Of a stretch of 64,000 nucleotides of DNA, positions 1 through 64,000 are shown piece by piece. Below the pieces are notes generated by a model, which saw only the letters and a list, made by a program, of their open reading frames with translations, did no database searches and was not told the DNA's origin. Origin of the DNA: Lepidurus packardi (Eukaryota; Arthropoda; Branchiopoda; Notostraca; Triopsidae); NCBI GenBank assembly GCA_023053545.1, contig JAKZAN010000007.1, forward strand, positions 6,758,001-6,822,000. Reading direction: 5' to 3'. The first letter of the stretch is position 1. Each line of letters begins with the position of its first letter. The position numbers were made by a program, and so were the translations under genes.

Positions 1-2228
1 GGGAGCAATTAACACCCTGCCTGGATTTCTTTGTCGGAGGAATCCCTTGCTGATCCCCGACGTTGTTGACAGTACGAGGTGATAGCTGGTGAAAAGCTGA
101 GGTTAAGAAAGAAGGTGCTACAAAGACTCAGAGCTCATTACAGAAGAATTTTTGGTATAAAAAAATGTATATCCCGTAGGAAAAAGTTGCGGTAGGTTAA
201 AATGCATTAAATCTGATATTTACTTCTGTGGTTAACTTTATGTGCGTTTAGACCTAATAAACATTCAATATTACGTAAATTGAGAATGAATTTTATTCAA
301 TCACATTTGTGTTAGCATAATCTTCGCAGCAATACGAGTATATGAATATTTCACTTAAGTTTTACTCGAAATAACTGCCATGTGTACAGCATTTTCATTC
401 CGGTCTAAATTTAAAGGAAAAAAACATCAGTAAACACGATTTCTACTGCAGTATTACTTCAAAACTTCACGTAACACTGCATTAAACATACTGTTTAACT
501 TAAGTAGAAAGTCAGACTTTTTCGTACTAAGTTCATTAGGTGTTTTTGCCCCTTTCTAACATGACGCTGGGACTAGACGCAAAATCGTAGGCAAGGTTCA
601 TAGTTCTTACAAGTTCCTTCGGGAGCATTAGCGCCCCGCGTCATATTGTACGTTTTAAACTTGCGAAGACAAATCCGAAAAGCCAAGGTAAAATTCTGCT
701 CTGCCTAAACCGATGTTGGGTACATTTTGTATATGGTACAGATGTTCTCTATGGGATATATACGAAAAGGGGGAAGTGATGGTCAGGTAATAAGGTTAAG
801 GATGCTGGTCAAGGATGCTGGTCAAGGATGCTGGTTAAGGAAGTTATTACAAGATTCTTAGGAAAGGTCAGAAAGGGACAAGGATAATCTAATAAGGAAG
901 AGAGGGTCATCAAAACAAGACACTTTTAAATCATCAAGAATGCAAGGTTATACTAATTAACAAATCACTACAGAATTCCCGATACGCATCATCGGTTCTC
1001 TCATCGTTTCATTGTCCTTGCAACACTCGTTCTGATATATATTTTGCCATAAAATGGTCATTTATTATTTCGGTTATTTGGTTAGATTACATAATTACTT
1101 TCAAAGAATCACGAATCCGTTCCCTTTCGAAACTTGTGTTCAGTTCCGGTTTGCGTTAATTATATTGAAAGATAACCAAACTGTGACACATCCATGTTGT
1201 TCATTTTCGGAAAGTAGACTTTTTCCGAAGCGAAGAAATATGTTTTACCAAGCTTGAACCGTTCCAATGTATATTAGGTGTAGCACCTAGCACCATCACA
1301 AATTCTTGTTAGAAAGAGAGAAATAGATAAAAGAAGGATTAGGGAGGGTAGGGAAAAGGAAAAAGGACCGCTTGCCCAGAAGGAAACTAAGATTTTTACG
1401 CATATTTTTCCGCTGTAGTATTGTGACTGATGAATGTTTTGGCTTGTCATCCGTGTTGGGGGCTGCAGCACGGCATCTGAAATATTTTTTTTTCAAACTT
1501 CATAAGCCGAGCTAAAACGGGCGCGCTCAAATTTTGCAAGTATAATGAGCGCGATTGCTCCACTTTTTCATAAATTTGCGAACGCGCACTGAAACGAAAT
1601 GAGCGCACGACTGCTGCGCCATCTGATGTCGGATTTCCATAGTAAATGCCAAATGCATCTACCATCTATAGCACCCACCACCAGACCGTTGGGTGTTTTT
1701 GGGGGGTGGGGGGGGCCCACGGCCGGTGTTCCGCGGATCTATAACAAACAGACTGAAACCGACTTTGCGGTTCGGGAATGCGGGTTCCAAACAGGCCATA
1801 TGTTTCAAACATTTGAAACTGTAAGCGAGCTAAACTATTTTTGTACTTTAAGTAAAAAAGTGACGTAGTTTCCAAGTTCACACGGGCATTCCCGTTAATT
1901 TAAGTAGATCAGCGCACACCGATTGATTCTTCTTTAACCCAATTTGGAACCAGGTAAAGGGATTATAAATTATATATATGCAACAGCGGGCCTGAATAAA
2001 GTCCTGGACGATATATTTAAAATAAGCTGTTGTCACAGCTAATATAAAGAGCAGGTGTACTCGAAGGGTGGTGGTGGGTGCAGCATTGCAGCTACAGCGG
2101 CTCAGGGGGATACAACACCTTGCTAGTATATGTATAGCACCAGCCAACAAAAGGAAAGTTTTACTCATCTACACCATTATGCCCACATAACAGTATCTTC
2201 ATGCAATTTTTTTATATAAGGTAATCTT
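1..2228. other. gene-poor left flank
   Basis: I see no convincing gene here. Reading frames are short and broken, with no run of splice-compatible exons. The first 200 bases contain a short basic open frame on the plus strand that could be the tail of a gene entering from the left, but it has no recognisable domain. Around 1.25-2.15 kb several 'agcacc' patches recur, suggesting old repetitive DNA, but no ends could be defined. Confidence 0.5.
798..836. repeat. 13-bp tandem repeat, 3 copies
   Basis: Three adjacent copies of AAGGATGCTGGTC are seen directly; the last copy ends in T instead of C. A partial AAGG follows. It is a simple minisatellite in non-coding DNA with no further function apparent. 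Confidence 0.9.
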
Positions 2229-4430
2229 TTGACAAAAACTAAGTTAAATGAAAATGTTTATAACTCACAGATATTAAAGTACCAAAAACCTGTGCTGGGT
2301 CGCGAATCATGGATCCCAATAAAGGCAATCCTGGAGGATTTTGTATGGAAAGGGTCTCGTCCCAGGGTTCGTCAGTCGCTCTTGCGTATCTCCAGAACCG
2401 CAGCAACCTGTGCGTTCTAAAAACGTCGTGGGAGAAGAATTAATTGCCATGCATTTTATGGACAACTTGATGAAGGAGTGTCTCGAAAACGGTATTACCG
2501 ATAATTGTTTTTATAGCATATGTTGATTATAACTTTATAGGAACCATTCATTTTTTCACATCTTATAGCCATTTATGGCATATCATGGTATGAAAACACA
2601 TTAAATCTTGCCTTTAATTCCTTTATTCTAGTTTATTTCCAGGTATCCGACTCAACTCGTTTTTGGTAAAAAAAAAAACACACAAAAAAAAACACGTGGA
2701 TTTAAAGGACAGTAAAAGAATTATCGATCTCCAATTATATTGCCGTTGGTCAATCCCGTACTGCTGACTCTTAAATGCTTGACCGGCTTAAAGAAAATAA
2801 GTTGGATCTTGGTGAACTCAAATTGGAATGTTTCGAACGCATGAAACACTTATTCTTATGACGTTTTAATATTGAAGGAAAAATGTATTCGGGTAAAAAT
2901 CCCTTCATGTAATCAAAAGTGACCTAATGTTGGCTTGGCAATTATAAACCCAACTTTAGTCCAGCAGTTTATCGTCTGCAACGTTACGGGAATCGGAATG
3001 TACCCCGAGATCGAGCGTGTTGCTGTCAATAGCGTTACTGCTTCTGGACGAAATCAAGAGAAGTACCAATAATTTATGTTTTTTTTACTAATACTAATTA
3101 TCTAATATATGTTATGCTTATAGGCATTTCGACGGCTTTGTTACTGAACTCGATTATCGTCGCATTTTCACTTTGTTGTATAGCAAACCAACAGAGCTTT
3201 CCTTCCAAGCTGGCAAATTTCTGCAAATTAGCATGTTGCACAGATACCGTTGTGACGCAAAGTTGATTAACAACATGATTAAAGGGCATATATTGGATCA
3301 AAAAACGCTATAGTAATATAACAAATGGGATTTTCCTAGTTTATTTATATTTTATACGCTTCAAAAAAGGATGAGTTAATTGGAACCTTTTTTGGAGAAT
3401 GTCGTCGATTCTTGCATGAACGGCATGGACATCTTCAATGACTGGACTGTATGGCAAGTATGCTGTTCAAAAAATGGTCGGATTATCCCTATGCAACTGA
3501 ACGATGAGGGAGCAGCTGATGGTTCTTTTGCAATTATCATGGTCCACGCCGTGTGGTACTTTCCTGCAGAAAAACAGAAGCATTATGTATCAAAGGAATG
3601 GGAGAAGTGAGTGGAATCGATATCTTTAACGTTTAAAGTAATATATGTTTCGTTTTATTAACGATGATGAACCTGAGTTGAATTTGGTATAGATCTCACA
3701 CATTTGAAAGATTCCCATCTTGCCCCGTTTCATGGAGGAATTTCGGAACTCGGCTCAGAAAGCTATGGAACAGCTTCAAAAAGCGGTTACTTTATTGAGT
3801 ATCGTATCCTCTATATCATGGCAAGGTCATCTGCAAGTTCAGCAGCATATAATCCACATCATATATAGAGCAATGCTACATCGAAACTAACAGTTGGCGA
3901 CAACGGCGTAAAAATCGACCCAATAATAAAGGAACTGGCAGTGATGTATAAGTAACTATAATTCAAAGATATACATATATCTTTGGCTCTATAAGTAATA
4001 ATCGCAGGATGAATCGATCTTGTGAGTGCGCAGTAATGTACTTGATGGCACGCGGAGACACAAATCACGATATTCACAAAGCAATGTGGAGCGATAAGTT
4101 TGAAAAAACCAGGTTATAATTAAAAGCTTAAACCTCAGGTTCTGTTAAGAAAATAATGTATTTGTGTTATACATTTTCAGGTTATCCCATGTGAAAAGTA
4201 AATAACAATAAACAGAATACTTTAAGGTCAAGGATGACCTTTAGACGCTGTGTTATAAACGCGTTAATGCTACATCACAAACAGCAGCATCTCCACATCG
4301 ATGCCGTGAATGGAGCACATAATAAAAGAAAGATCACCACGGGAAACATCAAGATCAACATCAAGGACTGGACGCCCAGCACTAATCCGAACACAGTTTT
4401 TCGCAATTAACCTATAGTTTCTGGTTATAT
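2229..4430 (+). other. unidentified, degenerate protein-like region
   Basis: Several plus-strand stretches read as believable protein rather than random translation, for example near 2.35-2.51, 2.94-3.06, 3.12-3.31, 3.38-3.61, 3.89-3.96, 4.01-4.11 and 4.22-4.41 kb. Some are bounded by intron-like borders (a GT-rich donor after 3.06 kb, a TTATAG acceptor before 3.12 kb, a CGCAG acceptor near 4.01 kb). I recognise no family in any piece. The overall open frame is interrupted at more than one place, so this may be an old decayed gene, an element of unknown class, or a poorly modelled live gene. Which of these it is cannot be settled from the sequence alone, and no function is proposed. Confidence 0.3.
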
Positions 4431-4688
4431 GCCGGACATGAAAGAATTTTAGAGGGAAATATGTAAGGTTTTTTTTATTTGGTAAGTATAAGTAGTATAT
4501 ATTTTGTGATAGAATTGTTAACGCAAGTGAATATACCTTTCAGTGTACAGATGAATGTCAACGCATTAAGTTTTGTGGTATTCGAAAAGAAATACAAAAT
4601 CTGTGAAACTAATTGTATGCAGTTATGTGCGTCCTCCAAATGGGCATTAAGTGTCCATGCCATTTACATTAATGAAAGACTATAGAAA
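4431..4688. other. short spacer without recognised content
   Basis: AT-rich sequence with overlapping short open frames on both strands and no domain or splice pattern that I can support. Confidence 0.4.
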
Positions 4689-4906
4689 ACCATGGAGACG
4701 CGCATGGAGAGGCATGGGTAAACGGGCAATATTTCGCATGGCCATGGCCATGGAGAAGCGCAAGGAGAAGCACATGGCGAAGGGCATGGAGAAAGCGCAT
4801 GGGATGGGCATGGAGAAGCGCATGGGATGGGCATTAGAAACCAGGCAATAATACCCATGGACACGGCCATGGAATTCTAGAATGGACTTCTATGCCCGTC
4901 CATGGG
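4689..4906. repeat. degenerate CATGG-rich repeat cluster
   Basis: The motif GCATGGAGAAGCGCATGG and shortened versions of it recur about eight times in roughly 200 bases (for example near 4691, 4757, 4797, 4815 and 4866). CATGG is close to self-complementary, so both strands carry it, and the cluster opens misleading repetitive reading frames in both directions. It abuts the decayed hAT transposon on its right, so it may be subterminal sequence of that or a related element; this is inference. Confidence 0.7.
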
Positions 4907-5868
4907 TTTCCATAATATTTTTTTTTGCCGGTAAAGTTCCTCAGTAAAGATCTTTACTGAGGAACTGCGGTGCAATATGTTGGACAGTTGACAAGACTTA
5001 CTGACAACAGAGTTGTTGCCGATTACTTTTATCCCATCGCGGACGACCAACTGCAAGGTGTGCGCAAAGCACGGTAGCCTTTCGATAGATCGAGACTCGA
5101 TAACGTTGCTTAAATAATTTTGGTCAACTTGTTCCAAATCTTGCCACAATTCATTGTCTACTATGGTGTCATTCGACGCAAGGATGAGATCATTTTCACT
5201 ATCGGGTCTGCAAGCTTTCGCTTGTTTAAAAGAAACAAAGCCTTTTTCATATTAGTCGCATTGTCGGTGACTACGAAACTAATTTTTCCATAAAGGCCGT
5301 ACTCAGCAACGACATTTTCGAACGCGTCGGCTATGAGCTCACCAGTGTGAGAGCCTTTGAAGAACTTAAAGGCTATAAGGTGCGAAGCGAAGGAGGCCTC
5401 GCGAAAAGTATGCGCTGTAATGCCGAGAAAAGCGTGCATTCTCCTATCCGTCCAGATATCCATGGTTAAAGCAATAGTGTTTGCTTTGGATAGCTCTTCC
5501 ATAATTTTCTGTGTCTTCTCTGCGGAGATTTTCGGAATAATACTACTGGAGATATACTGTCTGGTAGGGACTGACACCCTGCTTACTGCTATCCCACGCT
5601 TCTAAAAAGGAACGAAACTCGGGACTCTCGACGATGGATATTGGCAAACCACAACCGACGATCGCGTTTTTTTAACAAGCGTCATAACTTTCCTTTGCTC
5701 CTCAGGATTATTTGGCCCGTATTTCAAAGTGCAAGCTCCCATCCCGGTCAGTGTACGCTGATTGGTTTCTGGTTCGGAGATGCGATTTAAGGATTGATAT
5801 TGGTTATACTTTGATTGATGCCTCCTTTGTAGATGTCTAAATAAAAATGGTAGCTTAGAGACAGCCAT
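4877..5868 (-). mobile_element. hAT-superfamily DNA transposon relic (ZBED-like)
   Basis: Read on the minus strand from 5868, the sequence first gives the second half of a BED zinc finger (FRHLQRRHQSKYNQY). It then gives the hAT catalytic region with LTMDIWTDRRMHAFLGITAH and VVTDNATNMKKAL, followed by CFAHTLQLVVRDGIK. This order is that of Activator-like and ZBED-type transposases. The frame changes at least twice (between about 5600 and 5577, and between about 5161 and 5149), and the C-terminal dimerisation half is missing where the palindrome and CATGG repeats begin. It is therefore an inactive fragment. No terminal inverted repeats or 8-bp target duplication could be defined. Confidence 0.9.
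4935..4966. repeat. perfect 32-bp palindrome
   Basis: The half-site AGTTCCTCAGTAAAGA is followed directly by its exact reverse complement, with no spacer. It sits at the broken edge of the hAT relic, exactly where the transposase reading runs out, and so probably marks an inverted rearrangement junction rather than a working regulatory site. Confidence 0.95.
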
Positions 5869-6038
5869 TGGGAAAGAATTAAATTATATGAATTGAACAA
5901 ACCTGACAAAAGGTCTTTTGGTCAACCTGAATACTAGACGTAATTATTTAAGCATTCGATAATCGGTAAATTTTAATTGTCAATTTGAGATCAGGGTAAA
6001 GACAAGTTTCCTACCCAAAAAAGCTCGAACATATCACC

Positions 6039-7737
6039 ATGTGTTGTAGAAGTCCAAAGGATTTAGTATCTTGTCTCTTTTGGTATGAAACCCCCAAAGT
6101 AGTACACATACGAAGCAAAAAGGTTGGCATTCTTGGACGATTTTTGCAATTGTGCATCTTCGCTTATATTGGAGGGTGATTTCTTATACAATTCGTAAAA
6201 ATCCGGTTAATGTCACGAGCTTGCCACTTTTTAGGTACGTCATGTTCTATAAGAAAGGCTACCAAAACTCGGCAAAAATTGAAAGCACGGTAGTAACGAA
6301 AGTTAAAGGCTTTGCGTATTCAAGCCTTAATGGTACGAAGAACATCTCGGTGGAAAATAAGAATCGATATGAACGATTATGGGACGTTCCAGATTTAGTA
6401 GTTCCACCAGCCGAGAATGGGGCGTTTTTTCTGACAACAAACGTAGTCGTAACCCCTAACCAAACTCGGGGTACATGTGATGAAGTGCGTCTGCCCAAAT
6501 TTAAATCGAAAAATGATTACATGCGTTGTGTTCTTGGAATTTGATCCACAGGACATAAAAGTCCTTAATGCGGTGTGCAATCTACACAATTCATCCTGTA
6601 CACCAGGAAAGGCATTGGAACAGGGTAACGGAGTTATGACGGGAAAATGCATACCCAGTTCACAAAAGTCCTCCTTGCACGTCTGTGAAATTCATGCATG
6701 GTGTCCCTTGGAAATGGATGAACGGCCTTTGTACATAACATTTTTTACAAAAAAGTTCATTGTCACTACAAGCAATTTTTTCCGCTGGGGTCCCTCGAAG
6801 GCGTTAATAGACATATCCGATTTTACAGTCTTTATCAAGAATTTTATCGAATTCCCCACATTTGGTAGCAGCTATCGAAGGCGGAATATTTTAAGCAGTG
6901 GAAATGCTTCGTACTTAAAAAACTGCACATATGATCCATTGAATCATCCCTTTTGCCCGGTTTTTCGAATCGTTGATATCGTGAAAATGGCCAATGAAAA
7001 CTATACCACACTAGAACCCAAAGTACGTGTCAGATTTTACTGTTCACGCCGAAAGCAGGATAAATTTTGTACAACATATTGTAGGGTGGGGTTATTATGA
7101 TAAACATTGACTGGAACTGCAATTTGGATCTGGAATTCATGAAGTACTGCAGACCCCAATATAGTTTTCGGCGAGTGGATGATCCTAACGCATTCTTAGC
7201 CCCGGGCTTTAATTTTAGGTAAAGTTCCACGCATAAATTCTAGTTACGGAGATAAATAGAACAGGTATATATATAAAAAAAAAAAATTAGGCATGCGATG
7301 TACCACGAAGAGAACAGGCGGACTTTAATAAAAGCTTTTGGCATTCGATTCATAATTGATGTCAATGGCAATGCGGGCAAGTTTGCTATAGTCCCTACCC
7401 TAACGAAAATCGGTTCAGGATTGGCTTTGGTGGGATTGGTAAAGCTTTTCAAATGAATTTTATAACTTGATCTTTATTTTATTTCTTAGACTCAATTTGT
7501 GTGCGATTTTATTATACTATATTTGATGAAACGAGGAGCTTTCTACAAAGAAGTTAAGTATTTTAAAGTTAAAGAAGACGACGCTTTCGATGTAAGTTTC
7601 TCTAGTACTTTTTCAAATCTATTTTAATAGAAAAATTTTAGTGTGAAAACCAAACCTTGGTAAACGAAAGCCATACGTACGAGGAGTCACGCCCACCGTA
7701 TGAAAACACTAGCCCAGTTACAAATGTTAACGACTAA
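6039..7737 (+). CDS. P2X purinergic receptor (ATP-gated cation channel)
   Basis: Seven exons (6039-6175, 6235-6484, 6552-7022, 7085-7218, 7291-7438, 7490-7591, 7642-7737) join in phase to 445 residues, a normal P2X length. The product is a trimeric plasma-membrane cation channel opened by extracellular ATP. Seen in order: a short cytoplasmic N-terminus with the TPKVV motif, a first membrane helix ([14 protein letters not shown]), the YKKGYQ start of the ectodomain, and the ATP-binding lysines in TKVKG. The ectodomain has ten cysteines matching the family's five disulfides. Then come PGFNFR, the ATP-contact lysine in LIKAFGIRF, a second helix beginning GSGLALVGL, and the C-terminal trafficking motif YKEVK. 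The start ATG has a CACC context and gives the usual N-terminal length. The cytoplasmic tail is short. All hallmark residues are intact, so I expect a working channel. Flies and nematodes lack this family. Confidence 0.96.
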
Positions 7738-8553
7738 AATTCTTTGGCACTAGGTTCTATGAACTCTCCAGGACCAACCATATTTAAATATGACCCGACT
7801 TGGGTGCAGCAAAACTCCGCAGCACAGTGTACCTATAATTGGTAGCTGTAATCGTAGATTTTTGCTAATAAACATAATTTTAAAAGATTATATAAAACGC
7901 CATTTACATTAAGGTTTTTGGTTATCAGGATATTTCCTACAACAGCAAATATTGGACAGGTTTCTGTTTAATTTATCACGGCTTTGAAACGGACACAATG
8001 TAGCCCAGCAAGCGAATGGCTCCAACAACCTTAATACCCACAGGTTGTGGTTAAATGGCAAGTGTCTTTTACAGCAAACTACCATTTGGCCTCTCGTATT
8101 TGACGTGCACGACCTAATCTCGAATGGAGGGAAATGTCAATAGCAGTTACTGCTGGGGAAATGACGGCCATGAAAGCCACAAGGAGTGAGAACAACCAAT
8201 TCTATTTCATCGGCTTCTCAAAGATAACAACCTAAGGATATAGGAAGAAGACAACCTTCCCGACCTGTCTGTCCCATAACTGATCCTTTTTTTTATAAGG
8301 GTATCACAGTTATGCTCAGCCTACGTTCACCGAAGCAGATTAATTACTTAAATCAACACTATGATCGTATCCCCAAGACTAGAATGCAGCGTAGATTTTC
8401 TTTCCTACTTGAACACTAGGGATAATGACGAAATAGAAATCCCTTGTTCAGCGTGTCCAAACGTTGTTCAACGGCCTAATTTCAATGCAAGACAAGATAA
8501 ATTCAGATCAGTGAAATTTCTTAATATTTATCTTAAGACTGAATAAAGTACGA
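7738..8553. other. P2X 3' untranslated region and spacer
   Basis: After the P2X stop the sequence has frequent stops in all frames. A consensus AATAAA polyadenylation signal lies at 7867-7872, about 130 bases after the stop. Between 7.9 and 8.3 kb a few short protein-like patches occur on the plus strand, but none is long or recognisable. Confidence 0.5.
7867..7872 (+). terminator. polyadenylation signal of P2X
   Basis: AATAAA on the plus strand, 130 bases beyond the P2X stop codon, a suitable distance for the mRNA 3' end. Confidence 0.7.
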
Positions 8554-8770
8554 CTAGCAAAATATCAGAGAAAATCTGCAATTAACTTAATTAGCGACAT
8601 TTAGCTTACCTAATGTAATCTCTTATTAGTTCGCATTCCTTACTGGACCAGAAATTTAACAAAAGTCGACGCCTATACTCTTGCATTAAACGTACGTCTT
8701 TTCTTTTCCTCTTCGTTCGTTTCTTGGTTTTCCGCCGTCGTGGTCGGCTCTCCTTATTGAAATCCAAAGC
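8554..8770 (-). CDS. possible terminal exons of an unidentified basic protein
   Basis: On the minus strand a 161-base open exon (8770-8610) has a TATTTAG acceptor in front and a strong AG/GTAAGC donor behind. Its reading is highly basic (RRRKTKKRTKRKRKDVR) followed by YRRRLLLNFWSSKECELIRDY. A short last exon (8575-8554) after a TTGCAG acceptor continues the phase and reaches a stop within eight codons. No upstream exon could be fixed between 8.8 and 9.3 kb, and the family is not recognised. It may be a small gene between P2X and CDK12 or a chance pattern. Confidence 0.25.
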
Positions 8771-9614
8771 CTAAATACGAATTGAAACTGATGAATGACT
8801 TTCGCAGAACAGCTTATAGGTTACTAAAGGAAATTTATAGGTTATGGGTTATTAATGCAAGACTATAGGTTACTAAAGGAAATCTATTGTACGGATTGTT
8901 GATTAGGACTTACTAAAGCATAGTTCCCGCTAAAACTTGTTTGTAACTTTGCCTTCTTGATGCCCTGCCAATCGGGGTTGCATAGGCGAGTTCTGGATTG
9001 GTTTAGAATAGATGATAGTGAAAGACCGGACGGTTTTTCAAGGTCCCGCCGTTACGTCGGTTTCCATAACGACCACGCTTATATCTGGCAAATGATGCAG
9101 TATGCTAGGCGATACAGGCCTACCTATCAAAGGGACTGCTTGTATTGCTTCCCACTGTGGAATAGTACTCTTCTTTGGTCATCCGTCCTCTACTGGTACC
9201 CACACACAGCAACAGCAACCATGGGTAGACAAGAAAAAACGATAAACAAAATAGCATATTAGTAACGATGTCCCAATTCAAGCATATTCATCGGTTTATT
9301 GGGATAACTACAGTTAACTATGTACACAAAACGAATTTGTCTCTATTCTCGGTCCTTTTCTGTCCAAAAGTATCGTCCAAATGCCACTACGTATGAAATT
9401 TCACTAAATGGTAAAAGCCTGTTCGCCCATTCGCTGTCCAAACATTCTTTAGGATGCTGATTCGAAATCCGACCTTCGTTCTGAATCTTCGCGAAACGTA
9501 CCACGCTTCTGTGACCCCAGATTGATTCAATTCTGAAAATGTGCATGCTCTTCTGACAATCCTTCAAGGATTAAACAAAAAAATAGAGACAATACTTTTG
9601 GACCAGATGACCCT
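8771..9614. other. spacer downstream of CDK12
   Basis: No firm gene. A minus-strand open frame at 9343-9567 lies beyond the likely CDK12 polyadenylation signal and shows no domain. A further minus-strand AATAAA lies near 9294. The 20-bp direct repeat is listed separately. Confidence 0.4.
8815..8883. repeat. 20-bp direct repeat pair
   Basis: TATAGGTTACTAAAGGAAAT occurs twice (8815-8834 and 8864-8883) with 29 bases between copies. A third partial copy (TATAGGTTATGGGTTA) lies between them. It is probably local duplication. Confidence 0.85.
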
Positions 9615-9620
9615 TTTATT
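9615..9620 (-). terminator. polyadenylation signal of CDK12
   Basis: TTTATT on the plus strand reads AATAAA on the minus strand, 183 bases beyond the CDK12 stop codon. Confidence 0.65.
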
Positions 9621-9802
9621 GGCAATGCAGACCCACATTGCTTGGTAAATCATTCATTCCACAAAAACATCACTGTTCCTCAAAATTTGAATCCTCCCTT
9701 GTTTTTCACTTTCTTAGCTCTGTACTACTATAGACAATATCAAATAGAAACCCTTGGAAAAGAATGGAAAGAAACGAGAGAAAAAGGTGAAGTTTTTTGC
9801 AT

Positions 9803-12800
9803 TTACCCCATGCTATCGTCGTCCATCCGGCTACGGACTCTTTCCCGCCCTGACACTGACGACACTGCACCTGATGAAGAAGTCGACATTTCGCCGCTAC
9901 GCGGCTCTCGTGATGGCACTGCTGCTGCTACCGTTGTGGAAGTCGAGTTGGGCTTAACCGCAGGCACATTCTGGGCGGCTTCTTGTTGCTCACGCATTTG
10001 ACGCCTTCTTTTCTTGCTCCAGAGCTCATGGCAATCTTGCCAAGTGGGTAGGTTCGGCAGAGGCATACTGCACAGGCACCACACGAACCAGTCATTAGAC
10101 AAAACGTGCAAATTTTTACCCGCCACAAACATTACATGAAAAACTGTAAAACAAGAAATTAACCAAAGGCACTTACGATTCAGGTCTGACGTCCTTTAAC
10201 CATGGGGACTTGAGAGCCTCTTCTGCGGTAATTCGCTTCTCAGGGTCCAATTCCAACATTTTGTCCAACAACTCCAAAGCACTCGACGGCATGAAAGAAA
10301 ACTCTTCCCTTAGCCGTCGACGATACGTTTTCTTGGGCTTGATAGCATTCCACTGCGGCAACTTCACAACCGAAGGCCATACAGCGGGACAAGGGGTACC
10401 ACAAAGCCGCGAAATAAGCTCCAGTTGCATCATTTCCACATTAGCCTATCGTTTCACATGAGAATAGGGAATTGCACGACATTAAGCCAGCCAGTCAACA
10501 GCTTCTTTTCAGACATGCTCGGCTTTTACCTGGAAGATTGGTTTCTTCAAGAATAGCTCGCCTAAAATACAACCGCAAGACCAAACATCAATTGCGGGAC
10601 CATAACGCTCTTCTCCGAGTAATAATTCGGGAGGTCGGTACCACAAGGTTATCACTTTGTTGGTATAAGGACGATCTTTGTCTTCTGAATTATAATATCG
10701 AGCTAAACCAAAATCAGCTAATTTCACTTGACCCCTACGCACATGAAAACAAAGATACACGTAGAATAATTGTTCTCTATCTTTCACAAAATTCCAGGCT
10801 GATTTCTTTCAAATCTGATAACTGCAGCAAAACTGCCCCGAAATCAGAAACTTACTTGTTATTCATAAGAATGTTGCTGCACTTGATATCACGATGAAGA
10901 AAGTTTTTACGGTGACAGTAGTTAAGACCATCCATAAGCTGGCGCATGATCGAGGCATTGTTGCCTTCGTTGAAATCCACCATGCCAGACTCCAACAGAC
11001 CCATTAGGTCATGGTCCATGTACTCAAAAACCAAATAGAATGATCCACGATCCTACAACAGGGATACGTTAAATGTTTAACTCGATCACCTATTACCAAA
11101 TAAATTATTCAATACCATCAGTGAAAAGATCATAATCCTCACGTAGCTTTATAGTTACATAAACAATAACACCCTAAGCTGAACTATTACTTTTTTTTAA
11201 GATTGTTGGAAAAGATAACCCATTTTCAGGAAACCTTTCGTCACTGTAAACCAAATCATATCAAACAAGCTTTTTTTAATGATTGAAGAGAAGGCTTGAT
11301 TTGCTTTTTCCTGTTCTTTTTAAAAAAACCTACCTAATTTGATGACGTTGACTTTGGCAGTAAGACAAGAGAATTTACTGGCCTACGTGAAAAACTTACC
11401 TTGCGGAAATCCAACGCATCTTGTTTGTCCGTCACAATTTCTTTCAGGTTAACAATGTTGCGATGATTTAATTGTCTTAAAATCTTAATTTCCCTCACTG
11501 CCGTAATAGGAAACCCTTCTTTTTCGTTTTCCAAACGCACTTTTTTCAGGGCAACCATTTCTCCTGCACCCACCCCCCAAAAAAAACATGAAAAGAAATG
11601 AATTTGTTACATTCAACGTACACAAGCATCCTATTTTATTTCGTCAAGAAATGAGGATGACGACACGTACCTGAAGCTTTGTCTTTGGCCTTGTACACTT
11701 GCCCATAAGTGCCTTCTCCGATCTGAGCTACCATCTCAAAGACGTCCACGCAACGAACGCCCCAGTTACGAGAATCTGCTATTATAGGTTTCTTCCCATA
11801 GATGACGGGGCGTTTCGTTTTAGGTCTTGGTCCCCTTACACCAGCACTATGCGGTGGTGGTGTCATACCTGATTCATCGTCCGGCGATAACTCTTCTGTC
11901 CCAGGTACCACTAGAAAAAGTTCTAATCATCTTATGTGTCTACTGAAAACGTCGAAAAAGAATGTGGGTTAGAAATGTAATTATTTAGGTACCAGCAGGC
12001 ATAGGCAAATTAAGTATGCTTTTCCCTTTCCTGGGTGTACTTTTGCTCTGTTTTTCCTTCATCGTGTTGTGCAGGGGCTTCGAAATGGGTTTGGGGGACG
12101 TTGGCGGAGATACAATGGATTCCAATCCTTCTTTGCTATTATTGCGAGGTAAAGGAGGCATGGGCAGCTGCAGCCGCTGTTTCTTGGTATTGTTTTGATT
12201 CTGGACCTTGTTCTCGGGAGGTTCAGGTTTGGAGGCACGAGCGCCTGTTGCTATGGGCGTGGGTAACGGTGGGGTAAGGGCTCTTTCCTCCTTTTTTACC
12301 GCATTGCCCGTAGTTTTAGGAGTTGTTACAGTACTGGAATTGCTGGTTTCTTTTTCTCTGGCATCACCATTTTCGTTCTCTTTCATCTGCTCACGTTTAG
12401 CTCGAGCTTTAACCAGCTCAGCGAATAAGCTCGTAGCACTCATTTTGGCTTGAGCGGCCACTTCGCGTGGAATGACAACTTCAGATTTCTTGTCTTCTCT
12501 CTCTTTTGTTTTGGAAGCAATGGGCGATGCGGGTTTCTTGTAAGAAGACTTGTTACTATCACGAGGGCTACGAGACCCAGACTGTGACGGAGAACGACGA
12601 TTCTCCACGCCAGATTTGCGTTTGATTGGTGGGGGAGTCCATCTCGGTGAAACAGAACGTTTTCTAGGTGGCGACCTCCTTGAAGGTTTTGAACTGAAGG
12701 AGAAAAGAAGTTCGCATACAATCATTTTATTTTGAAAGGTATGTGCTAAAGTGAATAGTACCTTGGTGGAGACCGAGTTCGGCTTCGACTCCTGCCTTTA

Positions 12801-13858
12801 CGCTTCCTTTCCTTGCTTCGTGACCTTCGTCGCTTCCTGGCCGGAGACTGTGAACTACGCCGGCTGGACATTTTTTCTACAGGTGGTGAAACCTGGCCAG
12901 GGCTTTCTGGTCGCACAGGCAATTTTTCGTAAGCTTTAGGTGGCAAGGGAGGAGTATGTGGCGATTCTGGTGGACGTGGTGAAGGACTACGGGTCGCAGG
13001 CGACTTGGGTGAATCAGGGGGTGGCGAGTAGTCAGGCGAAGGCGGTTTAGGAGGGTTGCTCGGAGTTTTGGGAGAAGCTGAAGGCGTATGCGAATCTGAT
13101 CGAAAAGCTCGCACAGCTGGTGTTTCTACCACTGGGCGAGATGGAGGCGATTCGGAAGAATATCTCATGGAACTCATGCGACCTGAAGATACTGGACTGG
13201 GGCTTTCAGTCGGTTTGGCTACTTCGTCGTCAGACAAATAGTGTGAGGAACTTGGAGATCGGCGATGCTTCTTGCGTTTCTTGGACCGAGTAGAAGGAGA
13301 TCGCGATTTTTTTCGTCGCTTTTCCTTCTTATGCTTTTTCTCTTTCTTCTTCTTGCTGCTTCGGCTGCGGCCACTGTACGACGGGACAGGAGAGGGTTCT
13401 CTTTCCCGAACGTAACGCGGAGGAGATACTTCCTTAACGTAACGTGCAGGTGTCGGTGTGCTGGCACTACCTTTGTAAGAACGCCGGTAAGGAGGATCTG
13501 GACTGACCTCTCCTTCGCTACGAAAAATATCCTGTTGCTCTGGAACACTTTCGTCGGTAATCTCGCCTTGTTCAGGTTCGGAGAAGTCTTCAGAGCTCAC
13601 ATCATCATACTCAACAACTGCAGTGCTATTATCATCTCCTTTGCTGTTTTCTCCACCATCATTTTCAGAAGACTGTCTAGGTCGTTCATGTCGTCTACGA
13701 TGCGCTTTTTTGGATTTCTTCTTGTGCTTACGATGACGGTCTGCGTCTTCTTCTCCTGAACTTCCCGAGTTATGGCGTACTTTGACAGATCTACTAGGGA
13801 AGGTTTCGGGGGATGCTTCTATTTCTCCTTCTGAATTGTCGCTTCCATGTGCAGGCAT
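9803..13858 (-). CDS. Cdk12: CDK12 (CDK12/13-type RNA polymerase II CTD kinase)
   Basis: Eight exons (13858-12762, 12693-11993, 11910-11671, 11563-11400, 11052-10856, 10734-10530, 10445-10177, 10067-9803) join in phase to 1045 residues. With cyclin K this kinase phosphorylates the RNA polymerase II C-terminal repeat in the nucleus to support elongation. Residues 1 to about 600 are low-complexity: acidic/Ser-rich, then Lys/Arg-Ser-rich and proline-rich tracts typical of speckle proteins. The kinase domain runs from about 657 to 950. It has the glycine loop [13 protein letters not shown], the lysine in MVALKKVRL, the cyclin-facing helix PITAVRE (PITAIRE in vertebrates), [16 protein letters not shown] and the activation threonine in [16 protein letters not shown]. 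After it comes the CDK12-specific tail with [18 protein letters not shown]. It is shorter than the human protein because the disordered ends are reduced. Identification is secure; separating CDK12 from CDK13 is not meaningful outside vertebrates. Confidence 0.97.
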
Positions 13859-14995
13859 GTTAAAATAGAAATAATTTCACCATAGCCCTGAAAAAGACGA
13901 CACTAATGAAACCTGTATAGAAAAATCTGTTTTGTGTAAACTAGTTTGAAGGGACCACCCCAACTGTAACCTTCTTTGCACGAATAGCAGTAATGAAACC
14001 GTTACTAAACTTTCCAGACACACGCAAAAAAATACTTCATTCTCACAGTAATGATAAAGCTATTTATCACAAGCACTAAATACGTGGAATTTTACTTACT
14101 GTTTTGCTGTTCCAAGGCCGGAGAAGGAAGGACAACAAAACCTAGACCGGCAAAATGCTAGTATAAACAAGGTAGCGATTTAACGTATATACCTGATCAA
14201 GTAATGCCCAATTATCACTTGTCTTGAATCTTCCTGAGCGACAATGCAATATAGTATAGTTTTTATAGCAGATGACAGTTATTTTGCATGATAAACATGG
14301 TTTTAAGTGGTAGGAATTTCCTACTCGGAGAAAAGCAGCCAGCCCAATCGTTCCAATCGATATCTAGGAACTATCGGTTGCCCCAAGACGATAGTAAACC
14401 AGGAGCGCGTATTGTACGAATAATTTATTGGTTTTCTTGGATTTACGTAACACCAAGCATTAATAAGTTGATATGTACAATAAAACAAGAAATAAATGGA
14501 ATATAGTTCATTCTTATTTTTCTTATCGTTACTATAGACCATGGCCCCATTTCAAAGGTGCTAATTCACGTGTAAAAGAAATCATTACAGCCCCACTTTT
14601 GGTACAGGGGAATGTCGCGGTAAAACAATATTTTCTGTGGAAAGACGGTTGTCAAAATCTGGCAACTTAACACAGAAATATAATAAAAAAAACAGGACCT
14701 TAAGCTGCAGGAATAAATTCGTATTGACTTTAAAAGTAGTATGCACGATTCGTCTTACAACTTCAGAATTTAAGTGGGAAGGAAATAGCAAATTCAGTCA
14801 CAGGAGTGTCCATAGCAAATAAAAATGTTTTAATAATAAGTGAAGATACGGATTTACGTGGCCAATTTTACGCAAATATTGCGAAAGCGTGACCCACTTA
14901 GATAAAACTTTCCGTCACTTGACTAGCCTACCTATACCTGTACCCTCATTTAAGAGATCAAAACCAGTAAAAATCCTCTTCGAAAAATTTGTCCG
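13859..14995. other. spacer between kazrin 3' end and CDK12 start
   Basis: About 1.1 kb containing the CDK12 promoter and leader and the kazrin 3' untranslated region. No TATA box or other motif stands out. AT-rich, with only short open frames. A minus-strand AATAAA at 14424-14429 could end kazrin transcripts. Confidence 0.5.
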
Positions 14996-17900
14996 CTACA
15001 CTCGTGTTACAGTAATAGTTTCGATATCACCACTGGATTTTACTCGTCGATGTCGTTCGACGGTATTGGTATCACCCAAAGTGCTTGGTGCAGCTACGGA
15101 GGCAGGGCGATCGAGACCACTCACAGGTTCAGAGTGCTCGTCCAAAGAGTTGGAAGCGGCAAACAAATTCTTGGCATGTTTCGCTAAATCCGCCTTAGCT
15201 TTAATTCCCAAAGCTCGGCTTAACGAACTCTACAAGCGGATGAAAAAGACACATTATTATACCGTTGCATATCCATTTGACAACAGCAACAAAAAGGAAT
15301 TGGCTCTGTTTAGTTTCATACTTCTACGTTTGAACATACACTCTCTACATTTTTAGTGACTGAACCAAAAAAAAAACAGGTTCTTTGTGTTTCAATACAT
15401 TTCGCGCACAAAGGTGAACTAAGTAAATATCAAATACATCTGATGTTAACAAGCTACCTGAGAATTTCGCCAGGTTGCAAACTTGTTAAAATACAAAAAT
15501 ATTACTTTTTTATACACAAATTTTGACTAAGAACAGCAATTTTACCCGCATGGATATGCGTTGTACGCTACTCGCTTCGTTTGGTTTAGATACTTCTACC
15601 CGGTCGCTTAGCCCTCCCGTGTAAGAGCGGGAAAAACTGCGTCCTAATGATCCTCCTCCAGCCAGTTTTTCGGCACGTCGACGCTCTAGGCGCGCTTGCC
15701 GGGCTCGATGCTCATACCGAGCTCTGAGTGTTACAGAAAAATGATAATTTCAAGCGATTACCTAATTTGTTGCCATTTGTACCTGGGCACTTGAATTAAC
15801 GTGTCTAATTCAGTTTGCAGGTGGCGTCGGACAATATTCTTTGAGCTCGGAATACCCAAAGCCGTTGCCATGGTCTCGGCAGTGAATGACGGTTCCAGGA
15901 CAACTAAAGCGCCATGTACACCACTATCTAAGAAATTGAACAAGCTATCAATGCGAACTTTAAAAAACAAAACAAAAAAACACTGTTGAAGCTTAAATAC
16001 CTTTTAAGTTCTCCGCATATTCAACCAAATCTATGCTGCGCACCCACTGGATAAATCTTTGATTGGTCCAGATAATAGGATCGGAGTCAATTGACTCGCA
16101 CTGTATTCTTCGTTCAGCAATGGCTTGTCGATCGTATTTCATCATCCGCAAGAATGTAATAGCTTGGACAATAGATGCTTGATGAAACTTCCGGGACACT
16201 CCCAAATACTTTTCCAATTCCCTTTTGGTCAGCGTGTCCAATAACCGAGCGTCCATTAGACATGCCGTAAAACTCTCCGTATACTGCCCAATTAATTACA
16301 AAAAGCTTCCGTTAATTTCCTTAAATAAAAACAAAATAATCAACAACGTACCTGGGACAATCCCAAATCAGGTAACCATTCACTGGTAACCCACGTACTT
16401 CCCAGCACTCCGAGTAACGGATATCGCACCAGTGCGGGATTCCTATGCTCCTCAATAGCCAACCGTAGCTTTTTCCTATGTAATGGATGCACCAAGCCTA
16501 ATCCCGTTTCCATTTCAGTGTCAGAGAGCTCCAGCAGAATCTGCATACAAGATCGATTTATGATGGAAACAAAAAGACGCGAGCCAAAGATGGAAAATAT
16601 TTACTTTGCCACTTTTGACATTCTCGGCGCATCTTTGTCCACATTGAGGTAAGCCTAATCCGACTTCCATCCAAGCCTGGACATGCCCAGCTTTCCAACG
16701 ATCCATCGTTATGTGTTGTGCTTCATCTAGGAGCCGAAGACGCTCAGTATACGAGTCTTCCGTTAAGGGCGTGGCACATAATGATTCTCTGGGGGACCAA
16801 CTCCTACGACCTTCAGGAGAACCTGTACCACCATAAAACAAATCCGCTGAATCGACACATTCTGATTTGTTTTTCAATACCAAACAACAAAAGAAAGATG
16901 TTTTTTTTACTGCTGTTAAACACGTCGAGATCCAACGCACGACGCTGTTTGCGTGCAAAAACACGGGAAATGCTTCCCCACGGACCGCCTCTGGAAATGG
17001 AACCTTTTTGGGATGACGAGGTTTTACGGTTATTTCTCGAATGCCCTTCCCCATTCGATATTTGTTCCACTGACCTACAACATTTCGGTTCAAAAACACT
17101 TTGTTTATATAAACTTATATTTTCTTAGCAAACAGTCAAAATTTTTACCTGGAAAATGCATTCACTACGGAATCTTCGCCGTTCTTGGCTTGAGTTCCAC
17201 AAGGGGTTAAGCAATGAGCGTCACTTTCCACTAGGGAAGAAAAAAGATAATAATACACATACAACTACAGCTTTAGTTACTAACTCCCAGGAGTAAGTTT
17301 AGGAAGAAAAAGGCAGGGAAAATAATAAGACTGAACCTACGTAGATGAGCACGGAAAGTGTGGGAAGAGGTTAGAGAGATTGAATCCGAATCGCTGCCTC
17401 GATCTACCAGGATGTAAGGACCTACAACAGAAGCAAGAAACGACAAGAGTGAAAAAAGAGGCACCAAAATACAGGAGATAAGCTCTAAAAAAACTGCACT
17501 AGTGTCATTCTACCGAAAAGCTATAGAGTAACCCGATATTATTAACTACGAGCATGCATTATTGTTAGATTGGGTCACACTAAATACCTAACCAGAGCGA
17601 AAATTTCCAAGTTTACCTTCGTTAGAGTCAGACGAAGGGTGAGGCTGGGGTGACAACCTGATTTCCGTGGCTTCGGAATTGACTAATGTGCTGGATAACG
17701 ACGATAGCGTATCTTGCCGACTCAGCAAAAGCTCTTGACTGACGATGGAAGGTCGTGCACTGCTGTAGCTTCTCATCTACAAACCCCCAAAGACATGACA
17801 GGATTACGTATGGGTTTACAAATTAGGGAAACCACACGTCAAAAGCGGCATCCCTTACTTCAGCTAGTTCTTCTTGAAGCTGCCGAATCTGCGTATCTTT

Positions 17901-20477
17901 GAGAACCAACTGTGCACTCAGGGCTCCACAGCGGTCAGCTTCTTCTCTCGCGTGCCGCAAAACAGTCCATTTTTCCCGCTCCGCTTCATCGCGTTCTGCT
18001 ACAAGCAATCGCAAGGCTTCATCGCTCTCGCGCATGCGCTGTAAAAAAATACCCAAGAGATGGAGAAAACAAACAATAATGAAAAAAACACTTGTTCAGG
18101 CTCTGGGTTATCGTCCTATTGATTTTATGTGTTACCTTGCCTTTTTAAACGCTCGAAAAAAGCCGAGCGAAGGCTAACAAAAGGGAAAAAAAGGCGCGCA
18201 TACCTGCTCATAACTCCGTATGAAATCGCGTAGCTCCTTCTCCTTTTCTTCTAGTGTGCTATAGAGTTGCTTCATCTGATTCAGCAGGTCAAATTTCTCC
18301 GCTTTGAGCCGTTTACGATCAGCCTTCAAAGCTAACCCAAAACCCAATTAGCTAAACCCTTCGGCTACCATAGTTTTAAAAAGATTAGCCTTACCAGCTA
18401 GGGCTTCTCTAGCATGTTTCAACTCTGCATCTGAATTCCGGCTAGCTTGCTGCGACTGGTGGGAGGGTTGAAACGTTCCGAAATCGTTAGCTAAGCCCGA
18501 ATTTCCAGGCTCAGGATCCCCGTTGACCTTCCCATGGCAAGATATCGCAGCAGTCGCTTCGCTTGTGGCAATAGCAAAACCGTTGGTATCCTCGTTACTT
18601 GTTTTGCTCAAGGACCCTGTGTTAAACATATCCAAAAGAAAAGTGCCAAGCGTGTTAAAGTATTGAAAAACTTTAGGGAAAACAGGAGCATAACTCACAC
18701 CTGTAACTTAGACAGGAAAGTTTTTATTTCTGACTTTGCATCCGTTATTTTTATTTTGAATCCCTGTCACCTGATGCATGACACGAGACTTGAAAAAGAG
18801 ACGAGCAGAACGCAAGAGAGAAGCTGTAGTGTGTTTATGTTTCGTGTTTGTCTATGCAAAACAGGTGAAGCTTTTAAGGGTTGGTAACCTCAACATGTTA
18901 TATACCTGTGCCAAGTGTTGTGGTGCACTTGTTGCGTTGAGATAGGGACACTTTTAGCTTTGAATTGGAACTGGGAGCGGCTACTAATTTAGATGGCATA
19001 GTGGGAGGGCTAGAGTTTGACTTTTGTGAAGCGAGCCAAGGCCCTGGACGCCACGCAGGACTGCGTGCTGACTTTCGCAGTGCCATGAGATAAGCTTGAG
19101 GATGCAAATGAGAGAAAAAAGGTTTGGGAAAAGGTTCTAAGCTTGACATCTTTAAATTTAGACTGTTTCCTTTGACTAAACGATCATTGCTAACGTCAAA
19201 AGTCTTTCAAAAGGGGGCTGCTCCGTACGCTGGACTTGCTAGAATAAACACGTCATTAGGGACTTGAGAGACGGAGCAAAACAAGGGGAAAAATCGGAAG
19301 GTTTTCACGATGAATTCAAAAGCAGTGGAAGCGTTTTTTTTTTTGTTTTTGAGCCCATCAGTCTCGAATAGTAGGGTCAATTTCAGTCCATAATTTTAGG
19401 GCCGAATTTAGACACTTGAACGATTCGGGTATGGCGTGATCACTGGAGCTTGAACGACTTTTTAAGTATTACTCAGGAACGTAAATCGCAGCTTATAAGA
19501 GTAAAGCATACGAAGTCTGGAAAAACACGTCTTTGGCATTGTAGTTAAGATGAGCGACTGGTTTCGTGGTTAGGTTGGTGGAGGATGCTTTTGCTAGAGT
19601 TTGCGGAGTCAAATGTGCAGGTAATGTTACCACGTCCGCCCAGACTTAAAAACCGGTATTTTTGTCTGACTTTTAGGTGGGGGATGACTAAAGGAAATAA
19701 GAAGTAAGTTGATAAGTTCTCCACCCCCCCCCCCCCTCCCCACCAAAAAAAAAGAAAAAGAAAAAAGGATCATCTGCTCGAAAAAAAGAGGTCACATCAA
19801 TTGGTACATTTAATTAATACAGGAATTCGGTGTGCTGCGTAGGTGGCGAGGGCTTTTCAGCAAATGAAAGCGGGGTAACATACCTGCATTGGAACGAGTG
19901 TTCTCTTCAGGTCCCGCGACCGACCCATTGGAAGTCCGGATAATATAATTATTGACAGACGTCATACTTGCTAAAGTTATCACGTCGGTTTTATACTGTT
20001 TGGAAGTCGGAGCTTTGAACAAGTCGTGGTGGCGGTGAATGGAATGCGAATGCGAGATTGCGCGATCGTTGGTCATTTGCATATGAACGTCAACCTTTCT
20101 CAGCTTCCCAGCAGCAATATCTACCATTCTCTTCCGCGCCTGTAATGAATTTAAATTGTAAATGAAATCACCGGGGACGAGATGAACGTGCCTTTAAATA
20201 GGAATAGTTTTGCTAACTCCGGCTTGGAAAAAGAAGTAAAATCTTTTACTGCCTCTTACAAGTCAGTGTAGGAAATAAACAGTGTAAATAAAGTTCATGT
20301 TGTAATCCGTAAATCCGCTGTTGCTTTCCACAGACAAGCCCCTTTGAGCATGCGTAATCAGCTCGGGCAGTAAAAAATTAGCTTTAATTTTTGGTAAGAA
20401 GAAGCTGTCATTAACAACGATGGAGTGTCTCAATTGGCGTGAAAACTTACATGAGGCTCTTCCTGGCCATCACCCAT
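14996..20477 (-). CDS. kazrin (three-SAM-domain scaffold protein)
   Basis: The common exons are 18616-18395, 18331-18204, 18038-17859, 17776-17617, 17421-17341, 17230-17149, 17074-16911, 16822-16605, 16540-16352, 16283-16001, 15927-15783, 15723-15546 and 15229-14996. They can be preceded by 20477-20451 plus 20139-19884 (848 residues) or by 19149-18906 (835 residues). Kazrin is a cytoplasmic scaffold linked to cell junctions, actin and endosomes. The N-terminal third is a coiled coil (roughly residues 120-260, LKAEKFDLLNQMKQLYSTLE, KDTQIRQLQEELAE). A linker holds the family motif GGPWGSISRVFARKQRRALD. Three SAM domains follow (about 455-520, 540-625, 635-705), with WKAGHVQAWMEV, LTKRELEKYLGVSRKFHQ and SGVHGALVVLEPSFTAETMA. 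The C-terminus ends TITVTRV, a class I PDZ ligand. Liprin-alpha is the nearest relative, but linker and SAM2-3 wording fit kazrin better. Confidence 0.95.
18906..19149 (-). other. kazrin alternative first coding exon (short form)
   Basis: The open frame starts at an ATG (19149), reads MSSLEPFPKPFF and is rich in serine and proline. It ends at a GCACAG/GTATAT donor, leaving one base, exactly what the exon at 18616 needs. The ATG is only weakly preceded by an acceptor-like TTTAAAG, so I read it as a promoter-proximal first exon rather than an internal one. Confidence 0.7.
19884..20477 (-). other. kazrin alternative first coding exons (long form)
   Basis: A nine-codon exon (20477-20451, MGDGQEEPH) ends at a textbook CAT/GTAAGT donor. 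It joins, in phase, an exon at 20139-19884 that follows a TTCATTACAG acceptor and ends at a GCAG/GTATGT donor with one base left over. That is the same phase as the other first exon, so both can join the common exon at 18616. The encoded segment has no recognised domain. Confidence 0.7.
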
Positions 20478-23400
20478 TTACAGCTGATGTTTCCTGATTA
20501 GCGCCATGGCCTGCCAACTTGAACCTTTTCAAGCCTTTTTGGTCGCGGCGACTACCTTGGAACTTTGCCCTGTAACACATAAATGAACCCAATGAATGAA
20601 CACTCATTACACGATCAGAAAGCAACAACTTCTTGCATAAAACACCCATACTATTGTCACCACAGCTGTCAGTACACATAATAAAGTTGAATGGCCTGGA
20701 CAAGGGTGACCGTTATGCTCTCTAATTAACTTATAGCATCTAGTTGCAACATGTCTACTGTCCTGTCACGTCGAGGTCCTCGATAACTCCCAAAGGAGGA
20801 CGAGGACGGAACTACGGAACGTAAAATAAACAGGGACAAATTTAGAGATTCGCATGATTTCCGGTTTAAGCAAAAAAAGGAGACAAGACCTTCAATTACA
20901 CCATTCCAAGTCCCATATTTTCTTCTCTAAAAAGCAAAAACGTCTTCTAAGTAGAAAAAGAAAAACGAAAAACTAAGGCAATCCTTTTACCCTTTTCCGA
21001 AGCTAGCTAGAGAATAAGTGGAGGGAAATAAAACAGATCGTTGTCGTTTGCTTCGTATAATAAATTACGTTATACATGCAAAAAAGCGCCAAAGAAAAGC
21101 CGGAATATATAAACCTAGGATGAGACCGGGTTGGAAAAGGAACACAGTGTAAAGAATTCTGATTCCTATTTTCCACCAAAGCGGCTTAGCAACAAGGCAG
21201 ACGTGGCACGGTAGATGAGAGCTGCAGAGGACAGCACAGCAGCACTAAAAAAGCGTAGAAAGTAAAGAGAAAGAAAATGCAAACGTTTCAATCTAGCCCG
21301 CTGTTTGCCGTATAAGAAGTTCAAGGCTGGTAAGGTGGTAATTAGTTAACTCAGTAGTATGCAAAAAGCTCCCACTCACTTTCGAAAACTTCAGTTTCCC
21401 GCTAGAGTCAGTCACTTCAATGCCGTCTTGGCCATGTAAATGAGGTTAGTTATAAGCTCCTTTGGTGGAGATAAGAAAGTATACGTCCTATGCGATAACC
21501 GGTAACCAAACAATCAGCAAGACTGGGGGGACACACAACTTCATTAACCGTATTTCATTACCTCTAAACTGATGTCACAAAACTACCGTGCACACAGAAA
21601 GTTAAGAGGCTTGATATGATCCAAAAGTCAGGACGAAAAAAAAGACACAATTCAGAGGGTAGTTTCCAAACGTGTGAATGAGAGCACTTGGAACGGAAAG
21701 TGCTGTAAACAAATAGCTTTTGTCTTGTCCAGAGTTGTTGTCTAGCTGGGAGCACGACACAGGCTACCGCTAAGCTCTTAAGGCGAGAAATGAGAAATAC
21801 CAGGCTGGCATGGGATGGCTGCTGCTAGATGGGGGCAAGATCAAGCGTCGCCATGGTCTTCAGGTGCGATAGGTTGGTTGGGGCTCGACAATAATGGACC
21901 TACGAGACCTTCCCTGAGGTAAGGTGATAACACGAACCCATCCATAGAAATTGGCCAATGAACTGAATAAGCCCGCCAGCTATACAGAACTGAAATCTAT
22001 TTTTATTCACTACTGTTTTTTATTTTGTACGAAACGGATAAAACATGATGTCTTTTTTTTTATTTCATATATGAACAATTTCGAGAAAATTCTCTACCGC
22101 CGAGCCTTGGCTTCCACGTAAAAAGATTCAGTTTAGCTTGCCAAGGTATATGATTTGGAATATCACTAGACCAAGAGGCAGGGAAAAGAGGCTGGAATAG
22201 ACAATACGGACATATCGGTATAAAAGGAGGGTTATTTGGGCAGCTGCGTCTATAAAATAAAAATTGAGGCTAAGGAGGGGATAAAGAATTCTGAGCAAGA
22301 CATAAATTATAAACCTTTCGTTAAAGTCTTTCTTTCCGGCTTATGCTTGTTCCCTTTCTGTTGCTGTTCCTAGCTTACTCTGTACCTGAACTGAGTAGAA
22401 GAGAAAAATAGTGAAAGAGAAAAAAGATGCTCACTGGACTGTGATTATGCCGTTGGTTGAATGCTAACTTTTATTCAAGCAAAATTAAACAAACTTGAGA
22501 CCTTGTCTTTCGTATAATCCCGAGTCAACATAGCTCCATTGAGGAACATGAGCCATGGAAAGTTTCCGACAAAAATGAAAGCCGCCTTTTGTAAAGAAAG
22601 GTTGGCCGTGTATTTAAATTAAACTGACAGCTTTGCTCGTGTTATCCGGGGGTATATAATGTGCTAAACTTAGCCTCTATTAACCGCACAAAGCTGGAGC
22701 CTGTTGCTTCAAGTAATGTTGTCCAAGTAGGCTATTCGAACGAAAATAAATGGCTTAGTTCTTATGTGTTTGTTCTTTTGGTTGTTAAAAACTTGTTAAG
22801 GTAAGCGTGTAACTACAGTGCAACGATGTAAGCGCTTTCTCTTTCTTCAGAGAAAGTAATGAAGGCTTATAAATGAATCTTAATCATTAGTGAAAGTAAA
22901 GTTAAAAGCCAGAATTGCTTGGGTCTCAATGTATAACTTGCACTTCGCGTATAAAGTGAAGAGAAGCAGAACGGTCTTGGAGTTTGGAGAGCTTCAAAGT
23001 GTGTGAGTAACTGGGAAGCAAGCAAAGTAGTGTGGAGCCCAGGAAGTATTGATCCAAGTCAGCTACCACGAGAAGGGCCAAGTTTCTCTTTTCCTCCAAC
23101 AACCATTCTATATCTACCCCACCAAAAAGCAAATCCGAGCAATAAAAAAAGACGTCAAGAATTTTATACGGCAACTTTTATGCAAAAAAGAATATCCACT
23201 CCCGGTTATAATTAAAAAAGCCTACGCGAAGTTTGCTCAATTGACTGCGCTGCGTTTGCTGTCGATCTCTGTGAAACGGGCCTTAGAAAGTATCATCAAA
23301 AGCCGCCTTTGAAACAACGACTGTACTTAAACCTTCCCAAACGACAACATCAGCAACCATAACATCTGTGCCTATCGCAATACCCCAGAGATTACGAGGA

Positions 23401-25654
23401 ATAGGGTATAGAGATATTAGCAATACTCAATTTCTGCGGAGATAAAAACGCGCTTAGTGGGGGCACATGTCACAAGTGTATGCTACCCAAACATAAGGAT
23501 GCGAGAGGAAACTAATGAAAGTAGGCGAGAGAAGCAAGTGCTTTTAAGTAGGGTAACTATACAGATGAATTCGACACCGACCAAACCGGCGCAACTTAGC
23601 TATTATCTCGGCCATTGTGTTGTGGCGCCTTGATTAAAGGGAAAACAAGTAGTGACGTCACCCTACTTATTTCTCGATAACTCCACCAAGTGTCCAAACC
23701 ATCCAGCAGTTACTTGCAGAAACACATTGCCTTCGCTGATACTAATCGCCTCGTTAAAAGAAAAGAAACTTCCTTTAGCTAGGCTGACAGTACGTGGGTG
23801 TTAGGAAATAGATTTTTTTGTCCTCTTCATTCCAAACGAACGCCAAGTCTCACCGCCGATAAGTATTGATCAGAGTTGCATGAATACGCCTGCACAAAAT
23901 AAACTGTTACTCCAAAAAGGAGAGGGAAACTATAACAATACAGCCCCAATGCACGACTGACTACGACATGGCTCAGTCACTCTTTTTCCTTCCTTCCCGT
24001 TTTTTCCCCAATGCACATTTAACAATCGAACTGACCTTGTTCAAGTGTCAGCGAACTTCGATTAACATACGATAAGAAGCGGCTGTTTTGATGCGAAAGG
24101 CCACAGGCCAAAGACGCAAGATAAAACAGGAAAGGGAAAAAAAACTAAATGAGAACCTAGACGATGAGAAATTAAAAGCCGAAGACTCTTGTTTATATTT
24201 CCCCAAGTGCACTGAAAAAGTCGGAACTAAACCACAAATCAGAAAAAGTCGGGTGAAAAAGTCGAATGAAACGCTGAGTAGTACCTATACGAACGCTGGA
24301 CACGAATATACGATGGCAATTTGTAGGTGTTGGTCTGTTGCAATTAGACCTAGATAAAGTTTACGTAATAGACCTGTGGGAAACTTGGAAAACGGATACG
24401 TATCCATCAAAGGAATGCGAGTTTGGGTCTGTTTTCCCTATTTTCATCATCACAAACCTAGGCACACTTTCTTCCAAGAGACTTTTTAGGAGAATACCGA
24501 ACGAGTGAGAAAATAACTTGATGTTATCGATTTTCTAAGTGGGGTTCTCGCCAGTCCAATGAGGGTTTAAGCTATATTTAAGCGAAGTACATAAACCGTT
24601 TTCAATCGTGTTTGTGCTCGACTACACAACCAAAAGATGTTCAGTTTGCAATCACAAAAGCGATCATAGTTGAATCTTAAATCATATCCCTGCTCAGAAT
24701 GCCCCAGCACTTTATCTCTAGTATATCTTTAATACTGAGTCACGGTTAGGCACGTGAGCTGGGAATTTATTTGCATAGCGCAAAACTTCCAATAGCAGAG
24801 GTACAGATAGCGACATTTTTCACTTACGTATTAATTCAGGGGACGAATTTGCAATACAAAATCCGTTTTCAAAGGTAGAAGACACTGGAATCCTGTAAAC
24901 AAGTACGACTCACATTACACGGATAAATCTGATTATATTTCCAAGTCCGTAAGCGAGCAAATTGCACTTTGCACTTCCTGGACTGACTCCGCGGCGTTTG
25001 CGTTCCTGCTGATTCAAGGAGGGTAGATTTGACTCGTGTCGTTCCCTTCCCTGTTAAACTATATAAAAACCTCTGCGTCAGACAGGTTAGGGAAAACAAA
25101 CAAGTTAAAATGCATAATAGGTTTCACTCACAGGAAGCAATGGTTTTTTTTTTCACGGCATGTGGAACAAACAGAAACTAGCTTCGTACTTGATAACAAT
25201 GTAGCGACTACTGGTGGCGTTTTTGCTCAACTCGGACTAGTGTCGATGTTGGCGTCGGCGCACTAATTCCCCGAAATATGTCGATTTCTGTTCCGTCTAC
25301 AATCTCAATATTCCTCGATTTGGGTTGTCTGAAACCCCAATATTCGGTTAGCATCCATAAACTGTTCTGTGTAAAGGGTATATTTAACCGTCTCGTGTCC
25401 TATTCAGTAAAAGACCTTACAGCTTGGCAGGCCTTACAACTTAGCAGAGCATTAAGTTTAGAATCAATATGGCAGAGAATTAAAGCTTTAAAAGGCAACA
25501 CGCGCCACCATGTACACATTTTTATCAAAAGCTACAACAAGGCGGCGAAGCGAACAGTTTGAAATCCACAGAATAATCTCTAAAACTTGTTATAGAGCAC
25601 TTTTAATTTAAATTAAACAGGCAATGGTGATGAAAACTATTAAAACTTTAATTC
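20478..25654. other. 5.2-kb region without recognised genes
   Basis: No exon chain, domain or RNA gene was found on either strand. It separates the 5' end of kazrin from the 3' end of hemocytin and probably holds kazrin promoters and leader exons, plus the hemocytin 3' untranslated region just right of 25.6 kb. Open frames such as 24088-24357 (lysine-rich) and 23003-23312 lack family features and do not splice to neighbours. Confidence 0.5.
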
Positions 25655-26355
25655 TTAATAAACTTCAAGTGGAGCGTTCGTACTGACGTCGTCGTACTGG
25701 CTAATTTCATGGCCAGGTTCGTTTTTTTGATTGTCGTTTTTCTGTTCAGTTACCTCCCCGCCTTTGCACGGATTACACGAGCAAGCAGTCGGAATGGCAA
25801 TACTTTGCTTCCATGTTTTTCCGTCAGTACAAAGCAAAGGCACCGTAATGTGACGCATCTCTGTCGGTTGACAACAATCACAAGTCGTTTTCAGGTCAGT
25901 GGTACCTATAGGAAGTGACGGGGAAAGTCCAATTAAAATCAAGCACGCGGTACATTGTCGAGACAGATATTTTGATAGACGTCATACAAGCTCATGGAAA
26001 ATGGAATTTGCAATGCAATTTTCAGAAAACTGAGAGAAGAACCGAAAATGGGAAAGAAACAAAGAGATTGCTGAAAAAACCCATGGGGATTGGTTATAAC
26101 TCGTAAAAAATGATTTCATTACATTCAGAACGTCATTAGAAATTCGTATAATATATACGTAGGATGCGCAGTTCCAATAAAGACAGACTCTAGAATAAAA
26201 GTATATTTACCAGCTACGTAGGAAGTATTTGATCCGCAATTTCCTGAGCATTCTTGCAGCTCTGGTACACGGTGATCGTTTTTACAAACACCATGCAATG
26301 GTGAATGATGCACAAGCATGCCAACCGTCTTCTCGCCAGGTACAGAAACTGGCAT
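25655..26355 (-). other. hemocytin: C-terminal cystine knot (CTCK)
   Basis: Two exons encode the [15 protein letters not shown] half and the [18 protein letters not shown] to CSCNPC half of a cystine knot, the dimerising end found in von Willebrand factor and mucins. A hydrophilic tail rich in Asn, Lys and Glu follows to the stop. Confidence 0.9.
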
Positions 26356-29300
26356 GCAATTATCTAATAAAACCCACCAAAAAATAATGAATGGTTCATT
26401 ACCAGTTCAGTACGCTTTTCGCCATGATAGAATTACACAAAATACTTACGTAGATCTTCACGACCAGGTTTGCAGGTAGGGCAGCATTCACTTTCGTTAT
26501 GGACGATGCGATGCGGAGGACAATCTTCAATGTTACTACACGTTTCCATCGATGTTGCCACCATGACCTAAGAAGTAAATGACTAGCTGTTAAGTCTAGT
26601 CGAATTTATCTCAAAAACATCTAGATTAATAAAAACGAAAGAAGAAAAACACCATTGCGAGCTTACATTTCCCGGGTCGCCAACACACTGACGCTTTAGG
26701 CAAACGTCATCGGACCATACGTGGCCTATGGGAAATGCAACACCATCAAGCACGCATGCCACTTGAACGCAGTGTCCGCAGCATTTACCCGAATCTGATG
26801 ATGCTGGCTGGTATTCGTAACCCTAGGTTTTAACCGCAAAAAGAGCTAAATATTTCAACTGAGTTTAAAGAAGCGATTGCATACTTCACCACAGTTCACA
26901 GCGCACGTCTCTTTTACATCCTGTTTAAGGGCTTGGCCTGAAACATCCTTAATGCACCGTTGTTTACTGCAAGCATCTGTAAGATCAGGCCACTCCTCGC
27001 CCATCTTTAAGTAATCCATTTTTCAGTAAGGAAAGCTTATACTCTCTATATAAAAATACATACGTCGTATTGAATTCCATTGTCCAAGCAAGCCGTTTTA
27101 GTATAAATCGGGCAGCATTGACCTGGTACTACGGTCTTGTTAAAGACAAAACGTGCCTTTTCTTCGGCATCGGGTCCCATGCACAGTTCTTTCGTAGTCA
27201 CCACTTGTAACTAATTCGTTAGAAAAAAAGCTACTATTATTCAGGTTGTTCTAATAAAGTAATAAAATATTGTCGGGGAAAGGCAAGGAAATAAAGTAGG
27301 AGAGGATGAATAATAAATCATGCTTACAAAGTTATCTTGTTCTTGGCAATGATACGTTTCGCAGTCATCCTTCGAACTCCAAGATTCTCCCTGTACATAT
27401 GATTTGCCATCAACGACACAAGCTACTTGGCGACATTCGCCGCAGCAATCCTCCTTGCTTGGTTTTTCGTACTCCCAGCCCTAGTATCATTGCACGTTAT
27501 TAGAATATGCAAAACACTGTTGCATTCTCTAGTAAAAATTATGAGAGCTTCATGCGAACATTCCTTTCGTACCGGAGCACAAGTTGTCGTGCAAGACTTG
27601 ACTTCAATTTGTTTGTTGACTGTACCATCCAACAATCGCTCGCATTCGGTAGTCTTGCATGGATCTAAACTATCAGTCCATTTCTCTCCCACTGGATAAA
27701 TAGTGGTGTTTTCTCTGCAGGCCACGCGCTCATGTTGTGGACAGCACTTTCCAGGAACTTCTAATACTTTTAGAACGTACTCGCTGATTTCGGGATTGTC
27801 GTCCACCGGAGGGCAAGGAGTTACAGTGCACAGCGCTCGCGGAAGTCCGCCTTTAGTAGCTTCGCATGTACAGTGGGCGCATAAGCCGTCTTGCCATGTC
27901 GCACCCACCTTGATAAATACACAGCGAAAGGAAAATAACTTACAAACCTTTCCCATTGCAACTTAAATGAATGTCACCTTGTAAGATTTCGTAACGCTGG
28001 GACTAGCACTGACTTGTTTTTGCTTGCCATGTTCCACGCGCATTGTATGCTCGTACAAACAGGCATCTTTGGGTGGTTCTACAAGGGAACAAGAATAATA
28101 ATAATCATTAATAAAAAAGCACGATAATAATGTGATAAATAATAAGAAGGATAGCAAAAAAATTAAAAATCGTCATACAAAAGGAAAGAAGAATTAAACG
28201 TAAAAACCCTTACCGCAATAGTATTCTGGGCAACAATTCTTGTGCGTGCCGCGAACAATTTCTTTCTCATAGTACTTCTGGCATGTGGGCGGAGCAGGGC
28301 AGTTTTCTGGCTTACAAACTGTCTCTGCCGTTTCGCAACAGCCTTTCTTATTGACGACTATTGCTTCACCAAGACTTAAGGTGGGAAGAGTCAATGGAGG
28401 ACAAGCTTCAGGTTGAACACATTCTAGAAAAAATTGAATTGTATATAAGTAACATATAATAAAGAAAAAACAGAGCGGAGAAAATTCCCAATTAAAAACT
28501 GGCAATTCTCGCGATAGACATACCACAAATAAATGTAGAACAGCCTTTGGCGTCTTCCAACTGCTTGAGCTCTTGGTTAGGACCGCAAATGGGTACGATC
28601 ACAGCGTCTGAGCACTCATTCGGTTCTGAAACAAACCCACCAATATTAATTACAAACAATTTTAACAATAGAGAAAACCCTGAAACTTACTACAAATTGT
28701 TTTCGAGCAGCATTCGCCTGGTCCCCGCTCTAAAGTAACGGCCGTTTCTCCGAACTTGCACGTCTCAGTCGCGCACAACATGACAGTGCAGGAAACAAGC
28801 CCAACATCTAAGGTGGACAACGAAAATACTAATTATGACTTTTACCAATTTTTTTTTCTAAAAACATACCATGGCACGAGCATTGGGAGCAGCCATCCTC
28901 TGTTGCCCATGTATCCCCTGGATAATGGCCTTGGTCATCGCATGGTTTGCACATTTTCAGTTCCACGCAAGTGTCGTTCAGCAGCACCTAATTACATTCC
29001 ACAAGCAAAGCGGATTATTTCAACGTTTCACTCAGACATTAGTGTTTTTTTTTTTTTTTTTTAAGAAAACACCATAAACTAAGTTACCTTGCCTTCCGGA
29101 CAATAGCAGCCATCAGCAGTGCTCATCGAGCAAGCATCGGGATCTTTTTCGTACAATTCATAATTGTCACAAGTTGTCGTGCAGCCAGAACCACACTGAC
29201 GGTATTCCATATCTAAGAATCCACGCAAAGTTAATTCGAAGTTTTCATACAGTTTTAAAATTAGTTAAAGTATTAAAGTCACCTTGAGGGCACTCTATGT

Positions 29301-32300
29301 CACACTGGGCCTCTTTTCTCCATTCTAAGCAAATACCAATTTCAGCACACTTGCGAGCATAGGCTTCCAAATTGCGACATACAGACGCATCTTTCTTTTC
29401 ACTATGGCAGTGATCGAATTGGCAAGCAGAAATATAGGGAGCTGGATCGACCACCGGAACGCACTGTAGAACCAAAAAACAAAGACTCACATAAATTTAT
29501 TCAAACGAACACGACTTACCATCTGGAAAGCTTCACTCATGACAAGTTTCATGCACGGATCTTCTTCAGGCGGAGGTGGTAAGCATGGTCCAGGAGGCTC
29601 AGGCGTTTTACAGTTGGGTTCTTCCTCAAAGCCAGGCGGCAAATCCTTCACCAGCCAACTTATGCCGAAATCGTCGACATCTTCAGGTATTTCGCCGTCG
29701 CTGCTTCGAAGATCATCCGATTTATCGTAATTGCAGTTTCCTGTGATAAAGACCATGTTTATAAGAGGTGTCATACGTGAAATTAAGAACAGAATCGACG
29801 TACCGCAAAGCCCTTCAGTCTTATTGTAGTAGGTTTGAGATGGAAGAGCCACTTTGAAGCCAAAATTATGAAAGAAGTACGAGACTTCCAATTCGATAGC
29901 ACGTATCAAGACTTTAACCTGCGAGCCAGGGAATTCTTCCATCTGAACCCAGCCCAAGTTCACTGGAAACTTCTCAATTAAGTCTCCGTCCAGGGTGGTT
30001 ATCATCGACTTTGTCTCCTCAGATCGCTGGATCCGAATCACGTGGCCCTCATAAAGAACAGTGATCCCATCGGTGCAGGTGGTTGTGGGTTCCTCTTCGC
30101 ATTTTTTGTTTGTTACCAAAACCTACGTAATAATAAACGTATCAGTATAATTACGTACACCTTATTGAAATTCGATCATCTTACTTGGAAGTCATGGTTT
30201 CCATCCGGTTTGATGTCTCGGGCGGCAAGATATGTGCAGTTTCCGTTGAATGTGAAGTTGGTTTTGTCAAAGCTTATGTACTGTGGATCACCCTCTCCGT
30301 CACATACACCTTAAAAGAGTTAGAGAAAACGTTACAATGTAACTGCAGTTCTTGCAGGGATTTAGTTTACAATCTCGACACTCCGAAGGTTTAACGCATT
30401 TTTCTCCCTTGCTGACTAATCCGTCCGGGCAAACACAACCCGGGAAACACAAATCCGGAACTTCAGGGCAAGCTTGTGGATCGTTTTTGTTCTCGCAAGT
30501 GGTTTCACACTGCTTATGGTTGCATTCTCTGAATATTTTACCCTTCGGACAGTCCACAGCTAGAGACAAAAATTTATAATTTTTTTTTTGCTTGGTCCAC
30601 ATGAAGGCAACTTACGGCATTCCGCTTTCATTCGCCAAGAAGAAAGGTCCAACTGGGGTTGGTCAGACAAGCACTCGGAAACGAACGACTGGAAAGCGTC
30701 GCATTTGCATTCTTGGACGGTATGATCATCCGCCATGCAGTGGCACATAAATTCGGTACATCCTTTGAAAGCTTTCTGGAATGCAGAGCCTTCGGTTCCG
30801 TAACATTTATCAAGAGGCATTTCCCTATTAATGGAAAAACGTTTTGACATAAAAAGGAAAACCTTAACAATAGATAACTAATGCCCAGTCCGGCATTTTC
30901 TAGCTTACTTGAGTTTGTCGCAATGCTCCCAAGCAACCTTCCGGTGTTCTGCGGAACAAACAACGTTTTTGCAGTCTTCAGGCTTGGTACCAGGCACGAC
31001 CCAAGAATCGCCAAATGCTGGAGTGTTGGCTGCTAAGGTCCCATCAGGCTTGCGCTTATCATCTTCAGTAACGTCATTGTAAAACCCGCACAATCCGTCT
31101 ACTTGCTCGCTCAGTTTGCTCGTAACACCGATTTGAACGTTGCCTTGCCCATCCCAGACCACCCAGAAACCGTAATGCTCTGAACGGAAAACGACCGAGG
31201 CTCCTACCCTAGAGATGGTGAAGGCTCGATGCTTGGCGGCAATTTGCTGAGCTTGGACTAGAGTGTACTCGTAACCGTCGTACGTCAGGGCGAAGTTGGA
31301 GCCAAGCGTAAGCTTGTGCTTGCCATGGAGGATTTCGAGCGAATTGGAGCAAACTGTCGAGCAGTTTTTGTGAATTATCACGCTCCAGTCTTCGTTAACC
31401 AAATCATGAGCCAAGATGTGATGACAGGTATCGTAGAAATAGTGCGTATCATCGAAAGTTGTAATGGAGTTTATTTTCACGGTGCAAACCTCTTCTCTCG
31501 GAGGTATTGGCGCTGACTGCGTAACCGTGGTACTCGTGCTTGTAACGGTGGATTTTCGGGTTGGAGCAGTAGTGGAAGTTCCGTCTTGAAGAATTGCTTT
31601 GCTGGTGGTCGTGCTTATGGGTTTCGTTGTGGGAATCGGTACGCACTTATATTTGGGGCAGTCTGGGTCATCTGCATACTCTTCCAAGTCCTATGTCAAA
31701 GCAAAATTAATGAGACAAAGCGATTCTAAGAATCAAAAAGAAGAAAACCCTTACATGGCTCTGCCTCTGCACTTGCTGACCCCATTCGTTTTCTTCATCT
31801 GGCAGCAGAACCAACTCATAGCCAACTGGGCAACTGGGCTTCTCGAGGCAAGCTTCACCCGTAAGAACGCAAGTGAATACAGGGCAGACAGAGGATTTCA
31901 CTTGGTCTTGAAGTTTTGTAGTGTAGCCCGGTGGGCACTCAGCTAGGCAATCTGTTAATTGAAACGGCTTAGGGGGCAGAGTTGTCGATCGTGCAGGTAC
32001 AGGGGTCGATTCCGTTGGCGCTTTTGTTGTAGTTGTCGATTTTGTTGTAGTTTTTGTTGTAGTTGTCGGTTTTGGTGTTGTGCCTATGATAGTACCATTG
32101 TGATGCATTAAATGGGGTGTTTCAATACATCAATACAGAGAACCAACATTTGGTTTCTCCAAATAAAATTCAAACTAATAGAAATTTTCCGCACTTGTAA
32201 GTTTGGGCGTCGTAGTACAATGACGCTCGTCATCCGGACAATCTTCAATCCCATCGCACCACTGAGTCTGGTTGATGCAAATGTTGCTTGTAGGACACAA

Positions 32301-35300
32301 GACGGTGCCGGGATCGCAAGGTTTGCATACGCATTTGCAACTAGCCGTTAGGAAGCCGTGTAAGCCCTACAAGTAAACGTGATCACTTTTATAACGAAAA
32401 TAAAAAGCTCAACGAAATACACACCGGAAAAAAGACATCAACTAAGTAAGTTATGAAAACTGAGTGAATTTACCTCTTCGCAAGGTGGACATTCTTTCTT
32501 ATGACAATCAGTTTTGCCGCCCAATTTGCACAGGCAAACAGAGCAATCCTCTTCCTCAAAGACTGAGCCCAATTCATAACGAATGTGACCAATGTAACAC
32601 GGGCATTGCGAGTGTAAAACGCAGTTTTTCCCGTCCCAAACGCGACCCTCGGGACAACCACAGCCATCGAGAAGAGCTTCCGGAACACCCGGGCATGGGT
32701 GACAGAATGTGGTGGTGGTGGTTTCGACCGTTGTAGTCGTAGGAGCCGGGGTAGTGGTAGTAACAGGAGCTGTGAATATACAACATTTCACATGAGGGTT
32801 TAGCGTTTTAAGTATAGTAAAGCGACTTGATGGCATAAATGAGAATATTACGATAAGGATGGTAGCAACCCAAGATCTCGAGTCGCATGGCAATGTTGTT
32901 ATTCCAACTGAAGGGGATGATCTCCAAGTACTGGGCGTTTATAAGTCTCGGGAAGAGATTGGTTTTGGGAGTATCGGCATCAACGTTTGCAGAAAACTCC
33001 TAACGGGGGACAAAAAGAAAGCTTTTTAAAGCTACGAACGTTAACCATCTGAATATTTTACCATTTCTAAACCTAAATCGTCCAAAATAGGGTTCCAGGT
33101 TTCACCATCGTGACTGTAGACGACTTTGAACGCAGTGACCCAATCTTCTCCTCCGGCCTGACCTTGAGTGATAATACCTGACAAATTTCTGGGCTCCAGA
33201 AAGTCGATCTGATTGAAAAAAAAAATCAGAAACATGAAAGCTTGTCTGAGGATAAGAATTTTTTACCTTGACGAATTCTACGTGATCGTTTTGAGCAGGA
33301 ATCCAAGCTCCTCGTCCTGGAAGACGGCTATCCGTTCCCAATCGCAACTGAGGTTTGCCAGATGCGACATCGTCCCCTCCACGGACTGAAGACAGAGTGA
33401 TTTGTTCGTCATTAAGGGTCATGTCTTCAAAGCCCATTTGATCTTGGCAAATCTTGGGCAGTTCCGTTGTTGAAGCTTCAGTTGTCGCTACAGTCGTGGT
33501 AGTGACTGCTTCAGTAGATGCAACAGGGGTTGTAACTGGAAGGACTCTCGCTTTTCGTGGAATAAACACAATTTACAACCCATATCAATTTTAAATTCCA
33601 ACTTACAAATTGGATGGAAGCAACCTAAAACTTCGATCCGCATAGCAATTTCGTTATGCCACAGGTGTGGAACGATTTCTAAGTATCTGGCATTGATCAA
33701 CGTCGGGAAGTAATTCGTATGAGGTTGGTCAGGATCGTCGTTTGCCAAGAAAATCTAAAAGCAATAGCGAGAAGTAAGCACCAAGAAAACTGAATAGCTA
33801 TACATACTTTTTCATTGGGTAACACTGGGTTAGCTAAAAACGGACTCCATTCTTCGCCGTCGTTGCTATAGCGCACTTTGTAATGCGTCACCCACGACTT
33901 TCCGTTACTTTGACCTTGAGTAACCAAGCCAGTCAAGTTCTTGGGCTCCAAAAAATCCAACTGCAGAGCATTTAATCAGATATAAGTGTTAAAACCCAAA
34001 CACATACAGTCAGACAACTTACGCGAATGAATTCATCAGGTGTACTCTTCTGTGGCATCCAAGCGCCAGCACCGGGCGGTCTGTTATCCGAACCCAGGCG
34101 AATTTGTTGTTTCCCGTACGTAATATCGTTCCCTTGTCGAATGGATGACAGCGTAATTTGCTCGTCGGAAAGCGTGTTGTCTTCCAAACCCATTTGGTCC
34201 TGGCACACGGGTGGTTGTTGGGTTGGGATAGGTGTTGTTGTTGGCTCGGTGGCAGCAGAAGTCGTTGTGACGGAAGCTACAAACATTAATAGGAAGATGA
34301 ATATTAGAAACGAACGACGTCTAAAAAGTTACGATATGGATGGAAGCATCCAATGACTTCGAGACGCAGAGCAATTCCTTCATTCCATTGCCAAGGCACA
34401 ATCTCCAAGTATCGCGCATTGATCATACGATCGAATAGAGATTCTTGGGGGGTGTTGCTATCCACATTACCAGGGATGATCTATGTATACATAGAAATTT
34501 CCATAAAAATTCTTTTATATTAAGTAAAGTTTAGTGAAGCTACTTTATCATGGCCATCCGTTTTGACCAAACTATGGAACGTCTCTCCGTCTTGCGAATA
34601 GCGAATCTTGTATGATTCAACCCACTTGTCTTGAGTTGGATGACCTTGAGTGATCAATCCAGACAAATTCCGTGGTTCCCAGAAATCGATCTAGAAAAGA
34701 CAAAAGTAAATACAAGTGCTCAAGAGACTTTACAACAATTACAAATTACTTTGATATTTTCACGACGGGAATTACCAGCAGGTACCCATGCCCCGAAGTC
34801 GCTGTTAAGTCGAATGTTGTTCACTCCGTTGTTAGGATCATCACCAAGCATAGAGCTTAACTCAAACTGTTCATCTGAAAGCAATCGATTCTCCAAGCCC
34901 ATTTTGTCCGTGCATAGTTCATCTGAAGGAAGTTAACAGAAAGAAAATACCAAAAATAAACAAAGCTAGTCAAATTTTGCACGAGTGTTATGAGTATTAC
35001 ATATTTTGCTGGGAGTCGGTCGAGTTGTCGAACTAACACGCGTAGACGGAGTCGTTGTGGAGCTAACGCGGGTAGACGTAGTTGTTGTCGAACGAGCAAG
35101 GGTAGACGTAGTCGTTCCACAACCAAACAAGTCGAACTTCAACGCAATAGCACCCTTCCAGGTACGAGGCTGAATGCGGATGTAGCTGGCTTCAAAGGGC
35201 ACATCCAACACAATTTTCGTGTGCGATAAATGATGCAGCGGACCATGGAACAACTACAGATAAACATAATTAATAAGCACATTGGGATTCGATTTTGTTT

Positions 35301-38300
35301 TTTACGTGAGGTTTGTCCTCAGCCTGGACTTGAGCTTGACTGGACACATGATGTTGTGTGACGTAATGGAAATTGACACCATCATTGCTAAACATAATGA
35401 AAAAGCTTGTGACTTCTTCTTCGGCAATGGGACTGCCTGTGATCTCCGCACCATAGATAAATTCGGGCGTAAGCAAATGAACTTGGATCCATTCATCATG
35501 CTTGGCATGACCGGCCAACCAACCCACGCCTGTAATGTACGTACACAGTTGTCATTAAGCTTGAACTCTGAAATAAATCTCGTGTACCCACCTTTATGGC
35601 TGAGACGAGCATTCTGGGGGCCAAAACCTCCCTTTGCACTACTCGATGCTGAAAACGCTGTATCTGGAACGGCTCCGATGTCGGACAATAGACTTACCAA
35701 CCTAATTGGAAAACGTTCGAATCAATTCTACAAGGTCAATTCACAAAAATTACCGATTTTCGTCGCAGTGAGGTGGAGGCGTCAACGTTGTTGGTACGAT
35801 AATTATGGGAGTAGTAAGCCTTTTGGTGGTAGACTCTAATATAAACAAGTCCCAATCACATCATGATCATAACAGAATTGTATCAACTATTTGCGGACAA
35901 GACTTACCGCATACGCAATAATAACGTATTTCGTAATCCGCACATTGGCCGCCTTTAGGCTGGCGAGAATTGAGGCAAATAAGACCTTGGTCTAAGGAGC
36001 AAACCACCGAAGAATCTTTGCTTGTTGAGGAAGATTGCTTCGTTTTGACTGTACGACATTCAATATCAGCCAATACACCCTACCAGAATCGATACGCATT
36101 ATGTTTATTGCGTATAAAATATGATTTCTTTATTAATATCAATCTATTTATTATCATAGTAAAATACATACGTTACTATACTTATTAAATTCTATGTTCT
36201 ATAATACTCGTTAGAATAATAATTAACTTCGTTATAATAATTTATTATTTTACCTCTGTGCAGAATCCAGTTTGACGTAGAGCGGTTAAGGTCTTCTGTT
36301 CCCGATCGCTGTTTTCTGTCGATGGATTATCATCATTGATCCAAGATGACCAAACCGAACATTGTTTTGGCACTTCAGTCGGCCCAGGCGGTAGAGGAGT
36401 AGTAGTGGGGCGTTTTTGAGTGGTTGTAGGTCCCTATAGGAAATTAGAGACATTTAAAATGAGATCAACATTTGCTGTGACGACCGAATAGTTACTGGGG
36501 TGAGAGTTCTGGAAGCTTCAGTACTTGGAGTGACCTTCGAGACGCAAGCAGAACTGTCACAGACGTATTCGTTGCTCAAGCACTGGCAGACTTCGCATGC
36601 GCTTTCCTGGACTACAGAACCGGGCTACAACCAAACGTGCATTTAGCATTAGCAACTTGTTTAAAAGAATGACAAAAAAATGCGGATTAAAAGAAAAATT
36701 AAGACTTCCTACTGGGACAACTTCTCCAGTGTGAGACCTGCAAGTGCAGTCGTAAACGGATACGCAAGAGTGGTCGTCACGCCAAAAGTGACCAGGCTGA
36801 CAAACTTTGTGGCTTTTGCAACCTAAACGATACATAAAGCAATTAATAACAAGAAAAACTGCAGCAATGTTGTGGGAAACAGTACCTGGAACACAATCAT
36901 CTGCAGATGCACAGTAGCCTCTTTGGTGTAAAATCTCTCCGTACATCAAGCAAACTTGGTCGCAACGATAAGCGCAATCACTCCAGTAAGATCCATCCGG
37001 ACACACTAGCAGCAATATATTTGAATAAAAAAAACGTGTGAAAAGGATATTTATTACCATTCGTCGTAACTGTTGTGGGTGGAGTTGTTATAACATCACT
37101 TCTATCATACGGTGTGACTGTGGTTTCCGACAGTTTTGTTGTTGTTCTAATAGTTTTTGGTGTCGTTGATTTGGGAGCTTTCGTGGTTGGCGCTAAAGTC
37201 GTAACAGGCTCTGCAAAAGCAAATAATAAGACAACTAATCCACAACCTGTATTTGTTACGGCTAACTTACCACAGGCACACAGGAATCGTACAGTATAGT
37301 CCTTGCATAAACCACTTTCTTGGTTGTCATTGTAGCACACCAACCCTTTGTAGGTTTGGCACTTCACAAGCTTATCTCCGGAATCCAACCAATCTGCCAG
37401 CGAAACTTTACCGCTAGCATCCGTCCTTAATGCACATGGAGGAAAAAAAACTCCAGTTTAGTTTCAAACAAAAAAGCATAACGTCCCATTACTTGTAATA
37501 TTTGCATTGGATCTTGGCGATGTGCGACTTGGGACACATTTCGTACTGCTCCTTGATAACTTGCAGATTCTCGAAGTCGCCACCACCGATCGTAGGACTG
37601 GAAACATTGAACCAATCTGTCCAGCCCTCGACACATGAAGGCGTAGTGGTTTCTTCGAAACTGGTACCGGTCGTCGTTTCCTCAGGCTCTTCCGTGGTGG
37701 GCTCTAGAGTGGTAGCAGTTGTTGTTTCCTCAGGCTCCGTTGTTGTACGAACAGTTGTCGTTTCCTCGCGCTCTGCAGTTGTAAGGGCTGTTGTGGTTTC
37801 CTCACGTTCCCGTGTTGTGGGAGCTGTTGTCGTTTTTTCCGGCTCTTCTGTAGCAGGAGTAGTTGTTTCCTCAGGTGTTCGTGTCGTGTGAGTAGTTGCT
37901 AGGAAAGATAAAAGTTTACTTCACATTAAACAACCAGCTTTGATGTCTTAGCGGCAATCTTACCTCCACATTCTGGGCGAATCGCAATGACAGCTTGTGG
38001 CCAGTCGCAGACTTGACTTACAGGGTTGTACATCGTTGGTGGTAAGCAAGTTTTCTCGACCTGTTCCACTCCATGTAGACCATCGACGCATTGGTAAAAC
38101 AAGTGGCAGTTCGTGGGATGGGGACTATTAGGACTATTCTGGTCGCACTGTTCTCGAGGTGACACGGTAGTAGTTGTCCACGTCGAAGGGACAGAAGTTT
38201 GCGTAGACGGTCTTGTAGGATGACACTGGCAGTAGAACTGCACTTCGTAATCCAGACAAGCTATAACAAGGTGAACAAAACAAATTAATCTACATTGTAA

Positions 38301-41300
38301 AGAAAAATAGCTGAATGATTACCATCCGTATCTTGCAAATTGGCGATACACTGCAGACCTGCGTTCAAGTTACACATGATGCCTCGTTGACCCGCCTCAG
38401 AAGCAGCCGTTTTCGTGCCGACCACACGGCAGCGAATCTGGGTTATCATGGAATCTTCACAGAAGTCGTAAGCTAAGCGCAATGAATCATAGCTTTCGAT
38501 GTCATCCTAAGAACCCCAATCAATTATAAAACATGCGTCATACTAGAGCTAAAAAAAAACGAAGGAAATATTTACGGAATCGCCCGTGGAAGGAATGTGA
38601 GAATTCATCCAGTTGGTCCACTTGGACTCGAGACAAGGCTTAGGTGAACGAGGTTGCTTGGTGGTTATCGCAGGAGCTGTAGTGGTAGCTGGATTGAAAC
38701 AACATAAAAAAACTAACTGAGAAGAATATGTAGCATACCTGGTAAATTGCATCCCAAGAGTTCCAGACGCAGGCTAATCCATGAATGGTAGCTTTTCGGT
38801 ACAATTTTCACGAAGCGAGCATAAAATGGTTCGTCGAAAAGCACACGGTGTTCATCACGATTGTTTTGATTGCCCGTAAAATCCTATATGGCAAAAGTTT
38901 TATACACTTATAAGAAAAACACTTAGCGGTAAAACTAGGTTTACGATTGGTTTAAGGGTGAATTTATCTAGAATAGTAGACCAGCCCAATCCATCCGCAC
39001 TGTGCTGCACCGAGAAGGCAGTCACAAACTCTGCATGCTGACTATCGGAATTGCCTTGCAAAACAACACCGGTTACTTCTTTCATTTCTTTAAGATCAAC
39101 CTAGAATGAATAATACACTCGAAATTAGCCACCAAGGTTTTCTCAACTACGAAAAGAGATTTACTTGTAACCATTCCTTCGGTATCTTGACGGTCGCAGG
39201 ACTCCAAGCACTATTCCCCGACAACCTCGCGTGATGGCCTTGCGTTTTAGGTGTACGGGAACTCGAGGCGCTAATTTGGGACGCCTAATGAGAAAAGAAT
39301 TAAGGTGTCTGTTCTGCCTTACTTAACAACTTGAAAAGTGTCACCTCAATTGCACCATTCTCCATTCCAAGACCAGCTTGACACCTGCAATCACACCGGA
39401 TTCGAACTTCGTGATCAACACATTTATCTCCTACCAAAACCAAAGATAATTTTGTCATTGAGAGCTAAACTATGAGCGAATCTTTAGGAAAAATTAAGTA
39501 AACCCACCTTTAGCATGATGAGCGCATTTGTAACCAGCCTTGGAACATTTGTGGGCATCTGTGGTCAGTTGGGTCTTTCCAAGCCCCACGGGTCGGCACT
39601 GGACATCCGCTATTTGATGATCGGGGCAAAACGACGTCTTGTGTCTTAATTCAGAAACCAACTCGTACTCGCCATTTGCACTAGGCACGTGTCCATTAAC
39701 CCATGACGTCCATCCATCCACACACTCCAAAGAGGGGGGCGTTACCGTTCCATTCCTACACACATCAGGAGAAGAACTTTAAGAACTAAAATAACGGTTG
39801 AACATGTACGCACATGTTGTCTGGCACCAAAGTCACAGGCTGCCTGGTCGTCTGAGTCCAAACAATATGTTCTTCGGTAGGCCGCGTTTCCGTCACCACC
39901 GTAAACTCCGTAATTGGTTCACTGAAATACAACGTAGTAGTTTCGGTGGTCGCCGCTGTAGTGGAAGGCACAGCCCTTGTAGTAGAAGACGCAGTCTTAG
40001 TAGTAGTAGTTGTGCTACGAGCCTTGGAAGTTTCGGTCGTAACGCTGACTTTACCAACTTGTGTCGTGCTCATGCCTACACGAATGACTGATGGGTGAAA
40101 TACTCTCTTCTAGTTTAAGGAAATTATATAATAGCTTACCACATTCGCAGAAAACACGGATTTCGTAATCAAAGCAAATTGATTTTCCTTTAATGCCTCC
40201 AGCTTCGCAATCCAAACCAGTTTCCAAGCTACAGATGACATTCTCACCGGTTTGCTTGTGTGGAATGTGCGTCTGTACCGTGCGGCAATCAATGTTGGTC
40301 ATTCTGCCTTCTAAGCAAGTAATTGTCTCGGTTCCCTTCGCAAAAAAAATGATTCATTATAAATGGTCGAGAGGTTTTCAGTATGGAGCATACCAGTACG
40401 AATTTTATAGGAATTTCTTCGACATCATTTGGGTCCTGACCCGCTTTAGGGTGATGATTATTAATCCAGGGGCTCCAGCCTTGTTGACACGAATCTCTGC
40501 CTCCCGCGCCAGTCGCTTGTGAAGTCCCGGTTGTTGTAATTTCAGGAAGCAAGGTCTTGGTAGGACTGCAAGGTTGGCCTTGGCACACCTTCTTCTGATG
40601 GGAACAGAAACTATACAACAAAGAAATATGAACATCATTGAACGAATAAGCAGTTAGAATTTACCAAGAATGGCAAGCATCTTGCTCGATGACATCTCCT
40701 TCATAATACGTTTTGCCATTGATCGTCATGCAGGGCGTTTTGCAATTAGTGATTGGAACACAGGTCAACTCCTTATGCGATTTGTGGACGCTGCCAGATG
40801 GGCACTGTTGTGGCTGACATCCTAGGAAAAGAGCATACTTAAAATCGGGCAATCTTTGTAACTTCCAATTAAGATACCTTCGACGCAGGCATCGGTACCA
40901 CAAAGACTTGGCGAGGGAAACGGACTATCACAGGTCGAGGGAGCGCACGTGGACATGCACGGTGTGTAGTGCGAGCATTCCTCGTCACATTGAATGGCTA
41001 AAATCGAAAATTTACAGAATTTCTAGGAAGAAGTTTACGCGCAAAATTCACTTACGACAGAGTTCTTGGGACCTCCACTTAATCACAACACCTCGGATGT
41101 TGCATTCGTGTGCATAAGCAGCAATAGCTGTGCACAGGCATTCGCAATCTCCTCCCATATCACAACCGCAGGAATCCAATACGCAGCTAAGGAAAAAAGA
41201 AAAGGAAAAAAATCATTTATTGGTAAAGTAAAGCTAACGTTACGAAAGATGGCTCTACCGTTCAATGTAAGGGTCAACTGGAACTTCAGCATGGCATTTC

Positions 41301-44300
41301 TTGAACAAACTGTCTTTTAGGATGTTACACTTTTGTACGGACCAAACTTTGCGATGGGGATGAATGGTACATGTGTCCTGCGAACAATAGGAAAAGAATT
41401 TTAAGCTTGTTGTTCTGCCGAACATATTCGTTGGCTTACAATGACGTCCGTGGACTCGGGACAATACTTCTGTAATCGCCAAGAATCGCCGAAGATTTTG
41501 GGAGTGACTTCGCTCAGTCCTCCGGAGGGCGGTTGGAAATCGTCATTTTCGTTGTCGTTGTAATTGCCACACAAGCCTCGCACCTGTTGTACAGAAAGTA
41601 AAGAAGACAGAATGTAAACATTTCATAGAAATTTTCCTTATCTAAGGGCCAAGGAAAAGGCTTACTCTTCCTTTCCATCTGGGGTCCAAACGCAAGTAAA
41701 CGCGGGTTCCGTAATCCCATTGCAATACCAAACCAAGATCTTCCACTTCAACGTAGATGAAGAGACCAGAATCGCGTGTAAGGATCCTTTCGCTGTATTT
41801 ACCCATAGTTTGCTTCTTGTGCCGTGTTAGGATGATATTTTCCTCCGTTTTGCCACCGGGGAGACGCAGAGTCACGGATTTAGAACACGCAACACCACTG
41901 GAGCCACAAGGCACGTTCTATTATATAATTCATGCGTGAGTGTAAGTGAAATTGTTAGGAAAACGTAGACTTGGTTCAGAAACTTTCTTTACCTGGATTG
42001 CTACTTCGAACTTTTCATGAGCTTCCACACTATGACCTTTGGCAAACATGTAGTCACAATTGCCCTGGAAGTCGTACATTTTTCCATCAAAAGTCTTGAA
42101 ATGGGACTCGCCCCAATTCGAGCACAACGCCGGGCATTTCAGCTTGGTGCAGTCCCAAACGCCCGAGTGGCACGTACTGTTGATTTTGACAAGATACGAA
42201 ATGAAAAAAGATATACACAAATATATTTTAAGTTTATACCAGGTGTTGCAATCTTCCACCATTTTCTCGCCTTCCGCGTAACTTTTGCCGCCATGGTGAC
42301 AAGGACATTCCGTGGGTTTGATACAGCGTTTGGACTCCAAATCCAGTACGAAGCCTTTCTTGCACTGACAACCCGGTCGGCACACGGAAGGCTTCGCAGC
42401 AGATGATGTATGCATGCTCTACTCATGAAGCATTAACAAATACAGCAAATATTAGGAGACTAAGAAGAAGACGTGTGTAATGTGTAACTACTTTGCATGT
42501 GATAGGCATTTCCGGTTCGCAGTCGGTGTACTCTTCGTTTGCGGAAGACTTGCAGGCTAGAAGTGGAGACGAAGTGCTGGAAAATTGTTGCTGCTCGTCA
42601 GGAGAAGCACGTCGGCAAGACCATAACGCGTTAATACAGGTACTGAAATGAAGTCAAATTAGGCAACTTGCTTTGTAAGTGGGTTGCAAAGCTAGAGAAA
42701 TCGTAAGGGATTTACCATAATTCCGGTTCTCTGGCGCCAGGTCGAAGTTCTTTGTGGCCAGGCTTGTACTCTTGTCCTTTATGGATACAAGAGCACTGAT
42801 GGACTGGAATGCATTGGCCTTTACTATCAAGTGTGAATCCCTCGGGACAGTTGCATCCTTCGACGCACTTTCGGCGGCATTTCGGATTCGTAGCAATGTC
42901 AATACACGTTCTCGTGCAGGAATTGCCACACACTTGATAAACTTGACCACCAGTGCAGTGAACACCTGCCTCGCAACGAACCATGCGTTAAAATAGGCAG
43001 TTAACTTCTCAACTCAAAATTGCTTACCGCATTCGCGAACTTCAGGAATCCAGTCAACAAGGACGCCACGGTGGGTACATTCCTTCGCATAAACAGCCAA
43101 GGCGGGGCACAAGCATTCGCTTAATTTACCCGCACAAGAGCACACGTCGTACAAGCAATCTTTGTAATACTGTTCTGGATCAACCACCCAATGGCAATCT
43201 TAGCAAAGAAAAAATAACAAGATTACCAACAGATTTTTTTTTTTAATTTTTTTTTTTACTTGCAAATAAGCTGCTCTTGATTTTAGAACAATAACGTTCC
43301 GCTTCTGCTTTGTTATGGATATTAACATCACAAGGGTGATTTGCTTGCTCCACAGGAATATCGGTGCATATTTCTTTTGTCTTCCATTTATTGGCAAACG
43401 GCTGAACGGATTGCTCCAGGTCACCTTCAGGTGTCATCAGATCATCACGTTGGTTAGAATTAAACGTGCCACATAAGCCCTAGAACCGGAATTAGGAACG
43501 ATTTTAGTATTTATTTTAGAACTTTTTTATTTTTTATTTTAGTAATTTATTTTAGTATTATCCAAAGAGCAAATGTTTTCGAGTTTTTCCTTTATACCTG
43601 GGTTTTGCCAAAGAAAGAGGCTGGGGCATCAATGTAAACCCGGGACAAACCATCCCACCAAATTTCGAGTCCATTTGGGAGATCCACTGATGATAGCATA
43701 GAAATACACATTACGTGAACCTCAAAGCTTATTTTTAACTTTTACTTTCCACTTTTACTTCTAGTGGGCAAACAAAGCCCCAAGAACTTACCTGCCAAGA
43801 AGACCGAGGAAGCCAAGCGAATGTAAATTCCATCTACCCAGATGGGTAGGTGTGTTTTTTCTTCACCGTCAAGGACGACCTCGCGATTTTGTTTCAGTTT
43901 GATGACCATTCCATTGATGCGGATAGTGACTGACTTAGTGCAGGATGGGAACGCTGAAATTGTATGAGCTGGAAAATTCATGCCCTATAACAGAAAAACA
44001 ATACCTTTACTTTAAAAAGCTACCATTAAGCCAACCGCATAGATAATCAAGTCCAACTGAGCTTCCAAGCACAAAGGGCTCTCAACTCCAGCTTCGTTTA
44101 TGTAAAGCTCATTGAACAGTAATCGTCATGTTGGACGTTCTATTATGTCCTTCAGCTTAACGTACATTGTAAGCAACTATGATATGAACAAAAATACAAT
44201 CTTGGCACTAAAAATTAGAAGGATCATTCCAGCTAACATGACCGAGAATACATGCTAAGGTACGCATATGACCTCCGTAAGCTGCTTCTGGCCCCTCAAG

Positions 44301-47300
44301 CAATGGAGCAGTCATGGAAACGACCTCCTTGTGCTAATACTCGGCTTAATCCTACTTTTTTAACGACATTAAACTTATGCATATGCTTGCGGTTAAGCGC
44401 GACCTACATAAGGAGGATGCGTGCAATTGGCTTCTCGCAATTACTCGTAGAACTTCAGCATAAAAGGTTACAAAGGTCACATGCATTACGGAAAATGTAA
44501 ACCTTCCATCGCCTCCACACGCGCCCATAGGCAGGTGCTCGGCGCGTAACGACAATTCCATTTCACTGCACGGAACATTAGATGGAATTTATTGCCTCTT
44601 TCTGAGCATTTGTGTGCCGGAAATAAATGGAAGTCTTGAACTTTAACTATTACTATTAGGTGGATAAAAACTAAATAATTTATTTTGACAAACGAGAGCC
44701 AGACCGCCTCCTTGAACGAAACCAAACTTCTTCGTTTTCTCGCTATTCAGTTCAATAACCGTGTGAATATATTTCGACATCAAGGCACATGTGAGAACAC
44801 TACCCTTCTTTGCTAGAGTAACAGACCTAGAAACGCTGCTTTAGTTAACGCCTTTCACACTTCGTCAGGTGTGTGGCAAAGTAAGAGTACGCTGATAATG
44901 AAGAGAAGACAGTGCAGGTGGAAATAGAACTCAGTGGTTCCTTGGCCGCCAACAGGCATACATCCGAGACAAGCTTCTTAAGACTTTCTTAAGAACTCGT
45001 TCAAGGCGGACTTGGTTCTTCAAGGGAACCCGTAATTAGTTAGAAAAGAACTGGAACTGTGTTAGAGTGACTCACGTGAAGTAGTTGCATGTTCATGCAT
45101 TAAGAACGGCGTTTAAAGAGTGACAGCATGCCGTAATGTATTCCCAAACTCAGCGCTGTTAAAACATTAACCGACCTTGTCAAGGATGCGCATGTGAATA
45201 CGTCAAGGCAAGGTTGTTGTGCAATTCATCGCAATTCTAGCGAAACTGGACAGGGTGTAAGAAGTGTAAAGTGTCAAAATTCGGGCTAAATTATGGCATT
45301 TTCACGTAACGAGCGTACCGTGATTCTAACCGTGGGTCGAGTGACTCATACGATTAAGGCTGACACATTGTTACGCATTCCTGCGCAGGCTTCTTTATCG
45401 CAATGGATTCAACAGTCGCGTCAAACATCAGGTAAAAGATAAAGCTCGAAATTTGTTGGTTTAATAAACAAAAACACTTCGGGTATATAAGAAAAAAGTG
45501 TTGGAAGCCTCAAACACGCTAGACTTGCCTTAGAATTACTCATTTATGCATCCGGTACGAGGAAAAGTTGGAGTTAATTAAAACGAGGAACATAGTCGGG
45601 AATTCCGTATACACCCCAGTGCATTAATATGTTTCACTCTCTTTGGCAACAAGCCAAAACGGAACAAGCGAAACTGACAAAAAAGCGATCATGAAGCATC
45701 AATGCAAGGCATGACACACCTTCCTTATTTTCCAAACAATACAAAAGCAAGGAACCGGAAAGTTATATGATACCAACGTGTCTCTGAAACAACAAACTCC
45801 CAAGGTTAAATTGTAACAACCCCTTGTTAAAAAATCACTGCTGGGAACGATATTCGTAAACCTCGCCAAGAAAGTAAAAGACACTTAATGTTAATAAGAA
45901 AAAAAAAAGATCGAATTAGGATCTCCCGCTTCCCACTGATTCTTATTCCTTACAAGTTAGACGAAAAAAGCTTGTGAATGGGTAATCAGGACTACATAAT
46001 CTAAATCCTTGAATAGTGAAATTCTGTAGCCCAAATACACTCCACTTCAAAGAAAAGAAAGCATCACGTTTCCCCATGTACTGTACGGCCATTTGCGTCA
46101 ACAGTAAGAGTGAAAATTTTTTAGCCTTGTATGAATTTCGCTTTCTTTGGAGTAGAATTATTCCTAACTTCCATGCTTTTCATAACGTTCGAAACCGAAA
46201 AGTGCCTAAGCACTGAATACGTACTGATTACAGCATCGCTTACCCGTTCGGTAAAAAAAAAAAAAAAAAAAAAAAAGTTAGAGCCATATGGTGGTTATTT
46301 TTTCAAGAAAATGTGTACTGTAAATTCAGTGAATCCCTTTTCTTATTTACTCCGAGAAAACCAGGCATTGTAACGCATATCGTAGCAATAAAGAGAAACT
46401 ACAATGCCTGCGGTTGAGCCACCGAGCTTGCGGTAATACTGGGGGTCAAATTATCAAAAGTCGGCCGACCCCTTAATTTCCGCTCAGCACAGAGTTTTAG
46501 AACCCAAAAGCAACAATTACATGCCGAAACTCCCCAGGAGCTAATTTTCCTGACAATTATTGCTACCATTATTCCATTGATAATGGTGTGGTATGTATGT
46601 TTAGGCAAAAACGGTTAGTAGGAATCGTAATTAGCCTAACAACCTGCAAGAAACATGGCGGACCTGTACTACAGGAGTTTTTGCGCTCATGAAAGCATGC
46701 CAAAATGAAAAGAATGCCTGCGTTTTTGACTCCAAAAGGCTCATAAAGGACAGGAACTGTGTCTTGATAGGTGAGATCTGGACTTCGTGCGACTTGTTGA
46801 ATGTTGTTAAGCATATGGCAAAGGCAAGGAAGTGAAACTCGACAACCATGTGGTAGACTGATATTATACTTCTTCTTGATAGTTTTTTGTTGTTGTTCTT
46901 GTTGTGGGTATTAACTAAGACTTGTAACGAGAGCTTAGGCTAAATAGTTTCCCACGTCAAATTGGTCTCTAACCCTGACTGATCTTTTGTCCTGGAATTA
47001 CACAAGTCACACAAATTTCTCCTGCTCAACGAGTCTACCTGCCTCTCTACATTTTCACTTTTATACCTAGGTTATTGCCAGTTGGAGCATCGGGACGGTC
47101 ACGCATTTGCCTACATTTGGCATTATTTGGCTACGGGAGATTTGGTTTATCCTCTGCACGAAGGTTTCCAACGTGTTGACGTCGTGCTTCAGGTAAATAA
47201 TACCTCTGACCTACCAACAAGCCTTAATCGAGTTTAGATGCATTCTGTTCTACGAAACATGAGACTGGGGAAAAAAGAGAAATCGAAACTTGGGACGCTG

Positions 47301-50300
47301 GTTTTCCCACCGCCTTTTATCCAAGTGGATCACCACTTATTATCCAGATCTAAAAGGCCGGTATCACTTTTCTCCCAAAAGGTTGAAACAAAAACAGCGA
47401 GAAAGTCTTACAAGGGAGGGTTTCAAAGTCTATACCTTATTTCATCGTTAATCCAAGGATTAACTCCAAGTTCAAATTTCATGATTTTCCCCTAGAATCT
47501 TCCAGTAAACTATGAGTATCGAAACAGAGTCATGTTCGATACTCATACTTGGGTTTGGGCTAGCTCCAGATACACTTGTGTTCAATCTGTCTATTATCCA
47601 AGAATACCGAAAACCTCGCGCGAATATTCGCCGAGTCCAGTTTCATTTAGTACCTTGAAAAATAGGAGGTGAAAGATAGTTAAGCAGGAGTGCTATTAGT
47701 TGAAAGGCAATTGCGGGTGACTAGCTATCCCGGTTAAAGATGCTGACTCACGTAAAAATGTGAGTGAAACTTCTAGATGCCGAAAAATGGGCCGCAATTT
47801 CCACAAAATCATATAAGAAAGCACAGCACTATCTTGTAAGGGTAACAAATGACACGACTGCAATAATACCGTGCATCTTCACCGCAGAAAATACACGTAA
47901 GAAGACCAAAATAAAAACTACCATGATATCTGCGAAATCTAAATTACTTTTTCTAACTATTGCTACCGGTTTCCTTCACTCAAAAGTTTTACAATTACAC
48001 AACAGATAAATGTAAATTTGTTGCAACTTATACCATTTACAATACTTTATGTGTCCTTGTACAAATATAAAATTCTCATTGTATATTTGGAAATATTTTA
48101 TGCTTAAAAAGTACCAAGTACACCTACACTTATTTTGCACCGTACGAAGCACCGGAAATAAGCCCTATTAATCCTAGGCTTTCTTGGGGTTCTTTCCTAC
48201 ATTCTTGCCGCTCTTGTCATGTTTAGAGCGCCAGAGAATCCTACTTGATCTCGACCTCCTGAGGGGTCAGGAGAAGAGCCCCAGCCAAATGGATTATAAT
48301 TGGAATGTTTGCTTCTCTTTCTCTTGCAAAGGAATTATCATCTTGTGGGCTGGCTGACGACGTCATGCGGATGGCTCAGGAAGAGAGCAAGAAGAAACGC
48401 CGAGAAACGACCACCTCGGCTATTGTTATTACAGATAATTCCCCATCGAAACATCTTCAATCGGAGCACCACCAGCGACGCATGAGTGACACAGATGCCT
48501 TAAACCTACAGCGCTCGTGGGCTGATCTGTCTTCAGATCATGACCACGCATCTCGCCCTGCTACGTGTCGGAAGAATGTCAGCAACACCAATGCCGGCAA
48601 ACGGCACTCTTACAGCGCCAGTACAACTGATTTGGGTTGCCATCTCCAGGACAAAGTATCCCAGACAGGAGTGAGGGCTTTGCCTTTTGGGCACACTTTA
48701 GCTCCTAGTTCTTCCGAATCCCGGATTTCAAGCTTGAAATCGGAATTACCAGAGCGATTCCTATCTTTACTCAAGCGCTACCTCAATTTGAAAAGCTCGT
48801 CAAATGGATCTGCTAAAGTCAGATCGCTTGTCCTGACCAATAATCACGCAAATCATAACACCAGTCTTGTTGCTGCACCGGCTACTAGAAGTTTAGGAGT
48901 TTTCAGACCTGCCACGAGCCATGGCGCTACGCTGATCTTACTGGTTACCGCAGAAGACTTGACCGTGTTTGGCCATCGTTTGGATCTAGAACTAACTTTC
49001 CCTGATGTGCCTTTGTTGCCTTTACGCACTACTTCGGTGCTCATTAACTGTCAAATTTTCATCGAGAACCCGGCCAACAAGGACAACAAAAAATGTAACA
49101 CCACTTCGGAATGGGCGCTGGCTATTTACCACAAACAAGTTTCAAAAGCCGGCTTCCATCTAACGGTTAATTCCGAATGGCGAGAACACGGTTCGACACA
49201 AAAACTCCAGCAATGGATTTGCCATAAGAGCACCAGAAAAGGACAAAACAGGAACTCGAACAGCAACGTTCGGAAAAAGTCCGTGTTGACCAAGTTTTTT
49301 CATAAAAACGAATCTTAAAAAGTATTGAAGTTTAAAATCATATAATATATATATATGTATATACATATATCCCTCCAACTCGGCAAAAAATTTAACTTAG
49401 AGGCTCTGTAGATTTGGATTTACAAAATAAAGATGCTTGAATAATAATTTGGTAGCTCTTAATTTCTCTTAATTCCACAAACTTCTTTAATTCTCTCATG
49501 AATTAATCCCCAATATTCTTCTGATAATTTTTTTTCGAAATTAGGTAATCTCTAAATTTCTTCCCGATAAATTGTCGAATTTCAAATCTCAAAAGTAGTC
49601 TTGTCTCACAAAAAGTGAAGGAATAGTGTTAATGAGATGCAATACGATCCAGTAACCGGCAGTAGTAATAGACGTATAGACCTTTCAACTGCCAAAGTCA
49701 GCCCAAGGTAACTAATCCATCTTTCTCAAACCCATCAGTCAGTCTCTTTTAGACTGAATTTAGGCCCTGGCATTTCAATAACAAACGCTTAGAAAAACTG
49801 TCAAGAGTTGTTTCTCTTGCATAAAGATTAGGCCAAGAACGATTTCCTCTCGATAAAAAAAAATACGAAAAACTAATCACGTACTCTCGTGGAAAAGGTA
49901 AACAGTTATGAGCAAACTAACCTCGGATATGGCTCCGGCGCAGGCTACGTTTTCTCCTTCGATGCTGTAGTCGTCTCCTTTCATGAGATAATAGGAGCAC
50001 TTTCCCATAAAATCAAAGTGTCTGCCATCGAAAGTGGTATAATGAGGATCACCACGGGCAGCACATCGAGAACCGCACTGTACCAACGAACACTGCCATT
50101 CACCATTTAAACAAGTGCTAAAACCAAAAGAAATCAGGGGTGAGGTTAAACTCGAAGTGCAAAACCAAGATAATTCAGAGAAAAAACTATAAAGGAAAGT
50201 AAAAAGTAGGTAGGTTACCAAGTATTGCAGTCATTGGGAACTTGTTCCCCAGATTTGTACGTTTTGCCGTGCAAGAAACATGGGCATTGAGACCGTGGGA

Positions 50301-53300
50301 TGCATTGGTTGTTCTGAAGTGCTGTGCCTTGAGGACAGTAGCAGCCTTCTACGCAAAAATCGGCTTTCTGGGAATCTGAAGCTGCATTGCACGTATCTTC
50401 GCTAGCGGCCCCGCAAGACATGTACACGCGACCAGCAGCACAGTTCATGGCTGTACATTAACAAAGAGAAAAACGTTAGAAACAGGAGTAAAAGAGGTAA
50501 TTTAGACATTCTCGGTCTTCAATTAAAAAAGAAAGCTGACAAAATACATTGAAAGTTGGTTCGGACTTACGACACGATGTAGAGTCTCTCCAACTATCAA
50601 CCAAGGTGACTCCCAGACGCTGGCATTCCCTGAAGTAGTTTTCCAAAGCATGGCAATCGCACTGGTTGCGATCTGCACTTTGGCAGTCGCAATAATCCCA
50701 TCGACAGGCTTCGTAATACGGTTGGGGATCCACGACCTTATCAGAAAATGTTCAGTACAATAAAAAAGGAAAGTATCTGAAAAAATTGCTCATTTTACCT
50801 TTTTGCAGGCTTCAAATTCAGGATTGTTCAAAAGTTTTTCACACATGCTGGTGGCACTATTGGAAACTGCTTGATCGCTTTGCGATTTCCAACGGCAAGG
50901 ATGCTGTTCTGACGGAGTGTCGGAGCACTTGTCTGGAATTAAAAAAAGAGTTTATTTAGTATTAATTTACACTGGTTAGATTCCTGCGCCTGTTAAAAAT
51001 AGGACGTAGAAATCTTGTATTTTCTGAGAAAAACCTCGTAAAAATAGAATGTCGTACCAACAAGAGAATCGGCTTCCCAAGCGTTCACAAATCCGACTAG
51101 ATTAGTACTTGGCTGACCATCTTTAGCCACAAAGTCATCCAAACTAAAGCCGTTAATTCGGCCGCATAAGCCGGCAGTATGATTCCACAAGGATTCGGAG
51201 ACGTCCAATATCAACAAGTCCTTCAATATACACGTTTATAGTTTCAGATAGCGTTTGATTAATAACACGGTGTTCTGAAATACGTACTTTGGTGTCCCAT
51301 TTCAAAGTAAAGCCGAGACCATCCGCTTTAAGGACGACGAATCGTGAAACCTTTTCAATCACCATTCCATCTACCAAACTCGGGATGACAAGTGAAGTTT
51401 GGCCTCGTTGCAAAACGGGTTCTCCGTTGTCTAGATTTAGGTACTTTGTGATTTTACTGTAATGCCAATTTAAAATGAACGTTACCTCGAGTTGTTAGAT
51501 GATAAATATCATCTTCAATAAATATATCCAGGCTTTTCTTTGCGGTATGTAGATTGCTTACAATGCTAAAGGTGTTGGAGACGGTTTCGCGGAGCAGGAC
51601 GTAACTGCAGCTGCTCCGGAAACTATTCGCAAATGAATGGAAACAACATACATTATCTTCAAGTTTAAGGAATTAGGAAGAATTCTGTACCTGTAAACTC
51701 TTCCATCGAAGGTCTTATAATGGGATTGAGACCACGTAAAGCAAGTTCCCGGTTTAGGGCTAATCTCGCGCATTAAAGAAAGCCAATTAAAGCCATCCCC
51801 TCTAGAACTAGCCCCACCTGTGAACTCCTGGCCTAAGATACACAACTTCGTCAGCCTCTTAACGTTTAGTGAAGATTTAGAAGCTGAATTAACCAACCGA
51901 AAGCCAGATTTCCAGCCGAGATTTGTCCCTGGCCTTGAAAAAAGCCAGACATGCTTCCACCTTCCACATATCCATGACCCGTCTCGCCCCACTCTGAAAA
52001 CTTGGTTTCAATCATAGAAGAGAAATTGCTAGAAAATTGGCTTATTATTTCACTCTCTGCAAAAAGAAAAAGAAAAGATTTAATAGGATTAAAATGGACT
52101 AAGCATTTCGCGGAATCGTACGCAATTCTTACCAAAGATACATTGTGGAATAGGCGTCGGGTTGAAAACTCCTGAGGCATAGTGGCAAGTGTAGACTGCT
52201 GCTGGAGGAAACTCGAATTTGCCGAGTCCGTCTGATCCGCACGTTAAGGAACAGGAGAAACTGTCGCCCACGCCACTGCAGTTGTACGCGCCATTGAAAG
52301 CCAAACGCTCTGGACTACAATTCTCCACAGCTGTGGGCAAGAGGTTGATTAATCATAACTTAACTTTTCTAATTAAAACTTGGTATAAAAAAAAACGAGC
52401 TAAAAATAATCTTACAGTGCTGACACTGAGGACCCCGAAAATCGTTGGGACATTGACAGAGGTTGATGGACAAGCAACGGCCTCCGTTCGAGCAAGGTGG
52501 ATCGCAAATCGCTGAAACCGGGGAAAAATTACACAATTAATAAACGACGTGGGTTACAAATAGATACTAAATGATGTCGCTTTCCGAAATGGCTTTCTTG
52601 CAAGGAATTGGCAAACTTACGTTGGCAATCTGGAATGCGTGACCACTTCCTTTCACGAGGCACCCAGACTCCGTCTTCGCATTGCAGCGACATTTTTTTA
52701 TCTCCTGCTGGGAATTGATGTCCTGCCGCACATTGCACAACACACTCCCTGCAGTCAACATGTAACACTATTAGTACTACTCGCAAAAATTAAGGGTAGT
52801 GGTATAAGAAAGACTCAAAGTTACTTTTCATTGCAGACAATCCGCGAGTTGAGCGGGGTAGGTGGCTTGTCTAAGCAAGGTTTGGCTTTAGGAAACTGAC
52901 ACTGAGGACCTTCGAAGTTGTCCGGACAGTTACAGACATTAGGCATAACGCAGAAGCCCAGATTCTGGCAAGATGGCATACAAATTGCTAAAAGGAAAAT
53001 GTAAAGAAAAAAGGATTTAGATTAATTCAAGAGTCACACATACAGATTGTCGGTCAGAGATGACAAGTTTCGTTAATTTGCCCAAGTGTACTCAAATAGA
53101 ATCAAAGCATTACGTTCGCATTGAGGAATCGTGTCCCATGCAGAGCCCGAAACGACCCATTTTCCCTCATCACAGCTGATGAACAATTTTTCTTGTCCAC
53201 TTGGAAACTGGTAGTCTTCTAAGCAGGTGACTTGGCAACCACTGTGCTGGGAACATCTCATCATGCCGTTGACTGGATTAGGCGGTTTCGAGGAACACCC

Positions 53301-54590
53301 TGTTTAGATAAAAAATGAAAAGGGTTAGTAAATCTGTTAGGCTAAGCACGGCTAAGTAGCTCGGAGTAAAATAAAAAATAACCAACATGGGTTACACCCC
53401 CTTTTTGGAAGCCTTTTTTTTAAGGGAGTTGAATGTTGCGCTATACGAGTAAAAAAAAGTTGGGGTTAATCTTATCCAGCTTCAAGTTCCTGTTGCAGAA
53501 CCCCTTTCAACATCCCCAGCCGTCGCTTCGTTAGCGACAACTCCTTTCTTTTTTAAAATAAAGAAATGCTACATAACTATGGTACTCATAAGTGATAAAT
53601 ATCCCACCACACCGGAAGCTTGGCTTGTCCTTTGACAATTTCCTGAGGTTTGCCGACTCCGACTTAACCGCGTCGCTGACAGTTGATGAAAACCCCACAT
53701 AACAATGTATGAACGGCAAACAATAGAGAACAATAACTAACCTCCTTTGAATGCAGAGCTGGGCTCCTTCTTTAACTGTCCGGGAGGAAAGAAACCTTTC
53801 CCAGCAGGCATTTTCACGCCAGCGGTTTTGACGCCGCCTTTGGCTGCCCAAGATACATCCGAGCCAAAGTTCTGCCGCGTTTCTTCTACTTGGCCGCCAC
53901 CGCCTTCGCTGCCGAAGCCGAGTGCTTTGAAAGGGTTGCTTACCTTGCCCTTTACACCGCTGAACACTTTGGAAGCGTCTTCAGGACTCCACTTTCTTGC
54001 ACCCTCTTTCCTATGTAAACGGAATCAAGGATTACTTTCGGATGCTCAGTGAAACTAGGACGATCGTCACGTACTTTTTGTCGAAAGCTTCAACTAATCC
54101 GCCTAGCTGATCTTGATTTAAACCATACCGAGAAAGCATTTCTGATACAGAGCCTGAGGAAATCTTCCCAGACGTCTTGAATCCAAATTGAGCGTCTTGT
54201 CTAGTTTAACAAAACTCAAAATGTAATTACAAATATTATGTCGTTTTTCTTAAGACATTACGCATATCAAGCCTAGTGCTGGCACGAAGAAAAAAAAGGT
54301 GACAATGTACAACCATACACCAAATAAAGGTTCAGGCAATAGGAGTCAGCCTACGCCGGTTTTTTAGAAGCAATACACACGGATAATACGACAGTTACGA
54401 AAAAAAACTGAGTAGCATTTTTTAAACGTAAATGTACTTACAAGTCTTGATCATGATCAAAGGAGTCAGCAGCCATAAGTATGTCTTCGTCTTCTTCCAT
54501 CATTCCTTGCGCACTTGTCCGTACATTTTGAGTTCCTAACAGTAAAATCACCTGAAAAGCTAGCCATCGCTTGTCTTTAAATTGCCCCAT
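25655..54590 (-). CDS. hemocytin/hemolectin, giant von Willebrand-like adhesive protein
   Basis: One minus-strand gene of many small exons, starting at ATG 54590 with a signal peptide (FQVILLLGT) and ending at 25655. I estimate 4,500-5,500 residues but did not count every exon. Domain order: unknown N-terminal segment; three CCP/sushi-like modules interleaved with two EGF modules; VWD-C8-TIL assemblies 1-3; alternating WxxW mucin modules, FA58C modules and Thr-rich linkers with one chitin-binding module; TIL/VWC; LDLa; VWD-C8-TIL assemblies 4 and 5; VWC-type repeats; C-terminal cystine knot. This matches arthropod hemocytin, a hemocyte-secreted multimeric protein that aggregates cells, binds carbohydrate and aids clotting and nodulation. 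Known hemocytins carry two FA58C modules between the third and fourth D assemblies; here that region is much enlarged. One 5937-base intron (49921-43985) splits VWD2 and hosts an antisense gene. Confidence 0.95.
26440..29065 (-). other. hemocytin: cysteine-rich VWC-type repeats
   Basis: About a dozen exons encode repeated cysteine modules of VWC type, seen by patterns such as [47 protein letters not shown] and GSTW-like openings ([23 protein letters not shown]). Such modules form the stalk between the last D assembly and the cystine knot. Confidence 0.85.
29090..30300 (-). other. hemocytin: VWD-C8-TIL assembly 5
   Basis: Reads [10 protein letters not shown] at the domain start and TEGLCG followed by NCNYDKSDD near its end. 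A C8 region with [14 protein letters not shown] and a TIL-like [15 protein letters not shown] follow. The DP of the classic GDPH site is present but the histidine is replaced by glutamine. Confidence 0.88.
30312..31690 (-). other. hemocytin: Thr-rich linker and VWD-C8-TIL assembly 4
   Basis: A Thr/Ser linker (31.6 kb) precedes a VWD domain on one long exon, with [20 protein letters not shown] at its start and [20 protein letters not shown] at its end. A C8 module ([14 protein letters not shown]) and a TIL module ([19 protein letters not shown]) follow. Confidence 0.9.
31690..32890 (-). other. hemocytin: TIL/VWC, LDLa and VWC modules
   Basis: In protein order: a Thr linker, a TIL module ([15 protein letters not shown]) and a VWC-like piece ([12 protein letters not shown]). 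Next is an LDL-receptor class A module ([20 protein letters not shown] then PDDERHC, with the acidic calcium-site residues), then another Thr linker and a cysteine module ([14 protein letters not shown]). Confidence 0.85.
32830..35840 (-). other. hemocytin: four FA58C (discoidin) modules in tandem
   Basis: Modules at about 35.84-35.10, 34.92-34.34, 34.29-33.60 and 33.53-32.83 kb. The last three share wording ([61 protein letters not shown]) and the same three-exon layout, showing tandem duplication. Discoidin modules bind sugars or phospholipid membranes; they are joined by Thr-rich linkers. Confidence 0.92.
35860..37640 (-). other. hemocytin: WxxW modules 4 and 5 with TIL-like pieces
   Basis: WxxW module 4 begins [20 protein letters not shown] (about 37.64 kb) and ends in FLCACG (37.27 kb). 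A Thr-rich linker and TIL-like cysteine exons ([18 protein letters not shown]) follow. Module 5 begins [19 protein letters not shown] (36.39 kb) and ends RYYCVCG (35.91 kb). WxxW modules occur in gel-forming mucins and cartilage proteins. Confidence 0.88.
37640..38752 (-). other. hemocytin: WxxW module 3, chitin-binding module, Thr-rich mucin tract
   Basis: WxxW module 3 starts [15 protein letters not shown] peritrophin-A (CBM14) module follows at about 38.16-37.97 kb, with [10 protein letters not shown] and [14 protein letters not shown], the six-cysteine chitin-binding pattern of arthropods. Next is a long (T/E)TTT tract at 37.90-37.66 kb with imperfect repeats of EREETTTA, likely O-glycosylated. 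Confidence 0.88.
38750..40630 (-). other. hemocytin: WxxW modules 1 and 2 and FA58C module 1
   Basis: WxxW 1 ([18 protein letters not shown] to VFCECG), a Thr-rich linker at 40.07-39.80 kb, and WxxW 2 ([19 protein letters not shown]). Then an FA58C module spread over three exons ([48 protein letters not shown]). Confidence 0.9.
40650..42190 (-). other. hemocytin: VWD-C8-TIL assembly 3
   Basis: VWD start [20 protein letters not shown], end [18 protein letters not shown]8 region in two exons ([18 protein letters not shown]) and TIL pieces ([19 protein letters not shown] donor) follow. Confidence 0.92.
45293..49318 (+). CDS. BTB/POZ (KCTD-like) protein nested in hemocytin intron
   Basis: Three exons (45293-45431, 47071-47192, 48332-49318) join in phase to 415 residues. 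Exons 1-2 form a BTB fold of potassium-channel-tetramerisation type: [20 protein letters not shown], then [20 protein letters not shown] and [20 protein letters not shown], the usual strand-helix order of KCTD proteins. The canonical NVGG is altered to TVGR, so it is a diverged member. KCTD-type proteins often act as cullin-3 adaptors or oligomeric scaffolds; the role here is not known. The last exon is mostly serine-rich and probably disordered, followed by a folded-looking segment ([35 protein letters not shown]) that I cannot name. It runs opposite to its host. The 45.4-47.1 and 47.2-48.3 kb introns hold nothing recognisable except a 24-base A run. Confidence 0.8.
46253..46276. repeat. poly(A) tract of 24 bases
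   Basis: Homopolymer of A inside the first intron of the nested BTB gene. There is no target duplication or upstream retroposon body to support a recent insertion. Confidence 0.9.
49426..49431 (+). terminator. polyadenylation signal of nested BTB gene
   Basis: AATAAA about 110 bases after the BTB gene stop, before the hemocytin exon at 49922. It supports an independent, complete transcription unit within the intron. Confidence 0.7.
50215..51800 (-). other. hemocytin: VWD-C8-TIL assembly 1
   Basis: VWD starts [18 protein letters not shown] and ends [18 protein letters not shown]8 follows over two exons ([18 protein letters not shown]). The TIL module reads [18 protein letters not shown] and ends with PNDCNTW. 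Confidence 0.9.
51860..54590 (-). other. hemocytin: signal peptide, unknown N-terminal segment, CCP and EGF modules
   Basis: Exons 54590-54442 and 54200-54075 and one near 54.01-53.74 kb encode a signal peptide, then a cysteine-free segment of about 180 residues rich in Gly, Lys and Ser with no family I know. Next come sushi-like modules (53.30, 52.75, 52.33 kb) alternating with EGF modules ([38 protein letters not shown]). Confidence 0.8.
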
Positions 54591-55279
54591 TTTTGAAATA
54601 ATTTATGGACACAATCTAGGAGCGCATTTGTTAGAGCTATTCGGCACTATAACGACCACAAAATCTGGGTAAGGGAACCCGAAATTTTTTCCAAAGGAAG
54701 TGTTGAACGTCGAAAACCGACTGAAGTCCGGCAGTACACGTTTGCTCACATATACGCGTTTTTTCTTCATCATTACTTGACGCAACTAACTCCCACCACA
54801 GGAAAAGGAAGCGATAACAAGATGTTATACCCAGCTTCTAATTAATTAGTATAACCTTTCAATAGTCCGCGGCAAAAAAAAGCTAACAAAAGTAAAAAGT
54901 GTTTCTGCAAATGCTAATGCGATAGCTTTAACCTGAATAATTGAAAGTCGGTATTCGTAGAAAGTATTTCACAATGACTCAAAAGCTTTGGCATGGCATT
55001 TCTGCAGCATTTACAAGCTCTAAGATTGCTCGTCAAATTCGAATCAGCCGCTCGAATCCTGGTTATCGACGTAAAGAGGCCGAAAGCCTACAACGTACGT
55101 GCTGGTATAGGGCTTCGCTTGGTCTTTTCTAAACCAATCTTCTGCGCAGCATCTCCTTGCAGCATCTCTTCTTCGCATGCTTCAACTTCTTAGTCTGGAT
55201 CGTGTGCTTCGACCAGCCACAAGTCTACAATTAAGAATACACCATATTTGTTCGGGTATTTGCAAGAAATGTGACCATT
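54591..55279. promoter_or_regulatory. 689-bp divergent intergenic region
   Basis: Lies between the start codons of hemocytin (leftward) and the first nicotinic subunit (rightward), so it must hold both promoters and leaders. I see no clear TATA box or named binding site. Two plus-strand open frames at 54.94-55.19 kb look like chance. Confidence 0.5.
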
Positions 55280-58063
55280 ATGAATTGGCGGCTATTGACT
55301 TATTGCTGCTTGGTGGCAAACTTCGTTGGCCTTTCAAGTAACTTATCGTTAAACTGCCCTTCTAAATCGACGCTCTGCTTTGAAAACCTGAAGGGTGGAT
55401 TCGCAAATCCTGACGCAAAACGACTCTACGATGATTTGTTGGCCAACGGTTACAACAGACTTATAAGACCTGTAAACAATAACACCGAACGTGTTATTGT
55501 CTGGTTAGGTCTTCGTCTTTCCCAGCTTATTGAAGTGGTAAGTTAAACAAAACTTCTCCATTACTAAGTTCCCTCTCACGCCCTGATTTTCTCATGCTGC
55601 TCGTCCTTCCGCAAATAGAACCTCAAAAGCCAAGTTATGACTACGAATCTCTGGGTAGAGCAGGTAAACTTTTCAGAATTCAGATTCTCTAATCAGATAT
55701 GATTGGAAGCTTGAGCTTGCTATATATACAAATGAACACAGAAATGGTTTGATTATCGATTGACGTGGGACCCGGCGGATTACGGTGGAGTCCAGATGCT
55801 GTACATGCCTTCTGAAAATCTCTGGTTGCCCGATATCGTTCTTTATAACAAGTAAACGGCAATCGCGCCACTCTGGCTCGAGATTTTCTCTGTCTTATCT
55901 ATATGTTTATTGCTAACCAGTGCGGATGGAAACTACGAAGTGACGCTCATGACCAAAGCAACTGTGTTCTACACCGGAGAAGTGCAATGGAATCCGCCTG
56001 CTATTTACAAGTCGTCATGCGAGATGGATGTCGAATGGTCTCTTAGCTGAATGTGTTCTCTGTCCAACACTTTCCTAGTAACGTGTATCTTTCTTCCCAG
56101 GTTCCCCTTTGACAAACAATCTTGCTTGATGAAATTTGGCTCATGGACTTACGACGGCTTTCAAGTAACTTTAGTTTCTGTTATAATTCGTTGGCAAAGG
56201 AACGAAAATTCCAATGAATTAAAATTCGCAATTAATTGTATGCGTAATTAGGTAGACCTCCATCATATGAAACAAACTGCTGGCAGTAATGTTGTACCTG
56301 TGGGTATTGATTTGTCAGAATTTTACTTATCAGTGGAATGGGTAAAGGATTTAAGCTACCTTCCTTTTCTAAACTGACTTAACACTAGTTCAATGAGCTT
56401 TTAAAATTATTTAGGATATTCTGGAGGTCCCTGCTCATAAAAACGAAGAATACTTGCCCTGCTGTGAAGAGCCGTTTCCAGGTACATAAAAACTCGGTGA
56501 GGAAACTTAATAGCTCGATTCGTTTCTTAGATATAACGTTTAACATAACTATGAGGCGCAAAACGCTATTTTACACCGTAAATCTCATCATCCCATGTGT
56601 GGGAATTACGTTCTTAACGATCCTTGTCTTTTACTTACCATCAGACTCAGGCGAAAAGGTACGTGTATAACATGAATAGCAAACTTAGAAGAATGGTGAT
56701 CGAACTCACTCTGGACCATGGTTATTTCTAGGTTTCCCTGTGCGTGAACATCCTCGTGTCGTTAACCGTCTTCTTCTTGTTGTTGGCCGAAATTATTCCT
56801 CCTACCTCCTTAGCTGTGCCTTTGTTGGGGAAGTACTTGCTTTTCACCATGATCCTCGTTACGGTCTCCATCGGCGTCACGGTACTTAGGATACTTTTCA
56901 GTTGACTCTAGTATACAAACATAAAATCTTTTATAATAGGTTTTCGTGCTCAACGTTCACTTCAGGTATACATGAAGACACGCGATCTTTGTCTTACAGT
57001 ACGTCGTTTCTAGATCTCCAGCAACACATCACATGCCACCATGGGTAAAACGAGTTTTTACAGAAATCATGCCACGTGTACTGCTCATTAGACGTCCGGC
57101 GTACTCTTGCAAAGGGAAATGCGGAGGCGAAAAAAAACGCAAGAATTTCTACAACGGATTAGACTACAGGTACACATTCACAGCTTCCATTGATACAAGC
57201 TAATACAAATACTTGAAAATCGGGGATATAAAGTATAGACCACTCTTTGCAGGGATGTCTTCCGTGATAGAGATTTATACGGCGAGCCAATGAGTCCTAG
57301 CGACTTTACAACCAGTTTCGAGCCCAGGTCTTTTGTGTACTCGAGTTATACGTCGCATGAGTCGCAGCAGCCGCTTTTTCCAAGTAATATCTTTTGAAAG
57401 GAGAGAATTCCATTAGGTTTTGATCATTTATGTGTCGCATAAATTCTCCTGGCTGGCAGCCATTGGATCCCTGACGTACGGCGATGACGGAGAAATTCCG
57501 GAAAATATCCGTAGTGCTTTGAGAGGAGTACTGTTTATCGCTCAGCACATAAAAAGCGCCGACGAAGACCAAGAGGTGAAACTTAAGTTTATTGCGGAGC
57601 ACTACTTCCAATGCCTTTTTAAGAAGAAAGAGGAAGCGGGAAGGAAAATGTAAAAGCATGTACTGTACATACTATATGGTCCGAATTTTAGCGCTATGCT
57701 TTTAATTCCTTTTCGACACGTCCCGTTTCCTCTTTTTGATTAATACCTTGCATATATTCGCGTAACCCAAACTCGCCAAATCCTCATCTTTGCTAAAGAC
57801 AATAATGTTTTGCTCATCCCAATCTTTCTTTTTTCTAGGTCATAGAAGACTGGAAATTCGTAGCTATGGTTCTAGATCGGACATTTCTTTGGATCTTTAC
57901 GCTTGCCTGTCTGATTGGGACAGCTGCTATCATCTTCCAAGCACCTTCGCTTTACGACAGCACTATCCCAATAGATAAGCAGCTATCATTGATTGGTTAT
58001 AACAGCTACAGTGTTAAGCCAGAGAATCTTACTAACATAATTCGTGCAATCTATGTACCATAG
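55280..58063 (+). CDS. nicotinic acetylcholine receptor subunit, alpha type (alpha8/beta1-like)
   Basis: Fourteen exons (55280-55537, 55619-55663, 55742-55851, 55921-56037, 56101-56164, 56252-56341, 56415-56481, 56531-56658, 56732-56881, 56940-56965, 57014-57169, 57253-57383, 57460-57575, 57839-58063) join in phase to 560 residues. It is a pentameric cation channel subunit of the synaptic membrane. Seen: signal peptide, LWVEQEWF-like loop (here [11 protein letters not shown]), loop A region [10 protein letters not shown], Cys-loop [15 protein letters not shown], and the vicinal cysteine pair in [12 protein letters not shown], which defines an alpha subunit. Then M1-M3 with the pore helix [20 protein letters not shown], a basic M3-M4 loop and M4 ([18 protein letters not shown]). 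The M2-M3 wording resembles the insect beta1/alpha8 group. The ATG at 55280 is chosen because it starts the signal peptide. Confidence 0.96.
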
Positions 58064-58159
58064 TTAATCCTGTACATAACAATTTATATGTGCGCTTGAC
58101 TTAATAATAGATTACAGTTCTTGTCAGTTTCTCCAGGGTTTCATGCATTACCTACTTTT

Positions 58160-58165
58160 AATAAA
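58160..58165 (+). terminator. polyadenylation signal of first nicotinic subunit
   Basis: AATAAA 97 bases after the stop codon. Confidence 0.7.
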
Positions 58166-59977
58166 CTTGAATAACATAACACTTAAGTCTTTTCCTTGTC
58201 AAACCGAGTTGATAACTTACCTAAGAAATAACCGATTCCTATCCTTGTTAACTGTCAATAAACACGCTTAGTTAAAAGCAAAGCCGCGTAAAGAACCTTG
58301 TTCTAATTTGAAAAACGTCGCACCAGAAAAAAATTTGACGACACACAGCGCAAACAATTGCGGTGTTAACCAAGTACATTTCTTATTCATACCGCGTACC
58401 AAAAGTTTCATGTTATTATACGACAGAACCACAACAATTCAACACACTTTTAGTATATACATCCCCAAGCGAAAAAAGGTTAAATTGGCGGGGGTTTTAT
58501 GTAACTGGCCTTAAAACAAAAATACTTCAGGTGTGAGACTGGGATAGCGTGAGAGTATAATTATAAAGACAGTATATAGTAATTGTAACTTAGGTTATAA
58601 AAGTAATGCATGACGACAAGGATCTCGCGCCGAATTACCAAGGGGTTCGCCGCTGTCGTTTTTCTTTTTCATGTAGGTTGTTTGGAACTTGAACAGAGGA
58701 CTGTTTACGGGACAAATGACAGCTCCACAGCCATCTTTCAGTCGTTACACAGGCAAGGGTCCTAAGGAAAGTGTTGTTCATGTCGGTGGTCTTAACTGAT
58801 AAACGAAGGAGTAGAAGAGACGAGATGAGAAGAAAAGGTGCTTGTAAGGCCTGCAGACTTGTGTATCCGAACACAATAGCCCTTTTAGTGAGGGAGGCCT
58901 TTGCAAACGCGAACAACTTCCATAAGACCGGCCCTATAACAATAGGCGCTTTTCCTATACAGACAGGAATTTGGCTCACGTGATTACGAGTAACTACTTA
59001 GATCAGATAGCAAATGGGATATCTTCACTAGAGAATTGGCAGCCGCAATATTGAGGATAACCAGTTACGAGCGATAAACTGTACAGGGTCAAGAAATGTA
59101 TCAAAGCAATACACTTTTAGCAATTTCACGTAAAAACATTTGGGAGTGATGAGCCACTGATTCAAGTCAAGTCATTACTGGGATGAGCAAGTTAAGGTTT
59201 CAAATCTGAAGCCGGGCCAAATACAATAGAATTGCTGTTGACGAATGATATAAATCATGGAAAGTAAGCGAAAAATTGCGGGAAGTACAGTTTCGTTTTT
59301 CTGGCACTAAAACGCTGCAAACTACCCAATTTGTTCACTCAATTTTCTGTAGGAAAGTTGGCAAAGAGAGCACAACTGGTTACGGCACCCTTTCATGTTT
59401 GTTTATTTTTTCTCCCCATCTCAGCTATCGGAGTGGAAAACTGCGAAAAACGAGGCACTGCGGATGACTGACGAAACCAGCATCCGGCAAGCAGTTTTGA
59501 TCCTTTCTGCCACCAAGCCCTTCACCCCGCCATAAAGTTTAGTGGCTCTTCTATTTACATATTTATACCATAGAAGAGCAAACGACATGTCAATCAAAAT
59601 TACGGACAAGTATATGGAAGAACGGTTTCAAGTATAGGGAAGCTCAAACTTAACTGCGCGGAAATGCGGGTGTGCGGAAGTTCTTTTTGGCTGGTTTGTA
59701 GCTGAACTAGGGTCAATAGGATCTTATCTGGCCAACTTTCTTTAAGCTTGGTGATTAAAGAATTTTTTTTTTGCTTCGCAGGACTTGGTGAAAATCAACT
59801 GCGCGTTCGTACGCATAAATGCTCCTCACACTTCAATAAACCTACCATTGCTTAACAACTCTCGGTATAAAGTGAATTGTCTTGGGATGACTTGTAACAT
59901 GGAACACGAGATTTCTACAACAAGGAAAGCTGGAAGTCTCGAGAGCAGCTAAGGATCCCAATATGAAACCATTGAGC
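58166..59977. other. spacer between convergent nicotinic genes
   Basis: About 1.8 kb with no recognised gene; contains the 3' untranslated regions of both subunits. Short open frames on both strands near 58.6-59.0 kb overlap each other and show no domain. Confidence 0.5.
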
Positions 59978-62900
59978 TCAGAAGTCCGTGTCACCTAGTA
60001 GTTGCTTGGCGACAACGGAAATTTCCCGGTCGATGGCTCTACTATCATCGTATAGTGCTGGGGCTTCCATTAGTATCATAACTGTCCCAACCAAAGAGGT
60101 GATGGTGAACACCCACAAAAATAATCGGTCCAAGACCATAGCCACAAAGCCCCAATCTTGATCTTCCTACGCAAATTATAAATAATTCCTAGTTAATCCG
60201 TGAACACCCTAACCCGAAAACACAATTAAACGCCTTACTTGATTATACAAGTCCTCACGTCGCATGTGGTTTCTAATAAACTCAATATCTCGCATGGCTT
60301 TCTCTAATTCGTAAGGGTATCTCTTCCTGCGACGAATGTCCGGTGGAGGTGGAGGTGGTCCAACTTCAGGAGGAGGGGGTGCTGGCGGAATTTGAGACGG
60401 AGGCTTCGGGGGAGGAGGGATATTGAAGTTGTTCAAGTGGATTACTTCGCAAAGCAGTTGGCTTCCATATTGTAATCTTCGACTCCAACGTCTGCCGTCA
60501 CGCGCATGTTGCATACGACGACGAGCAATAATCTGCATAAGCAAAGACACCGCGTAATGAATATTTAGTTCCAAGACGACTCAGCCACCACACCAACCAT
60601 GACATGAGCTGTCCAACCGAATATTCTATACGGTATAAGAAAAGGAATCGAGTTGTAGAGCGTAAATAAGCAAGCATAAAATAAATCATAAGAAAGGAAA
60701 CACAACAACGCGACAATAACAAGTTCCCAAACAAACGTTTATCTACGCAACAAAACGAGGATACGCCGAGAAAATGCGAGTTGCCTCCTTTTTTGCATCG
60801 GGACGAAGCGAATGCTAATGGAACGAGCTTGTCTTAAGATGTTCGTTTATCATCCCAATGTAAGGGACTCATCAGCCTGACGAGCTGCCACGAAATTGTT
60901 TCATTCTGCAGATATTCTCGCCGCTTATATTACCAAAGGACTGGAGCAGTCCCGCCTCTACGGCACTCTACGGCTAAGGGCCGCGAGCAGCACCCCATTA
61001 GAAATTAACCACTTGGGATTTCCGAGTCCCAGGCAAGTAACTTCTTTCGTCAACAGTCAATAGCTTAAAACTGAGTAATTTCAGTTCCACGAACTATGCT
61101 AGCAAACCGCGGCCCTGGCAAAGCTACAACTAACGAAGAAAAGAAAACAACTGCAAATGGGTCGAATTAGTGCAGACCATTAGTTCTCTTTTACTCTTTG
61201 TAACTTTCACTGTCTTTCATAAAGCATGCTTCTCATCTTTGAAGAAAAAAAAATAGTTTTCTTTTCATTTTTCTTTTGCGGCTAACCTTTGTTGCTGTGT
61301 TTCTATCTACGTCTGTGTGTGTCTTGGCTTTGATACGCTATGAATCAAGGTTTAATTTTCCGGAAGAGAAAAAAGGTTAATAGGAAGGGCTGAACTTGGC
61401 TACGGTAAAGTTACAATATTAAGCCAACGTGATTAAATATAAAAAAAGAAAAAGTTTTAGGGGAACTGAGAAGTAGAAAACCAAGGCCAAACGAGACACA
61501 GTCCGTAAAAAAAGAGATGCTAATTAGTGTTCCAAGTTCATGTCTTTTGCTCCCCCTCCAAAAAACAAAAAGGGCCATTAAGTTCTTACTTAAAATTGCA
61601 AACACAAACAAAACTCAATAAAATTAAACACGATACCTTCAATCGTTGCTCGACTTCCTCAAAGACTCTTTTCGGGACTCGCATGAGCAGGAGTTTGGGC
61701 AATCGTTGAATAAAAACCCGACGTACCCATGGTGCCATCTTGTGAGTACTAGGTTTTCGATAATGCAAGTTTAGAATGCAAATGGTAATCACAACACTCA
61801 AGCCCACCAAGACCTGCAAGAGCATATATTGTGTCAACTATTTAAGCAGCTCCAAAACTTCAATTAAAATGTTCTACCATCGTAAAAAGTAAGTATTTGC
61901 CCAGCAGCGGAACAGCCAATGACGTGGAGGGAATGATCTCGGAAATGAGGAGGAAAAACATCGTCTGGCTCAATAAAATCGAGATACATAACGCCACTTT
62001 TTCTCCAGAGTCTGCGGGCAGGTAAAAGACCAAAACAGAGAGGCAAGAAATTCCCACGCAGGGGATAATGAGATTGACGGTGTAAAACAGGGTCTTCCGC
62101 CGAAGCGTGATATTGAAGAATATATCTGGGTAAGGTTCCAGACAGCAGGGATAAAACTTGACGTGTTTCTCAGCAGGTACTGCCAATACATCCTAATCAA
62201 ATTTTTCTTTTGCTTTAGTCTTTTAGTTTTATTTATTAGCGTTTTTTGGTGCCCAGCCGGCCAATTCGGCTTAAGCAAATAGGGACTTAAACTCCATGCT
62301 CTTACCCATTCGACGCTAGGATAGTATTCCCTTAAATCGATTCCGATTTTTACCAAATTAGAGCCAGGCTCTTGATTGATATGTTTGAGATCAATCTAAG
62401 GAAACCAAAGACAACAAAAACGTATTTAATGCGTTGTGTGTTGCACATTTCAACACTTAAATAATACAGCATTTAAAATTCGCTCGACGGGTCGCAAAGA
62501 GTCAAAACGAAAAACCTTATCACTAGAAGACGCCCAGACAACCTATCACATCCACATGCGACACCCTGGCACCGACGTCCGGATATCTTATTATACTGAA
62601 GAACCCCACACATCTTCTGTTTCTGACATGGTGTTGTGTTATGCTACTCTTCTTCCTCCACATTTGTATTATATTGCGAGCTTGTCGGTAGTCAATGAGC
62701 AACCAAGTGAAATTAGTTTTCTTTTCAGAAAACGAATTGAAATTGGATGTAGTTCTGTTTACGCCATCCGCCATCTTCGGATATAACTGCGTGTGATAGA
62801 TACGTAAAACTAACAACGATGTGTGTGGTTAACGTACACGCGAGAGGCATAGAGGAACTTCGAGATTCTCGCCAAGCGAAATATACAAAACATACAAGGA

Positions 62901-63472
62901 AAGATACTCTTCCTAGCTGTAATTATGTTTGCAGGCGAGACTCCACTTAACGAGATTGTTTGCTTTCCACCCGCTCAACTATGATAAACATGGTACACGA
63001 CAGCATTCGGGATCCATATGTGTCACGAATTAGCGGACTGATCCCGTATGCAACTTGCACGAGCAGCGCATCTTGAACCAAAGTGTGACGGAGATATGTG
63101 TGCCAAAAAGAGCAGGGGGAGAATACGTAAGATGTATGAGGTTTCCTTCACAATAGTTAGCACTGTCCATACTGGTCATTCATAATCCCAAATGAGTGCT
63201 GCTTGTTACCGCCATTTAAGTTTCCATCCTTCCGCGGCACCTCGGTCTGAAAGCTATAGCTGCATGGTTTATCGTTAGTCATGGTTTTATCATATGTGGT
63301 GATATCAATGAGGCTCCCAACTTGCGGATTCCTGACTTGGTTTAGCTGGGAAATTACTCTAAGTGATGCTACTGCAACGCGCTTCGGAGAGCTATTTGCC
63401 TACTTGCCATACCACAGAAGATGGAATGAATTGCAATGCTGGTGTCAGCTATACAAAAGCTACCACTAATAC

Positions 63473-63510
<38 letters not shown>

Positions 63511-64000
63511 TTTCCTATTAATATATCAAAGCCATGTGCGCTACTGAAGCACGCGCCACTAACAAGCTGACGTACTGAGTAACAGCAAGGGAAACCCAGA
63601 GCTACGAACTGGCGCAAGGTTAAAAAACAATCCTAAGAGTGAAGAGGTGGAGGAAAAAGTTACCCTATATCCGTCATACGACCAAGACCCAAATTTCATG
63701 AAGCACGTTTGCTGGTCGAATGGGAAGTACCTGCAATAACCGACAAAAAGTTCGAGTTAAAGGAAATTTATCTAGAGCTAATAAAGTTATAAGGTGGGGA
63801 TCGATATTTTTTCTCGCGACAACGAAAAAAAAGTACCCCACTTCCAATGATAGACACCTTGTTCAATTTAATAAATGCTTAAAGGGGAAAACGGCTTCCC
63901 CTTTAAGCATTTACTGCAATAAAAAATGGAAAACTGGCGTTACCTTACATCAATTTCACAAGACGATTTAAATATAGCTGGTGGAGTCCATACAATTTTA
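59978..64000 (-). CDS. nicotinic acetylcholine receptor alpha subunit (insect alpha1-4 group), 5' end outside window
   Basis: Eight exons are visible: 64000-63944 (continues beyond the edge), 63730-63664, 62395-62306, 62192-61878, 61813-61637, 60532-60239 and 60166-59978 make seven firm ones, with earlier exons off the right edge. They give [20 protein letters not shown] and [18 protein letters not shown] (Cys-loop), [13 protein letters not shown], and the alpha-defining cysteine pair in [14 protein letters not shown]1-M3 include the pore helix [20 protein letters not shown], typical of insect alpha1-alpha4. An M3-M4 loop holds an unusual proline tract ([17 protein letters not shown]), then [13 protein letters not shown] and M4 ([18 protein letters not shown]). 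The exon at 62395-62306 has the same borders and 90-base length as its counterpart in the neighbouring subunit, but three exons of that gene are here fused into one (62192-61878). My count of firmly placed exons is seven. Confidence 0.95.
60533..61636 (-). other. nicotinic subunit 2 intron, 1.1 kb
   Basis: Intron within the M3-M4 loop coding region. Nothing recognised inside; pyrimidine- and purine-rich stretches only. Confidence 0.7.
62396..63663 (-). other. nicotinic subunit 2 intron, 1.27 kb
   Basis: Lies between the Cys-loop exon and the IDLKHI exon. It holds the long poly(C) tract and no recognised gene. Confidence 0.8.
63474..63510. repeat. poly(C) tract of 37 bases
   Basis: Uninterrupted run of C on the plus strand (G on the transcribed strand of the nicotinic gene), inside an intron. 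Its true length is uncertain because assemblies often misjudge such runs. Confidence 0.9.
63872..63913. repeat. perfect 18-bp inverted repeat (hairpin) in a receptor intron
   Basis: The arm TAAATGCTTAAAGGGGAA (63872-63889) and its exact complement (63896-63913) flank a 6-base loop, ACGGCT-like (AACGGC at 63890-63895). It sits in the 213-base intron that splits the Cys-loop codons, between exons 63944 and 63730. Confidence 0.9.

What the first reader, a model, noticed from the sequence alone, without database searches (positions are those of the whole stretch)
43985..49921. Complete BTB/KCTD-like gene nested antisense inside a VWD-splitting intron of hemocytin
The host intron is 5.9 kb where neighbouring introns are mostly under 100 bp, it interrupts a single VWD domain, and it contains a three-exon gene with its own start, phase-consistent splices, stop and AATAAA. 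Either the gene was inserted and the intron grew around it, or the intron was retained to keep the gene. Convergent overlapping transcription could make the two genes interfere.
Basis: partly seen in the sequence, partly recalled or inferred. Interest (0 to 1): 0.72.

Follow-up and report, generated by a model that had tools for sequence, protein, structure and literature searches.

The report
Gene nested antisense in hemocytin intron
A small, diverged BTB-type gene appears to sit on the opposite strand inside one long intron of a hemocytin-type (blood-cell clotting) gene of an arthropod-like animal, an arrangement of a kind that is common in animals and so ordinary.

Summary
A VWD domain of a hemocytin-type gene (minus strand) is split by a 5,937-bp phase-0 intron (43985-49921). 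Spliced exactly, the domain scores 117.3 bits over profile positions 1-155 of 156, against 41.8 and 18.9 bits for the two flanking exon pieces, so the host is one gene. Inside the intron, on the plus strand, lies a three-exon gene of 415 codons (45293-45431, 47071-47192, 48332-49318) with in-phase GT-AG junctions and AATAAA at 49426. Its third exon lies in a 351-codon open frame (largest in 200 simulated introns: 232). Its N-terminus is a remote BTB/T1 domain: clear against three genomic relatives (25.6 bits; best of 1000 shuffles 6.9), but below Pfam's curated cut-off. The rest matches nothing, and a KCTD8/12/16 H1 domain was tested and not found, so 'KCTD-like' is a fold-level label only. 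No close paralogue and no second copy of the intron DNA was found in the genome, which speaks against a recent insertion. Opposite-strand nested genes are common in animals. Which came first, gene or long intron, and whether the two interfere, could not be tested: no related arthropod genome and no RNA were available.

The parts
43985..49921 (-). long phase-0 intron of the host hemocytin-type gene (5,937 bp), splitting its VWD domain
   Evidence: splice sites and frame; joined domain 117.3 bits; chosen by the exon-chaining script
49922..50117 (-). host exon: first part of the VWD domain and what precedes it
   Evidence: VWD 41.8 bits, profile 1-33 (64-residue piece); frame
43792..43984 (-). 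host exon: middle of the VWD domain
   Evidence: VWD 18.9 bits alone, profile 54-100 (65-residue piece); frame
43598..43686 (-). host exon: VWD domain continued
   Evidence: frame and splice sites; part of the joined match
45293..45431 (+). nested gene, coding exon 1: ATG and start of the BTB domain
   Evidence: 7.1 bits alone against the three-sequence BTB profile; not supported by codon choice
47071..47192 (+). nested gene, coding exon 2: core of the BTB domain
   Evidence: 15.7 bits alone against the BTB profile
48332..49318 (+). nested gene, coding exon 3 with stop codon: end of the BTB domain, polar linker, C-terminal part without known family
   Evidence: 351-codon open frame 48263-49315; codon choice
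49426..49431 (+). AATAAA polyadenylation signal, 107 bp after the nested stop codon

Best explanation
An ordinary opposite-strand nested gene pair. The host is a hemocytin (hemolectin)-type protein whose pre-mRNA is spliced across a 5.9-kb intron. Inside the intron a separate protein-coding gene is transcribed the other way from its own promoter, somewhere upstream of 45293, and polyadenylated soon after 49426, about 490 bp short of the host's splice donor. It makes a 415-residue protein with an N-terminal, strongly diverged BTB/T1 domain, which probably lets the protein assemble into oligomers, and a long remainder of unknown binding role. The nest is probably not a fresh insertion. Most likely the gene came to lie in, or moved into, this intron long ago and has stayed there more or less neutrally, because splicing removes the intron whatever it contains; the two genes probably avoid being highly active in the same cells. 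Shown by sequence: both gene structures, strands, continuity of the host domain, lack of a second copy. Inferred: transcription, promoter, oligomerisation, age, expression avoidance.
For: Continuous VWD across the intron. Host domains over their cut-offs: VWD, C8, TIL, CBM_14, Mucin2_WxxW and F5/8 type C. Nested open frame far longer than chance, with codon choice and frame preference for exon 3. Exons 47-49% GC against 39% in the nested introns. BTB match 25.6 bits against at most 6.9 in 1000 shuffles and hhalign E 2.7e-6, probability 88.6%. Best other place in the genome for the nested protein has E 1.6; the intron DNA matches only itself (that search skips simple repeats and very common words). 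Nested genes in introns, mostly on the opposite strand, are common in animals: passages of PMC3786989, introductions of PMC12274878 and PMC8467205.
Against: No RNA evidence. BTB_2 is below Pfam's curated cut-off. Codon choice does not support exons 1 and 2, and under two models that also count amino-acid composition the nested coding sequence scores negative (-34.3 bits; -29.8 bits). The fold of the C-terminal part failed (mean pLDDT 33.6). No related species could be compared.
Confidence: 0.85

Rival explanations
1. Recent insertion: a copy of a BTB gene (retrocopy or transposed duplicate) landed in a short hemocytin intron and made it long.
For: The intron is 50 to 59 times as long as its nearest neighbours of 101-118 bp; internal genes are reported to arise often by duplication into introns (introduction of PMC8467205).
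Against: The nested gene has two introns of 1,639 and 1,139 bp, so it is not a plain retrocopy; no parent copy found in the genome; no second copy of the intron DNA and only weak repeat pairs inside it.
Confidence: 0.1
2. The host is really two transcription units, and the BTB gene lies between them.
For: The gap is by far the longest in my host model.
Against: The two sides join in phase into one nearly complete VWD domain of 117.3 bits; the flanking pieces alone cover only profile positions 1-33 and 54-100; consensus-like donor and acceptor.
Confidence: 0.04
3. Exon 3 is coding, but the upstream exons are mis-assigned, so the protein is not a BTB protein.
For: Exons 1 and 2 are short and not supported by codon choice; the Pfam BTB_2 match is below cut-off; the start of exon 3 alone adds almost nothing (0.3 bits).
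Against: The profile match grows with exons in order (exon 1 7.1, exon 2 15.7, both 20.7, with the start of exon 3 25.6 bits; 18.8 with exons 1 and 2 swapped), and 0 of 1000 shuffles come near it; phases fit.
Confidence: 0.08
4. Regulatory nest: transcription of the nested gene switches the host hemocytin off or makes a short host transcript, as a functional device.
For: Precedent in worm: ceh-10 induces a short form of its host polq-1 (abstract and discussion of PMC12274878).
Against: No expression data here. Nesting is currently considered neutral according to PMC3786989 (passages); in Drosophila expression divergence is read as avoidance of interference (introduction of PMC8467205).
Confidence: 0.07

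Closest known systems
Opposite-strand nested genes of Drosophila and C. elegans (for example 2mit in tim2; ceh-10 in polq-1)
   Same: Protein-coding gene in an intron of a longer gene, opposite orientation.
   Different: Another gene pair. The nested gene has two introns, whereas internal genes are said to be typically intronless (introduction of PMC8467205); 2mit has one intron, so this is a difference of degree.
Arthropod hemocytin / hemolectin
   Same: VWD, C8, TIL, F5/8 type C and chitin-binding domains; that these mark hemocytin is recalled.
   Different: Contains a 5.9-kb intron with a nested gene; whether other hemocytins lack it was not tested.
BTB/T1 proteins: Kv channel T1 domain and KCTD family
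   Same: About 90 N-terminal residues align along nearly the whole BTB_2 profile and along a T1/BTB profile of this genome; nearest solved chains are Kv4.2 at E 0.04 to 0.4.
   Different: Below Pfam's curated cut-off; no H1 domain of KCTD8/12/16; no Pfam match over its cut-off in the remaining 300 or so residues.

Membership tests
Opposite-strand nested gene | whole coding sequence lies inside one intron of another gene | tested here: met
   45293-49318 inside 43985-49921
Opposite-strand nested gene | opposite orientation to the host | tested here: met
   host minus, nested plus
Opposite-strand nested gene | host exons on both sides belong to one protein | tested here: met
   VWD 117.3 bits across the junction
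Opposite-strand nested gene | independent transcript of the nested gene | not testable with these tools
   no RNA data; only splice sites and AATAAA
Hemocytin / hemolectin | VWD-C8-TIL units | tested here: met
Hemocytin / hemolectin | F5/8 type C (discoidin) domains | tested here: met
   33.4 and 37.1 bits, cut-off 28.2; the first is two pieces that I joined without checking the splice sites, and its second piece alone gives 26.5 bits, below cut-off; two further candidate pieces gave nothing
Hemocytin / hemolectin | orthology by tree | not tested
   no arthropod proteomes at hand
Pfam BTB_2 (PF02214) | score at or above the curated cut-off of 21.4 bits | tested here: not met
   13.7 bits whole protein, 17.2 bits residues 1-111
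BTB/T1 fold, wider sense | significant profile similarity along the domain | tested here: met
   25.6 bits, 0 of 1000 shuffles as high; hhalign E 2.7e-6; the profile holds three sequences of this genome that I picked
KCTD8/12/16 | C-terminal H1 domain | tested here: not met
   -0.3 bits, 183 of 1000 shuffles as high; hhalign E 0.064, probability 0.9%; the only match of PF23110 in the genome search is elsewhere, C6:9111934-9112296

The most novel reading that the evidence does not exclude
A lineage-specific, fast-evolving BTB gene is locked inside a blood-cell coagulation gene, and the nest works as a one-or-the-other switch: transcription of the BTB gene stops or truncates hemocytin in the same cell, so selection keeps both the long intron and the gene.
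Probability: 0.05. Interest if true: 0.5.

Novelty: new member of a known kind. Interest (0 to 1): 0.2.

Why it matters
It adds a well-defined case of a multi-exon gene nested antisense in a gene whose other introns are mostly short, and gives exact junctions that RNA data can test. It also warns annotators that the BTB domain of the nested gene falls below the usual cut-off and could be missed. If the nest proves conserved in relatives, the pair would be a usable test of whether nesting is neutral or regulatory.

Tried and rejected
KCTD8/12/16 H1 domain in the C-terminal part: suggested by eye from a remembered KCTD12 sequence; rejected because 183 of 1000 shuffles score as high, hhalign gives E 0.064 with probability 0.9%, and Pfam does not list it (where the only hit of that part was a sub-threshold Xylo_C, 14.1 bits against 25).

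Fold of 152 C-terminal residues without an alignment: mean pLDDT 33.6, useless; no fold search was run on it.

Retrocopy or recent duplicate: no second copy. RNA genes in the window: 0 at gathering score. Relatives of exon 3 in viral and prokaryote contigs: 0 of 13 and 0 of 73 pattern matches confirmed; these collections are viral, bacterial and archaeal, so this says little. The sigma-70 promoter scan does not apply to this organism and was not used.

Two codon models that also count amino-acid composition gave negative sums for the nested gene; I think this reflects small, biased training sets, and a synonymous-codon version supports exon 3 only. All are reported.

Longest host introns: I first took the 2,097- and 1,200-bp introns of my model for artefacts of missed exons, because open frames in them look like F5/8 C and VWD pieces. 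A Pfam scan of three such frames did not confirm it, so this stays an impression. Two host candidates of 10 (a sushi-like piece and an F5/8-like piece), and two of 10 proteins (a supposed C-terminal knot and a Cys-rich piece), gave no family.

Organism: 79 exact hits of (TTAGG)6, some at the very end of contig C3 and most in C86, point to an arthropod; that TTAGG is the arthropod telomere is recalled. The species was not identified.

Print: hemocytin and KCTD occur together in 1 held paper, a stink bug transcriptome seen only as a search listing. The listings (20 of 603 papers; 15 of 28; 15 of 254) show no title about a nested gene in hemocytin. Only these searches of an open-access library were made; I claim nothing wider.
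Full report
What is there. The window (64 kb, no N) lies on a 10.7-Mb contig of a 108.6-Mb genome with (TTAGG)n arrays, one of them at the very end of a 12.9-Mb contig, which fits an arthropod (recalled). A large minus-strand gene runs from about 53.3 kb to below 29 kb. Pieces of it hit VWD, C8, TIL, CBM_14, Mucin2_WxxW and EGF_2 and F5/8 type C over their cut-offs, and VWC and Ldl_recept_a below theirs; EGF_2 falls just below its cut-off in a longer query. That is a hemocytin/hemolectin-type protein; the name is by domain content (recalled), not by a tree.

The host intron. Exons 49922-50117, 43792-43984, 43598-43686 and the one starting at 43479 read in one frame. With the 5,937-bp intron and the two short ones removed, the VWD domain scores 117.3 bits over profile positions 1-155 of 156; the two exon pieces beside the long intron score 41.8 and 18.9 bits. 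A simple exon-chaining script, whose codon model was trained in part on these very exons, chose the same long junction in spite of a length penalty, but missed the next exon at 43598-43686. The nearest introns are 101, 105 and 118 bp. In that rough model 19 of 44 introns are under 100 bp and 27 of 44 at most 135 bp; the next longest are 2,097 and 1,200 bp. I suspect missed exons inside those two, but Pfam did not confirm it. Two other VWD domains of the gene also look split by phase-0 introns (after AIQ at 41993, read by eye; after DFQ at 30185), so a domain-splitting intron is not unusual here. The loop between the two cysteines that flank the long intron is 20 residues, against 6 and 7 in those two domains.

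The nested gene. On the plus strand: ATG 45293 (in-frame stop at 45287), exon 1 to 45431, exon 2 47071-47192, exon 3 48332-49318, AATAAA at 49426; donors CAG|GTAAAA and CAG|GTAAAT, acceptors CCTAG|G and CAAAG|G; 415 codons. The introns (1,639 and 1,139 bp) are 39% GC, the exons 47-49%. The 351-codon open frame that holds exon 3 exceeds all of 200 simulated introns (median 136, maximum 232). By synonymous codon choice exon 3 scores +8.8, best of six frames, and 0 of 2000 overlapping windows of the non-coding part of the intron are as high; with a further training gene it is +5.7, again 0 of 2000. Exons 1 and 2 are not supported by this measure, and models that also count amino-acid composition give negative sums for the whole gene.

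The protein. Residues 10-94 align to BTB_2 along positions 1-86 of 94 with 17.2 bits when the N-terminal part is scanned alone, and 13.7 bits for the whole protein; both are below the cut-off of 21.4. Against a profile of three T1/BTB sequences of the same genome it scores 25.6 bits, while the best of 1000 shuffles reaches 6.9, and hhalign gives E 2.7e-6. Swapping exons 1 and 2 lowers the score to 18.8. The closest solved chains are Kv4.2 at E 0.04 to 0.4, and the closest of the genome's open frames that I compared is a Kv-like one (L002, 28% over 88 residues). So the N-terminus is a diverged BTB/T1 domain. The rest is a polar linker and a C-terminal part with no family. A KCTD8/12/16 H1 domain was tested and rejected. 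The genome does have a clear KCTD8/12/16 gene elsewhere (C6:9111493-9112296, H1 192.2 bits); it matches the nested protein only weakly (30% over 99 residues, E 0.13 in a small set), so the nested gene is not its recent copy.

Origin. A search of the whole genome with the protein found the three exons themselves and one chance-level place (E 1.6); the intron DNA matches only itself, in a search that skips simple repeats and very common words. With two introns of its own, no parent copy and no repeat found, a recent retrocopy or duplication is unlikely. Age beyond this cannot be given, since no related genome was available.

Comparison with what is known. Nested genes, often opposite in strand, make up about 6% of the fly gene complement (PMC3786989, passages), and worm has 566 further opposite nested protein-coding pairs besides the one studied (PMC12274878, introduction). 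Internal genes are said to be typically short and intronless, to arise often by duplication, and in Drosophila to diverge fast after nesting, which is read as avoidance of interference (PMC8467205, introduction). About 10% of predicted genes overlap by position in two mosquitoes (PMC3689595, abstract). The present case fits this class; having introns, and lying in a gene whose other introns are mostly short, is a modest variation. One nested gene in worm induces a short form of its host (PMC12274878, abstract and discussion), so an effect on hemocytin is possible but not shown.

Verdict.

Noticed in passing
window 49922-50117 and 43792-43984: The VWD domain with the long intron has a 20-residue loop between the two cysteines around the splice junction, against 6 and 7 residues in two sister VWD domains of the gene; perhaps sequence gained at the intron edges.
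   Followed up: partly
window 55235-56667 (+) and 61863-62192 (-): Pieces of two neurotransmitter-gated ion channel genes in opposite orientation beside the host gene: ligand-binding 27.0 bits and transmembrane 37.7 bits on plus, transmembrane 109.2 bits on minus. Nicotinic-receptor-like is recalled.
   Followed up: partly
window 5164-5601 (-): Open frame that looks like a hAT/ZBED-type transposase (DUF659 29.4 bits, below its cut-off of 34.7; transposase name recalled).
   Followed up: partly
window 10512-13876 (-): Protein kinase piece (74.9 bits) with long RS-rich open frames upstream of it, perhaps a CDK12-like kinase (name recalled); the frame at 11639-11926 matches a kinase only weakly (14.2 bits, below cut-off).
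   Followed up: partly
window 15996-16295 (-): SAM-domain gene piece (51.0 bits), perhaps liprin-like (name recalled).
   Followed up: partly
G000:C6:9111493-9112296 (L006, L013): The genome's only match to the KCTD8/12/16 H1 family in our search: BTB and H1 in a single open frame of 325 residues, on the same contig about 2.3 Mb away.
   Followed up: yes
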